Shown here: piece by piece, positions 1-64,000 of the stretch
How the letters are laid out: each line of letters begins with the position of its first letter
How positions within the stretch are numbered: the first letter of the stretch is position 1
Source: Haloprofundus halobius
GTDB taxonomy: Archaea > Halobacteriota > Halobacteria > Halobacteriales > Haloferacaceae
Assembly (NCBI RefSeq): GCF_020097835.1
Contig: NZ_CP083666.1
Coordinates: 2,356,001-2,420,000 of the forward strand
DNA length: 64,000 nt
Direction of reading: 5' to 3'
Position numbers and translations under genes: made by a program
The notes under the pieces: model-generated
Databases searched by the model: none
Told to the model about the DNA's origin: nothing
Seen by the model: only the letters and a program-made list of their open reading frames with translations

Positions 1-230
1 GTCTCCCACATGGCGACCTGTTCTGCGACCTCCGATAGCGTCGCCGGATACCGGCAGGTCTGCAGGTGATAGAGGACGTACCGACGCCGCGGGTTCTCGA
101 GGACCCGAAACACCGCGTCGAGCGGAAACGCCCCCGCCTCGTCGGCGCGGACGGAGTCGGGAAACTCGTCGAACTCGTCGGTATTTCCCCCGCCTGCGGT
201 CGGCGGATCGTCGGGTGCGTCGTCGTCCAT
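1..230 (-). CDS. Winged-helix HTH protein, 3' part cut off by window edge
   Basis: The first 76 residues are visible, from ATG at 230 running off the window. An acidic Pro/Gly-rich N-terminus is followed by a segment with LDAVFRVLENPRRRYVLYHL, typical of the haloarchaeal winged-helix proteins in which a short helix precedes 'NPRRR(Y/R)'. By analogy it is a DNA-binding transcription regulator; the target is unknown. It is transcribed away from the zinc-finger gene at 492. The C-terminal half cannot be judged. Confidence 0.7.
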   Translation of the reverse strand, partial: MDDDAPDDPPTAGGGNTDEFDEFPDSVRADEAGAFPLDAVFRVLENPRRRYVLYHLQTCRYPATLSEVAEQVAMWE

Positions 231-491
231 CTTGTATCCCCCCAGCGCAGTAGCCGCCGGAACCGAACTCGTCGTCGCTGGCCCGTCGAACCGTTCCGTG
301 CCTCCGCGGCGGCCACTCGTCTTTCGTCCGAAGTACGTGGCTGGAACAACGTTAGTGTTGTTGTTGGTCGCCGCCGTCGGGTCTCCACGGGAGTGGTCGG
401 TCGGACGACGAAGGCGTGAGAGATGCGGACGGAGAACGCCAGTCGCCGGGAGAAGCGCGGACTTTTACGGCCAGATGGATTACGCCGTCGT

Positions 492-1139
492 ATGAGCCAA
501 AGCGAACGCGTCGCGGTGGTCTGTCCCTCCTGCTCACCGCAGACGGAGACCGTCCACGAGGTGCTCAAACCCGGCGGACAGGCGACCGTCCGCTGCACCG
601 AGTGCGGACACACCCACAAGACGACAATCGAGGAGGAGCGCGAAACCGAACTGAGCGTCATCGTCTCCCAGGACGGCGAATCGTTCAGTACGACCGTCGA
701 CGCACCCGCAGAGGAGACGCTGGCCGTCGGCGAGGAGTTCATCGCCGACACGCCCGAGGCCATCATGCTCGTCCGCATCACGTCGCTCGACGTGGGCGGC
801 GACCAGCGCGTCGACAAAGCCGTCGCTGAGGACGTGGCGACGGTCTGGACGCGCGTCGTCGACAACGTGAGCGTCCCCGTCACGCTTCACCCCGGCGACG
901 GCCGCCGCGACGAGACGCGGAGTTTCAAACTCAGCGTCCCCGGCGACTACGAGTTCGTCGTCGGCGAGACCGAGGAACTGAACGACGAGGAGTTCGAGAT
1001 AGAGGGCATCCACGTGCGCCAGAACGCGACGAACTACCGCTTCGACAAGTTCGACCGCGACGGCGACATGGTGTTCGCCAAGGACGTCAAACGCATCTAC
1101 GGCCGCGACGAGACGAGTTCGGCGTGGTCGGCGTGGTGA
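492..1139 (+). CDS. HVO_0476-type zinc-finger protein
   Basis: 215 aa. I chose the ATG at 492 because the upstream in-frame extension is Arg-rich and unlike protein. Two CxxC pairs (CPSC near residue 11, CTEC near residue 39) make a zinc ribbon. The rest is acidic and beta-rich, with a conserved-looking C-terminus (NYRFDKF). It matches the haloarchaeal family named after HVO_0476, whose function is not established. It lies 54 bp before the pcm gene on the same strand and may share its transcript. Confidence 0.75.
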   Translation: MSQSERVAVVCPSCSPQTETVHEVLKPGGQATVRCTECGHTHKTTIEEERETELSVIVSQDGESFSTTVDAPAEETLAVGEEFIADTPEAIMLVRITSLDVGGDQRVDKAVAEDVATVWTRVVDNVSVPVTLHPGDGRRDETRSFKLSVPGDYEFVVGETEELNDEEFEIEGIHVRQNATNYRFDKFDRDGDMVFAKDVKRIYGRDETSSAWSAW

Positions 1140-1193
1140 GATAGCCGACCGCTCGACACGAAACGCGACTCGATACGACGGAGGAAACCTGCT

Positions 1194-1856
1194 ATGGAAT
1201 TCGAAACCGCCCGCAAACGGATGGTCGACCGACTTCTCGAACACGACCGAATCGAACGCGAAGCGACGGCCGAGGCGCTCCGAACCGTCCCGCGCCACGC
1301 GTTCATCCCGCCGGATCGACGAGAGCACGCCTATCATGACCGTCCGTTACCTATCGGCGACGGTCAGACCATCAGCGCGCCGCACATGGTCGCCATCGTC
1401 ACCGACCTTCTCGCGCTCGACCCCGGCGACCGCGTGCTCGAAATCGGCACCGGATGCGGCTACCACGCCGCCGTCACCGCCGAAGCGCTCGCGCGGACGG
1501 GGCGAGACGGCCGAGACGACCATGGAGCGAGCGTCTACAGCGTCGAGTACGACTCCGAACTGGCCGACCACGCCCGCGAGACCCTCTCCGAACACGGGTA
1601 CGACGTCGATGTTCGGACGGGCGACGGGTACGAGGGGTGGGCCGAGCACGCGCCTTACGACCGCGCGTACCTCACCTGTGCCCCCGAGTCGCTTCCGGAA
1701 CGAGTGGTCGAACAGATTCGGCCGGATGGGTGCGTGGTTGGACCGGTCGGTCGCGGGCAGCAGACGCTCGTCCGAGCGTGGCGTCGCGAAGACGGTGACA
1801 TCGACCGTGAGACCCACGGCGGCGTCCGGTTCGTCCCGATGCGACGCGACGACTGA
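1194..1856 (+). CDS. pcm: Protein-L-isoaspartate O-methyltransferase
   Basis: 220 aa, the usual length. This cytosolic repair enzyme transfers methyl from SAM to L-isoaspartyl residues in damaged proteins. The N-terminal helix with VPRHAFIPP, the substrate-site segment around GDGQTISAPHMVA, and the SAM motif VLEIGTGCGYHAA (near residues 80-92) are all present. The C-terminus has GPVGRGQQTL, also typical. First of three methyltransferase genes in a row, followed by a close paralogue at 2902. Confidence 0.93.
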   Translation: MEFETARKRMVDRLLEHDRIEREATAEALRTVPRHAFIPPDRREHAYHDRPLPIGDGQTISAPHMVAIVTDLLALDPGDRVLEIGTGCGYHAAVTAEALARTGRDGRDDHGASVYSVEYDSELADHARETLSEHGYDVDVRTGDGYEGWAEHAPYDRAYLTCAPESLPERVVEQIRPDGCVVGPVGRGQQTLVRAWRREDGDIDRETHGGVRFVPMRRDD

Positions 1857-1938
1857 GACGGCCGCGGGCGACCGACCGAGGAGAACGACCCACCGCCCGC
1901 AACGACCGATTTTTCTCCGCCGACTCCCACTCCCCTGC

Positions 1939-2880
1939 ATGCCGACCGTACACCGTTCGGGGCACGACACCGAGACGCTGTTACTTCTCTGGGCGGCCCG
2001 CGAGACGGGAGCGCTCGACGCGCTGACGAGCCGTGCGGGAACCGCCGACGCCGTCGCCGCCGAGACCGACGTGACGCCCGAGGCGGCGCGCGTCGTCGTC
2101 GACTCGCTCGCCGACCTCGGCTTTCTCGAACGTGTCGGCGACGAGTACGAGGTGACGAACCGCGCGCTCGGCTTTCTCGCCAAGCGTGACGTTCGCTCCA
2201 TCGGTCGCCTACCGCACGCACTCGACATGCTCGACCGCTACACAGAGCTTCCGGAGACGATGACGACGGGCGTGCCCCCGGTGTCGAGCGCGGAGTCGAC
2301 GAGAAACCGACTGGGCGCACACGCTGCGACCGACGAATCGGTCGTCAGAGCCGCCGTCACCGCAGCGGTTCGCCTCGCACCGCGCGCGAAGCACGTACTG
2401 AACGTCGCCGGCAGGTCGGGCGTCTACGCCCGCGAGTTCGTCGCTCGTGGGTTCGAGGTCACGATGTGCGACGGTGACGACGTCGTCGAGTTCGTCGCCC
2501 CGGCGCTCGAACACGAGGACGTGACGCTCGAACGCCGGTCGTTGGCGACGATAGCCGACGGGACGTACGACCTCGTCTTCGGCGAGAACCTCTGTTGCTC
2601 GCTCGCTGTCGCGGAGACTCGAACGCTGCTGTCCACGGTCGAAGACACGCTGTCGCCGTCCGGCGCGGCCGTCTTCGTCGAACCCGTCCGAGGCCGCTCG
2701 TCGTCGGCAGCAACCGTTCGGGCGGCGACGGAGGCGCTCGCGACCGGCAGCGGCGGTGCGTACGACGAGTCGCAGTACCGCGGGTGGTTCTCGGAGGCTG
2801 GGTTCGAGCGTGTCCGCGTCGACGACGTCCCTGGAACCGACCGACAGGCGGTCGGGGGGTACAAGCGCCGAGTTGATTAG
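1939..2880 (+). CDS. SAM-dependent methyltransferase with N-terminal winged helix
   Basis: 313 aa from ATG 1939; the long upstream extension is an overlap with pcm in another frame. Residues about 10-85 form a winged-helix dimerisation domain (AAETDVTPEAARVVVDSLADLGFLER). A class I methyltransferase fold follows, though the glycine loop (NVAGRSGVYAREF) is degenerate. The layout resembles O-methyltransferase/hydroxyneurosporene methyltransferase-like proteins. The substrate is unknown. Its position between two PCM genes suggests a shared transcript but proves no shared role. Confidence 0.75.
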   Translation: MPTVHRSGHDTETLLLLWAARETGALDALTSRAGTADAVAAETDVTPEAARVVVDSLADLGFLERVGDEYEVTNRALGFLAKRDVRSIGRLPHALDMLDRYTELPETMTTGVPPVSSAESTRNRLGAHAATDESVVRAAVTAAVRLAPRAKHVLNVAGRSGVYAREFVARGFEVTMCDGDDVVEFVAPALEHEDVTLERRSLATIADGTYDLVFGENLCCSLAVAETRTLLSTVEDTLSPSGAAVFVEPVRGRSSSAATVRAATEALATGSGGAYDESQYRGWFSEAGFERVRVDDVPGTDRQAVGGYKRRVD

Positions 2881-2901
2881 CCGTCGTCTCGGAGGTGAGG
2901 T

Positions 2902-3654
2902 ATGGACCCCGCGGTACTGCGCGAGGACATGGTCGACGGCCTCGAGCGGGCACTCGGAGAGCGTCTCGACGAGCGCGTCGACGTAGCGATGCGGACGGTC
3001 CCGCGCCACGAGTTCGTCGACGACCATCCCTACGCGAACAGGAACACGACCGAGAACGGTAGTCGCGTCCTCGCCCCGTCGACGGTCGCGCGACTGCTCT
3101 CCGCGCTCGACCCGACCGACGGCGACAACGTCCTCGTCGTCGGCGCGGGCGTCGGCTACACCGCCGCCGTCGCCGCCGAGTTGGTCGGCGACGCGAACGT
3201 ACAGGCTATCGACATCTCCCGACGGATAGTGATCTACGCACGCCAACGCCTCGCAGAGACCGGTTACGACGGCGTCCTCGTCGACTGCCGCGACGGCGCT
3301 CGCGGCTACCCCGAGTACGCCCCGTTCGACCGCATCCTCCTCGAAGCGGCGGCGATTCGCCCCCCGCGCGCGCTCGTCGACCAGTTAGCGCCGGACGGGA
3401 AGCTCGTCCTCCCGATGGGTGGCCCCCAGCAGACGCTCGTCGCCGTCGAGCCGGGTCCCGAGGCGGCGGGACCCGACGGCGTCACCGAGCGCTACGGGCC
3501 GGCGCAGTTCGCGCCGATGCTCGTCGAGGGCGAACAGCCGGACGGGCTCGCGCGTAACCGAACGGTTCGGGAGGACCGCGAGTACGACGAGAGCGGCTGG
3601 CGCGCGCGGACCGGCTGGGAGCAGGACTGGGTCGACTGGGACGAACACCTCTGA
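2902..3654 (+). CDS. PCM-like protein-isoaspartate methyltransferase, second copy
   Basis: 250 aa. It has the PCM layout: VPRHEFVDDHPYA, then a SAM motif VLVVGAGVGYTAAVAAEL, then APFDRILLEAAA and LPMGGPQQTL. The segment that holds the substrate-site serine/threonine in pcm is changed to SRVLAPSTVARLL, so the catalytic residues may differ. The C-terminus is longer than usual and rich in Arg and Trp (WRARTGWEQDW). It is a divergent paralogue of the gene at 1194, 21 bp after the middle methyltransferase gene. Isoaspartate repair itself is uncertain. Confidence 0.8.
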   Translation: MDPAVLREDMVDGLERALGERLDERVDVAMRTVPRHEFVDDHPYANRNTTENGSRVLAPSTVARLLSALDPTDGDNVLVVGAGVGYTAAVAAELVGDANVQAIDISRRIVIYARQRLAETGYDGVLVDCRDGARGYPEYAPFDRILLEAAAIRPPRALVDQLAPDGKLVLPMGGPQQTLVAVEPGPEAAGPDGVTERYGPAQFAPMLVEGEQPDGLARNRTVREDREYDESGWRARTGWEQDWVDWDEHL

Positions 3655-3687
3655 GCCGGCGGACGGTGGCCCACCGGCACTCCGCGT

Positions 3688-4155
3688 TCACCCGCCGCGA
3701 ATCACCAGTATCTTCGTGTTCGCCCGGCGGTCGACGAACTCGCTTCCCGCGGGCGGTTTCACTTCGACGACGAGCGTACCGTCCTCCCGATTCGGCCCGA
3801 GGGTGGGGTCGACGGTGACTCTCGCCCGCCCGTCTGCGTCGGTCGTCGCCGTCTCGATGCCGTCGATGTCGGCCGTCCCCCCTTTGACGACGAGCGTCGC
3901 GTCGGCGACCGGGTCGCCGTCGGAACCGACGGCCGTGAGCGTCAGCGTCTGTTCCTCGGGAGCGACGACGTCCGGCGAAGGCCGAACGTCCACCTCCACG
4001 ACGGCCAACCCCTGGATCCCGCTTATCATGTTCATCATCACACTGAGGCTCGCGACGCCGACCACGAGCGCGATGACGAGGCGGATGGGCAGCCCCTCGA
4101 TGGCGCGTTCGTCGCGGCGGAAGCTGTCGAACTGTCCTCGGAGTGGGTCGAGCAT
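3688..4155 (-). CDS. Membrane-anchored Ig/carboxypeptidase-regulatory-like domain protein
   Basis: 155 aa. I used the internal ATG at 4155 because the upstream in-frame part lies over the HerA-like gene. One transmembrane helix (about residues 25-48, LVIALVVGVASLSVMM) is followed by a beta-sandwich of the CarboxypepD_reg/Big type (LTLTAVGSDGDPVADATLVVKGG). It is probably anchored with the sandwich outside the cell, and is divergent from the ATPase gene at 4231. Function unknown. Confidence 0.65.
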   Translation of the reverse strand: MLDPLRGQFDSFRRDERAIEGLPIRLVIALVVGVASLSVMMNMISGIQGLAVVEVDVRPSPDVVAPEEQTLTLTAVGSDGDPVADATLVVKGGTADIDGIETATTDADGRARVTVDPTLGPNREDGTLVVEVKPPAGSEFVDRRANTKILVIRGG

Positions 4156-4230
4156 ACGCCGTCTGGTCCCGTTCTCCGGGATAAACCTCGGGACGAGAGT
4201 TGAAATCCGAAGACGGGACCCACGACTCAC

Positions 4231-5394
4231 ATGCACGTCTTCGGACGGGCGGAAGCCGAATCGACGGCGGGGAGTTTGCGAGACGACGCGCGGCGACCGA
4301 CCGGTCGTCTCGGAACGTATCGCGCCCGCGACGGTAGCGACGCCGCGCCCGTGGGTGTCGACCTCGATACCCCGCACGCGGCGCTCGTCGTCGGTAAGCG
4401 CGGCAGCGGGAAGTCGTACACCCTCGGCGTTCTCGCGGAGGCAGCGGCACGGGCGGACGGCATCGCCCCCGTCGTCGTCGACCCGATGGGTGTCTTCTCG
4501 GGCTTGACGGCGGAGTCGGCGACCGGTGACGGCAGCAACGCCGACGCCGATCCGGTTCGCGCCACAGTCGTCGAAGCGCCGACCGTCGCCGCGGAGTCGC
4601 TTCCCCCGGCGTCGTGGCCTGCGCTCCTCGGACTCGATCCGGAGAGTCCAGCGGGAACACTCGTCTGGCAGGCGGCGAGTGAGGGTGCGTCGCTCTCGGC
4701 GATGCGCGACCACGTCGCCGACGCTGACGCCGGTGACGCTGCCCGACGGGCGGCGCGGAACCACCTCCGACTTGCCGACTCGTGGGACGTCTTCGAACCG
4801 GCGGGCCTCGACACGAGGGACCTGCTCGGCGGCGAGGCGACGGTGCTGGACCTCTCGGGAATCCCGGACGCACCGTCGAACGCGGTCTGCGCGGCCGTCG
4901 CCGGTGGACTGTACGAACGCCGTGCATCCATCGCATCGACGTCCGTCGCCGAATCGCTCCGCTTACCGTGGCTGTTCGTCGACGAAGCGCACACGTTCTT
5001 CGACGGCGTCGCCGCAAACGCCTTAAGGAGAGTCCTCACCCGGGGACGAGCGCCGGGAGTGAGCCTCGTCGCCGCGACGCAGCGCCCGAGCGCGCTCCCC
5101 GACGTCGCCGTCTCGCAGGCCGATCTCCTCGTCGCCCATCGACTGACGATGCAGACGGACGTGACGGCGCTGACCGCCGCACAGCCGACGTATCTCGCAG
5201 GGACGATACGCGAACGGTTGCCGACGCGGACGGGTGACGCGCTCGTCGTCGACGACACGACCGAATCGGCGCACGCGGTTCGAGTCCGGAATCGGGACAC
5301 GCCACACGGCGGCGGGAGCCCGCGGGCGAGTCGAGTTGTCAGCGCGACAGGGAAGGGCGGGAACGAGCGGTCGGAGACCGGAGCACGTTTGTAA
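4231..5394 (+). CDS. HerA/FtsK-superfamily P-loop ATPase
   Basis: 387 aa. Walker A GKRGSGKSYT lies near residue 55; Walker B is LFVDEAHTF near residue 251. A later segment (LVAATQRPSALPDVAVSQADLLVAHRL) is the sensor region seen in archaeal HerA-like and DUF87 ATPases. Such proteins pump or clear DNA; here there is no NurA nuclease partner, so this is probably one of the stand-alone haloarchaeal paralogues. The start at 4231 is 75 bp from the divergent gene at 4155. Confidence 0.82.
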   Translation: MHVFGRAEAESTAGSLRDDARRPTGRLGTYRARDGSDAAPVGVDLDTPHAALVVGKRGSGKSYTLGVLAEAAARADGIAPVVVDPMGVFSGLTAESATGDGSNADADPVRATVVEAPTVAAESLPPASWPALLGLDPESPAGTLVWQAASEGASLSAMRDHVADADAGDAARRAARNHLRLADSWDVFEPAGLDTRDLLGGEATVLDLSGIPDAPSNAVCAAVAGGLYERRASIASTSVAESLRLPWLFVDEAHTFFDGVAANALRRVLTRGRAPGVSLVAATQRPSALPDVAVSQADLLVAHRLTMQTDVTALTAAQPTYLAGTIRERLPTRTGDALVVDDTTESAHAVRVRNRDTPHGGGSPRASRVVSATGKGGNERSETGARL

Positions 5395-5473
5395 GCCCCC
5401 CGCCTGGGAGTCGACAGACCGGTCGGGTCGCACACGCGATACCGCTCGAAGCGACCGACTACACGACGAGGAG

Positions 5474-5872
5474 ATGACCGCAAACCACCCGCTCGTTCGA
5501 CTCGAAACGCTCGCACTCGTCGCCATCGGCGGGTTCGCGGGGGCGAACCTCCGGTTTCTCTTCGCCGACGTGCTCCCCGGCCTCGGCGGGACGCTGGCGG
5601 CGAACGCGCTCGGCAGTTTCGCGCTCGGCGTCGTCCTCTACGAGGCGACGTACTTCGGCGTCGTCGCCGCGGAAACACGAGTCGCCGTCGCGACGGGGTT
5701 TCTCTCGTCGTTTACGACCTACAGCACCTTCGCGCTCCAGTCGGCGCAGGCAGGACCGGCGCTGCTCGTCGCGAACGTCGTGGCGAACTACACGCTCGGT
5801 TTCGCCGGAGTGCTGGCGGGTCGTTCGCTCGTGGACGCTCTCGCCCGGAGGTGGAGTCGATGGCCGCGGTAG
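5474..5872 (+). CDS. crcB: Fluoride ion channel subunit (Fluc/CrcB)
   Basis: 132 aa with four membrane helices. It shows the Fluc hallmarks GGFAGANLRFL, an Asn in NALGSFALG and the FSSFTTYSTF-type loop (GFLSSFTTYSTFA). These dual-topology proteins form dimers that export fluoride. The gene overlaps the next crcB by 13 bp, so the two probably form a heterodimer with opposite topologies. Confidence 0.93.
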   Translation: MTANHPLVRLETLALVAIGGFAGANLRFLFADVLPGLGGTLAANALGSFALGVVLYEATYFGVVAAETRVAVATGFLSSFTTYSTFALQSAQAGPALLVANVVANYTLGFAGVLAGRSLVDALARRWSRWPR

Positions 5873-6225
5873 ACCCGGCACATCTCGTCGGTACGGGCGG
5901 TGCTGTCGGCGCACTGCTCCGGTATCTCGTGGGGGAGCTCGTGGATGACGAGTCGTTTCCGCTGTCGACGCTGACCGTGAACGTCGTCGGGAGCTTCGTC
6001 CTCGGCGTGGTGACGTTTGCGGGCGTCGGCGACACCGCGTTGCTCCTCGTCGGTACGGGCGCGTGCGGCTCGTTCACGACGTTCTCGTCGTTCTCGTTCG
6101 AGACTGTTCGACTGTGGGAGACCGGCGAGAGACGGGAGGCCGTCGCGAACGCGACGGTGAATCTGGTCGGCGCGGGCCTCGCGCTCGGCGCGGCGTGGGT
6201 CGTCGCCTCCGGCGGCGCGCTCTGA
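5860..6225 (+). CDS. crcB: Fluoride ion channel subunit, second copy
   Basis: 121 aa from ATG 5860. Motifs GTGGAVGALLRYL, NVVGSFVLG and GACGSFTTFSSFSFE match the Fluc family. It overlaps the upstream crcB by 13 bp, as is usual for paired crcB genes, so translational coupling is likely. Four membrane helices are visible. No fluoride riboswitch was seen upstream of the pair. Confidence 0.93.
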   Translation: MAAVDPAHLVGTGGAVGALLRYLVGELVDDESFPLSTLTVNVVGSFVLGVVTFAGVGDTALLLVGTGACGSFTTFSSFSFETVRLWETGERREAVANATVNLVGAGLALGAAWVVASGGAL

Positions 6226-6270
6226 GACCGCATCGACAGCTACAGGCGTCCGGGAGACGAAAGTCGGCGT

Positions 6271-6417
6271 ATGTCCGACGGCCCGGCAAATCGGTCGAAG
6301 CTCGCTCGCTTCGTCGACGGTGCGGCGGGGAGTCCGTTCCTCGCGGTGATAGTCGCGTTGTTGGTTCTCCTGTCGATGTTTTTCTTGGTCGGCGGCCTGC
6401 TGTACGTGTTCGGATGA
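6271..6417 (+). CDS. Small single-span membrane protein
   Basis: 48 aa: a polar N-terminus of about 20 residues and one strong transmembrane helix (FLAVIVALLVLLSMFFLV). It follows the crcB pair by 45 bp. No family recognised. The well-formed helix and clean start support it as a gene, but it is short. Confidence 0.55.
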   Translation: MSDGPANRSKLARFVDGAAGSPFLAVIVALLVLLSMFFLVGGLLYVFG

Positions 6418-6495
6418 GCGGTCTAGCTCTCGGTGTTCGGTGAAGTCGTTCGGAACCGAGACGATTCGCTCCTGCTGTGACTTCGGTAGAAAGAC

Positions 6496-6564
6496 GCCCG
6501 AGGCGGGATTTGAACCACGGTCGTTCCGCTCGCCGTGCTCGCTTCACTCCCTGATTCAAATCCC
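6496..6564. repeat. Left arm of inverted repeat, with tRNA-Asp 3'-end fragment
   Basis: Begins with a 21-bp copy of the tRNA-Asp 3' end (6496-6516, minus strand) and ends with a 28-bp block (6537-6564) whose exact reverse complement stands at 7318-7345. Between them the match to the right arm continues with mismatches. The arms surround one tRNA-Asp and the endonuclease pseudogene. Confidence 0.8.
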
Positions 6565-6638
6565 TTCGTAGGGTTCACAGATTCCGACGGAATCGCTCGG
6601 CGACGAGACGCCTCGCTCAGAAGTCGGAATCAGAAGAA

Positions 6639-6711
6639 CGCCCGAGGCGGGATTTGAACCCGCGTCACGACCGTGACAGGGTCGTATGATGGGCCACTAC
6701 ACCACCCGGGC
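6639..6711 (-). tRNA. tRNA-Asp (anticodon GTC)
   Basis: Read on the minus strand it folds as a full cloverleaf: 7-bp acceptor stem with one G-U pair, anticodon stem ACGAC/GTCGT with loop CTGTCAC (anticodon GTC), T arm GCGGG-TTCAAAT-CCCGC and discriminator G. It is identical over its whole length to the copy at 7450-7522. Confidence 0.93.
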
Positions 6712-6789
6712 CTGATAACGCATCCAAGGGTACTGCTCGGGGTTATTAATGGGTGTCGATATTCGATGCAGGTGACCACTGCAGTAGAG

Positions 6790-7208
6790 TTAGTCGAACT
6801 GCGCTGCGAGTACGTAATCGCTTGCCCAGTTGATTCGTGATGTCGGCGCTTTGGGGTGCGGGTCTTCGACGCGCAGTCGCATCTCGCCGACTCCGGTGTC
6901 GTCGATGGGACCCAGTAAACGCACCCCGTCGTCGGAGAGTAGACGGCGTACGCGTCGATCTCGTCCGGCGTGTAATCCGTATCGACGCGGCCGTTTTCGC
7001 CAAGCGTCGAACTGTAGAGGTTGAATCGGACAGAGCCGTTCACCCAGTTCCCGGTCTTATACTGGACGCGGTACAACGATTCCTCGTCGTCGACGACCAT
7101 GTCGTAGCGGTCGCTGTCGCCGAACGGAACCGAAACCGAGAGGCCGAAACGCATCAGCGCACTGAGTATCGTCGCTTCGGTTTCGTCACCGCGACGAGAC
7201 GTATTCAT
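6790..7208 (-). pseudogene. Frameshifted PD-(D/E)XK endonuclease (group I intron-type family)
   Basis: From ATG 7208 the protein runs RGDETEATILSALMRFGLSV, then DRYDMVV and LYRVQYKTG (the D...QxK nuclease core), then IDAYAVYSPTTGCVYWVP, matching the small PD-(D/E)XK endonucleases known from group I introns. Near 6907-6910 one base seems missing. The next frame continues the family sequence (IDDTGVGEMRLRVEDP, then INWASDYVL) and stops at 6790, 79 bp short of the tRNA. Unshifted reading would run into tRNA-Asp. No intron was seen here. A sequencing error is possible. Confidence 0.8.
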
Positions 7209-7317
7209 CGTCTCTAATCCTCGCCTAACCGGATTTGAACCTTGAGGTGATAGCGAGTGCGTTCGACGACGAGACGCCTCGCTCAGAAGTCGAAATCAGA
7301 AGAACGCCCGAGGGGGG

Positions 7318-7385
7318 GGGATTTGAATCAGGGAGTGAAGCGAGCGCAGCGAGCGGAACGACTGCGGTTCAAATCCGCGACCGTC
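7318..7385. repeat. Right arm of inverted repeat
   Basis: 7318-7345 is the exact reverse complement of 6537-6564. The match continues with mismatches through a GAGCGGAACGACYG block to a piece resembling the T arm of tRNA-Asp (GGTTCAAATCCGCG). Just upstream, at 7266-7312, is a direct copy of 6600-6645 that ends in the tRNA 3' end GCCCGAGG followed by an expanded G run. Confidence 0.75.
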
Positions 7386-7449
7386 GCATACTGAATTTCG
7401 GTGTTCGCTCGTCACGAGCGACTCGCTCACGAGTTGAAATTCAGAGAAG

Positions 7450-7522
7450 CGCCCGAGGCGGGATTTGAACCCGCGTCACGACCGTGACAGGGTCGTATGA
7501 TGGGCCACTACACCACCCGGGC
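7450..7522 (-). tRNA. tRNA-Asp (anticodon GTC), second copy
   Basis: Sequence identical to the copy at 6639-6711, with full cloverleaf, anticodon GTC and discriminator G. It lies about 250 bp before rpoH on the opposite strand. Exact identity over 73 bp suggests recent duplication or gene conversion. Confidence 0.93.
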
Positions 7523-7704
7523 AACCTGCACTCTCTCGTTTACCGGTGTCGTAAATAACGCTTACCATCCCGTCGCGCCGTGTGCCGAGATACCGCGACC
7601 CGCGTGGCCGGAAAGCATATAATCAGTTACGTCCAGTTCAAGTGTAATGCAGGTTCACGCTGTGGACGCGGCCACGGCCGGTTAGCGGTGCGCCGCGCGG
7701 TTGA

Positions 7705-7740
7705 CAAGTGTTATATGGGTGGGTCGTTAATGCCGCTGTA
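7705..7740 (+). promoter_or_regulatory. Probable promoter of the RNA polymerase operon
   Basis: A TATA-like element, GTGTTATATGG, lies at about 7708-7718, some 60 bp before the rpoH ATG at 7777. This implies a leader of about 30 bases. Judged by eye only. Confidence 0.45.
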
Positions 7741-7776
7741 GTATCTCGTGAGAGCTTCTTCCCACAAGCCCCACCC

Positions 7777-8004
7777 ATGGTAGACGTAAGCCAACACAAA
7801 CTTGTCCCGGAACACACGCTCGTCGACGAGGAGGACGTCGACGCCGTGCTCCAGGAGTACAACGTCGAACGGACGAACCTGCCGAAGATCAAACGCAAAG
7901 ACCCGGCGGTGCCGGACGAGGCCGAATCCGGTGACGTCGTCAGAATCGTACGCGACTCGCGAACCACGGACCAAGCAGTCGTATACCGACTGGTGATCGA
8001 ATGA
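7777..8004 (+). CDS. rpoH: DNA-directed RNA polymerase subunit H (Rpo5)
   Basis: 75 aa, the usual length for archaeal subunit H, which corresponds to the C-terminal domain of eukaryotic RPB5. [18 protein letters not shown] and [11 protein letters not shown] are family signatures. I chose ATG 7777; the longer in-frame ORF starts inside the promoter region. It overlaps rpoB2 by 4 bp and opens the polymerase operon. Confidence 0.97.
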
Positions 8005-9566
8005 ATCGAGAAGACCGACGCAGCATCTCCCGACAGTACTTCTCGGACGAACGACTCGCAGAGCACCACTTCCGGTCGTTCAACGCCTTCCTCGAACGCG
8101 GCATGCAGGAAGTCGTCGACGAGAAAGAGACGATCGACACGGACATCGGCGACAAAGAGGGCGAGGAACCCGTCTACGTCGAACTCGGCGACGTTCGCGT
8201 CGTCACCCCGCGTGTGCGCGAGGCCGACGGTAGCGAGGAACTGCTGTACCCGCAGGAAGCGCGCCTCCGGAATATCACCTACTCCGCGCCCGTGTTCATG
8301 GAGATGTCCATCGTCCGCGGGGGCGAGGAGGAAGAGGAGATCGTCGTCGATTCGACGGAGACGAAAGTCGGCCGGATGCCCATCATGGTCGGCTCCGAGC
8401 GCTGCAACATCTCGGGCTTCGACCACGACGAACTCGTCGAAATCGGCGAGGACCCCGTCGACCCCGGCGGCTACTTCATCGTCAACGGCTCCGAGCGCGT
8501 GCTGATGACGAGCGAAGACCTCGCGCCGAACAAGATTCTCGCCGAGTACGACACGAAGTACGGCGACGAGATTCAGGTCGCCAAAACGTTCAGCCAGCGC
8601 CGCGGCTACCGCGCGCTCGTGCTCTGTGAGCGCGGCCGCGACGGCCTCTTGGAGGTCTCGTTCCCCTCGGTCTCGGGTTCGGTGAACTTCGTGACGCTCG
8701 TGCGCGCGCTCGGTCTCGAATCCGACGAGGAGATCGTCCACCGCGTCTCCGACGACCCGGAGATCGTGAAGTTCATGCTGGAGAATCTGGAGGAGGCCGA
8801 CGTCCAGACCACCGAGGAAGCCATCGAGACCCTCGGCAAGCGCGTCGCAAGTGGCCAAGGAAAGAACTACCAGCTGAAACGCGCCAACTACGTCATCGAC
8901 CGCTACCTCCTGCCGCACCTCCACGAGGAGGGCGTCGAGGAGGAGGAAGTCCGCATCAACAAGGCGTTCTACCTCTGCCGGATGGCCGAGGCGTGTTTCG
9001 AGCTCGCGCTGCAGCGCCGCGAGGCCGACGACAAAGACCACTACGCCAACAAGCGCCTCAAGGTCTCCGGCGACCTGATGAGAGACCTGTTCCGGACGGC
9101 GCTCAACAAACTCGCGCGCGACGTGAAGTACCAGCTCGAACGCGCGAACATGCGGAACCGGAATCTGACGGTCAATACGGTGGTTCGCTCCGACGTACTG
9201 ACCGAACGGCTCGAACACCCCATCGCGACCGGGAACTGGGTCGGCGGGCGCTCGGGCGTCTCACAGTTGGTCGACCGGACCGACTACATGGGGGTTCTGT
9301 CTCACCTGCGCCGCCTCCGCTCGCCGCTGTCGCGGTCGCAGCCGCACTTCGAGGCGCGCGACCTGCACGCGACCCAGTGGGGTCGCATCTGTCCCTCCGA
9401 GACCCCGGAGGGGCCGAACTGCGGACTGGTGAAGAACTTCGCGCAGGCGATGGAGCTCTCCCAGAACGTCGAGGACGAACAGGCACTGAAACGAGAACTG
9501 GCGTCGATGGGTGTCGAGGGGATGCCCGGACTCGAAGGCGTCGAACCCACCACGGCGGACGACTAA
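8001..9566 (+). CDS. rpoB2: RNA polymerase subunit B'' (N-terminal half of beta)
   Basis: 521 aa. It holds the protrusion, lobe and fork parts of the beta subunit: [21 protein letters not shown]-like start, [21 protein letters not shown], and the fork-loop end [20 protein letters not shown]-like segment (here [20 protein letters not shown]). The subunit is split after this point, as in halobacteria and many euryarchaea. Starts 4 bp inside rpoH and is followed 3 bp later by rpoB1. Confidence 0.98.
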
Positions 9567-9569
9567 ACC

Positions 9570-11396
9570 ATGGCTCAGGCACGAGAGGCGAAAGTATACG
9601 TCAACGGCAGTCTGGTCGGGACCCACCCGGACCCGAACCAGCTCGCAGCACAGATTCGGGAAGCGCGACGACGCGGCGACGTCAGCGAGATGGTCAACGT
9701 CTCGGTGAAAGGCCGGACCCGCGAAGTCATCATCAACGCGGACGCGGGACGCGCTCGCCGCCCGCTCATCGTCGTGGAGAACGGCGAACCACTGCTCGGT
9801 GACGAGGAGATAGACGCCGTCGAGAGCGGCGAACTGGAGTTCCAGGACCTCGTCGACCGCGGCTACATCGAGTTCATCGACGCCGAGGAGGAAGAGGACA
9901 TCTACGTCGGCGTCGACGAGGACGAACTCACTCCCGAGCACACGCACCTCGAAATCGACCCACAGCTCATCTTCGGTATCGGTGCGGGGATGATTCCGTA
10001 CCCCGAGCACAACGCCTCGCCGCGCATCACGATGGGTGCAGGGATGATGAAGCAGTCGCTCGGTATCCCGTCGGCGAACTACCGCATCCGCCCGGACACG
10101 CGTCAGCACCTGATGCACTACCCGCAGTTGGCGATGGTGAAGACGCAGACGACCGAGCAGATCAACTTCGACGAGCGCCCCGCGGCACAGAACTTCGTCG
10201 TCGCCGTGATGAGCTACGAGGGGTTCAACATCGAGGACGCGCTCGTCATGAACAAGGGGTCGGTCGACCGCGCGCTCGCTCGGTCGCACTTCTTCCGCAC
10301 CTACGAGGGCGAGGAACGGCGCTATCCCGGCGGTCAGGAGGACCGCTTCGAGATTCCGTCGCAGGACGTCCGCGGTGCGCGCGGGGAAGACGCGTACACG
10401 CACCTCGACGAGGACGGCCTCGTTAACCCCGAGACGGTCGTCGACGAGAACTCCGTACTGCTCGGCAAGACGTCGCCGCCGCGGTTCCTCGAAGAGCCCG
10501 ACGACATGGGTGGGCTCAGCCCACAGAAGCGCCGCGAGACGAGCGTCACGATGCGCTCGGGCGAAGACGGCGTCGTCGACACGGTGACGCTGATGGAGGG
10601 CGAGGACGGCTCGAAGCTCTCGAAGGTCTCCGTCCGCGACGAGCGGATCCCGGAGCTCGGCGACAAGTTCGCGTCCCGGCACGGACAGAAAGGGGTCGTG
10701 GGCCACCTCGCACCCCAGCAGGACATGCCCTTTACCGCGGACGGGCTCGTCCCCGACCTGGTTCTCAACCCGCACGCGCTCCCGTCGCGCATGACGGTCG
10801 GTCACGTGTTGGAGATGCTCGGCGGCAAAGTCGGCGCGCTCGAAGGTCGACGCGTCGACGGGACGGCGTTCCAAGGCGAGAGCGAGGAGGAACTCCGCGG
10901 TGCGCTCGAAGACCACGGCTTCATGTCCTCCGGCAAGGAGGTCATGTACTCCGGCGTCACCGGCGAGAAGATCGAGGCACAGATCTTCGTCGGGGTCATC
11001 TTCTACCACAAACTGTACCACATGGTGAGCAACAAGCTGCACGCCCGCTCGCGCGGGCCGGTGCAGGTGCTCACCCGTCAGCCCACGGAGGGTCGCGCCC
11101 GCGAGGGTGGCCTGCGCGTGGGTGAGATGGAACGCGAGGTGCTCATCGGCCACGGCGCGGCGATGGCGCTCAAAGAGCGACTGCTGGACTCCTCGGACCG
11201 CGAGGAAGTGTACGTCTCGGCGGACACCGGGATGGTCGCAGTCGAGGACCGCGAACAGCGCCGCATCTACGACCCCGTCACAGGGGACGAGGACGATATC
11301 CACCGCGTCGAGGTGAGTTACGCGTTCAAACTCCTGCTCGACGAGATGAAAGCGCTCGGCATCCGGCCGAAACTCGAACTGGAGGACGCAGTTTAA
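9570..11396 (+). CDS. rpoB1: RNA polymerase subunit B' (C-terminal half of beta)
   Basis: 608 aa. The catalytic-side beta half: [31 protein letters not shown] near residue 370 (lysine near the active site), and the clamp end [17 protein letters not shown]. In the C-terminal ribbon the four zinc cysteines found in most archaeal B subunits are absent: the stretch reads [19 protein letters not shown] then [10 protein letters not shown]. It sits between rpoB2 (3-bp gap) and rpoA1 (no gap). Confidence 0.98.
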
Positions 11397-14324
11397 ATGT
11401 CAATGCAAACACCGAAAGAGATCGGCGGCATCCGCTTCGGGCTGATGGACCCGGAGACGTATCGAGACATGTCCGCGACGAAGGTCATCACCGCGGACAC
11501 CTACGACGACGACGGCTACCCCATCGACATGGGACTGATGGACCCCCGACTGGGCGTCATCGACCCCGGTCTGGAGTGTCGAACCTGCGGGCAGCACTCA
11601 GGGTCGTGTAACGGCCACTTCGGTCACATCGAACTGGCCGCGCCCGTCATCCACGTCGGGTTCACGAAGCTCATTCGACGGCTGCTTCGCTCGACGTGCC
11701 GCCAGTGCGGTCGTCTCGCGCTGACCGACGAGGAGCAGGCGGAGTTCCGCGCCCGGATGCAGCGAGCGGAGGAACTCAGCGAGGACTGGAGCGACGTGAT
11801 GAAGGCCGCGGTCCGACAGGCGCGGAAAGCCAAGCGCTGTCCGCACTGCAACGAACCCCAGCACGACATCAAACACGAGAAGCCGACGACGTACTACGAG
11901 GTCCAAGACGTGCTCTCGGGCGAGTACTCCGAGCTCATCGCGGAGGCGATGCAGCCCGACGAGGAGGAGGACCGAGACGCGACGGCTCCACAGGAACTCG
12001 CGGAGCAGACCGATATCGACCTCCAGCGCATCAACCAGATCCTCTCCGGGGAGTTCAGACCCCGAAAAGAGGACCGCAAGGCGATCGAGAAGGCGCTCTC
12101 CATCGACCTCACCGTCGAGGACATGAACAAGCTGATGCCCTCGGACATCCGCGACTGGTTCGAGGACATTCCGGACGACGACATGGAGACGCTCGGCATC
12201 GACTCCGAGCGCGCGCGTCCCGAGTGGATGATTCTCACCGTCCTGCCGGTGCCGCCGGTGACGGCGCGTCCCTCCATCACGCTCGACAACGGCCAGCGTT
12301 CGGAGGACGACCTGACACACAAACTGGTCGACATCATCCGCATCAACCAGCGGTTCATGGAAAACCGCGAGGCGGGTGCACCGCAGCTCATCATCGAGGA
12401 CCTCTGGGAACTGCTGCAGTACCACGTCACGACGTTCGTCGACAACGAGATCTCGGGCACGCCACCGGCGCGACACCGCTCCGGCCGACCGCTGAAGACG
12501 CTCAGCCAGCGCCTGAAGGGGAAGGAGGGTCGCTTCCGTGGCTCGCTCTCCGGCAAGCGCGTCAACTTCTCTGCGCGTACCGTCATCTCGCCGGACCCGA
12601 CGCTCTCGCTCAACGAAGTCGGCGTTCCGGACCGCGTCGCGAGCGAGATGACCCAGACGATGAACGTCACCGAGCGGAACATGGAGGAGGCGCGACAGTA
12701 CGTCCGCAACGGCCCCGAGAGCCACCCGGGCGCGAACTACGTCAAGCGCCCCGACGGCCGCCGTCTGAAAGTGACCGAGAAGAACTGCGAGGAGCTCGCC
12801 GAGAAGGTCGAACTCGGCTGGGAAGTGAACCGCCACCTCGTCGACGGCGATATCGTCATCTTCAACCGTCAGCCGTCGCTGCACCGGATGTCCATCATGG
12901 CCCACGAGGTGGTCGTGATGCCGTACAAGACCTTCAGACTCAACACCGTCGTCTGTCCGCCGTACAACGCCGACTTCGACGGCGACGAGATGAACATGCA
13001 CGCGCTGCAGAACGAGGAGGCCCGCGCGGAGGCGCGCGTCCTCATGCGCGTACAGGAACAGATTCTCAGCCCGCGCTTCGGCGAGAACATCATCGGCGCG
13101 ATTCAGGACCACATCTCGGGCACCTACCTGCTGACCCACGAGAACCCCCACTTTACTGAGACGCAGGCGCTGGACCTGCTGCGCGCGACGCGCGTGGACG
13201 AGCTGCCCGAACCCGACGGCGAGGAGGGCGGCGAGGCGTACTGGACGGGTCACTCCATCTTCTCGGAGTTGTTGCCCGACGACCTCTCGCTGGAGTTCAG
13301 CAGCTCGACCGGCGACGACGTCGTCATCGAAGACGGCCAACTCGTGAGCGGCACCATCGACGAGGACGCCGTCGGCGCGTTCGGCGGCGAGATCGTCGAC
13401 ACCATCACGAAGGTGTACTCGGAGACGCGCGCACGCATCTTCGTCAACGAGATCTCCGCGCTGGCGATGCGCGCTATCATGCACTTCGGCTTCTCCATCG
13501 GTATCGACGACGAGTCGATTCCGGAGGAGGCGGGAGAGCAGGTCGACGAGGCTATCGAGAACGCCTACGAGCGAATCGAGGAGCTCATCGAGACGTACCA
13601 GGCGGGCGAACTCGAATCGCTGCCGGGTCGCACCGTCGACGAGACGCTCGAGATGAAGATCATGCAGACGCTCGGCAAGGCGCGCGACTCCGCGGGTGAG
13701 ATCGCCGACGACCACTTCGGCGACGACAACCCCGCGGTCATCATGGCGCGCTCCGGTGCGCGTGGCTCGATGCTGAACCTCACGCAGATGGCCGGCTGTG
13801 TCGGACAGCAGGCGGTTCGAGGCGAGCGTATCAACCGCGGCTACGAGGACCGCACCCTCAGCCACTACAAGCCGAACGACCTCTCAGCGGAGGCGCACGG
13901 CTTCGTGGAGAACTCCTACCGCGGCGGCTTGACGCCGCGCGAGTTCTTCTTCCACGCGATGGGCGGCCGCGAGGGTCTGGTCGACACTGCGGTCCGGACC
14001 TCCAAGTCCGGCTACCTGCAGCGTCGGCTCATCAACGCGCTCTCCGAACTGGAGACGCAGTACGACGGGACCGTCCGAGACACCTCGGACACCATCGTCC
14101 AGTTCGAGTTCGGCGAGGACGGCACCTCCCCGGTGAAGGTGTCCTCCTCGAAGGACAACGACATCGACGTCGAGAGCATCGCCGACCGCGTGCTCGACGC
14201 CGAGTTCGACGAGGCGACCCGAGCGCAGTTCCTCTCCCGGGAGGAACCCGCAACGAACCTCTCCGAGCACGCCGAGCCCCGACTTAGCGAGGCGCGCACC
14301 CAGGAGGTGGAATCCGATGACTGA
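11397..14324 (+). CDS. rpoA1: RNA polymerase subunit A' (N-terminal part of beta')
   Basis: 975 aa. Zinc sites CRTCG...GSCNGHFGH (near residue 63) and CRQCG/CPHCN follow the N-terminus. The catalytic loop [13 protein letters not shown] with three Asp that bind magnesium lies near residue 524. Bridge-helix and funnel parts follow ([19 protein letters not shown]). Ends where subunit A'' begins, overlapping it by 8 bp. An acidic insertion near residues 185-280 is typical of haloarchaea. Confidence 0.98.
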
Positions 14325-15525
14325 GATCACAGACGACATCGAGGCCGTCGTCGAGGACACAGAGCTCCCGCGCCGCCTCAAAGACCGCGTGTACCGTACC
14401 ATCGAAGGGCGAGACGGCGTCACCGTCGAACAGGCCGACGACATCGCCCGCGCCGTCGAGGTTCGCTATCTCGACACACGCGTCGACCCGCTCGATCCCG
14501 TCGGCACCGTCTCCGCGCAGTCCATCGGTGAGCCGGGGACGCAGATGACGATGAACACGTTCCACTACGCGGGCGTCGCCGAAATCGACGTGACGCAGGG
14601 GCTGCCACGGCTCATCGAGCTCGTGGACGCGCGGAAGACGCCGGACACGCCGATGATGACGGTCCACCTCGAAGACGAGTACGCCGAGGACCGCGAGAAG
14701 GCCCACGAGGTCGTCTGGAGCATCGAGGCGTCCAAAATCTTGGCGCTCGGTGACGTGTCGACGAACGTCGCCGACATGCTCGTGCAGATCGACCTCAACG
14801 ACGAGACGCTGCTGGAGCGGTGGCCCCGCGCCTCGAACGTCGAGGAAGTTGCAGGAGAGATCGCCGAAATCATCGAGGACGCGCTGGGCGTCACGACCCG
14901 GCAGAGCGGGACGGTCGTCGAGTTCGGCCCCGACCAGCCGAGCTACCGAAAGCTCCTGCAGTTGGTCGAGGAACTCCGCGACGTCGTGTTCAAAGGTATC
15001 GAGGAGGTCACCCGCGTCGTCATCCGCAAGGAGAAGACCGACGATGGCGAGGAGTTCGTCCTCTACACCGAGGGGTCGGCGTTCGGCGACGTGCTCGCCA
15101 TCGAGGGCGTCGACGCCTCGCGGACGACGTGTAACAACATCCACGAGATTCACCGCAACCTCGGCGTCGAAGCGGCCCGGGAAGCCATCATCAACGAGAC
15201 GATGGAGACGCTCGAAGAGCAGGGTCTCGACGACGTGAACGTCCGCCACCTGATGCTCGTCGCCGACATCATGACGAACCGCGGCACCATCGAGTCCATC
15301 GGCCGCCATGGTATCTCGGGGTCGAAGGAATCCGTGCTCGCGCGTGCGGCGTTCGAGGTGACGGTCAACCACCTGCTCGACGCCGCCATCCACGGCGAGG
15401 AGGACGACCTCAACGGCGTCATCGAGAACGTCATCGTCGGCAAGCCGGTCGCCATCGGCACCGGCGACGTCGACCTCCGGATGGGCTCGTTCAGCGCGAA
15501 CGCCGAACAGCCCTCGGACGACTGA
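14317..15525 (+). CDS. rpoA2: RNA polymerase subunit A'' (C-terminal part of beta')
   Basis: 402 aa. It contains the trigger-loop segment [25 protein letters not shown]-type motif (near residues 65-90) and the C-terminal jaw/clamp motifs ([19 protein letters not shown]-like). Translation is likely coupled to rpoA1 through the 8-bp overlap. No intein or intron is present in the highly conserved trigger-loop region. Confidence 0.98.
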
Positions 15526-15531
15526 CGACCG

Positions 15532-15951
15532 ATGCGCGTCACGCTGTCGGACGACGCCCGTCGCTACCTCGGCGCGTTCGACGAGGAGACTGGTGCGAGC
15601 GCGACCGACTGTCTCGTCTACGACGACCGAATCGTCGTCCTCGTCGGCGCGGGCGAGATGGGCAAAGCCATCGGTCCTGGCGGGAAGACTGTGAAACGGC
15701 TCGAACGGAAACTCGGTCGCACCGTCGAACTCGTCGAGGACGCCGACACGCCGGAGGCGTTCGTCGCGAGCGCGCTCGCGCCGGCGACGGTTCGACACGT
15801 GACCATCAGCGACCAGAACGACCGCGTCGCCTACGTCGAAGTGGCCGACGGCGATCGCGGCGTCGCCATCGGGAAGTGCGGTCAAAACATCGAGACGGCA
15901 CGGCGGTTGGCTCGTCGACACTACGACATCGACGATATCCAGTTGACGTAG
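15532..15951 (+). CDS. nusA: NusA-like KH-domain transcription factor
   Basis: 139 aa. It has two KH RNA-binding domains, with KH motifs at GKAIGPGGKTVKRLE and VAIGKCGQNIETARRLA, and lacks the N-terminal polymerase-binding and S1 domains of bacterial NusA, as usual in archaea. Last gene of the polymerase operon, 6 bp after rpoA2. Confidence 0.95.
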   Translation: MRVTLSDDARRYLGAFDEETGASATDCLVYDDRIVVLVGAGEMGKAIGPGGKTVKRLERKLGRTVELVEDADTPEAFVASALAPATVRHVTISDQNDRVAYVEVADGDRGVAIGKCGQNIETARRLARRHYDIDDIQLT

Positions 15952-16073
15952 CTCGGTCGCGCGTGTAGCGCGCACCTACCCCTCGACGACGTCGCCGCCG
16001 CCCGGTTTTTGGAACTCGCTTACAATTATTACAAGCCCTATAACTATCTGTCCGAGCGTCGTCCTGCTATCGT

Positions 16074-16430
16074 ATGTCACAGTCCGAGCACCAGCCGTCC
16101 ATCGGCGACGGATCGAGCCCTCCCTCGGAGCAGTCGGTCGCCGACGCCGCATCCGACGCCCAGCCGTCGGTTTCGATTCAGTGTCCCTCCTGCGACGAGC
16201 GCGTCAGCGCGACGCTGGCGCTGTCCGACGGCGACACGGTGAACGCCACGGTGAACGGGGATACGGAGACCGAGGACTCCGCAGGGGGTCCCGTCGCCAC
16301 CGACGGGGGAAGCACGGCCGAAGGCGGGCGTCGAGATGCGGTCGATTCGACACTCGAAGGAGAGCTCTGTGGAAAACCAGTTCGCTGTTCCGCCTGTGAC
16401 GACGAGTTCGAGTTGCTGTTCTACCACTGA
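16074..16430 (+). CDS. Small zinc-ribbon protein with low-complexity middle
   Basis: 118 aa. One CxxC pair (CPSC) near residue 37 and a second (CSAC) near residue 107 are separated by a Gly/Asp/Thr-rich linker. The C-terminus ends FELLFYH. A promoter-like A/T-rich stretch (ACAATTATTACAAGCCC, 16022-16038) precedes it by about 35 bp. No precise family recognised; a nucleic-acid or protein-binding role is a guess. Confidence 0.6.
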   Translation: MSQSEHQPSIGDGSSPPSEQSVADAASDAQPSVSIQCPSCDERVSATLALSDGDTVNATVNGDTETEDSAGGPVATDGGSTAEGGRRDAVDSTLEGELCGKPVRCSACDDEFELLFYH

Positions 16431-16538
16431 GAACGCCGAGAGCGCGGCCGACCATACGAGAGATTCGGAGTGGAGTCGAGGCCCTCGGGACGTTCGACGG
16501 CCTCCAAGAGCTATTGACCGCGACGTCGTGTGGTCGGT

Positions 16539-17408
16539 ATGGGAGACGTCACAGTCCTGCAGGTCGCCGGACCGCTCACGGAACTACTCCTCGGCGACGG
16601 CCTGCTCGCCCGAGCGACGAAACTCGTCGTGACGTTCGCGCTCGTCTACGGCGGCGGCCGGGTGGTCGTCGAACCGCTGGTCATGCGAGCGGTCAGGGCG
16701 CGAAACGAGAACAACCCGACCGTCGTCGGCGCGGTGAACCTCTACCTCCACATCGCGGTGGTTGTCCTCGCCGTCGCTGCCGCGCTCGCCGCCGGCGGCT
16801 ACACGCGCCTGCTGACGGGGTCGACCATCGCCGTCGCCATCATCTCGCTGACGGTCGGTGTCGCCGGCCGAGAGGTGCTCGGAACGCTCGTCGGCGGCCT
16901 CTTTCTCGTGACCGACTCGAACTTCAACGTCGGCGACTACATCGCGTGGGGCGACACCGAGGGCATCGTCGAATCCATCGGGTTTCGGGTGACGCGCGTA
17001 CGAACCGTCGACAACGAGATAATCAGCGTCCCGAACACGGAACTGACGACGAACGTCATCACGAAACCGTACGGCCAGAACCGGTTCCGCATCAACGAGG
17101 AGGTCGGCGTTTACTACGAGGAGAGTCTGGAGGAGACCATCGAGATTCTCCGCGACGAGGCGGTGACCGACCCGGCCATCCTCACCGACCCGCAGCCGAA
17201 GATTCGCGTCTCCGGCTTCGAGGGCGACCACGTCCGACTGCAGGTGCTGTTCTGGGTGGCCGACCCGACTCGGCGGACGGTGCTCGACACGTTTTCGGAC
17301 TACGCCCGGCGGGTGCAGGCGCGGTGCGAGAGCGCCGAAATCACGCTCGGTGCGACCTCGGCGGTGGACATGGGCGGCGACCTCGCGCTCGAACGCGCCG
17401 GTGACTGA
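16539..17408 (+). CDS. mscS: MscS-family mechanosensitive channel
   Basis: 289 aa from ATG 16539. Three membrane helices are followed by the pore helix region (VGVAGREVLGTLVGGLFLV) and the cytoplasmic beta domain (NVGDYIAWGDTEGIVESIGFRVTRVRT, VPNTELTTNVI). It opens under membrane tension to release solutes on osmotic downshock. Monocistronic by position. Confidence 0.92.
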   Translation: MGDVTVLQVAGPLTELLLGDGLLARATKLVVTFALVYGGGRVVVEPLVMRAVRARNENNPTVVGAVNLYLHIAVVVLAVAAALAAGGYTRLLTGSTIAVAIISLTVGVAGREVLGTLVGGLFLVTDSNFNVGDYIAWGDTEGIVESIGFRVTRVRTVDNEIISVPNTELTTNVITKPYGQNRFRINEEVGVYYEESLEETIEILRDEAVTDPAILTDPQPKIRVSGFEGDHVRLQVLFWVADPTRRTVLDTFSDYARRVQARCESAEITLGATSAVDMGGDLALERAGD

Positions 17409-17654
17409 ACGCTCGTGATGAGCGAAGTGAAACGACGGAGTCTCCGCGAGCGAAGCGAGCGGAGGTTCGTCGCGAACGAAGTGAGCGAAGGCATCTCAGC
17501 ACCGCGTTCGACCTGTGCCGCGCTGAGAGCGGTTCGTTCGAGTCGGCGAAACGGACGCAGATTCGAGTAGCGGGGTGAAAGAAGGAATCTGAGGCCGTCT
17601 CGCCGACTCGAAAAGAGGACGCTTAAGTAGCTCGACTAAGAAGGATTGGCCACT

Positions 17655-18083
17655 ATGGCGAACGGCAAATACGCCGCACGCAAACTCAAGAAGGACCGTC
17701 AGAAGCGACGGTGGTCCGACTCGGAGTACGCGCGGCGCGAACGCGGTCTTCGGAAGAAGTCGGACCCGCTCGAAGGCGCACCGCAGGCGCGCGGTATCGT
17801 CCTCGAGAAGGTCGGAATCGAAGCGAAACAGCCGAACTCGGCGATTCGCAAGTGCGTCCGTGTCCAGCTCATCAAGAACGGCAAGCAGGTCACGGCCTTC
17901 TGCCCCGGCGACGGCGCCATCTCGTTCATCGACGAGCACGACGAGGTGACCATCGCGGGCATCGGTGGCGCGAAGGGTCGCGCCATGGGTGACCTCTCGG
18001 GTGTCAACTACAAGGTGGACAAAGTCAACGGCGTCGCGATGCTCGAACTCGTGCGCGGCAACGCGGAGAAACCGGTGCGCTAA
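17655..18083 (+). CDS. rps12: 30S ribosomal protein S12
   Basis: 142 aa; ATG 17655 chosen over an upstream TTG. The decoding-site loop [21 protein letters not shown] is conserved, and the archaeal N-terminal extension is present. A promoter-like CTTAAGTAG lies about 20-35 bp upstream. One base separates it from rps7. Confidence 0.97.
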
Positions 18084-18084
18084 G

Positions 18085-18705
18085 ATGTCTGACGCAGAGA
18101 ACGAGACCCCCGAACCCGAGGCACCGGCCGACAGCGAGGAAGCACAGACGAACGCGCTGCTGTTCGGCGTCTGGGACGTCTCCGAAATCGAGTACACCGA
18201 CCCGAGCACCCAGCGCTACCTCAACGTGACGCCCATCGCGCACACGATGGGTCGCCACGCCTCCAAGCAGTTCCGCAAGTCCGAGATTTCGGTCGTCGAA
18301 CGCCTCATCAACCGCCTGATGCAGAGCGAGGACAACACGGGCAAGAAGCAGAAGGCGATCAGCATCGTCCGCGACGCCTTCGAGATCGTCGACGAGCGCA
18401 GCGACGAGAACCCCGTCCAGATTCTCGTCCGCGCCGTCGAGAACGCCGCTCCGCGCGAGGAGACCGTCCGCCTGAAGTACGGTGGCATCTCCGTCCCGAA
18501 GGCCGTCGACGTCGCCCCCCAGCGCCGCGTCGACCAGGCGCTGAAGTTCATCGCCGACGGCGTCGCCTCTACCAGCTACAAGTCGACGACCTCGGCCGCC
18601 GAGGCGCTCGCCCAGCAACTTCTCGGCGCGGCGGAGTACGACGTCCAGTCGTACCCCATCAGCCAGAAGGAAGAGCGCGAGCGCGTCGCCGCCGCGGCCC
18701 GCTAA
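18085..18705 (+). CDS. rps7: 30S ribosomal protein S7
   Basis: 206 aa. The acidic N-terminal extension is typical of haloarchaea; the core (NVTPIAHTMGRHASKQF, KKQKAISIVRDAFEIV, GGISVPKAVDVAPQRRVDQAL) binds the 16S 3' major domain. It follows rps12 in the classic str operon order, but EF-2 is separated by a gene on the other strand. Confidence 0.97.
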   Translation: MSDAENETPEPEAPADSEEAQTNALLFGVWDVSEIEYTDPSTQRYLNVTPIAHTMGRHASKQFRKSEISVVERLINRLMQSEDNTGKKQKAISIVRDAFEIVDERSDENPVQILVRAVENAAPREETVRLKYGGISVPKAVDVAPQRRVDQALKFIADGVASTSYKSTTSAAEALAQQLLGAAEYDVQSYPISQKEERERVAAAAR

Positions 18706-18795
18706 TCTTCGGCTACGACCTTTCTCTCTTCGGTTTTTCGACGGTGAGCGGCCGCTGTAATCGAGTGCGCTATCCGACGGTTCCGCGTTCGCACC

Positions 18796-19572
18796 TCAAT
18801 CGGCCGCCTGCGGCCCACCGCCGCTGCCGACGGCGTACGCGCGAGTCACGTCGACGAGTGCCTTCCGGTAGTCGCTGGCGGTCGTCTCGACGGCGAGCGA
18901 GCGGAACTGACGTCTGAACTCGTCGACGCGGACGTTCGGCGCGTCGTCGTCGGCCGCGTGTGCGAGGTCGTACAGGCGGTGGTCGTCGTCGACGAGGCCG
19001 TGACGTTCGACGAGTGCGAGCGCGAACGCCGCGTTGACCGCCGTTATCTCGGGGTCGGAGGCGGCGGTGGTGCGGGTCCAGTCGGCGCGCGGGACGGCGG
19101 AGGGTTGGTCGGCGAGCGCCGCGGCCAACTGCGATTCGAGGAAGTACACCAGTTTCTCCGCCGGCGCGACCGAGATGGTGATATCGTCGGCGTAGATGTC
19201 CTTCATGTGATTCGCGATCTGATAACAGTGGGCGAGTTTGCGACGTTCGACGCTCCGCCCCGTGAGCGCGAGGTAGAGCGCCTCCTCGGTCGACTGGACG
19301 TGCGAGGGGTGTGACTGCTCGTAGCGGGCCATGTGAGAGAACTCGTGGAGAGCGAGTTCGCGCGCCATCGCACTCGTCGCGGCCTGTCGCGGGATGTTCA
19401 GCACGTGGTAATCTCCGGCGGCGTTGCTGTAGTGTCCCGCCCACGTCCGCTCGTCGGGGTCGTCTCTGACGCGTACGTGAACCGGCCACGACAACTCGTA
19501 CTCCGTCTCTAACAGGTCTGCCGCGCTGAGAAAGGCGTCCGGGGCGGCAGACCCCTGCACGCGAAGGTCCAT
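18796..19572 (-). CDS. Zincin-like protein with HExxH motif (DUF5781-like)
   Basis: 258 aa from ATG 19572. The motif LALHEFSHMARYEQ (near residues 77-90) is an HExxH metallopeptidase-type signature, and STEEALYLALTGRSVER further on could supply the third ligand. No signal peptide or clear membrane helix, so probably cytosolic. It resembles a conserved haloarchaeal family I recall as DUF5781; no substrate is known. It lies between rps7 and EF-2 on the opposite strand. Confidence 0.65.
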   Translation of the reverse strand: MDLRVQGSAAPDAFLSAADLLETEYELSWPVHVRVRDDPDERTWAGHYSNAAGDYHVLNIPRQAATSAMARELALHEFSHMARYEQSHPSHVQSTEEALYLALTGRSVERRKLAHCYQIANHMKDIYADDITISVAPAEKLVYFLESQLAAALADQPSAVPRADWTRTTAASDPEITAVNAAFALALVERHGLVDDDHRLYDLAHAADDDAPNVRVDEFRRQFRSLAVETTASDYRKALVDVTRAYAVGSGGGPQAAD

Positions 19573-19832
19573 GCGTGTTAGTGACACGGTTCGTGACGGT
19601 ATGACTCTTGCGCCACCTCTCGCCGCGGGTGAGAGGGCAGTAAGACGGCAGGTGTGGTGAGTGCGATGGGTCGGTAGTGCGGCCGGTATCGTGGAGTCAC
19701 ACTCGCCGACAGTCGGAGTGTTTGCCAAGTGGTACGTACCCACACGGAGACGCGTCAGACGGCCGTTCGCGGCGGAATCGGCGTCGGCAAAACACTACCC
19801 TTTTGACCCTCCTTCCGGTAGGGGGATTCATA

Positions 19833-22013
19833 ATGGGCCGACGAAAGAAAATCGTACAGGAATGTGAGAAACTGATGGACAAGCCGGAGCAGATCCGGAA
19901 CATCGCCATCGCCGCTCACGTCGACCACGGGAAGACGACACTTTCGGACAACCTGCTGGCCGGAGCGGGCATGATATCCGACGCGACTGCCGGACAGCAG
20001 CTCGCGATGGACACCAAAGAGGACGAACAGGAACGCGGCATCACTATCGACGCCGCGAACGTCTCGATGACCCACGAGTGGAACGATAAGAACCACCTCA
20101 TCAACCTCATCGACACGCCGGGCCACGTCGACTTCGGTGGCGACGTGACGCGGGCGATGCGCGCCGTCGACGGTGCGCTCGTGGTCGTCGACGCCGTCGA
20201 AGGCGCGATGCCCCAGACTGAGACGGTGCTCCGACAGGCGCTCCGCGAGGGCGTCAAGCCGGCGCTGTTCATCAACAAGGTCGACCGACTCATCAACGAA
20301 CTGCAGGAAGGGCCCCAGGAGATGCAGGAGCGTCTCCTCGACGTCATCACCGACGTCAACGAGCTCATCCGCGGCATGACCGAGGAGAAGGATTACGACT
20401 GGACCGTCTCCGTCGAGGAGGGGACCGTCGCCTTCGGCTCCGCGCTGTACAAGTGGGGCGTCTCCATCCCGTCGATGCAGGAGACCGGGATCTCCTTCGG
20501 CGACATCATCGAGATGGAGGAGTCGGGCAACCGCGAGGAACTCCACGAGCGCACGCCGCTTTCGGACGTCGTCCTCGACATGGTCGCCGAGCACTTCCCG
20601 GACCCGCTCGACGCCCAGCCCCGTCGTATCCCGACCATCTGGCGCGGCGACGCCGAGTCGGAGCTCGCAGAGCAGATGCGTCTCGTCGACGACGAGGGCG
20701 AAGTCGTCTTCATGTCGACGGACATCTCGATGGACCCCCACGCCGGCGAAATCGCGACCGGACGCCTGTTCTCCGGCACACTGGAGAAGGGTCAAGAACT
20801 CTACGTCTCCGGCACCGCGGGCAAGAACCGCGTCCAGTCCGTCGGTATCTTCATGGGTGACTCCCGCGAGGAAGTGAGCCGCGTCCCGGCCGGCAACATC
20901 GCCGCCGTCACCGGCCTCCGCGACGCCATCGCCGGTTCGACCGTCTCCAGCGTCGAGATGACACCGTTCGAGTCCATCGAGCACATCTCCGAGCCGGTCA
21001 TCACCAAATCCGTCGAGGCGACGAACATGGACGACCTGCCGAAGCTCATCCAGACGCTCCAGCAGGTCGCCAAAGAGGACCCGACCATCCGCGTCGAGAT
21101 CAACGAGGACACCGGCGAACACCTCATCAGCGGTCAGGGTGAGCTTCACCTCGAAGTTATCACGCAGCGTATCCGCGACAACCAGGGTATCCCGGTCCAC
21201 ACCGGTGAGCCCATCGTCGTCTACCGCGAGGCCCCCCAGCAGCAGTCCCGCGAGGTCGAGGGTGTCTCCCCGAACCGCCACAACAAGTTCTACATCACCG
21301 CCGAGCCGATGGACCAGAGCATCGTCGACGCCATCAAACTGGGCGAGGTGGCGATGGACATGCCCGAACTGGAGCGCCGCGAGGCGCTGCAGGAAGCCGG
21401 CATGGACAAGGACACCTCCCAGAACGTCGAACACATCTTCGGCACCAACATCCTCATCGACGACACGAAGGGTATCCAGCACCTCAACGAGACGATGGAA
21501 CTCGTCATCGAGGGTCTCGAAGAGGCGCTCGACGACGGTCCACTCGCCGCGGAACCGGTGCAGGGCGCGCTGCTGCGTCTGCACGACGCCCGCCTCCACG
21601 AGGACACCATCCACCGCGGTCCGGCGCAGGTCATCCCCGCGGTCCGCGAGGCGGTCCACCGCTCGCTCATCGACTCGCAGATCAAACTGCTCGAACCCAT
21701 CCAGAACGTCCGCATCGACGTCGCCTCCGACTACATGGGCTCGGCCTCCGGCGAGATTCAGGGTCGCCGCGGCCGCGTCGACGACATGTACCAGGAGGGT
21801 GACCTCATGGTCATCGAGGGGATCGCGCCCGTCGAAGAGATGATCGGCTTCTCCTCGGACATCCGCTCTGCGACCGAGGGCCGCGCCTCCTGGAACACGG
21901 AGAACGCTGGCTTCCGCGTGCTCTCCGACAGTCTCCAGCGCGACAAGATCATGGAGATCCGCGAGCGCAAGGGCATGAAGCTCGAGCTCTCGCCGGCCAT
22001 CGACTACATCTAA
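19833..22013 (+). CDS. fusA: Translation elongation factor EF-2
   Basis: 726 aa from ATG 19833. GTPase motifs: G1 [10 protein letters not shown]2 RGITIDA, G3 DTPGHVDF, G4 NKVD. The diphthamide loop [12 protein letters not shown] near residue 595 carries the His that is modified in archaea. Catalyses GTP-driven ribosomal translocation. A promoter-like stretch with CCCTTTTGA lies about 30 bp upstream. Confidence 0.97.
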
Positions 22014-22029
22014 CGCTCCCCCGTCTCTC

Positions 22030-22062
22030 GACGAGCGCGCGCTCGTCTCTCACGTTTTCGCG
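22030..22062 (+). terminator. Palindrome with T run after EF-2
   Basis: A perfect 18-bp palindrome (22030-22047, half-site GACGAGCGC) is followed by CTCTCACGTTTT. It lies 17 bp after the EF-2 stop codon and looks like a transcription end signal. The rest of the 325-bp gap to 22339 shows no gene; it includes A/T-rich ACGAAGAGTTATAACCC near 22200, a likely promoter for the ACT-hom pair. Confidence 0.5.
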
Positions 22063-22338
22063 GTCTTTCGCGGCCCCGAGCGTCTGCCCCGCCCACGTGA
22101 CGGTCGCTCGTTCGTCGCGTTTCGGTCGTCGAGAGAGTCGGTATGTGAGCCGCTGTTACCCCCTCGGTCACCGTCGGACGTCGGACAGAATTGCGAGTGA
22201 CGAAGAGTTATAACCCACGTAGCGTCAGAGGCGTAGTATGCGGATTGGCGCACACCAGCCGCGGAGTACCGACACGGAGCCGAAAAGCGACCGCTCCCTG
22301 TCGACAACAGGTGGCTGGCGCGTCGCGGAGGTACGCCG

Positions 22339-22866
22339 ATGAGCGACAGCGAGACGCCGCAACCGCACACGGTTCGACTCGAACTCGTCGACGAGCCCGG
22401 CCAACTGCTCGCGGCGCTGCGACCCATCGCCGACAACGGCGGGAACCTCCTCTCGATCTACCACGAGCGCGGCAACCTCACGCCGCGCGGACACATCCCG
22501 GTGGAGGTCGACCTGGAGTGTCCGCCCGACCGGTTCGACACGATCGTCGAGGCGCTGCGGACCAACGGCGTCAACGTCATCCAGGCGGGCGCAGAGCGCT
22601 ACGGCGAGCAGTTGACCGTCCTCTTGGTCGGTCACCTCGTCGACACGGACCTCTCGGACACGCTGCGGTGCATCGAGGAGTGCGCGAACGCGGCGCTGGC
22701 GGACCTCTCCGTGTCGGCACCCGAGGGTCGAGACGAGGAGTCGAGCGCCCGCGTCCGACTGGCGACGCAGGCGGGGAAACAGGCCGACGTGCTCGCCGTC
22801 GTCCGGCGGATAGCCGACCGAAAGGACCTTCGAGTCGTCGAACCGCTCGCGGAGGGGTCGGCGTGA
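22339..22866 (+). CDS. ACT-domain amino-acid-binding protein
   Basis: 175 aa. The N-terminal ACT fold is clear: VRLELVDEPGQLLAALRPIADNGGNLLSIYHERG. It overlaps hom by 4 bp, so the two are co-translated. In this setting it is probably a regulatory subunit sensing threonine or methionine for the homoserine branch; the ligand is an inference. Confidence 0.85.
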   Translation: MSDSETPQPHTVRLELVDEPGQLLAALRPIADNGGNLLSIYHERGNLTPRGHIPVEVDLECPPDRFDTIVEALRTNGVNVIQAGAERYGEQLTVLLVGHLVDTDLSDTLRCIEECANAALADLSVSAPEGRDEESSARVRLATQAGKQADVLAVVRRIADRKDLRVVEPLAEGSA

Positions 22867-23804
22867 GAGTCGCCGTCGTCGGCGCGGGCGCGGTCGGTCG
22901 CTCCGTCGCCGAGTTGGCCGCCGACTACGGCCAAGAAGTGACGGTGCTCGCCGACTCGCGAGGCGCCGCTGTCGACGCCGACGGCATCGACGTCGCCGCC
23001 GCGTTCGACCGGAAGGGAGAGAGCGGAAGCGTGGGCGATATGGAGATAGCTGACGCGCTCGCGTCGGAGTACGACGTGCTCGTCGAGGCGACGCCGACGA
23101 CGCTCGGCGACGCCGAGCCCGGCTTCTCGCACGTACGAGCGGCACTCGAAGCGGACCGTCACGTCGTCCTCGCGAACAAGGGGCCGGTCGCCGAGCGCTA
23201 CGAGGACCTCCGGACGCTCGAACGCGACAGCGACGGCGACGTGCTGTTCGAGGCGACGGTTGGGGGCGCGATCCCCGTGCTGTCGACCATCGCCGACTTC
23301 GGTCCGGACCAGATAACCGCCGCTCGCGGTGTGCTGAACGGGACGGCGAACTTCATCCTCTCGCGGATGACCGCCGAGGGACTCGACTACGACCACGTAC
23401 TGTCGGAGGCGCAGGACCTCGGCGTCGCCGAGGCGGACCCCTCCTTCGACGTGGAGGGGACTGACGCCGCGTTGAAGTGCGTCATCCTCGGCAACGTGCT
23501 CTACGACGGGGGCTACTCGCTGGCCGACGCCGACGTCGAGGGGATTCGCGACATCCCGGGGAGCGCGCTCGAACTCGCCGCCGAGGACGGCCAGACGGTC
23601 CGACTCATCGGCGAAGCGACCGCAGACGGGGTCCGTGTCGGCCCGCGACTCGTCCCCGAGAACGGCACGCTCGCGGTGACCGGCACGCAGAACATCGTCC
23701 AGTTGGGGACGAGCCACGCCGGTCGGTTGAACATCAGCGGCCGGGGGGCGGGCGGTCCCGAGACGGCCAGCGCGGTACTGTCGGACGTACGACGACTGGA
23801 GTAG
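22863..23804 (+). CDS. hom: Homoserine dehydrogenase
   Basis: 313 aa, GTG start overlapping the ACT gene by 4 bp. A Rossmann motif VAVVGAGAVGRSVAEL starts the protein; HVVLANKGPVAERY and GGAIPVLSTIADF mark the catalytic domain, and ARGVLNGTANFILSRM is the family signature. Reduces aspartate semialdehyde to homoserine for threonine and methionine synthesis. It lacks a C-terminal ACT domain, which the upstream gene may supply in trans. Confidence 0.93.
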   Translation: MRVAVVGAGAVGRSVAELAADYGQEVTVLADSRGAAVDADGIDVAAAFDRKGESGSVGDMEIADALASEYDVLVEATPTTLGDAEPGFSHVRAALEADRHVVLANKGPVAERYEDLRTLERDSDGDVLFEATVGGAIPVLSTIADFGPDQITAARGVLNGTANFILSRMTAEGLDYDHVLSEAQDLGVAEADPSFDVEGTDAALKCVILGNVLYDGGYSLADADVEGIRDIPGSALELAAEDGQTVRLIGEATADGVRVGPRLVPENGTLAVTGTQNIVQLGTSHAGRLNISGRGAGGPETASAVLSDVRRLE

Positions 23805-23944
23805 CCGTTGTCACCGACTACCGCACGGTAGGTAGTATCAAACCGCAAGACGGCGTCGGGGTGGTGCGTGTGCCGTATCGAAATCGTTTTAGGGTCCTCA
23901 ACCAAAGGAAACGCCACATAGCGCCTTAGCGCGTGAGCTAAACA

Positions 23945-25213
23945 ATGAGCGAAGACAAACCGCACCAGAACTTGGCCATCATCGGCCACGTCGACCACGG
24001 AAAGAGCACGCTCGTGGGCCGACTCCTCTTCGAGACGGGGTCGGTTCCGGAGCACGTCATCGAGCAGCACCGCGAAGAAGCAGAAGAGAAGGGCAAGGGC
24101 GGCTTCGAGTTCGCCTACGTGATGGACAACCTCGCAGAGGAGCGAGAGCGTGGTGTCACCATCGACATCGCCCACCAGGAGTTCGACACGGACAAGTACT
24201 ACTTCACCATCGTCGACTGCCCGGGCCACCGTGACTTCGTGAAGAACATGATCACGGGCGCCTCGCAGGCTGACAACGCAGTTCTCGTCGTCGCCGCCGA
24301 CGACGGTGTCGCGCCGCAGACCCGCGAGCACGTCTTCCTCGCTCGCACGCTCGGCATCAACGAGCTCATCATCGGCGTCAACAAGATGGACGTCGTCGAC
24401 TACTCGGAGGACACCTACAACGAGGTCAAAGAGGAAGTCGGTAACCTGCTCAAGCAGGTCCGCTTCAACTCCGACGACGCGACGTACGTCCCCATCTCGG
24501 CGTTCGAGGGCGACAACATCGCCGAGTCCAGCGACAACACGTCGTGGTACGACGGCCCGACGCTGCTGGAATCGCTCAACGACCTGCCGGAAGTCGAGCC
24601 GCCGACGGACGCGCCGCTGCGCCTCCCGATTCAGGACGTCTACACCATCTCCGGCATCGGGACGGTGCCGGTCGGCCGCGTCGAGACCGGTATCCTGGAG
24701 ACGGGCTCGAACGTCTCGTTCCAGCCCTCGGACGTCTCCGGCGAGGTCAAGACCGTCGAGATGCACCACGAGGAAGTCCCGCGCGCCGAACCCGGCGACA
24801 ACGTCGGCTTCAACGTCCGCGGCGTCGGCAAGGACGACATCCGCCGCGGCGACGTCTGTGGCCCGGCCGACGACCCGCCGAAGGTCGCCGAGACGTTCAA
24901 GGCCCAGGTCGTCGTCATGCAGCACCCGTCGGTCATCACCGCCGGTTACACGCCGGTGTTCCACGCCCACACGGCGCAGGTCGCGTGTACCGTCGAGTCC
25001 ATCGACCAGAAACTCGACCCCGCGTCGGGTGAGGTCGCCGAGGAGAACCCGGACTTCATCAAGTCCGGCGACGCCGCCGTCGTGACGATCCGACCGCAGA
25101 AGCCACTCAGCATCGAGCCGTCCGGCGAGATTCCGGAACTCGGTTCCTTCGCCATCCGCGACATGGGTCAGACCATCGCGGCCGGCAAGGTGCTCGAGGT
25201 CAACGAGCGATAA
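23945..25213 (+). CDS. tef1A: Translation elongation factor EF-1alpha
   Basis: 422 aa, standard length. GTPase motifs [17 protein letters not shown] and NKMD are present. Delivers aminoacyl-tRNA to the ribosome. A promoter-like GTTTTAGGG element at about 23886-23894 lies some 55 bp upstream. rps10 begins at the base after its stop codon. Confidence 0.98.
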
Positions 25214-25522
25214 ATGCAGCAAGCACGCGTTCGCCTCGCCGGCACGAGCCCCGAGGACCTCGACGACATCTGTGACGACGTCCGCGAAATCGCGAGCAAG
25301 ACGGGCGTCAACCTCAGCGGTCCGATTCCGCTGCCGACGAAGACGCTCGAGATTCCGTGTCGCAAGTCGCCCGACGGCGAGGGCACCGCGACGTGGGAGC
25401 ACTGGGAGATGCGAGTTCACAAGCGTCTCATCGACATCGACGCGGACGAACGCGCGCTTCGCCAGCTCATGCGCATCCAGGTGCCGAACGACGTCAGTAT
25501 CGAGATCGTCCTCGAAGACTGA
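25214..25522 (+). CDS. rps10: 30S ribosomal protein S10
   Basis: 102 aa. [45 protein letters not shown] and the loop [21 protein letters not shown] match S10. It follows EF-1alpha with no spacer, the conserved archaeal order. Confidence 0.97.
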
Positions 25523-25633
25523 CCGACGCGACGACCCGTCGCGAACCGACGGCGTCTACACCACCTCTCTCTTCATATTTCACAGCTCCGGAGCCGCAGG
25601 TACGCTTTTGCGCACGTGGACCGTCTTCCGGGT

Positions 25634-26209
25634 ATGGTCCGTGGCTCGAACAGTCCGACGCTGGACACGCTCGCCCTCTTCGGTATCGTCTTTCTCGTCC
25701 AGAGCGTTCTGGGGCTGTTCGGAAGCGCCGTCGGCCTGTTCGCGCTCGCGCCGCCGGTCGACGTCCGGCCGTGGACGCTCGTCACGAGCGTCTACGCGCA
25801 CGCGAGCGTCGGGCACCTGTTGAGCAACGCCGTCGCACTCGTCGTCGTCGGTTTTCTCGTCGAGCAGGGGACGACCCGATGGCGGTATCACACGTTCTTT
25901 CTGACGACTGGCGTCCTCGCGGGGCTTGCCGAGATATGGTTCGATTCGGCCTTCGGTCGAAGCGTCGGCGTCATCGGCGCGAGCGGCGCCATCTTCGCGC
26001 TCGCAGGGTATCTGCTCGCGGCGAATCCAGTGACGGACTCGGTTCTGGGGCGGCTCAATCTGAATGGGCGAGCGAAGATCGCACTCGTCGTCGGCGCGGC
26101 CGTTCTCGTCGCCGTACTCGGGGCGGGACCGAACGTCGCCATCGTCGCTCACGGCACGGGGTTCGTCCTCGGACTCGTCGCCGGACGGCTCCGACTGCTC
26201 GGCGTGTGA
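25634..26209 (+). CDS. Rhomboid-family intramembrane serine protease
   Basis: 191 aa from ATG 25634, six membrane helices. The catalytic serine is in GASGAIFALAGY (near residue 118); the catalytic His is probably in VAIVAHGTGFVLGL near residue 177, and HASVGHLLSNAV carries the conserved oxyanion His/Asn region. Cleaves membrane proteins within the bilayer; the substrate is unknown. It ends 69 bp before tRNA-Ala. Confidence 0.9.
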   Translation: MVRGSNSPTLDTLALFGIVFLVQSVLGLFGSAVGLFALAPPVDVRPWTLVTSVYAHASVGHLLSNAVALVVVGFLVEQGTTRWRYHTFFLTTGVLAGLAEIWFDSAFGRSVGVIGASGAIFALAGYLLAANPVTDSVLGRLNLNGRAKIALVVGAAVLVAVLGAGPNVAIVAHGTGFVLGLVAGRLRLLGV

Positions 26210-26278
26210 GTCCCTCGCGGAGGCGGGCGAAAACAGAAGCTACAAGTACAGCGCACGGGTTAGTTCCGTTGCAGACGA

Positions 26279-26350
26279 GGGCTCGTAGATCAGTGGCAGA
26301 TCGCTTCCTTCGCAAGGAAGAGGCCCGGGGTTCAAATCCCCGCGAGTCCA
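26279..26350 (+). tRNA. tRNA-Ala (anticodon CGC), integration target
   Basis: 72 nt: acceptor GGGCTCG/CGAGTCC with the G3-U70 pair that marks alanine tRNAs, anticodon stem CTTCC/GGAAG with loop TTCGCAA (CGC), T arm CGGGG-TTCAAAT-CCCCG and discriminator A. Its 3' 14 bases form most of the attachment core of the element that follows; the gene is restored intact at the junction. Confidence 0.96.
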
Positions 26351-26351
26351 T
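26337..26351 (+). other. attL: 15-bp attachment core in tRNA-Ala 3' end
   Basis: TCCCCGCGAGTCCAT at 26337-26351 is repeated exactly and in the same direction at 57967-57981, 47 bp after the integrase gene. This is the expected footprint of tyrosine-integrase insertion into a tRNA 3' end. Confidence 0.9.
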
Positions 26352-26393
26352 GCGAAAAGAACCCGTCCGCGAAGGGTTCGTTCTCTGGACACT

Positions 26394-26408
26394 CACCGCA
26401 TAGCGGTG
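26394..26408. repeat. 15-bp perfect palindrome near attL
   Basis: CACCGC-ATA-GCGGTG, 43 bp inside the left end. A weaker GAACCC/GGGTTC hairpin lies just before it, at about 26360-26379. Either could be an integrase arm site, an operator or the tRNA terminator. Confidence 0.55.
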
Positions 26409-26526
26409 CAATTCTCACGGGCGAGACAACGAAAACAACCAGCGACCAGTCCCGAGTTCGTACCGCCACAACTCGGAGACTGCGCCGTCGTGCTAATTCT
26501 GTCGCCGAGTTCGGGGGGTGTCTCTG

Positions 26527-26757
26527 ATGGCGCTTCTGCTCGACCAGTCACACGACGAGCGCCATTGCCAGTCCTGCGGCTCGAAGGTCTCTGAATCCTT
26601 CCGCCGCGTCTTCGGCGACGACGACGATGTCGCTCATCGATGCAGAAGATGCGACTCAGACAGACGTATTGGGAAAGGGAGCGCCGCGGGTCAAAACGTC
26701 GACGTCCCTGAACGCAGCGAACCCGGACGACACGGAGCCAACGGCAGGTGCCTCTGA
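26527..26757 (+). CDS. Small zinc-finger protein
   Basis: 76 aa from ATG 26527 (a GTG at 26518 would add three residues). HCQSCGSKVSESFRRVFGDDDD...HRCRRCDS is a two-CxxC zinc ribbon resembling the small haloarchaeal family with 'FARVFGDN' (I recall DUF7563). The tail is polar. First gene of the left, early-type operon; its stop overlaps the next ATG by one base. Confidence 0.65.
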   Translation: MALLLDQSHDERHCQSCGSKVSESFRRVFGDDDDVAHRCRRCDSDRRIGKGSAAGQNVDVPERSEPGRHGANGRCL

Positions 26758-27002
26758 TGTCGGTTATCGACTTCAACGCGCTCGCGAACAACGGCCCGCT
26801 CCCCACCGACGGAGAGTACGAGTTCCGTTGTGACGTGTGCAACGCGCGATGTACCGAAGATCCTGGGAACGGTCTTGAGTACGGTCATCGAGTTGGCTGT
26901 CCGAATCGACCAGATTGCCTCGGTAATCGTATCTCAAGCGGAGGTAATTACTATCGGCCCCCTAACGGCAAACACTCCGAGCTTAACAGAGGTGGTCGGT
27001 GA
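26757..27002 (+). CDS. Small cysteine-rich protein
   Basis: 81 aa from ATG 26757 in a TGATG overlap with the previous gene. CDVCNARC and a later GCPNRPDC suggest a zinc-binding fold, with a flexible Gly/Asn-rich tail. No family recognised. Its stop overlaps the start of the next gene. Confidence 0.6.
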   Translation: MSVIDFNALANNGPLPTDGEYEFRCDVCNARCTEDPGNGLEYGHRVGCPNRPDCLGNRISSGGNYYRPPNGKHSELNRGGR

Positions 27003-27541
27003 TGTCGTCGGACCGTTACCAGCGCTCGGTCGCGACACAACTCACTCCGTACGTCGGCCTCGTCGAGGACGACGACACCGACTGCCACATCGGAGTCTGC
27101 GACGAGAATGCGGTCTACTCGGTGCCGCATCCGAACTCGTTCGGCGGTGACCTCGCGAAGTGCGAGTTCCATCTCGCGCTCTTCAAAGACCAGCAGCCCG
27201 AACTGTGGCGAAAGATTCGCAGCGCCGACATCCCGGACCCGAAGTTCTACACCGACAGCGACGACCGGTTTACCGACTTCGCCGACGTTCCCGAACAGGT
27301 CCGAGAGGATCAGTACCTGGTCGGCCTCGACGTGCTCGGGCTCGCCATCTACCACGGTGATCCCGACGATGAAGGTCTCGTCACCTTCGAGGCAGTCGAC
27401 CGGCGCCTCGAGACACGCGCGACGAAGCAGGTCGATGTCAACCAAGCCGGCGAGTTCATCGACCACCTTCGGTTGAATCGCGGCTTCGTCGAGATGAATC
27501 CCGTGATTCTCGACATCATGTACCCGGAGGAGCCCCGATGA
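27002..27541 (+). CDS. Uncharacterised element protein, possible metal site
   Basis: 179 aa, start ATG 27002 overlapping the previous stop. It is soluble and acidic. DTDCHIGVCDENAVYSVPHPN and KCEFHLALF contain Cys and His that may bind zinc (CxxxxC...H...CxxH). No family recognised. Overlaps the next gene by 4 bp. Confidence 0.6.
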   Translation: MSSDRYQRSVATQLTPYVGLVEDDDTDCHIGVCDENAVYSVPHPNSFGGDLAKCEFHLALFKDQQPELWRKIRSADIPDPKFYTDSDDRFTDFADVPEQVREDQYLVGLDVLGLAIYHGDPDDEGLVTFEAVDRRLETRATKQVDVNQAGEFIDHLRLNRGFVEMNPVILDIMYPEEPR

Positions 27542-27747
27542 CTGACGTCAACGGTGCGCCTGCGGGTCTTGTCGCGGGTCTCGTCGGTGGCACAGTCTCT
27601 CTCGTGAGCGCTGTCACCGCAGGCAGTCTCGGGTTGTTCTCGCTCAGCGTTGTGGTGACTGCGCTCGTCTCTGTCGGTGTCCTCGCGCTCGGACTGGTGA
27701 CTGCGTGGAACATCATCCGAGCGTACTCGGGAGGCGTCTCAGCATGA
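27538..27747 (+). CDS. Small two-helix membrane protein
   Basis: 69 aa, two hydrophobic segments (AGLVAGLVGGTVSLVSAV and LSVVVTALVSVGVLALGLV). It overlaps both neighbours by 4 bp in an early-type operon of soluble proteins. Unknown function; a membrane anchor for the replication proteins is possible. Confidence 0.6.
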   Translation: MTDVNGAPAGLVAGLVGGTVSLVSAVTAGSLGLFSLSVVVTALVSVGVLALGLVTAWNIIRAYSGGVSA

Positions 27748-28181
27748 ACGAACGCTTCCCTCACCTCGCGGCCGACATCGGTGAGGACCCGGCACGGTTC
27801 TTGGACCGCGACTTGGTTGAACGAGGTCCTCGAAAGACCGACACCACGAGTCTCCGTCTCGTCAAGGCCCGGATCCGTGGAATCGATTCCCTCGCGGTCT
27901 GCCGGGCGTGGCAAGCCGTCGAACGTCGTCTCGACCGTGGTCCTCGCGACGGGATTCTCGAACTCTTGGAAGAGCGAGATGCGTGGCTCGTTGAGAACGG
28001 CGACCGCGACGAACGGCTCGAACTCGGCATCCGTCGAGATGTCTCTCCAGAAGACGTCGTTTCGTGTGCGCGGTTTCTCGACGAGGATGGAGAGCTTCGC
28101 GACCGGACGAGTGCGAGTTCGAAGATTCACGAGATGCGCCAGTCTCCGGCTGTCGCGACTGATGGAGGTGACGACCAGTGA
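27744..28181 (+). CDS. Uncharacterised soluble protein upstream of replication protein
   Basis: 145 aa, ATG 27744 in a 4-bp overlap. Rich in Arg, Asp and Glu; helical segments (LLEERDAWLVENG). It overlaps the large gene at 28178 by 4 bp, which suggests a joint role. A short motif LVKARIRGIDSLAVCRAW looks conserved but I cannot name the family. Confidence 0.6.
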   Translation: MNERFPHLAADIGEDPARFLDRDLVERGPRKTDTTSLRLVKARIRGIDSLAVCRAWQAVERRLDRGPRDGILELLEERDAWLVENGDRDERLELGIRRDVSPEDVVSCARFLDEDGELRDRTSASSKIHEMRQSPAVATDGGDDQ

Positions 28182-30199
28182 GCGACGGTCGTGGCCATGA
28201 TCGAGACGATCCCGATGCTGTTGCAGATGCTATTCTACAAGCGTCGGCAGTCAAATCCGACCGAGATGATTCCGTCGAGGCCTCTGTCGAGAGTGAGAAC
28301 GACGAACTTCGAGCTGCCAGCGGTACTGACAGCCAAGATGCTGACGAGGCAGTCCGACGTCGTTCGGAAATCAAGAGTTGCGACGGAAGCCCCTCAACCG
28401 AGGATGCTCGCGAGGAACGGGCGAAGCGTGACCGTGAATCACTACGTGAACCGATTCCGACGATTCGGCCATCCGTTCACGAACTCGGTGCCAAGCTCCT
28501 GTTTACAAGTGAAGACCACTCGCTCCTCGAGGACGGTACGAGCGACCTCTCTGACGAACAGTTGCTCGAACGCCACGACGAGGACGCTCTCGCCCCGTTC
28601 TGGGCGATGGTTAAGCAATGGGAGCCGACACTCCCCGAAGACATCGATCCGTTCGGTGCTATCGGCCACGCCTGGCGCGTTCTTCCCTACGAGGCAGAGG
28701 GCGGTACGAAGTGCTGGGAGTCCGGTCTCGCCGCCGACGGAGAGTCGTACGAGCGCTACTACGAGTACCAGGTCGGCCTCCGTGCACAGGATTCGGTCGG
28801 AGAACGGAAGGCCGTCTTCCAGTTCAAGATTAGCCGACCGCTCGCGCGGCACTACAAGAGCGGTGATCTCATCCAGTCGATGCCGAACGACCTTCCGTTC
28901 GGTCTGCGCGTGCAGGTCGACTCGTCGAACATCCACCCGGACGACGTGCTGACGCTGCTGCGCCGTCTCTTCGACGAGATGGGCATCAACTCCGAGTACA
29001 TCGCTGACGACCGGCTTCACCCGTGGTCGTCCTGCTACAACCTCGCGCTGTACGCTCGCGTCGACCGCACCTACGGAGAACGCTATCTCGCTCAGCGGAA
29101 TGGGCTCATCGACCGTCTCGCGAAGTTCGGGATGGGTCGCGGCCGCGGCGAGTACAAGTGGGACAACGAGGAGGTCGTCGGCAAGCGAAACGCCGTCGTC
29201 CTCGACGCCGACACGTGGGAGCAGCTCCTCCCCGGCGAGCAGATCGCGATGCTGCTCAAGTACTACCATCCGAAGCAGGTTCGCTCGGAGAGTACTACCG
29301 CCGACAAGGACGCACTCCGCGACCCCAAGGTCGAGGTGCAGCGGTCCAGCGAGTACGCAGACGAGTCTCTCCCGTGGCACTCTGACGAGGAGACGGACGT
29401 TTCGGATGCTATCTCGAAGATGGATACCGCGCTCGTGAACGCGTTCTCGTGGTCTGGAATGCCTACGCGAGCCGGTGCCGCGTACACGGCTGACGAGTAC
29501 TTCCAGGCTGAGGAGGATACTCGCGACATCGAGATAATCGATAGTCCGCTCGACGACATCGAGGAGTCCGAGCAGGACATCGCCTTCGAGAACTTCTCAC
29601 GCGGCGATGCGACGTCGGCCGAACGGATGGGCGTTGTCGCTCTCGCAGATGGTGGCGACGGTGTCCACGTCGACGAACTCGCTGAACGTGCCGGTATCTC
29701 TCCTCGCTCGATTCGGCGAATGGGCGACCGCTACACAGAGGTCCTCGAGATTGTCAACGGGCTCGTTTCGTTCAACAACGACGTCGTCCGCGAGCGCTTC
29801 GAGGAACTCTTGTCGACGTTCACCGACGCGACAGACTGGATTTCGCGACGTGCTCGCGACCTCGTCGACCGTGCTGAGCGTGGCGATCTCTCCGAGAGCG
29901 CTGTCGGTCGGTGGGCGCGTCAGCATCTCGGCTCGGTCTCGTCCTCCGCGGATGGCCAGCTCGTCGATCTCTCTGGACGGCCGGTCACCGAGCCGAAACT
30001 CAAGCGGATGCTCCGGCGCGGCTTCCGTGCTGCACGTGCTGACGGCGTCGAGGCCGCCCGACGGTTCGTCTTCGGCACGTCGTTCCGGTGGACTGCTCCC
30101 AGCGGCGAGACGGTCGAGAGGGAGAACGTGGTGATGACGAACGGCACGGGTCTCGTTCGGATCCTCGGTCGAAACCAGGTGGATCTGCCCGCGCCGTAG
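28178..30199 (+). CDS. Large probable replication protein (DUF7845-like)
   Basis: 673 aa, GTG start overlapping the upstream stop. A disordered acidic N-terminus (about 100 residues) leads to a globular core with LHPWSSCYNLALYARVDRTY and LIDRLAKFGMGRGRGEYKW. A winged-helix segment follows near residues 490-540 (DELAERAGISPRSIRRMGD). It resembles proteins of haloarchaeal proviruses and plasmids that I recall as DUF7845. Size, DNA-binding domain and position in the left operon suggest initiation or priming of replication; no Walker or polymerase motif was seen, so this is inference. Confidence 0.6.
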   Translation: MSDGRGHDRDDPDAVADAILQASAVKSDRDDSVEASVESENDELRAASGTDSQDADEAVRRRSEIKSCDGSPSTEDAREERAKRDRESLREPIPTIRPSVHELGAKLLFTSEDHSLLEDGTSDLSDEQLLERHDEDALAPFWAMVKQWEPTLPEDIDPFGAIGHAWRVLPYEAEGGTKCWESGLAADGESYERYYEYQVGLRAQDSVGERKAVFQFKISRPLARHYKSGDLIQSMPNDLPFGLRVQVDSSNIHPDDVLTLLRRLFDEMGINSEYIADDRLHPWSSCYNLALYARVDRTYGERYLAQRNGLIDRLAKFGMGRGRGEYKWDNEEVVGKRNAVVLDADTWEQLLPGEQIAMLLKYYHPKQVRSESTTADKDALRDPKVEVQRSSEYADESLPWHSDEETDVSDAISKMDTALVNAFSWSGMPTRAGAAYTADEYFQAEEDTRDIEIIDSPLDDIEESEQDIAFENFSRGDATSAERMGVVALADGGDGVHVDELAERAGISPRSIRRMGDRYTEVLEIVNGLVSFNNDVVRERFEELLSTFTDATDWISRRARDLVDRAERGDLSESAVGRWARQHLGSVSSSADGQLVDLSGRPVTEPKLKRMLRRGFRAARADGVEAARRFVFGTSFRWTAPSGETVERENVVMTNGTGLVRILGRNQVDLPAP

Positions 30200-30500
30200 A
30201 ACACTCCAAGTGAGTGGCAACACTACGTTCCCAGCTATTCTTTTATATACTGTTCCGCGCGCCAGCACCTATTTTGCCGCTATTCTCCGTCTTGTGTTTC
30301 GACTCCTTCCGTCAGATTCGAGTGATGATTGGTGAGTGCGACAGAGGCTGGCGGGGAGGGCCTTAGGCTGTGTCCCTAAGGGGACCCCCTTCGGGGGAAA
30401 AACTCCGCCTCCGCGTCGGCAAACGCTCCACTCGAAACACCCGAAACGTACCCCGCACCGCGCGCAAAAATTTTGACTTCAATCGAAAGCGGCCTTTGGG
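30200..30500. other. Intergenic region with tandem hairpins, between convergent operons
   Basis: No gene. CCTTAGG (30361-30367) pairs with CCTAAGG (30375-30381), and right after it CCCCC-TTC-GGGGG (30385-30397) is followed by AAAAA. A T-rich stretch (CTATTCTTTTATATAC) near 30235 probably ends the left operon. AAAAATTTT occurs at about 30466-30474. The region could be a double terminator or hold a replication origin. Confidence 0.55.
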
Positions 30501-30863
30501 CTACTTCGACCCGAGCGGATGGCGATCCTCGTAGCTGGGGAACGAGTAGATCGCCCAGTTGCACGCGAGAATCAGCAAGAGCCCGGCCTCATGAATCCCC
30601 AGTCCCTCGAGCGACGAGGCCGACGGAACACCGATAGTCGCGACCGCGACCAGGACGAGTCCTAGTCCGACGAGCATCGGTGCGAGGTGTGCGAGGTAGA
30701 CCGCCCAGAGCGGCGTCTCGTCGCGCCACGTGATTCGAACCTCCGCGTCACCACGCTGCAGATCCGTCTCGACGTTCGACGCCCATGGGAGCGCCACTAG
30801 CGCGTGCGTGAGTTCGTGCAGCGGGACCGCAGGTGTCAACAGATGCCAGAGAACTCCCGTCAT
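30501..30863 (-). CDS. Membrane zinc-metalloprotease-like protein with HELTH motif
   Basis: 120 aa, ATG 30863 in a 4-bp overlap with the upstream gene. PLHELTHALVALPW near residues 14-27 is an HExxH motif at the start of a membrane segment, as in site-2-protease-like and DUF3267-type membrane zincins. Two further membrane helices follow (PMLVGLGLVLVAVATIGV, AGLLLILACNWAIY). A late Asp/Asn ligand is not obvious. Last gene of the structural operon; a processing role for coat or surface proteins is a guess. Confidence 0.65.
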   Translation of the reverse strand: MTGVLWHLLTPAVPLHELTHALVALPWASNVETDLQRGDAEVRITWRDETPLWAVYLAHLAPMLVGLGLVLVAVATIGVPSASSLEGLGIHEAGLLLILACNWAIYSFPSYEDRHPLGSK

Positions 30864-31129
30864 CCAGCGACCTCCTGAGCGCTCTCTCCACGCGTCTCTG
30901 AAGACGGCCAGTAGTACCGCAGAACGTCGGCCATCAACGCAGCGCCGAGACAGGCGAGAGACAGGTCTACCGCGAGCCAATGGGCCTTCATGGCGAACGT
31001 GCTGTCGAGTCTCCAGACAGGAACGAGAATGATGCACAGCAGCGTCAGCAGTCGCCACGACCACGTCACCGCCGCCCGTTCTTTCAGGGAAGCGTCTTCC
31101 GGCGGGTCGAATAGACGTCTGACCTGCAT
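30860..31129 (-). CDS. Small two-helix membrane protein
   Basis: 89 aa. Two membrane helices (WRLLTLLCIILVPVW, LAVDLSLACLGAALMADVL) follow a charged N-terminus. It overlaps the HELTH gene by 4 bp and the upstream gene by one base. No family recognised. Confidence 0.65.
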   Translation of the reverse strand: MQVRRLFDPPEDASLKERAAVTWSWRLLTLLCIILVPVWRLDSTFAMKAHWLAVDLSLACLGAALMADVLRYYWPSSETRGESAQEVAG

Positions 31130-31416
31130 CAGCTAATCACCGCCTTGTAGAAGGTCATGAAGATGGCGAGAGCCAGCGACATGAACATCATCGTCCACGC
31201 GATGCCGACGAGTTGTCCGGGGAGCACCGTGAACGCCATGAACGCGATGAGCGCCATCACCGTCGACGGCAGGATGATGTCGCCGGTTCGCGCGTAGATC
31301 GGCACGATTACGATTGCGGTGACGAACATCCCGAACGTGAGTTCTCCGAGCAGTCCCGTTGCTTCGGCGAAGATGCACGGGTGGATGTCTCCGCTGAACC
31401 AGCAGTCGAGGCTCAT
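31129..31416 (-). CDS. Small membrane protein with N-terminal Cys pair
   Basis: 95 aa from ATG 31416, chosen because it overlaps the upstream stop by 3 bases, like its neighbours. The N-terminus CWFSGDIHPCIF may form a disulfide outside the cell; about three membrane helices follow (LTFGMFVTAIVIVPIY, VMALIAFMAFTVL, IAWTMMFMSLALAIFM). Unknown family. Confidence 0.65.
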   Translation of the reverse strand: MSLDCWFSGDIHPCIFAEATGLLGELTFGMFVTAIVIVPIYARTGDIILPSTVMALIAFMAFTVLPGQLVGIAWTMMFMSLALAIFMTFYKAVIS

Positions 31417-31781
31417 GAGATACGCATCCCCCGGATGATTTGCCAGACGCCGATGTAACTCACGAACTGAACCGGAGATGCCAGCGGGATTGCGAACCAC
31501 GCCGGGAAGCCGACGTTTATCAACGCGACCGGCAACGCGAGAGACCATTTCAGGCCATCGACGACTGCCTGCGCGCCTTCGACTGTCACCCCCAGATAGG
31601 ACCCCTGGTCGGAAACGCGGTCGGCGCTATAACTATCGACGTCCTCGTCGAGTCCGCGCGCGTCTTCCTCGAGACCGGTCGAGTGACCGACGCCCAGATC
31701 CTCGTTGAAGCCGGACATGCTCATCATCATCCCCGCGACCGCGAGCGAAATCGCCAGCAGCATCGGCACGGTGACCTTCAT
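31413..31781 (-). CDS. Membrane protein with signal-type N-terminus
   Basis: 122 aa from ATG 31781 (4-bp overlap with the surface-protein gene). A hydrophobic N-terminus (VPMLLAISLAVAGMMM) is followed by about 35 acidic, probably exposed residues and a hydrophobic C-terminal half (WSLALPVALINVGFPAW, VQFVSYIGVWQII). Tight coupling to the LamG gene suggests a partner that holds it in the membrane. Confidence 0.65.
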   Translation of the reverse strand: MKVTVPMLLAISLAVAGMMMSMSGFNEDLGVGHSTGLEEDARGLDEDVDSYSADRVSDQGSYLGVTVEGAQAVVDGLKWSLALPVALINVGFPAWFAIPLASPVQFVSYIGVWQIIRGMRIS

Positions 31782-34231
31782 GCTCGGGCACCTCCGAACT
31801 CGGAGACCTTGCCAAGCAACGCTATCGCGCCTGCGATGCCGATTGCGCTCATCGGGATGTCGACCCATCCGAGCCACGTCATCCCGGTAGCGATGGCGAC
31901 GATGACAATCGCGCCGGTTCGGGCTTCGGATGACGGGAACAGCGCTGCGACCAGCACGATCAACACGAGAGCACCGAGGCTCAGCCAACGCGAGTCGATT
32001 GGGAGGTCGAGGTTCTCGACGCCTCCCAACTGATTCGTGTTGCCGATCTCCTCGCCGTTCCTCGTCGCGGACCACTTGACAACCCACTGCTTGTCCGCAT
32101 CGCTCTCCGAGAGCTGCTCCTCATGCAGGTAGCTCCCGAGTTCGTTCTCGCTGTCGCTGAACAAGACGTTCGACTCGTTCCCGCGCTCGTGCACGGTCAC
32201 CTCGAAGTTCGACGTCTCGTTCTGCTGGTCTTCGTAGTGGAGTTTGATTACGTCCTCCTCGGTGATGAACGCCTCCCAGCGGAACTGGTCTCCTTCCGGC
32301 GCTCGCCACTCGATGCGGCCGACTTCGAGCTGACGAGTGCCTTCGCTGGTCGCGAGGTACGAACCCAACTGGCGCGTATCACCATCCGAGTTCTGAACGC
32401 TCAAGCGGTAGCGCGCATCTCGTTGGAGGTAAACGGGGAAGAACTGCGACGCACCCACGTAGTCTCCAGCGATGACAACCCACTCGGCGGAGTCGTTGAT
32501 CGAGACGGCCTTCTCGATGTAGATCCTCGACGAGTCGGCCGGGAACTGTCCAGTCTGGTCGGCGACGCTGAACTCGTTCAGTACCGCGCTCTCGTTCTCG
32601 TCGAGGAGGAACACACGCTGCTGGTCGAACAGCGAATCAATGATGATCCGCCGCTGGTAGTAGCCATCCGCGTTCGCAACGACGACTAACTCCTCGTCTA
32701 CCGGAAGTCCGGCCATGTCGATTTTACCGTCCGTCGTCGTCCGCTCGACGACCGTGTCATCACCGTAGAAGCGGAGTGTAACCGTTGCATCCCCTGAGAT
32801 GAGTTCTTCTGGTGCGGTTTCGTTGCGGATCTCTAACTCCTCCGGCGTCCCGAAAGAGAAAGAACTACTCTGAAGGCTGTTGCCGTACGAATCCTCGACG
32901 GTGACATACCACTCATTCTCACCGGCAGTCAGTCCGTCCCACGTGGTGCTCGCGCTGCCGTTCGCGCTGAGCGTATCCGTGCCGATTACCGAGTCATCAG
33001 AAGCATCATGGAAATCAACCGTGACCTCGTCTCCCTGTGATGTCGCGAAGTCTGGATCAGAGACGCTAATCGAGAGTTCGCCGTCACCACTCGTGGTTTC
33101 GTTCGGCGATGCTGACGACTCGTCGATGATTGGATCGGTCGTTTGCGCCGATACCGAGTCGGAGTGAATTCTAGCGACGTGATCCGAGTCGGTCGTCTCC
33201 ATATCGACGGCCACGCGGACATCGTCTCCTTCGAACTCTGACCACGTCGACGTAAGCTCTTGTGGCGATGAGACGTTCGTCTCGTTGAGCGTTGTCCAGG
33301 TATCACCCCCGTCGGTTGATCCTTGCCACGTAACCTGCGCTGTCGCGTTATTGAGCGAGAGGTTAACCGATCCCGAGACCGACCGATCAACATCGTGAAC
33401 GTTGCTGTATGAACTATCTTCAGACGTCGTCCGGAGCTTCCCGGATGGCTCTGCGTATAAGTCTTCGACATCTCCATCTGACAAAGCGGACTCATAAACG
33501 CGGACTTCGTCGATTGTTCCGTTTATCTCTTGACTCGGTCCGCCATTGTATGATCTCGATGCCAACCGGAAGACGTCAGAGTTGGTCTCAGACTCCGAAT
33601 ATTGGAACGAATCAACCTCCGTCCCGTTGATGAACAGCGTTGATGTTGAGCCGTCGGCAACGAGCGTGATGTGCTGCCAGACACCGGTTTTCGCATCTTC
33701 GTCGGTGGTTGCTGTGCTATCCCCATTTGCATGACGCCAGTTGCCGTTATTTATATCAACGTAAAACCGGGCGTCGCCAGCGTCATGGACACCGAGACCG
33801 CCACTCTGGTCATCCTCAACCTTAACCCAGAACGAGAGAGTTCGCTCAGTCGATTGTGGAACGTACCCCGTGGAAAGGTCTTGAGATCCATCGACGCTGA
33901 GCGCGGATCCAGAGATACCAGACACCCAATCTGAATCGTCAATATCGACGTCGTTTGTCTGGACACGGTCCTGGGCACCATCTCCGTTGCCTTCGTCGAG
34001 AGACCATCGGCCAGCGATGCTCTGATCAGAGACGCCTGGTGCAACGTATGCGCTTTCGCCCGTACGCTCAACTTCAGCGTTGGTGAGACTACCTTCGTTG
34101 AACTCCGATGCCGTCGAGTGCTCGGAGACGATCGCGACGTTCGCGGCCGCCACCGGCTGAGCGCTCAACGAGAGCAGCGCCATCGCGACCGCGGCGACAA
34201 CGAGCCACCGACCACGGAGATCGACGCGCAT
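31778..34231 (-). CDS. LamG-domain surface (adhesin/spike) protein
   Basis: 817 aa from ATG 34231. Signal peptide (residues 1-29, WLVVAAVAMALLSLSAQPVAA), a LamG/concanavalin-like domain at about 70-250 (WSLDEGNGDG, TLSFWVKVEDD, GVWQHITLVADG, IDEVRVYESALSDGDVEDLY), then several beta-sandwich regions with many N-x-S/T sites and, at the end, three hydrophobic segments (from about 740: WLSLGALVLIVLVAALF, TGAIVIVAIATGMTWL, AIGIAGAIALL). This fits a glycosylated receptor-binding protein anchored in an envelope. The first third is less GC-rich than its surroundings. Confidence 0.82.
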   Translation of the reverse strand: MRVDLRGRWLVVAAVAMALLSLSAQPVAAANVAIVSEHSTASEFNEGSLTNAEVERTGESAYVAPGVSDQSIAGRWSLDEGNGDGAQDRVQTNDVDIDDSDWVSGISGSALSVDGSQDLSTGYVPQSTERTLSFWVKVEDDQSGGLGVHDAGDARFYVDINNGNWRHANGDSTATTDEDAKTGVWQHITLVADGSTSTLFINGTEVDSFQYSESETNSDVFRLASRSYNGGPSQEINGTIDEVRVYESALSDGDVEDLYAEPSGKLRTTSEDSSYSNVHDVDRSVSGSVNLSLNNATAQVTWQGSTDGGDTWTTLNETNVSSPQELTSTWSEFEGDDVRVAVDMETTDSDHVARIHSDSVSAQTTDPIIDESSASPNETTSGDGELSISVSDPDFATSQGDEVTVDFHDASDDSVIGTDTLSANGSASTTWDGLTAGENEWYVTVEDSYGNSLQSSSFSFGTPEELEIRNETAPEELISGDATVTLRFYGDDTVVERTTTDGKIDMAGLPVDEELVVVANADGYYQRRIIIDSLFDQQRVFLLDENESAVLNEFSVADQTGQFPADSSRIYIEKAVSINDSAEWVVIAGDYVGASQFFPVYLQRDARYRLSVQNSDGDTRQLGSYLATSEGTRQLEVGRIEWRAPEGDQFRWEAFITEEDVIKLHYEDQQNETSNFEVTVHERGNESNVLFSDSENELGSYLHEEQLSESDADKQWVVKWSATRNGEEIGNTNQLGGVENLDLPIDSRWLSLGALVLIVLVAALFPSSEARTGAIVIVAIATGMTWLGWVDIPMSAIGIAGAIALLGKVSEFGGARA

Positions 34232-34503
34232 CAGTACCGACCTCCCATGACCTGGCGCTCGCGCTCCGTCTGGATCGAGCCAATCGCTTGGTAGATGAGC
34301 AGGTCCAGGAAGAAGATCGGGACGATGAGCGTGTACGCCACTAACTCGAACCGTTCCAGCGGCTCCAGTACCCACGTGTCCTGCACGTACGAGAGACTGT
34401 ACGCCACCTCGAACACCTCAGCGCCGGCCGTGTTGAGGAACACGATGAGGCCGATGACCTGCACGACGCCGATGCCGACGAACAGCGTTCGGAGCCAGCT
34501 CAT
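34231..34503 (-). CDS. Small two-helix membrane protein
   Basis: 90 aa, ATG 34503. Helices LFVGIGVVQVIGLIVFL and LVAYTLIVPIFFLDLLIY with a polar, probably external loop between. It overlaps the surface-protein start by one base and the upstream gene by 4. Unknown family; candidate envelope component. Confidence 0.65.
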   Translation of the reverse strand: MSWLRTLFVGIGVVQVIGLIVFLNTAGAEVFEVAYSLSYVQDTWVLEPLERFELVAYTLIVPIFFLDLLIYQAIGSIQTERERQVMGGRY

Positions 34504-34754
34504 ACGCCTCTCCTCGACGCGGTGACGCCACGGCTCAACGCCTCGATGAACAGGCCGATCATGACCACGCCGATGAACCACGTCATCGCGTCCGTGCCGT
34601 ATCCGCAGTTCGTGGCCCCGTCGACCACCGTCGGTGCCGCGTCGCCGCAGCCTATCGACATCATCGGGTCGACGACCGTTTCCATCACGTCGTGCAGCAG
34701 CGCCGCCAGCACGAACGTCAGCGTGATTTTCAGGTAGGTGCCGAACGTCGCCAT
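34500..34754 (-). CDS. Small membrane protein with external Cys-containing loop
   Basis: 84 aa. An N-terminal helix (TYLKITLTFVLAALLHDV), a loop with two Cys (GCGDAAP...NCGYG) and a C-terminal helix (WFIGVVMIGLFIEAL). The Cys pair could form a disulfide. It begins directly after the stop codon of the 973-aa gene. Unknown family. Confidence 0.65.
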   Translation of the reverse strand: MATFGTYLKITLTFVLAALLHDVMETVVDPMMSIGCGDAAPTVVDGATNCGYGTDAMTWFIGVVMIGLFIEALSRGVTASRRGV

Positions 34755-37676
34755 CTACCTCCGCCCTCCGAACTCACGCTCGATGAGGTCTTCCGCCGAT
34801 GCGATTCCCGTCTCCCACTCCTTCTCCCACGCGGAGAAGTCCGGCATCGACGGCTCCTGCGGGTCCTCGAACTGACCGGGCGTCTCCCGCTCCCACTCGT
34901 ACTCCGTGTTGGTCCTCGTCTCGATTTCCCACTCGCTCTCGTACTCGGTTTCTCGCTCCAGCTCCGGTGGACGGTACTCCGTCTCGTAGTCCGTCGCCAT
35001 CCGCGAGTCCGTCGTCCAGTCCGTCCCGTACGCCGTGTCGAGGTCAGTATCGAGTTCGGTATCTACCCTCGTGTCGGTCATCATCTCCGTCTCCGTGCCG
35101 AGGCGGCCCATGTCGGCCTCGAACTCCGCGAGACCGTCGTCGCTGTAGTCCGCCACCGAGTACTCCATCGACGCTGCCGCTTGGCCGATCTCCGGCATCT
35201 CGACCTCCATTCCCGGACGCCGGTAGTCCGGTCGCAGCGACGGTTGAACGGCCTCCGTCTGTGCCTCCAACTCGTAGCGCTGCGCCGACGTCCAGTCGAC
35301 CTCCGGTTCGTCGTACCGAAACGCCTCACGTGCGCGACGACCTCGACTGCGACCGCGTCGAGTGCTGCGCTCGAACGCCTGTTGACGGAGCCAGCGCTGC
35401 TCCGCGAGCGTGTCCGCGTCCACGGTGAACTCGTCGGCACGACCACCGAACGCGGACTGCGTGTCCACGCTTCGGGCCTGCTCGACGTCACCCAGTTGCT
35501 CCTGGCGGACTGCCTGCTCCTGTGTGGCGAAGCGGTCGAGTTCGTACTGCGTCTGGTCGAGTTGCTGCTCTGCTTCCCACTCGGAGCCGCGAGTGGACTG
35601 CCACTCCGAGTCGATCTGGACCGACGGCTGGTCCGGGTCAGATGTCTCGGTGCGTCGAGTCCGTCCCGCGCCCAGCTGCGCACGCTCGTCGCCCATGAAC
35701 TGGCGCACCCGGCGCGATTCACGTCGCGCCCAGTTGTCCATCACGTCGTACCGCGTTCGACGGATGGCGCGAGAGAGCCTCGACGTCGCCGCTTGCCCGC
35801 CCCGAATGGCAATTTCCTCCGGGTCGATGCGGTTGTTCGGCAGTCTCGATAGTGCGCGACGACCCCTCCTCGTACTGCCGACAGTTCGAGTGGCGACATC
35901 GCCGATGATCTCCTCGCCAGGTTGAATCGCGTAGCGGCTCACGCGTCCCGCGCGTCCGCTCACTCGTGCAGCACCGCCCATCACACCGACGCTGCCGACG
36001 AGCGACCCTGCACCCATGCCGAGAGAGCGAGACGGGTTTTCGGCGAACTCCTCTCTCGCAGACCCGATAGCCACCTCTCCTGCTTGGGCACTATCTTCGA
36101 GGAACTCTCGTCCATCGCCTCTCGCCGTTTGATCAATTCCGTACCCGATGTACTCCCCGGCCTCCTTCAGACCGACAGCGACGTTGGGCACGTTCACGAT
36201 TTCGCCGGCACCTCGGAGACCGCCCTCGACGAACTCCTCTTGCTGGTCGACGCCCTCGTCGAGGATGCTTTCGACGTCGCCCATGCCGCGGTCTCCCGCT
36301 GCGTCGGCCGCCGCCTCTTGTCTCTGCAGACCCGCGAACGGTCCGACCGTCTCGAATAACGGGTCGGTGGTGTCCGCGGCCCGGTTCAGGTCTTGCTCGG
36401 TGACGCCGATTGTGTCGGCGATTCCGCCGACTGCGTCGTATCGAGAGACGCTCGAGGCTGCCACTCCGACGGGATTGCCTCGCGAGTCGACGATGTCCTC
36501 CGCGGTGTTGCCGACGAAGTCCGAGTAGGCGTCCCCGGCATCGCCGAGCACGTTCTCGACGCGCCGACCGCCGACGGCCGGTACCGCGTCGGGGATGCGG
36601 ACGGACCAGTCTCCGAACTCCTCTTGGGGCGCTTGCCGGTCCTGCGCGAACCGACCGGAGACTCCCGGCAGGTTCGCTCTCCCCGTCGGGTTGCCGATGT
36701 CCAACGTCTGCGGGTCGTCTTGGTCTCGGTCCTGCGCGAACTGTCCGCTCACGCCCGGAATGTTGTTGAGCGAGTCGAGGCGCGCCTCGTTTCGCTCGTT
36801 CATTCGGTCTTGGGCGTCGTCGAGGAACACGTCGGCCGCCTCCTGGTCGAACGCATACTGCTGGCGAACCGTCTCGCCGTCGCCCGTCTCGACAGTAACG
36901 ACGAACCCGTCGTCGGTCCGCTCCTCGATGGAGTATCCTTGCGCGTCCTCGAACTGTTCGTTGACCGTCTGCTCGACAGTATCGAGTTGCGCCTCGGTCT
37001 CGAAAACGTCGCGACCGGAGTCGGTGAGTCGAACCGTCACGCGTCCGCTGTCCTTGACCACGAACTGGTAGTCCTCGCGGTCCAGATACGGGTACTCTGC
37101 CTCGATGGCACGTTCCCGGCGGTCTATCTGCGCCTCGACGAGGTTGTTGTCCGCGCTGACGTCGCCCTGGACGACGACGCGTTCGGGGTCGTCGTCCTGG
37201 TCGGTCTCCTCCGGCGGCCGGTCACTCGGGCTATCCCGATCTCGGCCGGGAGTCGTTCCCCCGGTCTGATCCGGAGTCTGTCCGGACGGGCTCTCCGGTC
37301 GCGGGTCGTTTCGGTCGCGGATGGTGTCACGATTCGGATCGCCTCCGCCGGAACCACCGCCACCGTTGTCGTTGCTGCCGTCGTCACGGTTCCGGTCGTA
37401 CTCCTCGGGCGGTTCCGGTCTCGGTTCGTTCCGGTCGCGCGTCGAATCGCCACCGGAGCCACCGCCACCACCGCCTCCGCCGGAGCCACCGCCGCCACCG
37501 CTTCCGCCGGAGCCACCGCCATCGCTGCTGCCGTCGTCTTGGTTCCGGTCGTACTCCTCGGGCGGTTCCGGTCTCGGTTCGTCCCGGTCACGCGTCGAAT
37601 CGCCACCGGAGCCACCGCCACCACCGCTTCCGCCGGAGCCACCGCCGCCACCACCCGATTCCCAGTTGGCAGGCAT
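34755..37676 (-). CDS. 973-aa Gly/Ser-linker protein with repeats
   Basis: Start ATG 37676 chosen by overlap with the upstream stop. Residues 6-150 are two near-identical Gly/Ser linkers, each followed by RDRxEPRPEPPEEYDRN. A folded part follows (QIDRRERAIEAEYPYLDRED). Near residues 340-395 the phrase PGVSGQFAQDRD recurs as PGVSGRFAQDRQ. A weakly hydrophobic Gly/Ala patch is near 610-640. The last 200 residues are Tyr/Glu/Thr-rich with short TELDTDLDT-like repeats. No family recognised. Large, repetitive and within the structural operon, so likely a structural or scaffold protein. Confidence 0.72.
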   Translation of the reverse strand: MPANWESGGGGGGSGGSGGGGGSGGDSTRDRDEPRPEPPEEYDRNQDDGSSDGGGSGGSGGGGGSGGGGGGGGSGGDSTRDRNEPRPEPPEEYDRNRDDGSNDNGGGGSGGGDPNRDTIRDRNDPRPESPSGQTPDQTGGTTPGRDRDSPSDRPPEETDQDDDPERVVVQGDVSADNNLVEAQIDRRERAIEAEYPYLDREDYQFVVKDSGRVTVRLTDSGRDVFETEAQLDTVEQTVNEQFEDAQGYSIEERTDDGFVVTVETGDGETVRQQYAFDQEAADVFLDDAQDRMNERNEARLDSLNNIPGVSGQFAQDRDQDDPQTLDIGNPTGRANLPGVSGRFAQDRQAPQEEFGDWSVRIPDAVPAVGGRRVENVLGDAGDAYSDFVGNTAEDIVDSRGNPVGVAASSVSRYDAVGGIADTIGVTEQDLNRAADTTDPLFETVGPFAGLQRQEAAADAAGDRGMGDVESILDEGVDQQEEFVEGGLRGAGEIVNVPNVAVGLKEAGEYIGYGIDQTARGDGREFLEDSAQAGEVAIGSAREEFAENPSRSLGMGAGSLVGSVGVMGGAARVSGRAGRVSRYAIQPGEEIIGDVATRTVGSTRRGRRALSRLPNNRIDPEEIAIRGGQAATSRLSRAIRRTRYDVMDNWARRESRRVRQFMGDERAQLGAGRTRRTETSDPDQPSVQIDSEWQSTRGSEWEAEQQLDQTQYELDRFATQEQAVRQEQLGDVEQARSVDTQSAFGGRADEFTVDADTLAEQRWLRQQAFERSTRRGRSRGRRAREAFRYDEPEVDWTSAQRYELEAQTEAVQPSLRPDYRRPGMEVEMPEIGQAAASMEYSVADYSDDGLAEFEADMGRLGTETEMMTDTRVDTELDTDLDTAYGTDWTTDSRMATDYETEYRPPELERETEYESEWEIETRTNTEYEWERETPGQFEDPQEPSMPDFSAWEKEWETGIASAEDLIEREFGGRR

Positions 37677-37879
37677 CAGCACCGACCTCCCTGTCGGAAC
37701 CGGTAATCGTGTTCGCGGTGGTAGCCCCCGTTCGCACGGCTGACCATTGCTTTCGTCGCGAACTTCTGCGCGAGGCGCTTCGCTTCGTCCTCGGCGATTC
37801 GCTTGCGGTGGTCGCGTGCGACCTCGACGCCGTTGTGGACGACGAGCCATTCCCTACCGTCTCGCTCGACGCGGATCAC
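37676..37879 (-). CDS. Small basic DUF2188-like protein
   Basis: 67 aa with a GTG start at 37879 that overlaps the upstream stop by 3 bases. The pattern VERDGREWLVVHNGVEVARD then EDEAKRLAQKFA resembles the small beta-beta-beta-alpha DUF2188 family; the tail is His/Arg-rich. The longer reading of this frame overlaps the next gene and looks unnatural. Confidence 0.5.
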   Translation of the reverse strand: MIRVERDGREWLVVHNGVEVARDHRKRIAEDEAKRLAQKFATKAMVSRANGGYHREHDYRFRQGGRC

Positions 37880-38754
37880 AGCAGTCCACCTCCCACGAGC
37901 ACGTTTGCGATGTCGATCATGCCGATCGGCACCGTCGGGATGGTTCCGCTGCCGCCTCCGGCGATGCTCGTCGCGAGCGCCGGACCGAACAGCCCGAGCG
38001 CGACGCCGCCGAGCGCTGCGAGCAACACCCACAGCGTGTCCGAGCGCGAGAAGTCCAGTTCGGCGAGTTTCGCGCGCTTGGCTTGGTTGCCCATGTCCTC
38101 TTGGGTCACCTTCGAGCCGAACAGCCGCCAGCCGTCGCGGAACGACAGCGCTCGGCCCTCGTATCCCGACGTTTCGGCATCGATTGCGACATCTCTGCCG
38201 CCGTCCGCGCGGGCGTGGGGTTCGTAGTTCCCGAGCCGGCGCTGCGTTCCCATGTACGCTTCGAGCGGCTCGGTGATCTCTCGGCCCTCACGAAGCGCCC
38301 AGACGACGGGGAACTTGCCGTTCACGCGCTTCGGTGCGAATCCGATACCTTTCGCGCTGAACTTCTCGCCGTTCGTCGTCTCGTACTCGGCGTCCTGCGA
38401 GTTCCACGTCGCGCCGCGCGTGGCGACGACGCCGTCGCCGTAGATTACGTTGCAGATGACGTCCGCCGAGGTCGTCTTCATCACGATTTTGTGACCGGCG
38501 TTGATGAGCGCCGCTCCCAGCGCACCTGTCCTCGGGATAGGCTTCAGCGACCAGTAGACGAGTGCCATCCAGAAGACGCACCAGCCCTTGACGGCCGCGG
38601 CGATCGTGCCCCCGATTGTACGGCCCGCCTTGCCCGCGGATGAACCGCCGTCTTTCGCAGTTGCTTTGACTTGCTTGACGAACCCATCGGGTTCAATCGG
38701 GGAGTCGGTCTGTTCGGTGTCGTGTCCGTCGTTCGGTGATTCGTTGTCAGTCAT
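37876..38754 (-). CDS. Membrane protein of the structural cassette
   Basis: 292 aa. Hydrophilic N-terminus (about 45 residues), a hydrophobic segment (VKGWCVFWMALVYWSL, about 55-70), a soluble middle (FPVVWALREGREITEPLEAYM) and two C-terminal hydrophobic stretches (TLWVLLAALGGVALGLFGPAL, IPTVPIGMIDIANVLVGGG). No family recognised. The middle may face the particle interior. Confidence 0.65.
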   Translation of the reverse strand: MTDNESPNDGHDTEQTDSPIEPDGFVKQVKATAKDGGSSAGKAGRTIGGTIAAAVKGWCVFWMALVYWSLKPIPRTGALGAALINAGHKIVMKTTSADVICNVIYGDGVVATRGATWNSQDAEYETTNGEKFSAKGIGFAPKRVNGKFPVVWALREGREITEPLEAYMGTQRRLGNYEPHARADGGRDVAIDAETSGYEGRALSFRDGWRLFGSKVTQEDMGNQAKRAKLAELDFSRSDTLWVLLAALGGVALGLFGPALATSIAGGGSGTIPTVPIGMIDIANVLVGGGLL

Positions 38755-38757
38755 GGT

Positions 38758-39348
38758 CTATTTGAAGGGGTTGAGTGCGCTCAGCAGTCCTCCGCCGCCT
38801 CTGCTGCTCGGTTCGTCGCCGTGTCGCTCGGTCGAGACGTGCATCTCCGTGATACCCTCGAAGAACGTGCCATCGCCCATGCTCTCGCGGTCGGTTTTGA
38901 CCTCCGAGAGCGCGTGCCAGATTGCCTCCTTCTCGGCGGCGCTCCAGTCGTCTCGGACACCGCCGAAGTTGTCGCCGTCGACCTCCTGGGCGACCTCGCG
39001 GAAGATACCGGTGCAGAGGTCGGGGTACTCGCCGCCTTTGATGAGCCGGTCGGCGAGGTTCTCGTTTAGCAGCCGATTCGAGTGGTCGCTGTAGTAATCG
39101 TCGCCGTGCGCGGCGAGCATACCCGTCGTCGACAGGTAGGGCTTGAGCAGGTCGACGATGTCGCGGTACTCCTCGCTCTCGAGGTCCTCGTCGGTGAGTT
39201 TGTCGAGGATCTGGTCCGGCTCCATCTCCTTGATCGGGTCGATGGCCGGCCCTCGACGAGTGCCCGCCTCGAGGCCGACGCGCTCGACCTGTTGGTCCTT
39301 GCGGGCAGAGATCTCTCGCTCCTGCCGTTCGGCGTCTCGTCGGCTCAT
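38758..39348 (-). CDS. Soluble helical protein of the structural cassette
   Basis: 196 aa with no membrane segment. The N-terminal 35 residues are charged and coiled (RRDAERQEREISARKDQQ); helices such as EPDQILDKLTDEDLESEEYRDIVDLL follow. Some arrangement is shared with virion internal proteins but no family is recognised. Only 3 bp separate it from the next gene; 4-bp overlap upstream. Confidence 0.65.
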   Translation of the reverse strand: MSRRDAERQEREISARKDQQVERVGLEAGTRRGPAIDPIKEMEPDQILDKLTDEDLESEEYRDIVDLLKPYLSTTGMLAAHGDDYYSDHSNRLLNENLADRLIKGGEYPDLCTGIFREVAQEVDGDNFGGVRDDWSAAEKEAIWHALSEVKTDRESMGDGTFFEGITEMHVSTERHGDEPSSRGGGGLLSALNPFK

Positions 39349-39644
39349 CCGCTCACCCCCGTCCGTCCGTCAGTCGGGTAGCGACCCGTGAGCGACCCGA
39401 TGAACGCAGCCACGCTGATCAGCCAGAACGCGGCTGCCACCCATTGGACTTCGGGCGCACCGTAGACCTCGGAGACACCGTTGGAGACCACGGTAATCGA
39501 GTCACTACGTAGCGCGACGACGCCCCACGTGAGCAGCGAGATGCCCGCGAAGATTTCGGTGTCGTTGTGCCAGCCGTTGAACAGCGTTGCGAACAGGCTG
39601 GCGGAGCCAAGCGCGAAGAGCGCCAGATACTGGCTCTCCAGCAT
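39345..39644 (-). CDS. Small membrane protein
   Basis: 99 aa with about four hydrophobic segments (YLALFALGSASLFATLF, IFAGISLLTWGVVAL, WVAAAFWLISVAAFIGSL). Start ATG overlaps the upstream stop (TGATG). Candidate envelope protein; family unknown. Confidence 0.65.
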   Translation of the reverse strand: MLESQYLALFALGSASLFATLFNGWHNDTEIFAGISLLTWGVVALRSDSITVVSNGVSEVYGAPEVQWVAAAFWLISVAAFIGSLTGRYPTDGRTGVSG

Positions 39645-40078
39645 CAGATTAACTCCATGAGATTGAGTACCGCGACGGCCATGAACATCAGCAGGAGGTA
39701 CGGAAACGCCGTGGCACCTGCTGAGAGGATGCTATTCACACCTTTGGTCGAGTCCGACCTCGCGGTGTAGTCGTACGTGATGTCGACGGTCGCGCCGTCG
39801 GGGGCCGACGATCCATTGACTCGACGGAACTCGCCGGTTGAGTCGTTCCATCGATAGTCGGATCCCTCATCGAGGGTTGTTTCGTTGTACACCACGACGA
39901 TCTCGTCGCTGAAGGAGGCGGCTCGGTCCGCCTCGTCGACGGAGCGCCAACTGTCGGTCAGCGTATGCGTCTCGTTCGTCGCGGTGTAGGGCTTTGCTGC
40001 ATTGTCGTAGGAGAGGCCGAGCACCGGAGCTGCAACTATCAGCAGCAGGGTGACGGCCGCGAATTTCCATACACTCAT
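39644..40078 (-). CDS. Exported protein with C-terminal membrane anchor
   Basis: 144 aa: N-terminal signal-like helix (FAAVTLLLIVAAPVLGL), an external domain of about 85 residues with three N-x-S/T sites, and a C-terminal helix (YLLLMFMAVAVLNLMEL). It follows the two-helix coat candidate by 56 bp. Type and size fit a minor surface protein. Confidence 0.68.
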   Translation of the reverse strand: MSVWKFAAVTLLLIVAAPVLGLSYDNAAKPYTATNETHTLTDSWRSVDEADRAASFSDEIVVVYNETTLDEGSDYRWNDSTGEFRRVNGSSAPDGATVDITYDYTARSDSTKGVNSILSAGATAFPYLLLMFMAVAVLNLMELI

Positions 40079-40101
40079 GGCTCAAATCCGTGTTTCTGGT
40101 G

Positions 40102-40122
40102 GCTTACCCGCAAAAAGTGGGT
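40102..40122 (-). terminator. Possible weak hairpin with T5 loop after coat-candidate gene
   Basis: On the minus strand ACCCAC-TTTTT-GCGGGT follows the stop of the 166-aa gene by about 13 bases. It may partly end transcription so that the first gene is made in excess. One mismatch in the stem, so weak. Confidence 0.35.
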
Positions 40123-40134
40123 GTGTTCGCTACG

Positions 40135-40635
40135 TTACCGCCCGCCGCCGCCGTTGCCCATGCCACCGAAGTAGCTGAGCGCGACGCCGGCACCGACTGC
40201 GATCAGGCCGACTCCGATGAGCGTGAAGGCCGTCGTCCCGTAGTCTGCGAACGTATCGGTCATGTTCGTCCACTCGTTCTCGGTGTCCGGGTCAGACACG
40301 ATGTCGGTCCCGTACAGCGCACCGAGAACGATCAGCGCCACGACTGCGACGATGATACCGCGGGCGACGACCATGACCGAGCCGCCGATCTTGGCGGTCG
40401 TCGTCTCGGCTTCGTGGACCTCGTCGACGGAGACTTCGCCAACGGTCTTGTTGGCGAATGCCTTTCCCGCGAGCGTCGCGTTCCAGAGCTTGAAGTCCGC
40501 GTCTTCACGAACAGCGTCGGCAGCGTCGATTGCACGATCGACGATGCCAGGGCTGTCAGGTTGTTCCGTTCCCAGTCCAATTCGAGCCGCGGGTGCGAGC
40601 CCACGGGTTTCCGGTTGAATGGCAGCTGCGGCCAT
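40135..40635 (-). CDS. 166-aa two-helix membrane protein, candidate major coat protein
   Basis: About 90 polar N-terminal residues lead to helix 1 (IIVAVVALIVLGALYG), a loop of about 25 residues rich in Asp, Asn and Thr, then helix 2 (TLIGVGLIAVGAGVALSYF) and a short Gly-rich tail. A removable N-terminal part plus two helices joined by a polar loop is the plan of spindle-shaped virus coat precursors (SSV VP1, His1 VP21). It is the first gene of the structural operon with its own leaderless promoter, and a gap plus a possible hairpin follow. Identity as coat protein is inferred, not shown. Confidence 0.65.
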   Translation of the reverse strand: MAAAAIQPETRGLAPAARIGLGTEQPDSPGIVDRAIDAADAVREDADFKLWNATLAGKAFANKTVGEVSVDEVHEAETTTAKIGGSVMVVARGIIVAVVALIVLGALYGTDIVSDPDTENEWTNMTDTFADYGTTAFTLIGVGLIAVGAGVALSYFGGMGNGGGGR

Positions 40636-40653
40636 GGAACTCCCGCGATTCCG

Positions 40654-40740
40654 CTATAGTATAATGATTTTGACGAGTTGATGTTGGCACACGTGGCCCG
40701 GCATGTGTCCCCTCATGTAGCCTACCAACTGCTTATTAAC
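40654..40740. promoter_or_regulatory. Divergent promoters of structural and ATPase operons
   Basis: In the 127-bp gap between 40635 and 40763, the minus-strand TATA box is ATTATACTATAG (40654-40665), 19-30 bases before the ATG. The plus-strand box is TTATTAAC (40733-40740), 23-30 bases before ATG 40763. Both distances predict leaderless mRNA. One regulator could control both operons here. Confidence 0.6.
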
Positions 40741-40762
40741 GGGGGGATTCGTGTCGTGGTGA

Positions 40763-41005
40763 ATGTCACCGGAATTAGCTGGTTCAGCACGGCATTATGT
40801 CGAGGAGCTCAAGCGCGCGGAGCGCCCCGACGATGTCGCGCTGAACGTCGAGACACGAACCGTTTCGTCGAACAACGGATGTCCCTACGTCAATCCGACG
40901 GACTTCGGGTTGCGGATGCTCGGACTCGGTATCGGCGACGACGTCCACGTCGCGACCTTCCACGGCGCAATCGTCATATTGCCGGAGGGGGTGTCCGATG
41001 CCTAA
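40763..41005 (+). CDS. AbrB/SpoVT-like swapped-hairpin regulator
   Basis: 80 aa. The C-terminal half (RTVSSNNGCPYVNPTDF, MLGLGIGDDVHVATFHGAIVILP) has the beta pattern of AbrB/MazE-type DNA-binding domains. First gene of the plus-strand operon next to the divergent promoter, so it may control both directions. Overlaps the next gene by 8 bp. Confidence 0.65.
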   Translation: MSPELAGSARHYVEELKRAERPDDVALNVETRTVSSNNGCPYVNPTDFGLRMLGLGIGDDVHVATFHGAIVILPEGVSDA

Positions 41006-41564
41006 CGAGGACGGGATGCCGCGGAAGACGACCCGCGAGAAGCTCATCGAGGCAGCGCAGATCCGCGTCCACGAGGAGCGAGTCATCTGTCTCCGTGCGA
41101 ATCTTCGATTCAACACGGTGCCGCGCTCGAAGCGTGAGGACTTCCAGACCGCGCTTCTCGACTACTACCACGCACTCCGACCGCTCCGGAAGGAGGGCAT
41201 CGTCAACAACTTCTGGGAAAACGAGGTTCTGAGCAAGAAACTCACTCAGCCCACGGAGGTCGAACAGCAGAACGTCAAGGCGCAGATCGACGGCGGTAAA
41301 CCCACTATCTCGACCGAGACGGTCTCTGTCGACAAGCCGATTGAAGGCCTCGACTGGCTCGAAGAGTTAGAGGACGAAACCGAGACGAACATCGAGGAGC
41401 AGCGGACGATGCGCGGAACTCTCCCACCAAAACGCACCGAGCGTCCGCTCGTCCTCCCCGCTGACGTGCTCATCGATATTGCCGGTGTCCTCGACGACGC
41501 CGCTGCAAGACTCGGGTTCAGTCCCGAGGTCGCGCTGCAGGAGGGGACGACTGATCCGGTATGA
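40998..41564 (+). CDS. Soluble helical protein upstream of ATPase
   Basis: 188 aa. Arg/Glu-rich helical N-terminal half (TREKLIEAAQIRVHEERVICLRAN), a middle linker, and a tail VLIDIAGVLDDAAARLG. It overlaps the ATPase gene by 4 bp and is probably its partner. No family recognised. Confidence 0.62.
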   Translation: MPNEDGMPRKTTREKLIEAAQIRVHEERVICLRANLRFNTVPRSKREDFQTALLDYYHALRPLRKEGIVNNFWENEVLSKKLTQPTEVEQQNVKAQIDGGKPTISTETVSVDKPIEGLDWLEELEDETETNIEEQRTMRGTLPPKRTERPLVLPADVLIDIAGVLDDAAARLGFSPEVALQEGTTDPV

Positions 41565-42505
41565 GCAGTATCGAAGCAATTCAGGAGAGTCCCCACATCA
41601 GCAATGGGGTCAGCCTGAAAGAGTACTACGGTGCGATGCCCGAACCGGTTCGGAACAACATCATGCTCCGCCGGAAGATTTGGCCGCGGATGAACATCCA
41701 CAACGAAAACTGGATGTGCTGCTGCGTCGGTGAAACTGGCAGCGGGAAGTCCTACGCCGCGGTGCGTCTCGGAGAAGCCCTCGACCCAAACTTCTCCATT
41801 GACAACATCGCGTTCAGCGTCGAGGAGTTCCTCGAACTCGTCAACGACGACTCGTTCGGTCCCGGCTCGGTCTTTGTCCTCGAAGAGGCTGGCGTCGCAG
41901 CGGGGAACCGTAACTGGTGGGACATCGCAAACGAGGTTCTGGACTCGCTCACTCAGACGTGGCGAAACCAGAACAAGGGAGCGGTGTTCACCGCCCCTGA
42001 CTTCGACTTGATCGACTCTCACGTTCGGCGTCGGTTCCACCACTTGGTCGACATGGTCGACAAGGATGAGGACGAGATGGTCTCAAAAGCCCGGTTCAAA
42101 TACATCCAGACGAACCATGAGACCGGGAAGACTTACCGGAAGTTCTACCGCATGGTTGACGACCGAGGCATCCGCCGGATGTATCGGTATGTCCAATTTG
42201 GACTACCCAGCCCAGAACTCATCGAGTCCTACGAGGATGTCAAGAGTGGGTATACCGACGACCTCAACGCAAGTCTATTGGAGAAAGTACGAGCGGAATC
42301 GGCGGAAGAGGATGACGACCTCTCTCCGCACGAAATTGTCGACCAGATCATCTCCGAGGACCGTGTAGAGGATTATATCTCGGAATCGCCGGGTGGCGAG
42401 TACCTGGATCGGGACCTGTTGAAAGTGGACTTTGGTGTATCGGAAGCAGAGTCGAAACAGGTCAAGAAACTCCTCGTTCGGGAGGCAGATCTCGATGTCC
42501 AGTAA
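41561..42505 (+). CDS. P-loop ATPase of virus/vesicle morphogenesis type
   Basis: 314 aa. Walker A GETGSGKS near residue 57, Walker B SVFVLEEAG near 105, then SLTQTWRNQNKGAVFTAPDFDLID, the sensor-like region of Zot/FtsK-HerA-related ATPases of filamentous, spindle-shaped and pleomorphic viruses. A C-terminal winged-helix-like part follows (GGEYLDRDLLKVDFGV). By family such enzymes drive genome packaging or particle assembly at the membrane. Soluble itself; preceded by two coupled genes. Confidence 0.8.
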   Translation: MSSIEAIQESPHISNGVSLKEYYGAMPEPVRNNIMLRRKIWPRMNIHNENWMCCCVGETGSGKSYAAVRLGEALDPNFSIDNIAFSVEEFLELVNDDSFGPGSVFVLEEAGVAAGNRNWWDIANEVLDSLTQTWRNQNKGAVFTAPDFDLIDSHVRRRFHHLVDMVDKDEDEMVSKARFKYIQTNHETGKTYRKFYRMVDDRGIRRMYRYVQFGLPSPELIESYEDVKSGYTDDLNASLLEKVRAESAEEDDDLSPHEIVDQIISEDRVEDYISESPGGEYLDRDLLKVDFGVSEAESKQVKKLLVREADLDVQ

Positions 42506-42701
42506 GCCAGCCACGGGGTCCAATGAGGGGGGGACCCCCCCACCCCACCCCCGTGTTTATATTAACTTAAGATACGCGAAGGACCCCGACCCGACCGGCC
42601 GAACCGACCGAACCGGAGTTCGTCGCGTTCGCGGCCGCCGCCGGGCGGCCGGGCGTGAGCTCCCCCGACTCCTGAGCCGCAGCTGGAGGCAGTCAGCATG
42701 A
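42495..42701 (+). CDS. Doubtful small ORF over a promoter-like region
   Basis: 68 aa, overlapping the ATPase end by 11 bp. Composition is biased (Pro, then Arg/Gly) and the ORF runs across the G7-A-C7 palindrome and a TATA-like stretch (TTTATATTAACTTAAG near 42556). I think this stretch is a terminator plus promoter rather than a gene, but the overlap at both ends fits the style of the element. Confidence 0.25.
   Translation: MSSKPATGSNEGGTPPPHPRVYINLRYAKDPDPTGRTDRTGVRRVRGRRRAAGRELPRLLSRSWRQSA
42527..42541. terminator. G7-A-C7 palindrome after ATPase gene
   Basis: A perfect 15-bp palindrome, 22 bp after the ATPase stop, followed by more C-rich DNA and then the A/T-rich TTTATATTAACTTAAG. Likely the end of one transcript and the start of the next (glycosyltransferase operon). 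Confidence 0.45.
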
Positions 42702-42808
42702 AGTCACAGACCATTCCACAGAACCAGACGCTCGACCGCGACGAACAGACGACGACTCAGATAGCAGAGACTGCGCACCACTCATCCGATACTGGTGGTC
42801 AGAGATGA
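42698..42808 (+). CDS. 36-aa polar leader-like protein
   Basis: ATG 42698; the stop overlaps the glycosyltransferase ATG by 4 bp (ATGA). Polar, Gln/Thr-rich, no motif. It may mainly serve translational coupling of the next gene. Confidence 0.4.
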   Translation: MKSQTIPQNQTLDRDEQTTTQIAETAHHSSDTGGQR

Positions 42809-43974
42809 GTCGAGACAAATCGAGTCCGCGGGTATCTGTTATCGTTCCAACCTACTACAGGCCGCCGAAGCTCGCAGCGCTTCTAGCGAGTCTCACCGAC
42901 CAGGACTACTGTGGTGAGTTCCGCGTTATCGTCTGTGGCCCGTTCGACGAAGAGACCGAGAGAGTGCTCGACCAAGCTCAGACGTCGCTTACCCTCGAAC
43001 GCGTGCGAGCAGACGATGACTCCAATGCCTCCGAGAGTCGAAACGCCGGACTCGCCAAGGCATCCGGGGAGATCGTCGCGTTCACCGACGATGACTGCGT
43101 AGCACCACGGGACTGGTTGAGTGTCCTCGTCGGGACATTCGACGCATACAATGTTGCTGCCGTCGGCGGCGTCTGCCGACCTCATCCGAGAATAGAGCAC
43201 AAGATAGCAGCGCGGGCGTACTCAGCACGAGCTCACAAACATCAGGTTCCGGAAGACACCGATGAGAATGGCGTTAGCGTCGGGACTATCGCCACGCATC
43301 GACTGTTCGGGACTGGAAACGTCGCGTACCGGCGTGAGGTGATCGGTGACAAGCGCTTCGACGAGTCACTCAGTCGCGGAGAGGATGCTGACTTCGCAGC
43401 ACGAGTTTTGGGAGACGATGGCCGGATAGCCTTTGCTCCCGTCGAAGTGCTCCACGACCGAGACCACGATTTCGCGGAGTTCATCTCGCAGCGTTGGCAA
43501 AACGGGATGAACGATGCAAAGATAGACCGCGGTCGTAGTGTTACTTCGAGCGCCTTGGGCCTCATCGGGTCTCCGGCTCTCCTCATCCGAACGCTTCGCA
43601 GCGAGGGTGCCTCGAAGACAAGCCTCGGCGTTTGGGCCGGCGACCTGGTCGCTCGGGCTGGTGTGCTCGCAGGTTGGGTCCTCAAACCACGGTTTGGGCC
43701 ACCAGACTCTGGTCGAGGGCGGCCCGAAGAAGGCAATTCGCTCCCGGAGGAGATCGCGTTCTGGTCGCTCTTGATGCTCTCGCTACCAATCCTGTTGCCG
43801 TGGTTGCTGATTTCGAGCGTTCGCCGACGGCGTCACGCGCAGAAAGAGTTACCGCACGTCGACGAGGTGAGCGATGAGCAGCTGATGGGTCTGTCGTTCG
43901 TCCGCGACGATACTGAGACGTATCGTGTCAACCACGACTATGAGCGTGGGGAAGCGCGGCTGGAGGAAGTCTAA
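42805..43974 (+). CDS. Membrane-bound family 2 glycosyltransferase
   Basis: 389 aa. GT-A fold: VSVIVPTYYRPPKL at the start, then SRNAGLAKASGEIVAFTDDDC (DxD metal site near residue 95) and RGEDADFAARVLGDDG. Hydrophobic C-terminal segments (ALLIRTLRSEG..., FWSLLMLSLPILLPWLLI) anchor it. It probably glycosylates surface proteins on the cytoplasmic side; the many N-x-S/T sites of the LamG protein make that a natural target. It ends one base into the next gene. Confidence 0.85.
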   Translation: MSRDKSSPRVSVIVPTYYRPPKLAALLASLTDQDYCGEFRVIVCGPFDEETERVLDQAQTSLTLERVRADDDSNASESRNAGLAKASGEIVAFTDDDCVAPRDWLSVLVGTFDAYNVAAVGGVCRPHPRIEHKIAARAYSARAHKHQVPEDTDENGVSVGTIATHRLFGTGNVAYRREVIGDKRFDESLSRGEDADFAARVLGDDGRIAFAPVEVLHDRDHDFAEFISQRWQNGMNDAKIDRGRSVTSSALGLIGSPALLIRTLRSEGASKTSLGVWAGDLVARAGVLAGWVLKPRFGPPDSGRGRPEEGNSLPEEIAFWSLLMLSLPILLPWLLISSVRRRRHAQKELPHVDEVSDEQLMGLSFVRDDTETYRVNHDYERGEARLEEV

Positions 43975-44576
43975 TGGACAAGACAAAGACGGTCGAGCGG
44001 ACGAAGCAGCGATACGTCGACGGAGAGATCGACGAGGACGAACTCGAGGAGCAACTCGACCAGGCGGACTTCGAGGCCGAAGACTCCGAGAAGAGTACTT
44101 GGGAGGAGATCTCCGAGCACGTCGACCCGAGCGGTGTTCCGTTTCGGATGATGACTACCTGCTTCCTGATGATTCTGTGGCTCGCAAGTGCGACCGTCTT
44201 CCAGGCGCTCGGAGAGGCTGGTACGATGCCGACCGAGAACGCGATGGAGTTGTTCTACCTGATGACTGCGCTGTCTCCTGCGTTCATCTGGATGTTCGTC
44301 AAGCAGTTCGACGACATCCTCAGACCTGCGAAGCACATCAAGCCGGTTCGGCACGTCCGCTACGCTCTCTCGCTGTTCTTCGCTGGCGGGATTTACACGA
44401 GTACGTCGGTCCCGCTCGATGCACCGGCCGAGATGGTCCAGATGTCCCGGTCGATGAGTCTCATGTTCGCACTACTGACCGCAGTACCAGCGCTCACAAT
44501 GTACGTTGAGGACAACGCCGACGCGATCGAGGCGAAGCTTCGCCAGTACTCCTGGGGACGGAGGTTGATGGAGTGA
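43974..44576 (+). CDS. Membrane protein with SHOCT-like N-terminus
   Basis: 200 aa from ATG 43974 (TAATG overlap). The first 30 residues, ending RYVDGEIDEDELEEQLD, look like a SHOCT oligomerisation motif. About four membrane helices follow (MTTCFLMILWLASATVF, YLMTALSPAFIWMFV, YALSLFFAGGIYTS, SLMFALLTAVPAL). Unknown function. Confidence 0.65.
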   Translation: MDKTKTVERTKQRYVDGEIDEDELEEQLDQADFEAEDSEKSTWEEISEHVDPSGVPFRMMTTCFLMILWLASATVFQALGEAGTMPTENAMELFYLMTALSPAFIWMFVKQFDDILRPAKHIKPVRHVRYALSLFFAGGIYTSTSVPLDAPAEMVQMSRSMSLMFALLTAVPALTMYVEDNADAIEAKLRQYSWGRRLME

Positions 44577-44869
44577 TGTTCGAGCGCGTACGCGAGACGG
44601 TGGAACGTTTCCTGCCGACGGACGGCCCAGGACATACGGACTATCCGGAGGTCGACATCAGAACGCACCGCAACATCGCGAAGTGGAACTTCCGTATCGG
44701 AATCGCGGCCGGGGTCGCAGGACTCTACTACGGGTCGAAGACAGGGGAGACGTGGACGATGTTTGCCGGACTCGCGTTCGCGGCACTCTCGTTCTGGTCG
44801 GCGACACAGCTCCGCCTCGAGGCGCTGGAGTGGGAGGTCGAATTGAACGATCAGTACCTCCAAGTTTGA
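44576..44869 (+). CDS. Small two-helix membrane protein
   Basis: 97 aa, ATG 44576 in a TGATG overlap. A polar N-terminus, then FRIGIAAGVAGLYYG and TMFAGLAFAALSFWSA as membrane segments. Last gene of the plus-strand operon. Family unknown. Confidence 0.62.
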   Translation: MFERVRETVERFLPTDGPGHTDYPEVDIRTHRNIAKWNFRIGIAAGVAGLYYGSKTGETWTMFAGLAFAALSFWSATQLRLEALEWEVELNDQYLQV

Positions 44870-44904
44870 TTGCTTGCCATACGAACATTGTTGAAATATT
44901 GTCC

Positions 44905-45054
44905 TCATTTCCAGTGAACGTACTTCGTGTCGTCAGCTGCGACTCGGTGCTTGTTGAACGCATCCTTACATGACGAGCGCCCGCAGTAGCGCGTCCCCTC
45001 GATCTCTTTCGAGTCGCCCCTCCGGGTCGCACGACCGCAGTTGTCGCACATCAT
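44905..45054 (-). CDS. 49-aa zinc-finger protein
   Basis: CDNCGRATRRG then RYCGRSSCKDAFNKHR form a four-Cys zinc site. The start overlaps the stop of the membrane-protein gene upstream (45051) by 4 bp. Same style as the minus-strand zinc-finger cluster at 49.5-53.3 kb. Confidence 0.6.
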   Translation of the reverse strand: MMCDNCGRATRRGDSKEIEGTRYCGRSSCKDAFNKHRVAADDTKYVHWK

Positions 45055-45638
45055 GCTGTCTTCTCCTTTTCACGGAAGTCCGCCTCCGGGGGATTGCGTC
45101 GGACTTGCCGCCACAAGAGCCAGCCGGTGAGAACCATCGCTGGCCAAACCAAGCCGTTCAGAACCGTTTCCTCCATGCTGCCAGTTCCAGAGTAAACGAC
45201 TAGGGGGAGGACAACCACAAGCGCAGGAGCGAGAGCCTTGAGAATCATCTTGTTCAACCTGATATTATCGGCCTGTACAGGGCCTTCAACCTCGAAATGC
45301 TCGTTATCAAGTGCTGTCAAGAATTCCAGCCACGGCTGGAATGCCTCGTCGATACTCCGGTGATAGCGGTGAGCTGCCCACACCAGCCCAATAGCGAAGA
45401 GTGGGCCGATGATTGTTCCAGGGTTGAACTCGGCGGCATACGTTTGAAGCGCGAACGGCACCACGCCCTCCTTCGCATACCGTGTAATCTGGATGAATTG
45501 GCCGAGTGTCACACCGACCATGAGCGCAGTCATCACATAGCCGATGAACCGCAGGCCAGCACTTGACCAAACGGGATACCCGCTGAACCTCTCGTACACA
45601 TCGTTTGATTTGGTTGTTGATTCGCCCATATCACACAT
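45051..45638 (-). CDS. Membrane protein, probable four spans
   Basis: 195 aa from ATG 45638 (a second ATG three codons later is possible). CTTAAG at about 45670 fits a TATA box for a leaderless start. Hydrophobic parts: LRFIGYVMTALMVGVTL, TIIGPLFAIGLVWAA, ALAPALVVVLPLVVY, GLVWPAMVLTGWLLW. Divergent from the gene at 45733. Unknown function. Confidence 0.65.
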   Translation of the reverse strand: MCDMGESTTKSNDVYERFSGYPVWSSAGLRFIGYVMTALMVGVTLGQFIQITRYAKEGVVPFALQTYAAEFNPGTIIGPLFAIGLVWAAHRYHRSIDEAFQPWLEFLTALDNEHFEVEGPVQADNIRLNKMILKALAPALVVVLPLVVYSGTGSMEETVLNGLVWPAMVLTGWLLWRQVRRNPPEADFREKEKTA

Positions 45639-45732
45639 ATCAACGTCGAACGGCTTAGTTCTTTGGACTGCTTAAGCCACTCCAACAGCACCCAAAGAGT
45701 TAGTGCATATCGGAACGATAATGCGAGTATAG

Positions 45733-45972
45733 ATGGCGGTCAAGAACATGGTCAACGAGAACTACGAACCGAATGCTCACGAGGACAAGGTGCTTGATTT
45801 TATCAAGGATGAGCCCTGTGGCCGGGTTACGAACCGATACGTGCGAGAACAGACCTCGATGCCAGCCGAGCGCGTCGATCCAGCGCTGAACAACCTCGAA
45901 AAGGCTGGGTGGGTACGACGGTTGACGCGTGGCTTCTACGAGCTGGTTGAAGATCCGCGGGAGGTGAAGTAG
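45733..45972 (+). CDS. Winged-helix regulator upstream of transposase
   Basis: 79 aa. NAHEDKVLDFIKDEP, VTNRYVREQTSMPAERVDPALNNLEKAGWVRRLTRG is a typical winged helix (recognition helix plus wing). It stops one base before the next ATG and leads the small operon that ends with the DDE transposase. Likely regulator of that operon. Confidence 0.7.
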   Translation: MAVKNMVNENYEPNAHEDKVLDFIKDEPCGRVTNRYVREQTSMPAERVDPALNNLEKAGWVRRLTRGFYELVEDPREVK

Positions 45973-46320
45973 ATGGGCAACCGTGGACAGGTCGTTATCG
46001 AGGACGTTGGCGTTCACCTCTACACTCACCAGGAATCTCACAAACTGGAAGAGTTGGTTTCTCAAGCACTGAAGCGCGGCCAAGACCGTTGGGAGCAACC
46101 AGACTACATGGCTCGAATCGTCTTGGACGATCTGAAGCAGAGCGATACGGGGACGAAGGGGTACGGCATCTCATCCACTAACTATCACCACACGTACCGT
46201 ACTCTTCGTCTCGATTTCCATAACCTCCAGGTGCGTATGGAGAGTATCTACGACGATGAAGAAGACTACGTCATGGGAATGAAGGAGTTCGTGGATAAAT
46301 TCTCGTCGGAATCCATTTAA
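45973..46320 (+). CDS. Uncharacterised protein between regulator and transposase
   Basis: 115 aa, starts directly after the winged-helix stop. Soluble, mixed alpha/beta, with His/Tyr-rich YGISSTNYHHTYRTLRLD. No family recognised. Position suggests a helper of the transposase or an antitoxin-like partner; both are guesses. Confidence 0.55.
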   Translation: MGNRGQVVIEDVGVHLYTHQESHKLEELVSQALKRGQDRWEQPDYMARIVLDDLKQSDTGTKGYGISSTNYHHTYRTLRLDFHNLQVRMESIYDDEEDYVMGMKEFVDKFSSESI

Positions 46321-46348
46321 GTCCCGGTAGGCTACTAGTCGCGCACAC

Positions 46349-48196
46349 GTGACAAGACGCGGGGGAGTACAGGACGAGATCGCCGCCGACATCGCTTCTG
46401 AAGGCTTCGTCGATATTACAGAGCCACGGCCTTGGGACTACGAATACATCGCTCAGAAGGTCGCAGACCGCGTCTTCCCGATGCATCCGAAGGAAGACGG
46501 CTACGAGGGGCGCGGGCAGGAGGACGTCATGGCGATGGCCCGCGTCCACGTCTACCGCCACCTCGTCGAAGACCTGGAGTCGTTCCCCGACGCCGAGCGC
46601 CACCTCAAGAAGTACGACGGTGTGGTTTCTCGTCTCGGCCTGGAGAAACCACGGAGTCGTGAGACCATCCGCCGCAGCTGGAACGAACAGTTCGACGGCG
46701 CTCACGACTACATCCGGAAACAGGCGTACGATCTCCGGGACGCCATCGGGTGGGGGATGGACGGCGTCCTCATGGCGATGGGCGTTCACGATCAGTCACT
46801 CTCGTACCCTGAGTTCAGCCCCGAAGGTATCCGCCAGTCCGCGAAAGAAGACGCCTACGAGCGCATCCGCCCGATCCTCACCGACGTTGTTGACTTCGAG
46901 CGAGCGGAGAACGTCTCGGTTCCGTCCGAAGACCTCACCGACTACGCCGCGTGGCTGGCGCGTCGTCGGGAGATGACGCCGGAATCGATGAACGCCTACG
47001 TCGCCGACGAAGAACTCGATGAAGCGCCCTTCGACCCGGAGACGTATCGCAGAGCGCTTCGCAACAAGGAACGCGAAAAGACCAAGCTACGCGACGGTCG
47101 GACAATCTGGATGCCGCCGCTGAACCCGAGCGTCAACCTCAACGACGAGTACGGCGGTACCGACGACTGGCACTCCACGACCGAGGAAGGCATCGGTCGC
47201 TTCGTCCAGGAACTGAAGGACGAAGACATAATCGACGGCGAGGTACCGGTCTGTATCGACGGGTCGGTTCGAGACTACCACAAGCACCCGGACGGTGCCG
47301 ACGACCGGCCCGAGGGAGTCTACCGTGAGTCGTACCTTCCCACAAACTACGGCTGGAAAGACCTTACCGCGACCGCCATCATCGACGGACGGGCGGTCGT
47401 TCTCGCCAACGTCTCGATGGTTCCAGGCGACAAGATGCCGAAGGCCGTCCGGTACCTCATCGACCGGTCGCTCGACCTCGTGGACGTCGAAGCGTTCTAC
47501 GCTGACTCGGAGTTCGCCAGCGTGGCGAACTGCCGGCACATCAACCAGAACGGCGAGGACTACGTCTTCAAGATGCGCCACACCACCGGGGTGAAGGACG
47601 AACTGGAGGGGTTCACCGGAAAGGCGGCGTACACCGAGTACACGCTCCAAGAAGGGAAGTCAACCCGCGAGCACAAGACCACGCTGTTCGCCGTGGAGAA
47701 GCGCGGGAAGATCGACGTGAAGCGGGGCGAGACTCGGCACGATGAGCACTCGCAGGCCGGGTTCGAGGACTTCGGATTCAACGAACCCGAGGGCCAGCTC
47801 ACGTTCGCCGATCTCGCTCCCGACGATGACGTGGAGTACGTCGCGTTCCTGACGAACAAGGAGATCAACAGCGCGGGGATCGACCCGGCGATGAAACCCG
47901 TCGCACACGACAACAAGCGGACGGTGTGGGGACAGGCCGAACGCTACCGTCGTCGCTGGAGTATCGAGACGGCCTTTCGGCAGATCAAGTACCAGTTTAT
48001 CCCGCAGACGAAGTCCCGCGATCTTGGCACTCGCCGGTTCGTCTGGATGATGGGAATTCTCCTGCTGAATGCGTGGGCGGCGCTGAACATCTTCGTCCGG
48101 CGGTGGGCGTCGCAGACGTTCGACGAGGACGACACCGACCCGCCCGTCCCCGGCAAGGAGATGCTGGACGAGCTGGCGAAGACCGAGCACGGCTAA
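46349..48196 (+). CDS. IS4-superfamily DDE transposase with long N-terminal region
   Basis: 615 aa, GTG start. C-terminal catalytic domain: first Asp in VCIDGSVRDY (about residue 304), second in FYADSEFA (about 384), and the Y-(2)-R-(3)-E-(6)-K signature in YRRRWSIETAFRQIK with Glu near 540. About 280 residues precede this domain, more than in common haloarchaeal IS4-type elements. No convincing terminal inverted repeats or target duplication were found by eye around the gene. It may be an insertion sequence or a resident gene of the element. Confidence 0.8.
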   Translation: MTRRGGVQDEIAADIASEGFVDITEPRPWDYEYIAQKVADRVFPMHPKEDGYEGRGQEDVMAMARVHVYRHLVEDLESFPDAERHLKKYDGVVSRLGLEKPRSRETIRRSWNEQFDGAHDYIRKQAYDLRDAIGWGMDGVLMAMGVHDQSLSYPEFSPEGIRQSAKEDAYERIRPILTDVVDFERAENVSVPSEDLTDYAAWLARRREMTPESMNAYVADEELDEAPFDPETYRRALRNKEREKTKLRDGRTIWMPPLNPSVNLNDEYGGTDDWHSTTEEGIGRFVQELKDEDIIDGEVPVCIDGSVRDYHKHPDGADDRPEGVYRESYLPTNYGWKDLTATAIIDGRAVVLANVSMVPGDKMPKAVRYLIDRSLDLVDVEAFYADSEFASVANCRHINQNGEDYVFKMRHTTGVKDELEGFTGKAAYTEYTLQEGKSTREHKTTLFAVEKRGKIDVKRGETRHDEHSQAGFEDFGFNEPEGQLTFADLAPDDDVEYVAFLTNKEINSAGIDPAMKPVAHDNKRTVWGQAERYRRRWSIETAFRQIKYQFIPQTKSRDLGTRRFVWMMGILLLNAWAALNIFVRRWASQTFDEDDTDPPVPGKEMLDELAKTEHG

Positions 48197-48355
48197 CCCC
48201 CTGTTTCCTCTCCGCGCTCGCCGACTCGTGAGCCGCGCGGCTAGCGTTCGGTCGCTGTTTTCGGTACTTCTTCTCTAGAATTAGACAATCGCCCACTCAC
48301 TGCAACTCGTGACCGGCGAGCGTCAGTCCCATCGTTCTTCTTTTCGGTCGCTACT

Positions 48356-48390
48356 GTTTGGTACAGAAGCCATCCTTTGAGGTACTAAAC
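48356..48390. promoter_or_regulatory. GTAC-containing inverted repeat upstream of 48392
   Basis: GTTTGGTAC (48356-48364) and GTACTAAAC (48382-48390) are inverted copies with one mismatch, 17 bp apart, one base before the next ATG. Probably an operator. Confidence 0.45.
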
Positions 48391-48391
48391 G

Positions 48392-48643
48392 ATGAGTAGC
48401 TGGATTGGAGGTGCGACATTCGTCGCCATCGTTCTCGTCTTCGCCATCCTCTTCGGTATGGGCATCACTCTCGAAGTCGCGTCGAGTCCGGAGATGAAGA
48501 ACTTCATGACGGAGAGCCGAGAGTGGTGCGAGCAGCGGGACGGTAATCTCTGGATCGAACGGGCTGTCGGGTCGGACGGTGGTCTCTACTGTGAACTGCC
48601 GAACGGGACGTTCGTCCAGATGAAGGAGGTAATCGATGACTGA
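48392..48643 (+). CDS. Small single-span membrane protein with external Cys pair
   Basis: 83 aa. One N-terminal helix (FVAIVLVFAILFGMGITLEV), then a short exposed domain with REWCEQRDGNLW and YCELPNGTF, where two Cys could pair. Unknown family. Directly preceded by an inverted repeat. Confidence 0.6.
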   Translation: MSSWIGGATFVAIVLVFAILFGMGITLEVASSPEMKNFMTESREWCEQRDGNLWIERAVGSDGGLYCELPNGTFVQMKEVIDD

Positions 48644-48681
48644 GAGCGTTCGAGTAACCCACCTATCCCAAACACCCCTAC

Positions 48682-48712
48682 ATAGTACTTAATATAGTAC
48701 TGAGAATAGTAC
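48682..48712. repeat. Three ATAGTAC iterons with exact 12-bp period
   Basis: ATAGTAC occurs at 48682-48688, 48694-48700 and 48706-48712, so the period is exactly 12 bp. The array ends 11 bp before the AbrB-like gene at 48724. It could be an operator for that protein or the recombination site of the serine recombinase that follows. Confidence 0.7.
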
Positions 48713-48723
48713 GGACCGAACCA

Positions 48724-48879
48724 ATGCCGAAAACGTCGATCAACAAGGCTGGCGAACGTCACTTCAAAACGACCGTTCCAATCGCGCTCGTCGAGGCGTT
48801 CGACCTTGAGGGCAAGCGCTTCGACTGGACCGTCAAGAACGGAACCACTCTCGAACTCCGAGTCGTCGACGATGACTGA
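48724..48879 (+). CDS. 51-aa AbrB/MazE-like DNA-binding protein
   Basis: TSINKAGERHFKTTVPIALVEAFDL then WTVKNGTTLELRVVDDD has the swapped-hairpin AbrB pattern (turn, 'TVPxxL', final strand). It overlaps the serine recombinase by 8 bp and lies just after the ATAGTAC array, so autoregulation is likely. Confidence 0.65.
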   Translation: MPKTSINKAGERHFKTTVPIALVEAFDLEGKRFDWTVKNGTTLELRVVDDD

Positions 48880-49534
48880 CCACGCAGTCGCTTACCTCCG
48901 ACTCTCCCAAGACGGGAAGTCACTCGAACGTCAGCAGCGCGATGTCGAGGACTACGCCGACGAGCACGGCCTCGGCCTCGTGAGAACCTATAACGAGGGG
49001 AAGCGTTCCTCCGGGTTCGACGATGATCGCCCCGAGTACCAAGCGCTCCTTGAGTACGTTGACCGCGACCACGTCGACGCGGTCATCGTCCCGAACCTCT
49101 CCCGGCTCTCGCGCGACCGGAAGGAACGCCTTCGGCTCCTCCTCGATCTCGACGCCGCCGGAGTCGACCTTCACTCGTACGAACTCGGCCGCGCCGTCGA
49201 CCTCGACGACGACTGGGAACTCGTTCAGCAGTCGATTCAGGCAACCGCCGACGACGTCCAGAAGCGGAAGGAAATCGAGCGCTCGAAGCGCGCCACCGCC
49301 GAGCGCATCGCGAACGGCTTCGACCACGGTCGTCCTCCGCGCGGACTCCAGTTCGACGGCGCCGGTGAGTACTGGGTTCCCGACGACGAGTTCGAAACCA
49401 TCGTCGAGGCTATCCAGATGAAGGAGTCGGGCGCGTCGTTCCGGGTCGTCGCCGACGAGACTGGTCTTCCGCTCACGACGGTTTACGATGCTGTCAAACG
49501 GAAAAACACCTACCTGAGACACGTCGACGATTAG
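48872..49534 (+). CDS. Serine recombinase (resolvase/invertase type)
   Basis: 220 aa from ATG 48872. N-terminal catalytic domain: AVAYLRLSQDGKSLERQQRD with the nucleophile Ser near residue 12, GKRSSGFDDDRPEYQALLEYV, and VIVPNLSRLSRDRKERLRLL with the Arg cluster. A C-terminal helix-turn-helix follows (SFRVVADETGLPLTTVYDAVKRK). It may invert or resolve DNA of the element; no matching site pair was found apart from the ATAGTAC array. Confidence 0.85.
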   Translation: MTDHAVAYLRLSQDGKSLERQQRDVEDYADEHGLGLVRTYNEGKRSSGFDDDRPEYQALLEYVDRDHVDAVIVPNLSRLSRDRKERLRLLLDLDAAGVDLHSYELGRAVDLDDDWELVQQSIQATADDVQKRKEIERSKRATAERIANGFDHGRPPRGLQFDGAGEYWVPDDEFETIVEAIQMKESGASFRVVADETGLPLTTVYDAVKRKNTYLRHVDD

Positions 49535-49653
49535 TCCGAGTGAACTTCGCGCAGATGATTCGGGAGCTGGTTGTTATCGAGATGCTCCCCACAGATCGGA
49601 CACGTTCTACCGGGCGCTTTCTTTCGACGATTCTCCTCGAGTTGGTCGCTCAT
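49531..49653 (-). CDS. 40-aa C2H2-type zinc-finger protein
   Basis: RTCPICGEHLDNNQLPNHLREVH gives CxxC plus HxxxxH. Last gene of the minus-strand cluster; its end overlaps the end of the recombinase gene by 4 bp (convergent). Confidence 0.6.
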   Translation of the reverse strand: MSDQLEENRRKKAPGRTCPICGEHLDNNQLPNHLREVHSD

Positions 49654-49710
49654 CGACTTGGGTTACGTCCGCACGCGAGAAAGTGTTAAGCGTTGATGGA
49701 GTCGGGCCGT

Positions 49711-49878
49711 CTATCCAAAGAAGCTCACATCCTCGGTTGTGACTTCTGTTCCGCCGCAATTCGGGCAGTAGTTCGACAAAGGCGTTGCATCGGGGTCTCG
49801 GCTTACGAGGTTTAGCATCTCCGCCTCCCAAATCAAATTACACTCTCCGCAACGTGCCCGAACAGAATCAGCGGTCAT
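49711..49878 (-). CDS. 55-aa zinc-ribbon protein
   Basis: RCGECNLIWEAE and NYCPNCGGTEV form two Cys pairs about 30 residues apart, a rubredoxin-like ribbon. 40 bp after the next gene upstream. Confidence 0.6.
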   Translation of the reverse strand: MTADSVRARCGECNLIWEAEMLNLVSRDPDATPLSNYCPNCGGTEVTTEDVSFFG

Positions 49879-49918
49879 CCCCAGATCTCCAAGTTGATTC
49901 CTTGTCGCACCACACCCG

Positions 49919-50080
49919 TCATTCGATGATCACCTCAGTCTCTTTCCCGCACTTCGCGCATTCAGCGACGTAGTACGGTTGTTCAGCCGGGAAGTGACCG
50001 CCGTCGACGTCTGCCGACGTGAACCAGACGTGGTCGCAAAGGCGACGACGCATAGCACCGAGGACTCCATCACTCGTCAT
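49919..50080 (-). CDS. 53-aa zinc-finger-like protein
   Basis: From ATG 50080, which overlaps the upstream stop. RLCDHVWF...ECAKCGKETEV contains Cys/His possibly binding zinc. Unknown role. Confidence 0.52.
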   Translation of the reverse strand: MTSDGVLGAMRRRLCDHVWFTSADVDGGHFPAEQPYYVAECAKCGKETEVIIE

Positions 50081-50291
50081 TTTCTGCCATCTCCTGGAAT
50101 CGGGGGACGTATCTCCCATTCCGCACCACTTCGATTTCACGACGGACAGTTCCGTCGTCATACTCGACGACTACCTCTCTCGCCTTCTCTTCCAATGGGA
50201 GATCTACACCGCCGATGATTTCTCGATAGCTCCGGGATTGGGAGGAATCACTCACGGGTGAAACCCTCCTCTTCACGTCGCCGTATTTCAT
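50070..50291 (-). CDS. 73-aa basic protein
   Basis: From ATG 50291, overlapping the upstream gene by 44 bp, so the start is uncertain. EEKAREVVVEYDDGTVRREIEVVRNG looks like a beta hairpin. No motif known. Confidence 0.42.
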   Translation of the reverse strand: MKYGDVKRRVSPVSDSSQSRSYREIIGGVDLPLEEKAREVVVEYDDGTVRREIEVVRNGRYVPRFQEMAENDE

Positions 50292-50445
50292 CTTTTGTGA
50301 GCTTCGCTGGGTTGTCGAGAATGAATATCGGACCGTTGGGGGTCTCGATCCATTCGCCGCCCGAAGGAACATCTGAGTTCACGAACCAGCCAGTGAGCCT
50401 GGTTTTGAGCCGATGTACTCGCGTCTGGGACTCGTCGGAGTTCAT
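50248..50445 (-). CDS. 65-aa soluble protein
   Basis: GGEWIETPNGPIFILDNPAKLTKDEIRRREEEG; a short beta part and a charged helix. ATG overlaps the upstream stop by 4 bp. Unknown. Confidence 0.5.
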   Translation of the reverse strand: MNSDESQTRVHRLKTRLTGWFVNSDVPSGGEWIETPNGPIFILDNPAKLTKDEIRRREEEGFTRE

Positions 50446-50738
50446 GCATTCACCCTGATTGCTGGAAACTTGTCTCGGTGTCCAAAGTAGTAGAACAGCG
50501 CCATTCCAGCGCCAAAGGCATACCCTACGCTGATGGCAAAGGGCAGCGACCCGCCTTTGGCGAGATAGAGCACGACGGATAATGACGCAAAAAACGTGCC
50601 GAAGATCGCGAAGACGTTGAACACGGCTCGTCGAGCGGTGATGACCTTCACATCTTCGTCAGCGGCCATGCGTTCGAGATAGGTACGTCGGGCGTCTCCA
50701 TCACTCGACACGCGACAACACCTCCGAAGGGAAGACAT
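50442..50738 (-). CDS. Two-helix membrane protein in the small-gene cluster
   Basis: 98 aa; later starts are possible. Helices NVFAIFGTFFASLSVVLYL and FAISVGYAFGAGMALFYYF. Overlaps the gene at 50701 by about 38 bp with the ATG used here, so a shorter form (for example from the internal ATG of 'MAADEDVK') is likely. Confidence 0.5.
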   Translation of the reverse strand: MSSLRRCCRVSSDGDARRTYLERMAADEDVKVITARRAVFNVFAIFGTFFASLSVVLYLAKGGSLPFAISVGYAFGAGMALFYYFGHRDKFPAIRVNA

Positions 50739-50874
50739 CGTGGTGATCGTCGCAGACGAACGTCGGCGTCATGTTCTCGCCATCAGCTATCCACTCCGGT
50801 GTCTCCTCACAGTCGTCGTGTTCGCACTCCATCTCGGCGAGCGGAATACGTTGAGAGGACTCGTCGGCGGTCAT
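50701..50874 (-). CDS. 57-aa zinc-binding-type protein
   Basis: MECEHDDCEETPEW and TFVCDDHHDVF give CxxxxC...CxxHH, a probable zinc site. ATG 50874 overlaps the upstream stop by 4 bp. Confidence 0.55.
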   Translation of the reverse strand: MTADESSQRIPLAEMECEHDDCEETPEWIADGENMTPTFVCDDHHDVFPSEVLSRVE

Positions 50875-51557
50875 CCGAACAGCCTCCCGAGGAGGCTCTC
50901 ACTTTCTCTGACCTCGATTTTCTCGCCGTTGACTCTTAGATACCGGATTGATTCGCTTTCGAGGAGCTCGTCGTCTTCCGCCACCTGTTCTGCTGCCCAC
51001 TCTATGATTTCGTCCTTACTCATTCCTTCCTCACTCTCGTATGTTTTCAGCACATCACACCGGATGGACACGATCTCCTGCTTTCGAGTGCCGGAGACGC
51101 TGCGTGCTATGCCATCATCACATCTGCCCGCCAGAACTTCAACAGTTCCAGAAGGAATGCCGTTGGCTGGGTCGTAAGTCTTCGACCGAATTAGAGTCGC
51201 ATGGAAATAGGTCCCCCCACTTTTCACCGGGCTCAGAGGTTTACACGGGGCAATCTCGCCGACTCGTGCGTATTTCGGGATTTTGTCTCCTGCCCGAAGC
51301 ACCTTATAATCGCTAAACTCATCTTCGCCGTCTGTCGCTGCCTCGAAGTCCGACGCCATCCGGTGGTCGCTAAACACATCGAACGATACGAACACCTGCT
51401 GGCAGAGCTCGCAGTAGTAGAACGTACTGGCCGACTCCGACCAGTCTGAAAGGCTCTCCTTCGCGTGCTCGTGCGGGTCGAACTCCTCAGCCTGATTGGT
51501 CGATTCGGGCTGTCCTTCGCCGTTTATTATCCGTTTTATTTCGTTTTTCGTTATCAT
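50871..51557 (-). CDS. 228-aa protein with C2H2-like finger
   Basis: Longest gene of the cluster. FYYCELCQQVFVSFDVFSDH near residues 46-66 is a C2H-type finger lacking an obvious last ligand. A middle beta domain and an acidic helical end (SKDEIIEWAAEQVAEDDELL) follow. Unknown family. The ATG overlaps the stop of the gene at 51554. Confidence 0.6.
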   Translation of the reverse strand: MITKNEIKRIINGEGQPESTNQAEEFDPHEHAKESLSDWSESASTFYYCELCQQVFVSFDVFSDHRMASDFEAATDGEDEFSDYKVLRAGDKIPKYARVGEIAPCKPLSPVKSGGTYFHATLIRSKTYDPANGIPSGTVEVLAGRCDDGIARSVSGTRKQEIVSIRCDVLKTYESEEGMSKDEIIEWAAEQVAEDDELLESESIRYLRVNGEKIEVRESESLLGRLFG

Positions 51558-51679
51558 GCTTTGACTGTCTGCTTTGCCGAGTCTTCAAACCACTCGTGCC
51601 CGCATTCGTTGCAGTAGTAGCCGTCAGAGACGGAGACGTAGCGGTTCCGAGCAATCTCTGTCTCCAAGCTATCGCTCAT
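51554..51679 (-). CDS. 41-aa protein with one CxxC
   Basis: GYYCNECGHEWFEDSAK has CNEC plus His. Stop and start overlap the neighbours by 4 bp on both sides. Confidence 0.52.
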   Translation of the reverse strand: MSDSLETEIARNRYVSVSDGYYCNECGHEWFEDSAKQTVKA

Positions 51680-51957
51680 GTTCTCATTCTCCCGAAGGTC
51701 CTAATGATGAGAACTACCATGACAATCCCGACTAACAGGTTCATCCAAACAGGCGGTTGCTCGGGTAAGACACCAGCACAAAACGTGGCTGGGTCTGCTC
51801 CGTTCACGCTTACAGCAATCGAGCACGCCGCAGCGGATGGGATACTCGCCGCGAATATGAGTGCGTCCTTGGTCAGCCAAACGAATGCACCGATCACAAC
51901 CAGGGATAGCAGCGGTTTCGCGAGTCGATACCTACCCGCGTTCAAGTCGTCGTTCAC
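51676..51957 (-). CDS. Two-helix membrane protein
   Basis: 93 aa from a GTG at 51957 that overlaps the upstream stop; the longer ATG form would cover most of the next gene. Helices LLSLVVIGAFVWL and WMNLLVGIVMVVLIIRTF flank a loop with two Cys (AACSIAV...TFCAGV). Confidence 0.55.
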   Translation of the reverse strand: MNDDLNAGRYRLAKPLLSLVVIGAFVWLTKDALIFAASIPSAAACSIAVSVNGADPATFCAGVLPEQPPVWMNLLVGIVMVVLIIRTFGRMRT

Positions 51958-52091
51958 TCGAACCACCTTACTTCCTCTCGGAAGGCAAACTTCGAACCGC
52001 AACACGGGCACTTCTTTCGGTGGGGATTGAATGTGTCCTCTGAACTGCATTCTTGCCACCTGCAGCTGCTACAGAGATTGACGTCCGTCAT
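51954..52091 (-). CDS. 45-aa zinc-ribbon protein
   Basis: NLCSSCRWQEC and KKCPCCGSKF form two Cys pairs. 4-bp overlaps on both sides. Confidence 0.58.
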   Translation of the reverse strand: MTDVNLCSSCRWQECSSEDTFNPHRKKCPCCGSKFAFREEVRWFE

Positions 52092-52234
52092 CGGGCAACC
52101 ACCGCCCCGGCGTCGTTGAAGCCGATCTCGCAGTCGTCGCACATCCAGAGACCCAACAGCGGGTCTTTCTCCGTTATCTCAGCGCCGCACTCCGGGCACT
52201 GATTACTTTCGGCGGTGAGTCCATCGTCGTTCAT
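52088..52234 (-). CDS. 48-aa zinc-ribbon protein
   Basis: NQCPECGAEI and WMCDDCEIGF are two clear CxxC knuckles 18 residues apart. 4-bp overlaps with both neighbours. Confidence 0.6.
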   Translation of the reverse strand: MNDDGLTAESNQCPECGAEITEKDPLLGLWMCDDCEIGFNDAGAVVAR

Positions 52235-52365
52235 TGAGGGGTGAACACCTCAATTCGTCCGTTGCAGGCGGGGCAGACGCCAGAGTGCCCAACCTCCAAG
52301 CGGGAGACAGCCTTACCGCAGTGGTGGCACTCCAAGTTATCGACGGTGGGTTCGGTGCTACTCAT
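52231..52365 (-). CDS. 44-aa zinc-ribbon protein
   Basis: LECHHCGKAVS and GVCPACNGRIEV form a two-knuckle ribbon. 4-bp overlaps with both neighbours. Confidence 0.6.
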   Translation of the reverse strand: MSSTEPTVDNLECHHCGKAVSRLEVGHSGVCPACNGRIEVFTPQ

Positions 52366-52541
52366 CTGCGTTTCCTCATGTACTCTACGAGCGCCTGATT
52401 CGCTTCGTGCTGTTCGCGTGAGATTGGCTCAACCTCAACTGCGACCAACTCCTCATCGGACGCTTCCAACACGTCACGAATCGCTTGTTCGACCGACTCT
52501 GTATCTTCTGGATTCTCAATTACGACACGACGATTAGCCAT
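52362..52541 (-). CDS. 59-aa soluble protein
   Basis: From ATG 52541. RRVVIENPEDTESVEQAIRDVLEASDEE, a small alpha/beta protein without Cys. 7 bp after the next gene upstream. Confidence 0.52.
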   Translation of the reverse strand: MANRRVVIENPEDTESVEQAIRDVLEASDEELVAVEVEPISREQHEANQALVEYMRKRR

Positions 52542-52548
52542 TGTGAAT

Positions 52549-52722
52549 CTAGAGCTTCTCCCCGCAGACGACACAGTGAATGATGAGAGGTTCACGGTCC
52601 GGGTCGTCTACGCTGTTGACTGCCGCTTTGAACGATGCCCCGCAGGAAACGCAACTCTCCGAGCCTTGGCGCTTCGGCTTGAGTCGGTCCGGGAGTTCGC
52701 CGAGTGAGTCCTTGTTGCTCAT
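52549..52722 (-). CDS. 57-aa zinc-ribbon protein
   Basis: ESCVSCGASFK and IIHCVVCGEKL form two CxxC knuckles about 26 residues apart. ATG 52722 overlaps the upstream stop by 4 bp. Confidence 0.58.
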   Translation of the reverse strand: MSNKDSLGELPDRLKPKRQGSESCVSCGASFKAAVNSVDDPDREPLIIHCVVCGEKL

Positions 52723-52988
52723 GAGTCCATCGCCTCCACAGGAGTGAACTGTTTGAGCAGCTGGTCGCCGTGGCGGTTCTGAACGTGCCGACGTGCTTTC
52801 TCGACACTTCCGAAAGGCTGCGAGCACTTACTGCACGTCCACTTTACTTGCCGACCGATCATACGGTCCCAGAGTTCGGTGAACTCGTCGGGCGACCAGT
52901 ATTCTGGCGGCTCCTCCGGCGGTTCGTAGTTGAACGACTCGTTGTTCTTCTCCCACTCCTTTCGAGGAGTAGCAGTGTTCGTATCCAT
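52719..52988 (-). CDS. 89-aa protein with classic C2H2 zinc finger
   Basis: WTCSKCSQPFGSVEKARRHVQNRH is a C2H2 finger (C-x2-C-x12-H-x4-H) near residues 52-75, preceded by a Pro/Glu-rich part. Probable DNA- or RNA-binding protein. Confidence 0.65.
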   Translation of the reverse strand: MDTNTATPRKEWEKNNESFNYEPPEEPPEYWSPDEFTELWDRMIGRQVKWTCSKCSQPFGSVEKARRHVQNRHGDQLLKQFTPVEAMDS

Positions 52989-53320
52989 CACGCACTCACC
53001 TCAGCGTGCATAATCGAATCCCACGCGCTCTGTATGTCGTTCAAGAGGTCCGTATCTGCCGGACCGAACGCACAGTCTCGACACTCGGTGTGGTCGCTAA
53101 ATCCCCAGTTGCGTGCACCACACTCGGGGCACTCGGGCTGTTCAACTTCGGTTCTCTCCCGAAGCTCGTTCCATGCGCCCATCATCCGGTCGTGGCGATT
53201 TGCCTCGAGAACGCCGCTCATCATTTGCTCGTGCAGTTCGGCGTACTCCTCGCGAAGTTCCTCGACGCTCATTTCGTCGTGAGGAATCCCCGTGTCGTAT
53301 CCACCATTCGTCTCTGCCAT
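52988..53320 (-). CDS. 110-aa protein with C-terminal zinc ribbon, first gene of cluster
   Basis: From ATG 53320. A coiled N-terminal half (VEELREEYAELHEQMMSG) then PECPECGARNWGF and TECRDCAFGP. Its promoter must lie in the 107-bp gap that also holds the GGGACA repeats, shared with the divergent gene at 53427. Confidence 0.62.
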   Translation of the reverse strand: MAETNGGYDTGIPHDEMSVEELREEYAELHEQMMSGVLEANRHDRMMGAWNELRERTEVEQPECPECGARNWGFSDHTECRDCAFGPADTDLLNDIQSAWDSIMHAEVSA

Positions 53321-53353
53321 ACATCCCCTCATATCCCATACTACAAGTATTTT

Positions 53354-53435
53354 GTCCCGTTATACAGGGACACTAAGCCTCTTATACGGGACAAAGCTCA
53401 TATCACAAGGGATAGAGTACCACTATATGGGGACA
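53354..53435. promoter_or_regulatory. Repeated TATA-GGGACA elements in divergent promoter
   Basis: TATACAGGGACA (53361-53372), TATACGGGACA (53384-53393 region) and TATATGGGGACA (53424-53435) point the same way, about 22 and 41 bp apart. GTCCC at 53354 faces the first, making a small inverted repeat. The last copy covers the ATG at 53427. They look like helically phased operator or iteron sites. Confidence 0.6.
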
Positions 53436-53717
53436 GCGCAACGCTCACGAACAAGTGTGAGCACCGGTATCCTATCCGAAGGTGAACGCGATTTCTTCCG
53501 CGGCGAGAAGGACGTGCAAGACCCCGACGGTTATCGACGAAACGCCCGCTATCGAGCCCGAAAACGAATGGACCAAATCGAGGAAGACATCGAGATACTC
53601 AAAGACGCCGGTCAAGACGACCTCGTCAACGAGTTCCTCAACCGATTTGGCCGAATCGAACGCCTCGAACGCGAAATAGATCACTTACGCGACCAACTCG
53701 ACGAAGACCAACACTAA
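53427..53717 (+). CDS. Small coiled, basic/acidic protein, possible repressor
   Basis: 96 aa from ATG 53427. TSVSTGILSEGERDFFRGEKD and a long charged helix (YRARKRMDQIEEDIEILKDA, IERLEREIDHLRDQL) with the look of a dimerising protein. Similar short proteins occur in haloarchaeal proviruses and plasmids, but I cannot name the family. Its own start lies in the repeat array, which would suit autoregulation. Confidence 0.6.
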   Translation: MGTAQRSRTSVSTGILSEGERDFFRGEKDVQDPDGYRRNARYRARKRMDQIEEDIEILKDAGQDDLVNEFLNRFGRIERLEREIDHLRDQLDEDQH

Positions 53718-53783
53718 CCGTTCGTTTTCACTTTCGCTCTGCACTCCTGACCTTTATCAGCCGCTGTTGAGACTGCCACATTC

Positions 53784-54809
53784 ATGATTACTGACGCGAG
53801 GGCACTTCGACCAGAGTTCATCCCTCAGGAACTCTGTCATCGCGAGGGTCAAATCGCCCATCTCTCCTCGGCGCTGCGGCCGATCACCAACGGCGACCCC
53901 GGAGAACACACGTTCATCTTCGGACCCAGCGGCACCGGCAAGACGACGACTGCAAAGTTCGTCCTTCGACAGCTCGAACGCGAAGCTCTCGACATCCGCT
54001 GGGGCTACATCAACTGCATGTCGAACAGTTCGAAGTCCGCGGTCCTGCACGGTCTCGCAAGACACGCCGGTCGCGCTGCGGACCTCCGCATCGAAGGCAC
54101 TCCCGCATCGACGTTCGTCGACCGGATCCGCGAACTCGACGGGCAGTTCGTCGCCGTCCTCGACGAGGTCGATGTTCTCGAAGATCCAACGACGATTCCC
54201 GCACTCTACGACCTCTCGAACGTGACGCTCATTCTCATCACCGTCCACGAGGACGATCTCTTCGCAGACCTCGATGACGACACCGGACTCAACGGACGCG
54301 TCGGAAGTCGACTCCGCAGCGCCGAGAAGGTCTGTCTCGACAAGTACAGCCAAGACCAGATGTGCGACATCCTCCAGGGGCGCATCGACGCCGGGTTCCG
54401 CGACGGCGCCGTCAACGACGAGACGGTCAGCTACATCGCCGACGTCGCCGCGGGTGACGCCCGGCTCGGTATCGCGCTGCTCCGCCGGTCGGCTCGGTGG
54501 GCCGTCGAGATGCAGCACCGACAGATCACGCCCGACATCGTCGACGAGGTTGACGACGACGCGCGCGAGGAGATACACTCCCGCCACGTCGACGCACTCA
54601 GCACCCACCAACGGATGCTCTACGAGATAATCAAAGAGCGCGGCGAAATCGAAGCCGGGGAGCTTCGAGCGGAGTACGAACGACGAGCGGGCAGCAGCGC
54701 GAAGTCGGCACGGATGCGACGGAAGTATCTCCACGGCCTCCAGCGCTACAAACTCATTCGGTCTCACGGGTCCGGTCGGTGGAAACGCTACGAGATTCGC
54801 CAGTACTGA
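53784..54809 (+). CDS. cdc6: Orc1/Cdc6 replication initiator
   Basis: 341 aa. AAA+ ATPase: Walker A GPSGTGKTTT near residue 49, Walker B FVAVLDEVDVL near 120, sensor NVTLILITVHED, then the lid (GDARLGIALLRRSARWA). A C-terminal winged helix (LSTHQRMLYEIIKERGE, YLHGLQRYKLI) binds origins. Shorter than typical chromosomal Orc1 proteins, as in plasmids and viruses. It suggests that the element replicates itself; an origin is probably nearby. Confidence 0.92.
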   Translation: MITDARALRPEFIPQELCHREGQIAHLSSALRPITNGDPGEHTFIFGPSGTGKTTTAKFVLRQLEREALDIRWGYINCMSNSSKSAVLHGLARHAGRAADLRIEGTPASTFVDRIRELDGQFVAVLDEVDVLEDPTTIPALYDLSNVTLILITVHEDDLFADLDDDTGLNGRVGSRLRSAEKVCLDKYSQDQMCDILQGRIDAGFRDGAVNDETVSYIADVAAGDARLGIALLRRSARWAVEMQHRQITPDIVDEVDDDAREEIHSRHVDALSTHQRMLYEIIKERGEIEAGELRAEYERRAGSSAKSARMRRKYLHGLQRYKLIRSHGSGRWKRYEIRQY

Positions 54810-54861
54810 ACTACTCTTAGAGCCACCAAACTTTATTAGAATCTAACTGATACTCCCGTGT

Positions 54862-55290
54862 ATGATTGCCGCCACCCTTGAGCGAGTCAAGCAGTATCTC
54901 CCCGGTGGCGACGGCCCTCGACCGCACATCGATCACCGCGGGCGACCCGTCCGAAAGCACGTCGTCGACAGCCCGCTCGTGACGATCTTCTTCCTCATCC
55001 CGCTCGGATACCTCATCGGCGTCTGGATGCTCGTCGGTGCCGCCATCATCCTCCTGATGCTCTGGGCAATCGGCCTCGGTGTCGTCGAAACCCAGAGCCT
55101 CTCGACGCAGCTTATCTACGAGTCAATGCCGTCTGCTTTGATAGCGGATCCACTATTCGACATTCTACTGTTCCGGCTCATACAAACGTCTTGGTACGCG
55201 TTCCTATCGTGCCTCGGATGGGTCGTAATTGTGTATCTTGCCGACGCTATCGACTGGTGTTATCGGAAAACGAAGAAATTTGTACGATAG
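54862..55290 (+). CDS. Membrane protein downstream of cdc6
   Basis: 142 aa. Soluble first 40 residues (HIDHRGRPVRKHVVDSP), then helices FFLIPLGYLIGVWMLVGAAIILLMLWAIGL and AFLSCLGWVVIVYLADAI. A TATA-like stretch (ACTTTATTAGAATC) precedes it. Unknown function. Confidence 0.62.
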   Translation: MIAATLERVKQYLPGGDGPRPHIDHRGRPVRKHVVDSPLVTIFFLIPLGYLIGVWMLVGAAIILLMLWAIGLGVVETQSLSTQLIYESMPSALIADPLFDILLFRLIQTSWYAFLSCLGWVVIVYLADAIDWCYRKTKKFVR

Positions 55291-55293
55291 ATT

Positions 55294-55548
55294 CTACTCT
55301 TTCTCGATCTCTCCCGTTTCGAGTTCTTCGTCAAGGTAGCGTTTTCCCAGCGCGGTTATCGAATAGTAACCGCCCTCCTCACGAGAGAGTAATCCACACT
55401 CAGTTAGTTTTCTGCATCTCTCTCCGACGTAGTTTCGATGCGCATCGATATTTCGTCCGATTACTGCAGGTGGGACCTCTCCAGCATCGCGAACGTATTC
55501 TAGAATAGAATCATCCACGGGAACCATCCAGTCGGCACGCTCGCGCAT
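55294..55548 (-). CDS. phiH1 repressor-like winged-helix protein
   Basis: 84 aa. MVPVDDSILEYVRDAGEVPPAVIGRNIDAHRN, YVGERCRKLTECGLLSREEGGYYSIT, and LGKRYLDEEL match the small haloarchaeal winged-helix family that includes the phiH1 repressor. It is divergent from the integration operon at 55774, with paired operators in between. Likely lysogeny-type repressor controlling integration/excision genes. Confidence 0.78.
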   Translation of the reverse strand: MRERADWMVPVDDSILEYVRDAGEVPPAVIGRNIDAHRNYVGERCRKLTECGLLSREEGGYYSITALGKRYLDEELETGEIEKE

Positions 55549-55601
55549 ACCGAAACCCGTCCCGTAGAGCGTTTAGTACCCTCATATGTCCTCCCGGTTA
55601 G

Positions 55602-55636
55602 TTGCGTATGCACGCCCTAATCTTTGCGTATGCAAA
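55602..55636. promoter_or_regulatory. Paired operators TTGCGTATGCA
   Basis: TTGCGTATGCA at 55602-55612 and the perfect inverted repeat TTTGC-GTAT-GCAAA at 55623-55636. Centres are about 22 bp apart, two helical turns. They stand about 55 bp before the repressor-like gene, on the way to the integration operon. Confidence 0.65.
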
Positions 55637-55773
55637 GGTTAAAGTTGGATGAGTGAACATTACTCGCCAACGGAAGCTACGCGGACCTGTCGCTCCTCGA
55701 TGGGTCCACTCGAAAAGCGGACCGGTGTAGGGACCGGGTCCGCGGATGCTCCCGTAAATCAGGTACGGAAGCC

Positions 55774-56148
55774 ATGTACGCAGACTACTCGCGGGGTCTT
55801 GAAGGCCTCGAACGACAAGCTGTAACGCGAGAAGAACAACCGACGACGTGCCGGACGTGCGGGCAAGCGGTCTCGGGGATCGAGACGCGCGGGCCGTCGA
55901 CACACCACCTCCGGCCGTGCGGTCACTCCGCTGACGCGCTGGCCCTCCGCCACGCTTCGAGTTTCTACCGGAACTACCGGAACTCTACCGGAACCGACGG
56001 CATGGGCCGTCTCTCCGACGAAAACGGGCGCGAGAGCGGAAATCGTCGTTCTACCGGAACTGCCCGCTCCAGAGCTTTTGAGGAGTCGTTCAATCAGTCG
56101 TCCATGCGGGACATTCAGACCGCGGAGAACAGAGGCGAATCGGCATGA
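55774..56148 (+). CDS. Zinc-finger protein of the integration operon
   Basis: 124 aa. TCRTCGQAVSG and HHLRPCGHSADAL give a CxxC...HxxxCxH site. The tail is disordered and Asn/Ser/Thr-rich. Overlaps the tandem-PadR gene by 4 bp. Proteins of this look accompany SNJ2-type integrases in haloarchaea. Confidence 0.62.
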   Translation: MYADYSRGLEGLERQAVTREEQPTTCRTCGQAVSGIETRGPSTHHLRPCGHSADALALRHASSFYRNYRNSTGTDGMGRLSDENGRESGNRRSTGTARSRAFEESFNQSSMRDIQTAENRGESA

Positions 56149-56810
56149 GTGTGGAGTTGACGGAACTGAGCGGATTCCAGCGAGATCTGCTGACGGCGGC
56201 GGTGTCGCTCGACAGTCGAGGCGAGCGGGTCGCGGGCGCGGACATCAAGGAGATCGTCGAGGAGCGCCTCGACGGAGAGGTCAACCACGGCCGTCTGTAC
56301 CCGAACCTCGACACGCTGTTCCAGAAGGACCTCATCGAGCGCGGGATGGTCGACCGGCGAACGAACAGCTACCAGCCGACGGCGAGGGGTCGGCAACTCG
56401 TCAGCGAGCGCGGCGACGCGCTGGCGACACTCTGTGACTGCGCGGGCGTTCATCACGTCCGTCCGGTCGAGGAGACCGACGCTGGCGTTCGGTGGGCGTC
56501 GCTCGCGGGATTCCAGCGAGACTTGCTGGTCGCGATTGGTTTTCTCAGCCTCGGAGAGTCCGACATCATCGGACTCGACGTCAGAGACCGCCTCGGAGAG
56601 CAGATGGGCGTCGAGATTACCAACGCGCGACTGTACACGAACCTCGACGTGTTGGTCGAACCGGGGCTGGTCGCGAAGGGATCTGTCGACGGGCGCTCGA
56701 ACTCCTACGAACTGACCGCCGACGCGTGGCGGCTCATCCGTCATCAGCAGGTGGTGCTTGAGGAGGCGACCGAGGTCCAACTCATCGCCGACGGCGGTGA
56801 CGAAGCGTGA
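56145..56810 (+). CDS. Tandem PadR-like winged-helix protein
   Basis: 221 aa made of two similar halves: LSGFQRDLLTAAVSLDSRG ... NHGRLYPNLDTLFQKDLIERG and LAGFQRDLLVAIGFLSLGE ... TNARLYTNLDVLVEPGLVAKG. Each is a PadR-type winged helix, so one chain resembles a dimer. Usual PadR proteins have one copy. Part of the four-gene coupled chain ending with the integrase; probably regulates or assists recombination. Confidence 0.82.
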   Translation: MSVELTELSGFQRDLLTAAVSLDSRGERVAGADIKEIVEERLDGEVNHGRLYPNLDTLFQKDLIERGMVDRRTNSYQPTARGRQLVSERGDALATLCDCAGVHHVRPVEETDAGVRWASLAGFQRDLLVAIGFLSLGESDIIGLDVRDRLGEQMGVEITNARLYTNLDVLVEPGLVAKGSVDGRSNSYELTADAWRLIRHQQVVLEEATEVQLIADGGDEA

Positions 56811-56893
56811 GCGACGTCGAACCCGAACCATCGGGGGTAACCCTCGGGTCGACGGTCCGCAACCGCGACGGTCACGAGGTCGACTGTGAGTGA
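56807..56893 (+). CDS. 28-aa coupled micro-ORF before the integrase
   Basis: GTG 56807 overlaps the PadR stop by 4 bp, and the TGA (56891-56893) overlaps the integrase GTG (56886). Polar peptide with VTLGSTVRNRDGHEVDCE. It may be a real small partner or only relay translation. Confidence 0.45.
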   Translation: MSDVEPEPSGVTLGSTVRNRDGHEVDCE

Positions 56894-57920
56894 CGAACTG
56901 ATTCCACTCACCCCGGCCGAGGGCGTCGAGCGCTTCCTGGCGCACCGGAAGCCTAGTGTGGCGAAGTCGACGTTCCACAACAACAAGACCGTCCTCGAGC
57001 ACTTCCTCGCGTGGTGCCGTGAGGACGAGGTCGACAACCTGAATGACATCAACGGCCGTTTGATGGCCGATTTCGTCACGTGGCGACGAGAGCAGGTCGA
57101 GCCGATCACGCTACAGAAGAACCTCTCGGCGGTCCGCGAGGCGCTGGGGTACTGGGCCGACATCGATGCCGTCCAGGAGGGACTCCGCGAGCGCGTTCAC
57201 GCGCCGGAGGTTCCCGACGGGTCGGAAGCTCGGGACATCAAGGTGTCTCCGGAGCAGGCGAGGGAGATCGTTTCGTACCTCGACCGGTTCCAGTACGCAT
57301 CTCGCGACCACGTCATCATCGGGATGCTGTGGCGGACGTGTATGCGCCTCGGTGCGCTGCGGTCCATCGACGTCGACGATCTCCGGCCGGAGAAGCACGC
57401 GGTGTACCTTCGGCACCGACCTCAGTCTGAGACGCCGCTCAAGAATGGACAGAAGAGTGAGCGTTGGGTGTGGCTCGGTCCGACGCTCTCGCAGATCGTC
57501 GAGGACTACGTCGAGCATCACCGCGAGGACGTTAAAGACGACCACGGTCGGAAGCCGCTTCTGTCGAGCCGGTTCGGTCGGCTGAGCGAGACGGCGATTC
57601 GGAACTGCTGCTACCGGATGACGCAGCCGTGTGTTCTCGAGGAGTGTCCGCACGGGCGCGAGCCGCGGACGTGTGAGGCCGTCGGTGAGCAGAGTCTCCC
57701 GAGTAAGTGCCCGTCGTCGAGGTCGCCGCACGCGTTCCGCCGCGGAGCGATTACGGACCATCTGAATCGCGGTGTTCCACCGGAGGTCGTGAGCGAGCGT
57801 GCGGACGTCGGCCTCGATGTGCTGTACAAGCACTACGACGCGCGTCGGCCGGATCAGAAGATGGACGTTCGAGTTGAGGAGTTCTTGAAGAGTAAATTCG
57901 ATGATAAATCTAGGCAATAA
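56886..57920 (+). CDS. int: Tyrosine integrase (SNJ2-type)
   Basis: 344 aa, GTG start. N-terminal SAM-like core-binding domain (SVAKSTFHNNKTVLEHFLAW). Catalytic residues: Arg near 154 (RTCMRLGAL), HxxR near 282 (SPHAFRRGAI) and Tyr near 317 (VLYKHYD). A Cys-rich insertion (CCYRMTQPCVLEECPHG) sits between. It lies 46 bp from attR and is unsplit by integration, as in the SNJ2-type group of haloarchaeal integrases. Integrates the element into tRNA-Ala. Confidence 0.92.
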   Translation: MSDELIPLTPAEGVERFLAHRKPSVAKSTFHNNKTVLEHFLAWCREDEVDNLNDINGRLMADFVTWRREQVEPITLQKNLSAVREALGYWADIDAVQEGLRERVHAPEVPDGSEARDIKVSPEQAREIVSYLDRFQYASRDHVIIGMLWRTCMRLGALRSIDVDDLRPEKHAVYLRHRPQSETPLKNGQKSERWVWLGPTLSQIVEDYVEHHREDVKDDHGRKPLLSSRFGRLSETAIRNCCYRMTQPCVLEECPHGREPRTCEAVGEQSLPSKCPSSRSPHAFRRGAITDHLNRGVPPEVVSERADVGLDVLYKHYDARRPDQKMDVRVEEFLKSKFDDKSRQ

Positions 57921-57966
57921 ATGATAGCAAGCGTAACGGTACACGGTAGTCAGCAAAGTGTTGAGT

Positions 57967-57981
57967 TCCCCGCGAGTCCAT
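57967..57981 (+). other. attR: 15-bp attachment core
   Basis: Exact direct copy of 26337-26351. Beyond it the chromosome resumes. The last bases of the element before it show no further tRNA sequence. Confidence 0.88.
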
Positions 57982-58010
57982 CTCCTTCGGTCGCTTCGCT
58001 CCCTCAGTCG

Positions 58011-58069
58011 ATGGACTCGCGAGGTCACACTCACTCGCTTCGCTCGTTCGCGTGACCCCCGCGAGTCCA
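58011..58069. repeat. Additional att-core copies just outside attR
   Basis: ATGGACTCGCG at 58011-58021 is an 11-bp inverted copy of the core; CCCCGCGAGTCCA at 58057-58069 is a 13-bp direct copy, 90 bp after attR. GCTTCGCT-type repeats lie between. They may record older integrations or be unused sites. The rest of the gap to 58231 shows no gene. Confidence 0.7.
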
Positions 58070-58230
58070 CAGGTCGTAATCCAAGTAGGTGACCGACGCA
58101 AACTGGATTTCGACGAGGGGACGGGCGTGAACGGGTGATTCCCCACCGATTGTACGCCCGGAATCGGATCATCTCTCAGTAGGTATATCCTCTCCGCCGG
58201 TTTCCGTGTCGAACTACTCTCCGACGACCG

Positions 58231-59019
58231 TCACTCCGACGTTTCGAGCGCGTCGACGAGCAGTCGGATGTCGGACACCGCCGACTCGACCAGTTTCGCG
58301 CCCTTCCGTCGCGTCGCGACGGTCGGATCGCCGATGTTGCCGGTCGGCGTTAGTGCTTCCATGTCCTCGGCGCTCAGCGCCCACCCGACCTTGTTCTCGC
58401 CGAGCGCGTCGTAGTCGGTCAGCGGTAACGACTCGTCGGGCGGCGGGACGTCTGTCGCCCGGTCCATGTCCACCAGCTCGGGGAACAGTTCGAGCATGAT
58501 GCTCGTCTCGAACTCCGACGCGTGAAACGACACGTCCCCGGTACGGATCTCCACGGCGACGTCGGCGAACAGTTCGACCAGTGGCACGTGGAACGCTTCG
58601 ATGCCGAGTTCGTTTCGCAACCGCCGGACGACGATTTCGAGTTCGGGGTCCTGTGCGAGGTAGTGGCCGTTGAGCAGCAGGATGTGTTCGATTCCCCACT
58701 CGGTCGCGGACTCGCAGATGTCGAAGACGTACCGCTGGAACGTCTCCGTCGAGACGGTGAACGTCCCCGGCTTGAACGTGTGGTGGGGGCTCACGCCGTA
58801 CCACAGCGGCGGTGCAAGCAGAGCCGGACTGGCCGCGGCGACCCGCTCGCCGATCGCCTCGGGCATGTACACGTCCACGCCCAAGGGCAAGTGGTGGCCG
58901 TGCTGTTCGGTGCTCCCTACCGGGAGCAACAGCGTCCTCGTCTCGGCCAGCGCGTCTTCGAGTTCCTGCCACGTCATCTCCGCGACGCGGTACCCCGTCG
59001 TCTCGGCCGTCCCGGTCAT
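58231..59019 (-). CDS. Creatininase-family amidohydrolase
   Basis: 262 aa from ATG 59019. LLLPVGSTEQHGHHLPLGVDVYMPE with Glu/His metal ligands, HHTFKPGTFTV, LLLNGHYLAQDPELE and HASEFETSIML are family signatures. Members hydrolyse creatinine-like or formamide substrates, including the archaeal enzyme of flavin/F420 synthesis (ArfB, 2-amino-5-formylamino-pyrimidine formamide hydrolase). The exact substrate cannot be fixed here. Confidence 0.88.
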   Translation of the reverse strand: MTGTAETTGYRVAEMTWQELEDALAETRTLLLPVGSTEQHGHHLPLGVDVYMPEAIGERVAAASPALLAPPLWYGVSPHHTFKPGTFTVSTETFQRYVFDICESATEWGIEHILLLNGHYLAQDPELEIVVRRLRNELGIEAFHVPLVELFADVAVEIRTGDVSFHASEFETSIMLELFPELVDMDRATDVPPPDESLPLTDYDALGENKVGWALSAEDMEALTPTGNIGDPTVATRRKGAKLVESAVSDIRLLVDALETSE

Positions 59020-59134
59020 GTCCACCCGTTGTCCCCCTCGGTGATATAGTAAACGCCGGCGGTATCGGGCCAGGTGGGTTCGAGTCCGGATCACCGACGT
59101 CCACCACGACGGAGTCACGCGAACGAACGAACCG

Positions 59135-60154
59135 TCACTCCTCCCAGTCGATGAGCGGGGCGCGCTCCGACTCGTGGAGGACGAACGGGCCGATGGCACC
59201 GGTCTGCTTCGCGATAGAGGCCGTCCGGAGGACGTAGGCCGTGAAGACGAAAAAGGGGACCAGCGCGAGTGTGATTCCGAGGTTGATGAGCCAGACCGAG
59301 AGCGGGACGCCGAGTAGCGACCCGGAGACGACGCCGGGTTTGAGGTAGAGCGCGGCGACGACGGAGACGACGAGCGCGGGAATGCCCGTGAAGAGGATCC
59401 GCCGCGAGAGGTTGACCAGTTCCCACTGGAGGTAGTGGGCTTTGAAGAACTCCTCGGCCGGGCCGAACAGCTCCAGAATGTCGACCACGTCGTCGAAGGC
59501 CTCCGTCTCGTCCTCGTCCAGGCTCTCTTTGTGCTCCCAGTACACCCGGCGGATCACGTAGATCTTCCACGAGTAGTTGTACCCGAGCGCGGCCCGCATG
59601 ACGGTGAACTCGCCGAACTGCGCGCCGTCCAACTCCTCGGAGATCATTTCGGCGCTTTCGGCGATTCGGTCGACGAACTGGTCGACCCGTCGTCTGAGGA
59701 GTCGGTCGGAGTTGCCCTCGACGGCCTCCCGAAGCGCCTTCGCCCTGTCGAGGCTCGTGTCGACGAGCGTCTCGAGGAACCTATCGGGTTCGGGCGGGCC
59801 GGTCCACCGGAACTCCCGCTCTGACTCCTTGCGAAACGCCATCGACTTGTCCATGCGCTCGCTCTGGCGACCCAGCGACCCGAACTCCTGGGAGAGCACC
59901 AGCTGGTTTACGGAGACGACGAGCGTCGTTCCGGTGATGAGGACGCCGACGAGCGTCTGGAACAGCGTCTCGACCGAGTCACCGGTGGTCAGTATCGACC
60001 GAAACGGGAGGTCGAGCGCGCCGAACGCCATCAGGAGAACGAGCGTGGCGAACGTCAGTATCGCCGTCACCGTCATGCGGTTCGCGTCCAATAGCGTTCG
60101 CTCGGCGAGCGAGCGGTCCTTCCCCTCCGCGGCGTGAGATTCGGCCCGGTCCAT
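59135..60154 (-). CDS. Conserved haloarchaeal membrane protein
   Basis: 339 aa from ATG 60154. Two N-terminal helices (AILTFATLVLLMAFGAL, LFQTLVGVLITGTTLVV), a long cytoplasmic helical part with Arg/Glu pairs, then two C-terminal helices (FTGIPALVVSVVAALYL, LINLGITLALVPFFVFTAYVL). No family named; ion-channel-like layout but no channel motif. Confidence 0.72.
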   Translation of the reverse strand: MDRAESHAAEGKDRSLAERTLLDANRMTVTAILTFATLVLLMAFGALDLPFRSILTTGDSVETLFQTLVGVLITGTTLVVSVNQLVLSQEFGSLGRQSERMDKSMAFRKESEREFRWTGPPEPDRFLETLVDTSLDRAKALREAVEGNSDRLLRRRVDQFVDRIAESAEMISEELDGAQFGEFTVMRAALGYNYSWKIYVIRRVYWEHKESLDEDETEAFDDVVDILELFGPAEEFFKAHYLQWELVNLSRRILFTGIPALVVSVVAALYLKPGVVSGSLLGVPLSVWLINLGITLALVPFFVFTAYVLRTASIAKQTGAIGPFVLHESERAPLIDWEE

Positions 60155-60188
60155 CGTCAAAAAACGGCGCTCGAACGTTCGACGGTGC

Positions 60189-60320
60189 TTAACTCCCGCC
60201 CAGGAAGCGCAGCGCCAGTGCGGCGAGGATAGTGAGAACCCCCGCGATGGTCGCAAAGGGCGGGATGGGGATGAACAGCAACACGATACCGACGAGCAAC
60301 ACGATTGTACTGGTTCGCAT
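60189..60320 (-). CDS. 43-aa membrane peptide
   Basis: Almost wholly hydrophobic: TIVLLVGIVLLFIPIPPFATIAGVLTILAALAL in two short helices around IPIPP. Function unknown. It is 34 bp before the gene at 60154. Confidence 0.55.
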   Translation of the reverse strand: MRTSTIVLLVGIVLLFIPIPPFATIAGVLTILAALALRFLGGS

Positions 60321-60416
60321 ACCTAACAGAACAACGCCGAGTGAGGTAACTCCTGGGGCGGACGTATCTCGAGGTCGGCCCCAAGAGTAATCCTTTCGAG
60401 CGCCGTACAGGGAGGT

Positions 60417-60611
60417 ATGGGGACGATACAGAACGTCGCGCGGAGTATCGACAACGTGACGAACACCGTCTGGGACCGACAGGGGACCCTCATGAAGGCA
60501 GTCGTACTCCTGTTGCTCATCGTCTCGGGTATCGGCATCCCGCTCATCCTCATCGCGCTCGTCGCGCGTCTCATCGTCGAGGACAGCCGCGGCAGCACGA
60601 GCACGTACTGA
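60417..60611 (+). CDS. 64-aa single-span membrane protein
   Basis: Polar N-terminus (about 25 residues), one helix (AVVLLLLIVSGIGIPLILIALVA) and a short basic tail. Divergent from the 43-aa gene. Family unknown to me. Confidence 0.6.
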   Translation: MGTIQNVARSIDNVTNTVWDRQGTLMKAVVLLLLIVSGIGIPLILIALVARLIVEDSRGSTSTY

Positions 60612-60635
60612 GCCGTCGGCATCCGTAACACCGAC

Positions 60636-61772
60636 TCAGCCGCGAAGCGCCTCGACCGGCGGTTCGTTCGCGGCTCTCCACGCGGGGTACAGGCCGCTGA
60701 CGAGGCTGACGACCACACCGAAGACGAACGCGCCGACGAGGTAGAGGCCGTTACTCGGGTCGAGCGCGACGGCCAGCGTCACCGGCGTGAAGTAGTAGAG
60801 TCCCGCGGTGACGAGCGCGCTGAGCGTCGCCCCGATGGCACCGCCGACAGTCCCGAGCAGCGCCGCCTCGACGACCAGCATCCGTAGCACGTCGCGTCGT
60901 TGGACGCCGACGGCGCGCAACACCCCGATCTCTCCTCGACGCTCCGAGGTACTCATCAGCATCACGTTGAAGATGCTCACGCCGGCGACGACGAGCGAGA
61001 TGCCCGCCAGGCCCAAGAGGAAGGCGTTGAGAAGCGCGAAGAACTCGCCGATCTGGTCGAGGATGGTCGAGAACTCGAACACCGTGACGCGCTCCTCGCG
61101 GGCGTTCAACCGCTCGCGGACCGACGCCGCGATATGGCTCGCCGCCTCGCCGGAGTCGGCGCGGACGACGACCTGATTGTACTCGTCGCTGACGAACTCC
61201 TCCGGCGGGAGAACGACTCCGTTATCCGGCGATACCGGCGAGATGTCCTCGGTCGGAGCGAGCACGGCGACGACGCGGTACTCGTTGCCTTCGATGTCGA
61301 CGATGCTGCCGACTCGCAGGTCGAGTCGGTCAGCGAGTTCCGCGCCGACGAGAGCGCCCTGTCGGTGTCGGTCGGGTATCGTCCCCTCCGACGCCGAGAA
61401 CAGCGCCGTCGGCGTCGAGATGCCGTACAGCGTCGCGAACGACTGCCCGCGACCGTTCGAGACGACCGCGCCGTCGCTGATGAGCGGCACCGCCGTCCCG
61501 CGTCCGGCGGTGAGTTGCTCGACTGTCTCGACCTCGCGGGCGGAAAGCGAGGTGACGCCCGCGTCCTGGTTCGGTCCGACGACGACCTGGTTGCCTATCG
61601 CGCCGAGTTCGTTCGTCGCCGACAGCTGCAGCACGTTCCCGAAGATGCCGAGCGTCGCGATGGCGAGCACGCCGATGACGATGCCGAGCGCCGCCAGCGC
61701 CGACCGCAGGCGGTTCCGGTCGAGGTTACGCCGCGCCATCAGTATCGCCGGGAACCGCCGGTCGAGTTTCAT
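60636..61772 (-). CDS. MacB/FtsX-type ABC transporter permease
   Basis: 378 aa. One N-terminal helix (LAALGIVIGVLAIATLGIFG), an external MacB-like domain, and three C-terminal helices with ERRGEIGVLRAVGVQRRDVLRM and VSLVSGLYPAWRAANEPPVEALR, the FtsX signature. Couples ATP use to movement of lipids, peptides or antibiotics across the envelope. Overlaps the ATPase gene by 4 bp. Confidence 0.93.
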   Translation of the reverse strand: MKLDRRFPAILMARRNLDRNRLRSALAALGIVIGVLAIATLGIFGNVLQLSATNELGAIGNQVVVGPNQDAGVTSLSAREVETVEQLTAGRGTAVPLISDGAVVSNGRGQSFATLYGISTPTALFSASEGTIPDRHRQGALVGAELADRLDLRVGSIVDIEGNEYRVVAVLAPTEDISPVSPDNGVVLPPEEFVSDEYNQVVVRADSGEAASHIAASVRERLNAREERVTVFEFSTILDQIGEFFALLNAFLLGLAGISLVVAGVSIFNVMLMSTSERRGEIGVLRAVGVQRRDVLRMLVVEAALLGTVGGAIGATLSALVTAGLYYFTPVTLAVALDPSNGLYLVGAFVFGVVVSLVSGLYPAWRAANEPPVEALRG

Positions 61773-62605
61773 CGTTCGGCTCCGTCGGCAGCGTGAGAGC
61801 CGTCCGTTTCGCGCACGTCGACCACGTCGTTCCCCGCGCCGGCGGCATCACGGTCGCGGATCACGCCGTCGACGAGGCGGACGGTCCGGTCGGCGAACTC
61901 CGTCACTTGGGGGTCGTGCGTCACCGCGACGACGCTCACGCCCGTCTCGCAGACGCGGCGGAACTCCGCGAGAATCTGCGCGCCCGTCTCCTGGTCGAGG
62001 TTGCCCGTCGGTTCGTCGGCGAGCAACACTCGCGGCTGGTTGACGAGCGCGCGAGCGATGGCGACACGCTGTTTCTGCCCGCCCGAGAGTTCGGTCGGTG
62101 TATGGTCGAGGCGGTCACCGAGGCCCACCCGGCGGAGTAAGTCGCGCGCTCGGTCCGTCGCCCCCGGGTCGTTCTCGAAGATGGTCGGTAGTTCGACGTT
62201 CTCGGTCGCCGTCAACGTCGGGATGAGATAGAAGTCCTGGAAGACGAAGCCGATCGCCTCTTTTCTGGCGTTCGTCTGAGCCTCGTCGTCCAACGTCGTC
62301 ACGTCCCGTCCGAGCAGATAGCGCTCGCCGGCGGTCGGTTCGTCGAGGAGGCCGAGCATGTTCAGCAAAGTGGACTTGCCGCTGCCGCTCGGGCCGACGA
62401 TGGCGACGAACTCGCCCGGTTCGACCGAGAAGTCGATCCCGGCCGGTTCGTCGTCCCGTGCGTCCCGCCCGCCGAGTGCGACGACCGTCTCGCCACCCGT
62501 CTCGTACTCCTTTCTCACCCCTCGCAGTTCGAGCGTGGGGCCGTCGTGGGCGTTCACGGCCGTCGCGTCGAAGGCGGTCCCGAGAGACTGCGACTGCTCT
62601 GTCAT
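61769..62605 (-). CDS. ABC transporter ATP-binding protein (LolD/MacB type)
   Basis: 278 aa. Walker A GPSGSGKSTLLN, signature LSGGQKQRVAIARAL, Walker B VLLADEPTGNLD, and the H-loop VAVTHD are all intact. An insertion before Walker A (GGRDARDDEPAG) and an acidic tail are haloarchaeal. Works with the permease next to it. Confidence 0.95.
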   Translation of the reverse strand: MTEQSQSLGTAFDATAVNAHDGPTLELRGVRKEYETGGETVVALGGRDARDDEPAGIDFSVEPGEFVAIVGPSGSGKSTLLNMLGLLDEPTAGERYLLGRDVTTLDDEAQTNARKEAIGFVFQDFYLIPTLTATENVELPTIFENDPGATDRARDLLRRVGLGDRLDHTPTELSGGQKQRVAIARALVNQPRVLLADEPTGNLDQETGAQILAEFRRVCETGVSVVAVTHDPQVTEFADRTVRLVDGVIRDRDAAGAGNDVVDVRETDGSHAADGAER

Positions 62606-63924
62606 CGGCGACGGCGGACGGCAGCGAGTGCCGCCACCGCCGCGAGACTCACCCCCGTGAGGGCGACGAGTGACCCGACGTTCGTCGAGAGCGGCGAGAG
62701 GATACCCCGCTCGCGCTCTGGCGGCGACAGCGACCGGTCGTACGGCAGTTCGACCGTCTCCGAGTAGCGAACGCCGTTCGCCACGTAGGTCACGTCGACG
62801 GGGACGACAGTAGCGTTCTCTCTATCGACTTCGGCGGTGAGGTCGAACGGCGCGAACTCGTTGCCGTCGACGGTGCCGACGAAGTAGTCGCGGATAGGGT
62901 ACGTCGGCGTGACGTGTTCGGTGTCGCCGACGGAGACGGTGACGCCCGTCACCGGCCCGTCGTCGGGGTTGCCCGCGTTGCCGGTGATGCGTAGCACGCC
63001 GTCGGGACCCATCGAGAGGTTGACGTTCGTCAGCACGATCGACCCGGAGGCGGGGTCGTAGGGGAACTCGGTTCGGGCAGTACCATCGCGCTCGCCGATA
63101 CGGTATCGCGTCTCGAACGTGACGCCGTTCTGCTGGCCAACGAAGCGCAGGTCGACGGTCGTCCGCGCAGAGTCGCCGGGGGCGAGCGGTCCGGAAACCG
63201 ACTGTCGCGGGAGTTCGGTGCCGTTGCTCACCGGGACGACGACGACGTCGCGTATCGGCGCGTTCCCGAAGTTCGTCACGACCACGTCTATCCGTCCGGG
63301 TTGTACCTCGTCGTCGCCGCTCTGCTGGAGTGCGCCCTCTCCGCCGCCACCGCCGAGCAGTACGCCGAGTTGTCCCTGGGCGCCCTCTTGGCCGTCGCCG
63401 CTCCGGACCGACTCGACGCGGACGGCCACGTCGTCGACGAGCGGTCTGACCGGCACCGACTGGCGGTAGCGCGTCGTCGCTTCTTCGCCGTCGGCGGTAT
63501 AGGAGGCGCGAACCGTCACGCGCCGGTCGCCCGCCTCGCGCGGCAGGAGGACGAACGGCAGTTCTTCACTTGCGCCGGCGTCGAGAACGGGGACGGTCTG
63601 GCGGGCGACGACGGCGTCACCGCCCCGAATCGCGGCCGTCACGGTGACGTTTCGAATCGGCGTCGTCGTTGGGTTCGACAGCGTTACCGTCGCGCGGTTC
63701 TGCGTCTCGGCGACGAAGTCGGTGGCGTTGAGTTCGATCTGGGGTTCGGAGTCGGCGACCTGCAGCGGTGGACCGTCGACCTGTGCGGGCGCGGGGAGGG
63801 GCAACACCTCCGAGGCGGCCGCGGAGTCGAACGCGGTGCCACCGGATCCGATCGCTGCCGCTCCGGCGGGAACCACGGAGACGACGAGCAGGAGACACGT
63901 GAGAAGCGCGACGGGTGCCTTCAT
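62602..63924 (-). CDS. Exported CARDB-like protein with C-terminal membrane anchor
   Basis: 440 aa from ATG 63924. Signal peptide (ALLTCLLLVVSVVPAGAAA), several Ig-like CARDB/COG1361 domains (TVTLSNPTTTPIRNVTVTA; RIDVVVTNFGNAPIRDVVV), and a C-terminal helix (GSLVALTGVSLAAVAALAAV) with an RRRR end inside the cell. First gene of the operon with the ABC genes, overlapping by 4 bp; probably the external partner of the transporter. Confidence 0.85.
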   Translation of the reverse strand: MKAPVALLTCLLLVVSVVPAGAAAIGSGGTAFDSAAASEVLPLPAPAQVDGPPLQVADSEPQIELNATDFVAETQNRATVTLSNPTTTPIRNVTVTAAIRGGDAVVARQTVPVLDAGASEELPFVLLPREAGDRRVTVRASYTADGEEATTRYRQSVPVRPLVDDVAVRVESVRSGDGQEGAQGQLGVLLGGGGGEGALQQSGDDEVQPGRIDVVVTNFGNAPIRDVVVVPVSNGTELPRQSVSGPLAPGDSARTTVDLRFVGQQNGVTFETRYRIGERDGTARTEFPYDPASGSIVLTNVNLSMGPDGVLRITGNAGNPDDGPVTGVTVSVGDTEHVTPTYPIRDYFVGTVDGNEFAPFDLTAEVDRENATVVPVDVTYVANGVRYSETVELPYDRSLSPPERERGILSPLSTNVGSLVALTGVSLAAVAALAAVRRRR

Positions 63925-64000
63925 TACGACGGTGAAGGACGCGACCGGCAAATAGGTTGTCGCGGCCGTGAAATCCCGCTGAGCGGCCGACGACTGAATC

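What the first reader, a model, noticed from the sequence alone, without database searches (positions are those of the whole stretch)
40135..40635. Two-helix protein with a removable-looking N-terminus as coat candidate
The topology is polar N-half, helix, 25-residue polar loop, helix, Gly tail, and it resembles spindle-virus coat precursors. It is first in the operon, has a TATA box at leaderless distance and is followed by a gap and a possible hairpin, as expected of an over-expressed gene.
Basis: inference. Interest (0 to 1): 0.7.

Follow-up and report, generated by a model that had tools for sequence, protein, structure and literature searches.

The report
Coat protein of lemon-shaped provirus
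This salt-loving archaeon carries an integrated lemon-shaped virus, and this gene is very probably the main coat protein of that virus group, which the 2025 study of the only isolated member did not identify.

Summary
The 166-aa ORF (40135-40635, minus strand) is real. It lies in a ~31.6 kb provirus (tRNA-Ala att 26330-26351 / 57960-57981, integrase, DUF7845 Rep). It is the counterpart of CDS0020 of LSV-48N (PP151251.1), an isolated lemon-shaped Haloferax virus. The LSV-48N paper (PMC12714723) reports no similarity of any ORF to known capsid proteins.

In 19 of 392 haloarchaeal genomes, plus LSV-48N, a hairpin protein of this family sits beside an ATPase family related to His1 gp16 and SSV1 B251. 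Most loci also carry a lectin/TM spike resembling SSV1 VP4.

The hairpin core is 67-89% identical among close relatives. The N-terminal half is mostly 20-29% identical and ranges from 5 to 122 aa across the family. The loop carries an N-glycosylation sequon more often than chance. A ~60-nt gap follows the gene, and five relatives have tandem coat copies. The predicted hairpin terminator is not supported.

Direct profile homology to fuselloviral VP1/VP3 stays below significance, and AlphaFold models are too poor to use. The LSV-48N core is one 85-aa tryptic peptide, so standard MS would miss it.

Best reading: major coat protein of a broad spindle-virus group, possibly N-terminally processed. 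New member of a known kind.

The parts
40135..40635 (-). Coat protein candidate, 166 aa: N-half residues 1-77, two hydrophobic helices (87-105, 135-153), Gly tail
   Evidence: ORF; homologue of LSV-48N CDS0020; family in 21 loci
40405..40635 (-). Variable N-terminal extension (residues 1-77)
   Evidence: 20-29% identity to close relatives in most pairs, core 67-89%; length 5-122 aa in the family
40234..40320 (-). Polar loop between the helices, with sequon NMT at residues 124-126 (40258-40266)
   Evidence: Loop sequon in 18 of 26 family members, 8.2 expected
40655..40664 (-). TATA-like element at leaderless distance
   Evidence: Sequence; -29..-20 from the ATG
40112..40116 (-). T run in the 56-nt gap after the coat gene, possible partial terminator
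   Evidence: Gap conserved in relatives; T runs modestly enriched
39644..40078 (-). 144-aa protein with N- and C-terminal hydrophobic segments, Ig-like PHROG hit
   Evidence: phrog_807 E 1e-3; LSV-48N CDS0019
39345..39644 (-). 99-aa membrane protein
   Evidence: Conserved in the module
38758..39348 (-). 196-aa protein of the structural module
   Evidence: In 20 loci
37876..38754 (-). 292-aa protein with C-terminal hydrophobic segment
   Evidence: In 17 loci
34755..37850 (-). Large Gly/acidic-rich protein; start uncertain (37676 or 37850)
   Evidence: Homologues in G192, G284, G204 and LSV-48N
34500..34754 (-). 84-aa two-helix membrane protein
   Evidence: Close relatives only
34231..34503 (-). 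90-aa two-helix membrane protein
31778..34231 (-). VP4-like spike: ConA-like lectin domain, Ig-like region, C-terminal TM helices
   Evidence: Laminin_G_3 E 2e-20; C-terminus vs SSV1 VP4 24%, reversed 1.1%
31413..31781 (-). 122-aa membrane protein
   Evidence: In 18 loci
31129..31416 (-). 95-aa three-helix membrane protein
   Evidence: In 18 loci
30501..30863 (-). Small membrane HExxH protein (HELTH)
   Evidence: Frame read; LSV-48N homologue weakly DUF3267 zincin, E 0.006
40763..41005 (+). 80-aa protein, divergent operon, first gene
   Evidence: Homologues in LSV-48N and others
40998..41564 (+). 188-aa protein preceding the ATPase
   Evidence: In 20 loci
41561..42505 (+). P-loop ATPase of the His1 gp16 / SSV1 B251 type
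   Evidence: Profile 99.5% and 90.6%; Cdc6-like control 38%
28178..30199 (+). DUF7845 (Rep-Arvir) replication protein
   Evidence: PF25227 E 4e-75; PMC13107129
53784..54809 (+). Cdc6-like AAA protein shared with LSV-48N
   Evidence: Cdc6_lid E 1e-14
56886..57920 (+). Tyrosine integrase
   Evidence: PF00589 E 7e-8
26330..26351 (+). att site at the tRNA-Ala 3' end
   Evidence: Direct repeat with 57960-57981
57960..57981 (+). att site after the integrase gene
   Evidence: 19/22 identical, last 15 exact

Best explanation
The gene encodes the major coat protein of an integrated lemon-shaped (spindle) virus of the LSV-48N group. Inferred mechanism: the two hydrophobic helices form an alpha-hairpin that inserts in the membrane, with the termini on the genome side and the sequon-bearing loop outward. 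Many copies pack side by side to make the virion shell, and the VP4-like lectin protein of the same operon forms the receptor-binding tip. The gene is transcribed first, with partial termination in the conserved gap raising its dose. The fast-evolving N-half is probably not part of the shell lattice and may be cut off at about residues 75-80 during assembly. Shown here: homology and shared slot with an isolated lemon-shaped virus, conserved module, topology, conservation contrast, sequon and gap statistics. Inferred: presence in particles, hairpin packing, cleavage, termination.
For: Same slot and homologous to LSV-48N CDS0020, whose virus makes lemon-shaped particles (PMC12714723). Found with the ATPase in 19 haloarchaeal genomes plus LSV-48N. 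ATPase 99.5% to His1 gp16 and 90.6% to SSV1 B251, the top two of 532 profile comparisons; VP4-like C-terminus to SSV1 VP4 third. Two-helix topology with an ~80-aa extension as in SSV1 VP1, and the same length variability in fuselloviral VP1. Core far more conserved than the N-half. Loop sequons 18/26 against 8.2 expected. Conserved post-gene gap and tandem copies. Homologous hairpins near an ATPase or VP4-like gene in other orders.
Against: No significant direct profile match to known coat proteins (5-9% separately; 57% at most with the widest profiles, reversed 15%). AlphaFold models low confidence (pLDDT 55 and 53) and no Foldseek match. The LSV-48N paper ranks a large protein, not this one, as most abundant in the supernatant by iBAQ; trypsin blindness of the core could explain that only if the N-half is gone. 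No cleavage site or protease identified.
Confidence: 0.82

Rival explanations
1. It is a minor virion membrane protein or assembly factor, and another protein of the operon (one of the 84/90/95/122-aa membrane proteins or the Ig-like 144-aa protein) is the major coat.
For: The operon has several small membrane proteins. The published iBAQ leader is not this protein.
Against: The 84-aa protein is confined to close relatives and the 90-aa family is less widely conserved, while the hairpin gene is in every locus with the module. None of the other membrane families matches fuselloviral VP1/VP3 above 2.4%, and none is followed by a conserved gap. The 95- and 122-aa proteins are three-helix or have an N-terminal helix plus others.
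Confidence: 0.12
2. It is a two-helix membrane protein of non-structural function, such as a host-takeover, superinfection-exclusion or egress protein, or a transporter-like subunit.
For: Small two-helix viral membrane proteins are common. A weak Pfam DUF1206 hit (E 6e-4, below the gathering score) is to a membrane domain of unknown function.
Against: It heads the structural operon in all relatives, is more identical to LSV-48N than the other structural proteins, is tandemly duplicated in five genomes and is collinear across orders. No significant hit to any transporter family.
Confidence: 0.05
3. The element is a pleolipovirus and the protein a pleomorphic-virus membrane protein.
For: The DUF7845 Rep is shared with the pleomorphic virus SNJ2 (PMC13107129).
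Against: Rep modules are exchanged between virus classes (PMC13107129). PHROG and Pfam scans of the structural region gave no pleolipovirus-annotated hit. The closest isolated relative is the lemon-shaped virus; the pleomorphic virus in the same culture is a different 16-kb genome.
Confidence: 0.01

Closest known systems
LSV-48N CDS0020 / WWZ16978.1 (PP151251.1), annotated 'hypothetical protein'
   Same: Same length (166 aa), same gene slot, 67% identical core, same divergent ATPase operon
   Different: N-half only about 20% identical; sits on a 24.9-kb replicating genome rather than a 31.6-kb provirus with extra cargo
SSV1/SSV19 VP1 and VP3 (Fuselloviridae; PDB 7XDI)
   Same: Two hydrophobic helices with a sequon-bearing polar loop; VP1 has a polar extension of about 70 aa, absent in SSV Ragged Hills; tandem paralogues
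   Different: No significant sequence similarity; Gly-rich instead of Lys-ending tail
His1 VP21 (gp21, Halspiviridae)
   Same: Two-helix protein heading the operon opposite the gp16 ATPase operon; loop sequon
   Different: 73 aa with no N-extension; His1 is linear with a PolB gene; no significant profile match
Methanosarcina spindle-shaped virus 1 (Eurekaviridae)
   Same: Two coat gene copies, as in five relatives found here (PMC12451623)
   Different: Sequence not in the collections; not compared

Membership tests
LSV-48N virus group | Collinear structural operon opposite an 80/188-aa/ATPase operon | tested here: met
   Gene-by-gene homology in order
LSV-48N virus group | Integrase, DUF7845 Rep and Cdc6-like protein | tested here: met
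Alpha-hairpin coat proteins of spindle-shaped archaeal viruses | Two hydrophobic helices joined by a polar loop, highly hydrophobic core | tested here: met
Alpha-hairpin coat proteins of spindle-shaped archaeal viruses | Profile similarity to VP1/VP3/VP21 | tested here: inconclusive
   2-9% separately, up to 57% with merged profiles, reversed 15%
Alpha-hairpin coat proteins of spindle-shaped archaeal viruses | Curved alpha-hairpin fold as in 7XDI | tested here: inconclusive
   Models are helical hairpins but pLDDT 53-55; no Foldseek match
Alpha-hairpin coat proteins of spindle-shaped archaeal viruses | Major protein of lemon-shaped particles | not testable with these tools
   Needs particle proteomics or cryo-EM; the supplementary MS table could not be opened
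Alpha-hairpin coat proteins of spindle-shaped archaeal viruses | N-terminal processing as in SSV1 VP1 | not testable with these tools
   Only indirect: variable, poorly conserved N-half
Spindle-shaped virus genome | B251/gp16-type ATPase | tested here: met
   99.5% and 90.6%
Spindle-shaped virus genome | VP4-type end-filament or lectin spike | tested here: inconclusive
   Lectin domain E 2e-20; C-terminus 24% to VP4, reversed 1.1%
Halspiviridae (His1) | Type-B DNA polymerase gene | tested here: not met
   The predicted genes of the element above 400 aa are assigned otherwise: DUF7845 Rep, VP4-like, large structural protein, transposase
Fuselloviridae | Recognisable VP1/VP3 sequence and SSV core gene set | tested here: not met
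   Of 21 other SSV1 proteins compared only B251 matches with high probability, VP4 weakly; VP1/VP3 insignificant

The most novel reading that the evidence does not exclude
The N-half is a built-in assembly domain removed on maturation, possibly by the small membrane HExxH protein encoded at the end of the same operon. The LSV-48N group would then be one branch of a virus lineage spanning haloarchaea and other orders of the phylum, with a coat protein that standard trypsin proteomics overlooks.
Probability: 0.15. Interest if true: 0.7.

Novelty: new member of a known kind. Interest (0 to 1): 0.5.

Why it matters
LSV-48N is a tractable chronic virus of Haloferax that suppresses host defence, but its coat protein was not identified. 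A named candidate, a reason why trypsin MS would miss it, and about 20 collinear relatives across haloarchaea make the question directly testable. The His1 gp16 / SSV B251-type ATPase and VP4-type spike tie this group to the spindle-shaped viruses, although its coat sequence has drifted beyond reliable detection.

Tried and rejected
No relatives by peptide-pattern scans of IMG/VR with the coat or ATPase, and none of the ATPase in plasmids. The genome-contig scans gave only Haloferax mucosum and Halogeometricum limi. PDB sequence search with the coat profile hit only unrelated membrane or designed proteins such as beta-adrenergic receptors, rejected as composition matches. An RNA hairpin after the gene was rejected. 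A link between the HExxH protein and N-extension length was looked for: loci with very short extensions (G035, G148, G244) also carry it, so no correlation. PAV1, NSV1, MetSV1 and NYM1 records were not found in the collection.

Full report
Observation. The ORF at 40635-40135 (minus) is 166 aa. Its hydrophobic segments at 87-105 and 135-153 are separated by a 29-residue loop and followed by SYFGGMGNGGGGR. TTATACTATA lies 29-20 nt upstream of the ATG. It is the first gene of a tightly packed minus-strand operon, separated from the next ATG (40078) by 56 nt. The hairpin claimed after it does not fold better than shuffles; a TTTTT run is present.

The element. A tRNA-Ala 3' end (26330-26351) is repeated at 57960-57981 (19/22, last 15 exact), about 40 bp after a tyrosine integrase gene at 56886-57920. 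This gives a provirus of about 31.6 kb with a DUF7845 Rep (28178-30199, E 4e-75) and a Cdc6-like protein (53784-54809). Four other genomes of the same genus lack the ATPase and the coat profile.

Closest relative. tblastn against annotated phages found one record for the coat and one strong record for the ATPase, the same one: Haloferax phage LSV-48N, PP151251.1. Its CDS0020 to CDS0010 and CDS0008 correspond in order to 40635-30501, and CDS0021-0023 to 40763-42505. The paper (PMC12714723) shows lemon-shaped particles and states that no ORF resembles a known capsid protein. It reports the most abundant LSV protein after trypsin digestion as one with an SSV19-tail-like C-terminus and a central beta-sandwich; by domain order this is probably the VP4-like CDS0012 (my inference). 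I found no coat assignment in the parts of that paper that I read or searched.

The family. A 16-row profile found 21 of 392 haloarchaeal genomes at E<=1e-5. In 19 of them, and in LSV-48N, the hairpin gene lies with the ATPase and other members of the module. One further genome (G275) has only the coat and the 122-aa protein, and one (G155) shows no module and is probably a false hit. Five genomes have two tandem coat genes separated by 2-6 nt, with the wider gap only after the second copy. At phylum level, weaker hits in other families (E 4e-13 to 4e-6) include loci with an ATPase and/or VP4-like protein of the same families nearby (G505, G697, G528/G588, G483). G505 shows a similar order: ATPase, 77-aa hairpin, 98-aa 3-TM protein, further small proteins, 775-aa and 678-aa proteins. 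The profile of these proteins matches the haloarchaeal one at 98.5% (reversed control 35%); since they were found with the haloarchaeal profile, this figure is not independent.

Links to known spindle viruses. Fourteen module-family profiles were compared with 38 proteins of SSV1 and His1 (532 comparisons). The four best were ATPase-His1 gp16 (99.5%), ATPase-SSV1 B251 (90.6%), VP4-like-SSV1 VP4 C-terminus (24%) and VP4-like-SSV1 B78 (14%). Controls: ATPase against a Cdc6-like protein of the window 38%; VP4 reversed 1.1%. The VP4-like protein carries a ConA-like lectin domain (Laminin_G_3, E 2e-20); membrane-anchored lectin proteins are core genes of Thermococcales spindle viruses (PMC12934983). 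The coat family itself gives only 2-9% against VP1, VP3 or VP21 separately, and 29% against a joint profile (reversed 4%). With the relatives from other orders added this rises to 57% (reversed 15%). That is suggestive, not proof. Pairwise hhalign E-values are not database E-values, so only probabilities and controls are used.

Coat-like properties. Identity to close relatives is 67-89% in the core but 20-29% in the N-half (59% for one pair). N-extension length runs from 5 to 122 aa by my gene calls, whose starts are approximate. Fuselloviral VP1 shows similar length polymorphism (SSV1 144 aa as read here, Ragged Hills 89 aa). The loop holds N-X-S/T in 18 of 26 members against 8.2 +/- 2.1 in shuffles (0 of 2000 reach it), whereas the N-extensions show no excess. 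SSV1 VP1 and VP3 are glycosylated at such sites (PMC9608457). The gap after the coat gene has a median of 63 nt in 21 loci against 0 nt for 150 other operon junctions. These counts treat related loci as independent.

Why it was probably missed. In silico trypsin digestion of LSV-48N CDS0020 gives five usable peptides, all before residue 82, and then one 85-residue hydrophobic peptide. If the N-half is removed, the mature protein yields no usable tryptic peptide. If the N-half is retained, the protein should have been seen, so the existing data can discriminate. I could not open the supplementary table, so I do not know whether CDS0020 is among the 13 LSV proteins detected.

Mechanism. The best-supported account is a membrane-embedded hairpin with an exposed, glycosylatable loop, polymerising into the lemon-shaped shell, with a lectin spike at the tip and a B251/gp16-type ATPase acting in replication or packaging. 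Location in particles, packing and cleavage are inferred.

Membership. It meets the topology and genomic-context criteria of spindle-virus coat proteins; sequence and fold tests are inconclusive. The element is a member of the LSV-48N group. It is not a halspivirus or fusellovirus by the features tested.

Noticed in passing
window 30501-30863 (-): Small membrane protein with a HELTH (HExxH) motif at the end of the structural operon, conserved in many relatives; possible zinc protease.
   Followed up: partly
L137, L134, L132, L129 (G505, G697, G528, G483): Proviral-looking loci in other families of the phylum carry the hairpin protein with an ATPase and/or VP4-like protein of the same families.
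   Followed up: partly
window 34231-34503 (-): 90-aa two-helix protein whose iterated profile also picks up coat proteins of several relatives; direct profile comparison does not confirm it. Possible minor coat paralogue or composition effect.
   Followed up: partly
window 37340-37645: Two tandem 153-nt repeats (88% identical) in the Gly-rich, acidic part of the large structural protein gene.
   Followed up: no
window 46349-48196 (+): DDE transposase (PF01609) inside the provirus.
   Followed up: no
window 42805-43974 (+): Glycosyltransferase-like ORF with a C-terminal membrane segment and no homologue in the relatives compared; possible cargo.
   Followed up: no
window 6639-7522: Two tRNA-Asp (GTC) genes about 0.8 kb apart on the same strand.
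   Followed up: no

Follow-up and report, generated by a model that had tools for sequence, protein, structure and literature searches.

Related recombination systems

The closest described counterpart of the locus considered here is the res/TnpR system of Tn3-family elements (gamma-delta, Tn3), in which a small serine recombinase with an N-terminal catalytic domain and a C-terminal helix-turn-helix (HTH) is encoded next to a palindromic crossover site that has a 2-bp centre and lies just upstream, with regulatory DNA and promoter overlapping the site region. The locus of Haloprofundus halobius follows the same plan, with two differences. Tn3 res has the resolvase-bound sites II and III, in place of which the archaeal module has three 8-bp palindromes spaced 12 bp apart; and, unlike Tn3 res, the module has an AbrB-like gene of its own, which forms part of the operon and lies between the site and the recombinase gene.

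Three other systems invite comparison. Toxin-antitoxin pairs are described beside Tn3 res sites, with one AbrB/MazE-PIN case, TnPsy42, in the available text of PMC7157771. Such pairs resemble the module in having an antitoxin-fold gene beside a resolution site and a resolvase; however, as presented in that text, they include a toxin and are placed on the side of site I that faces away from tnpR, whereas the AbrB-like gene of the module lies between site and recombinase. Since the operon partner of the AbrB-like gene is the recombinase, we have ruled out a toxin-antitoxin pair. In the integrase operon of SNJ2 (pleolipoviruses), as perhaps in the module, the recombinase of a haloarchaeal element is helped by small co-transcribed proteins, but in the sections of PMC8371274 dealing with it the enzyme is a tyrosine integrase and the helpers are coiled-coil and MarR-like rather than AbrB-like proteins. 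Finally, the serine transposons of the IS607 family exchange over a 2-bp GG, according to the relevant part of PMC6188088, and many palindromes of the module also have GG or CC centres; IS607 TnpA, though, is described there as having an N-terminal DNA-binding domain and little target specificity, in contrast to the C-terminal HTH and long palindromic site of the module.

In the open-licence PubMed Central literature, as far as its texts were accessible, we found no description of an AbrB-serine recombinase pair in archaea. A serine recombinase beside its own site is familiar; what appears to be new is an AbrB-like partner whose three-iteron operator would take the place of the resolvase accessory sites.

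The locus

The window, that is, the whole 64,000-nucleotide stretch of DNA that was analysed, crosses an integrated element of ~31.6 kb (26279-57981), and the array and gene pair lie inside it (Table 1). We interpret the locus as a self-regulated site-specific recombination module, resolvase/res-like and carried on plasmids and integrated elements, in which the array would be the operator of an AbrB-like autorepressor and the palindrome the crossover site of the recombinase; judged from sequence, this reading has a probability of roughly two in three. It builds on what the loci plainly contain, namely an array, a palindrome, a fixed geometry, a gene pair and a switching of junctions.

Table 1. 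Coordinates of the features of the module and of the integrated element around it (window positions)
Feature	Position	Strand	Remarks
tRNA-Ala(CGC)	26279-26350		Integrated element
15-bp direct repeat of tRNA 3' end	26337-26351 and 57967-57981		
DDE transposase	46349		Integrated element
Dyad, candidate crossover site (site-I-like)	48645..48676	+	AGCGTTCGAGTAACCCACCTATCCCAAACACC; weight matrix, MAFFT alignment of 17 loci
Iteron 1, ATAGTAC	48682..48688	+	Family motif TAGNNCTA at 48683-48690
TATA-like TTAATATA	48689..48696	+	Read from sequence and family consensus ATTAG.ACTAAgT.tAG..CTA; candidate core promoter
Iteron 2, ATAGTAC	48694..48700	+	Family motif at 48695-48702
Iteron 3, ATAGTAC	48706..48712	+	Family motif at 48707-48714, less palindromic
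51-aa AbrB/MazE-like protein	48724..48879	+	Fold model and solved-fold matches; predicted DNA-binding autoregulator
220-aa small serine recombinase	48872..49534	+	PF00239, HTH; start codon overlaps abrB-like stop
orc1/cdc6-like gene	53784		Integrated element; 4.3 kb right of module
Tyrosine integrase	56886-57920		Inside integrated element

The AbrB-like protein and the serine recombinase

The two ORFs lie where the original prediction had placed them; of its two functional labels, serine recombinase is correct and AbrB-like has support. On its own, the 51-aa protein matches no Pfam or NCBIfam family, whereas 11 of its 16 aligned relatives match PF04014. Its monomer model (mean pLDDT 87.8) shows beta-beta-alpha-beta-beta, the order found in AbrB, and its best-ranked solved folds, which include MazE, SpoVT, AbrB and C68 of the archaeal virus-plasmid pSSVx, all fall in one superfamily, at individual scores that are modest and below the decisive level of the tool (Foldseek E from 0.55, probability up to 0.95; Z 4.8-5.9). 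The predicted fold and the PF04014 matches of the relatives together support the term AbrB-like. In predicted fold, the protein appears to resemble the swapped-hairpin proteins of the AbrB/MazE/SpoVT group, C68 included; unlike that group, the AbrB-like proteins of the module are stand-alone, ~50-66 aa long and paired with a serine recombinase.

The recombinase matches PF00239 at residues 5-149 (2.1e-23) and, below the cut-off, HTH_23 at residues 179-210 of its 220 aa, and so has the N-terminal PF00239 domain, C-terminal HTH and size (within ~180-240 aa) of a small serine recombinase. Gamma-delta resolvase is its nearest relative by sequence in the PDB (6.4e-7), and its PHROG match is to integrase/DNA invertase; phages and the viral contigs searched gave no match. 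A large serine integrase (400 aa or more, with recombinase and zinc-ribbon domains) was ruled out given the 220-aa length and the presence of PF00239 and HTH only. An IS607 transposon was also ruled out, as the catalytic domain begins at residue 5 and the IS607 NCBIfam model scores 28 bits against a cut-off of 110.

The iteron array and its conservation

The three copies of ATAGTAC, separated by the spacers TTAAT and TGAGA, are the only occurrences of this 7-mer in the window. Their exact 12-bp spacing, the observation from which the original prediction started, is firmly established: a 12-bp triple with at most three mismatches is seen a single time in the window and never in 100 shuffles, the array is the sole exact 7-mer found three times at an equal spacing of 8-20 bp (0 in five base shuffles), and the mismatch-free doublet is unique to this locus in the 3.95-Mb genome. 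The TATA-like TTAATATA lies between iterons 1 and 2 and overlaps them, ~31 bp upstream of the start codon, a distance in keeping with transcripts that have a short leader or none, as is common in haloarchaea.

Relatives of the AbrB-like protein are present in 37 of the 392 genomes of the order, and those of the recombinase (E<=1e-25) in 14 of the 170 genomes of the family. Of 49 loci, 48 have a serine recombinase no more than 2.2 kb downstream (the exception being L087), as judged with a profile built from 12 of these loci. The order is palindrome, ~25 bp, three ~8-bp palindromic iterons (mostly TAGNNCTA), 51-aa AbrB-like gene and overlapping ~220-aa recombinase gene. Of 47 oriented homologous loci, 39 (33 of 40 when nonredundant) have an array score of at least 13/18, a threshold reached by less than 1% of 8,200 shuffles (99th percentile 11, maximum 14), and the array starts at -39 to -41 in all but one of the 33 nonredundant loci that pass. 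The set of 47 omits L152 (same context as L135); L022, L049 and L051, which have other or two-domain AbrB-like partners and whose arrays are unscored; L243, L244, L247 and L248, which were added later and scored separately; and L173, L177 and L180, together with AbrB matches for which no locus was retrieved.

The spacing is better conserved than the letters. Over 41 oriented loci, the best TAGNNCTA trio at 12-bp spacing averages 15.7/18, compared with at most 12.4 at the other spacings from 7 to 24. A motif-free measure of three-way self-similarity peaks at period 12 across all loci (17.5/24 vs at most 9.7 elsewhere) and again among 13 divergent loci (14.8 vs at most 10.3). Where a subfamily differs in its AbrB sequence, the 12-bp triple is retained but the motif is another one, TAACGTTA-like in L223 and L048, and TAACTGTTA-like in L224, outside the haloarchaeal families. 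Such variation would be expected of regulators that each recognise an operator of their own, and a motif that differs between AbrB subfamilies points to the AbrB-like protein as the ligand of the iterons. Since geometry, spacing and position are kept while bases vary, the array is probably under selection for protein binding, as had been proposed at the outset, and its retention upstream of homologous gene pairs passes the conservation check suggested at that time. One might still regard the array as a chance repeat, or as pure promoter sequence with no binding protein, for it overlaps an AT-rich core-promoter region; however, the shuffles and the persistence of the array despite varying bases make this hardly credible.

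The eight loci below the threshold include L047, L050/L141, L245 and the Geoglobus locus L221, where gene order is the same and the palindrome scores 9/11 but the array is not significant (11/18, self-similarity p=0.38). In L243 and L244, which have identical AbrB-recombinase loci, neither array nor palindrome was found. In Geoglobus sp. UBA235 (L182) the module gene order adjoins an MCM gene that is itself a divergent extra copy in that genome, so that the comparison yielded no empty target site. The genome that holds the window carries a second AbrB-like/serine recombinase pair at G000:C1:2987147-2987954 (L021, L040, L140), with its own palindrome and a weaker array (13/18).

The upstream palindrome

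Missing from the original prediction was a family palindrome of ~26 bp, with two arms of ~11-12 bp around an asymmetric 2-bp centre near -60. As in crossover sites of the Tn3 type, it is an 11+2+11 palindrome beside the recombinase operon, with GG, CC, TG or CA at the centre; examples are TTCGAGAAACC-GG-GGTTTCTCGAA in L100 (with a CC centre in L101) and TCCCACTACCC-TG-GGGTTCCGGGA in L147. The copy in the window is degenerate as a palindrome yet clearly homologous to the family site. It is the top weight-matrix match of the window at 26.7 bits, using a matrix built without the window, and the next unrelated match reaches 8.6; a generic palindrome scan, which took another frame, gave it 5/11 arm matches. 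In the alignment, the left arm is conserved even where the flanks are unrelated. A palindrome-like stretch inside the recombinase gene (49491-49522) is weak (10.4 vs a null maximum of 8.8) and was dropped, as was an opposite-strand candidate at -3079 in L082, behind which no module could be read.

The distance from palindrome to iteron 1 is 25-26 bp in 27 of 34 loci, which were picked mostly for an array score of at least 13 and of which five have a weak palindrome in that scan. Such a layout raises the question of whether the iterons could be accessory sites, equivalent to res II/III and bound by the serine recombinase instead of the AbrB-like protein. Resolvase dimer sites are ~28 bp long, and 8-bp palindromes at 12-bp spacing would be too tight for them. 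In addition, Tn3-type accessory sites II and III have the same arms as the crossover site, whereas the iterons (TAGNNCTA) are unlike the palindrome arms expected for the same recombinase. Thus, even though the nearly constant distance and the placement between crossover site and recombinase gene fit the Tn3 res layout, as given in the accessible part of PMC7157771, we hold recombinase-bound iterons to be improbable. The array was initially thought to be either an operator or a recombination site. Operator is the better half of that proposal; as a recombination site the array is probably off by one feature, given that exchange maps to the separate palindrome ~25 bp further upstream.

Switching of the left flank

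Among closely related modules (at least 85% identical), left-flank similarity is lost at the palindrome, between -83 and -60, in 15 of 24 pairs; of the remaining nine, seven have a longer stretch of left flank in common and two break slightly beyond this interval (L085/L087 at -89 and L050/L141 at -87). In L050/L141 the palindrome is itself displaced, with its centre at -74 instead of -60, and the shift of both break and palindrome indicates that the break follows the palindrome, not the gene. L146 and L147 are 97% identical from -74 to +1609 and have different left flanks. Flank A occurs with GTGTCCCACTACCC-GG in L143, L145 and L146, and flank B with GCGTCCCACTACCC-TG in L144 and L147; the left arm and first centre base therefore go with the flank, and the array and genes stay with the module. 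In L100/L101 the left flank also changes at the palindrome, with the right side homologous from -75 to +4273.

Two side observations can be added. L100 and L135, set against L101 and L134, are the same element in two different surroundings: inserts of ~1.5 to 5 kb separate a conserved segment from the palindrome, and the palindrome centre reads GG in one of them and CC in the rest. At the right-hand limit of similarity, a similar motif around CGTGCTGAATACA is seen at +883 in L093 and L097 and at +1331 in L143 and L144.

According to the available text of PMC7157771, exchange between transposons at the site-I dinucleotide of Tn3 res has given rise to hybrid elements, which means that a resolvase-like enzyme can leave a junction trace of this kind. 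Flank searches in plasmids found no empty target site, and matrix and motif scans of 17 loci (7-18 kb), eight right-hand stretches (19-40 kb) and three further stretches (30-32 kb) found no convincing second palindrome or attR; the exchange reaction is consequently deduced from the junctions alone, and left-flank switching by itself is no proof that the recombinase of the module made them. A small IS-like transposon with two fixed ends was rejected, as the left ends are sharp at the palindrome and the right ends range from ~+800 to +4270 with no common terminus.

Plasmids, integrated elements and neighbours

Three complete circular plasmids also carry the module. One of them, pCBA1220-05 (14.6 kb), has a P4-type primase; on pKBTZ03_58 (58.6 kb), ParA and an AbrB/PIN pair lie within ~6 kb of the module; and pKBTZ03_437 (43.8 kb) has both orc1/cdc6 and ParA. 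Halobacterium salinarum KBTZ03 and Haloarchaeobius sp. FL176 are strains in which more than one module occurs. Each of the three plasmids, when scanned, has one strong palindrome, the second-best matches of 26 (with shuffle maxima in brackets) being 19 (16) for pKBTZ03_58, 17 (17) for pKBTZ03_437 and 17 (15) for pCBA1220-05. Replication or partition iterons of the Rep or ParR type are also short direct repeats about one helical turn apart, the window has an orc1/cdc6 gene 4.3 kb to the right, and module plasmids carry ParA. The array, however, precedes the AbrB-recombinase pair rather than replication or partition genes and stays with the module when flanks change, and we consider such a role very unlikely.

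A further module, L095, lies in DNA of Halorubrum tebenquichense that, judged by eye, is pleolipovirus-like (betapleolipovirus-like). In two relatives the same slot, beside spike-like genes, presumably holds another small serine recombinase (G142) or a tyrosine-recombinase-like protein (G170), all named by eye. Across L126, L127 and L095, three types of recombinase occupy this slot of the pleolipovirus-like family, and two of the types were named by eye.

These contexts bear on whether the module resolves or integrates. Under the latter view, the recombinase would integrate the element, the palindrome would be attP in the free form and attL in the integrated one, and the array would be an operator or arm site for an AbrB-like accessory protein. 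The switch of left flank at a palindrome whose right side stays homologous for several kb (L100/L101) would fit integration, and the slot shared with G170 and G142 (both named by eye) points the same way, the tyrosine-recombinase-like protein favouring an integrase. On the other hand, the stretches scanned hold no second palindrome or attR, the left arm is conserved in unrelated flanks, and the single strong site on circular plasmids favours a resolvase. So does the tyrosine integrase of the window element, which, with its tRNA-Ala repeat, makes the serine recombinase unnecessary for integration of that element. We therefore regard an integration module as possible but unlikely.

Two kinds of neighbouring repeat deserve mention. 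Arrays of ~30-bp repeats at ~66-bp spacing, probably CRISPR, lie beside the modules of L138 (-5700 to -180) and L094 (+1070 to +1430). In the window, the GTAC inverted repeat that had been pointed out at 48356-48390 does exist (~7/8 arm bases match, by eye), but a tie to the module was not found: it is no copy of the family palindrome, scoring -4.2 bits and ranking 174 of 127,938 window positions with the weight matrix. Of the 392 genomes of the order that were searched, the other 391 hold no relative of the 83-aa ORF beside it (48392-48643). On the grounds of this score and of the adjacent gene without relatives, integron-like cassettes bounded by repeated palindromes were rejected.

Proposed mechanism and significance

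To return to the self-regulated, resolvase-like module, the conserved layout suggests that AbrB-like dimers would sit next to one another on the three palindromic iterons, spaced by about one turn of the helix. As the iterons straddle the TATA-like stretch, bound protein would block the core promoter; by covering the TATA-like element it may repress the two-gene operon, and autorepression is the simplest role that the sequence offers for the AbrB-like protein. The recombinase, to go by the junctions, would act at the palindrome and cut around its 2-bp centre, so that DNA on the left is exchanged there and the operon remains with the right half. On plasmids and integrated elements the enzyme would serve as a resolvase, and occasional exchange between elements would yield the swapped left flanks, a step suggested by context and proposed with less assurance. 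AbrB-like protein bound beside the palindrome may also help to assemble or steer the recombination complex.

A bolder version makes the AbrB-like protein on the iterons, beyond repression, a dedicated architectural partner of antitoxin fold that licenses the serine recombinase at the adjacent palindrome, and the palindrome an exchange hub that swaps the left-side DNA of archaeal plasmids and proviruses in an integron-like manner, from haloarchaea to Archaeoglobales; we think this rather doubtful.

For those who wish to pursue the system experimentally, the module offers a crossover candidate, a candidate operator and a two-protein system, available on small plasmids such as pCBA1220-05, and it might give a recombination tool for high salt. 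For the haloarchaea themselves, such a module could explain the exchange of blocks of DNA among their plasmids and proviruses.
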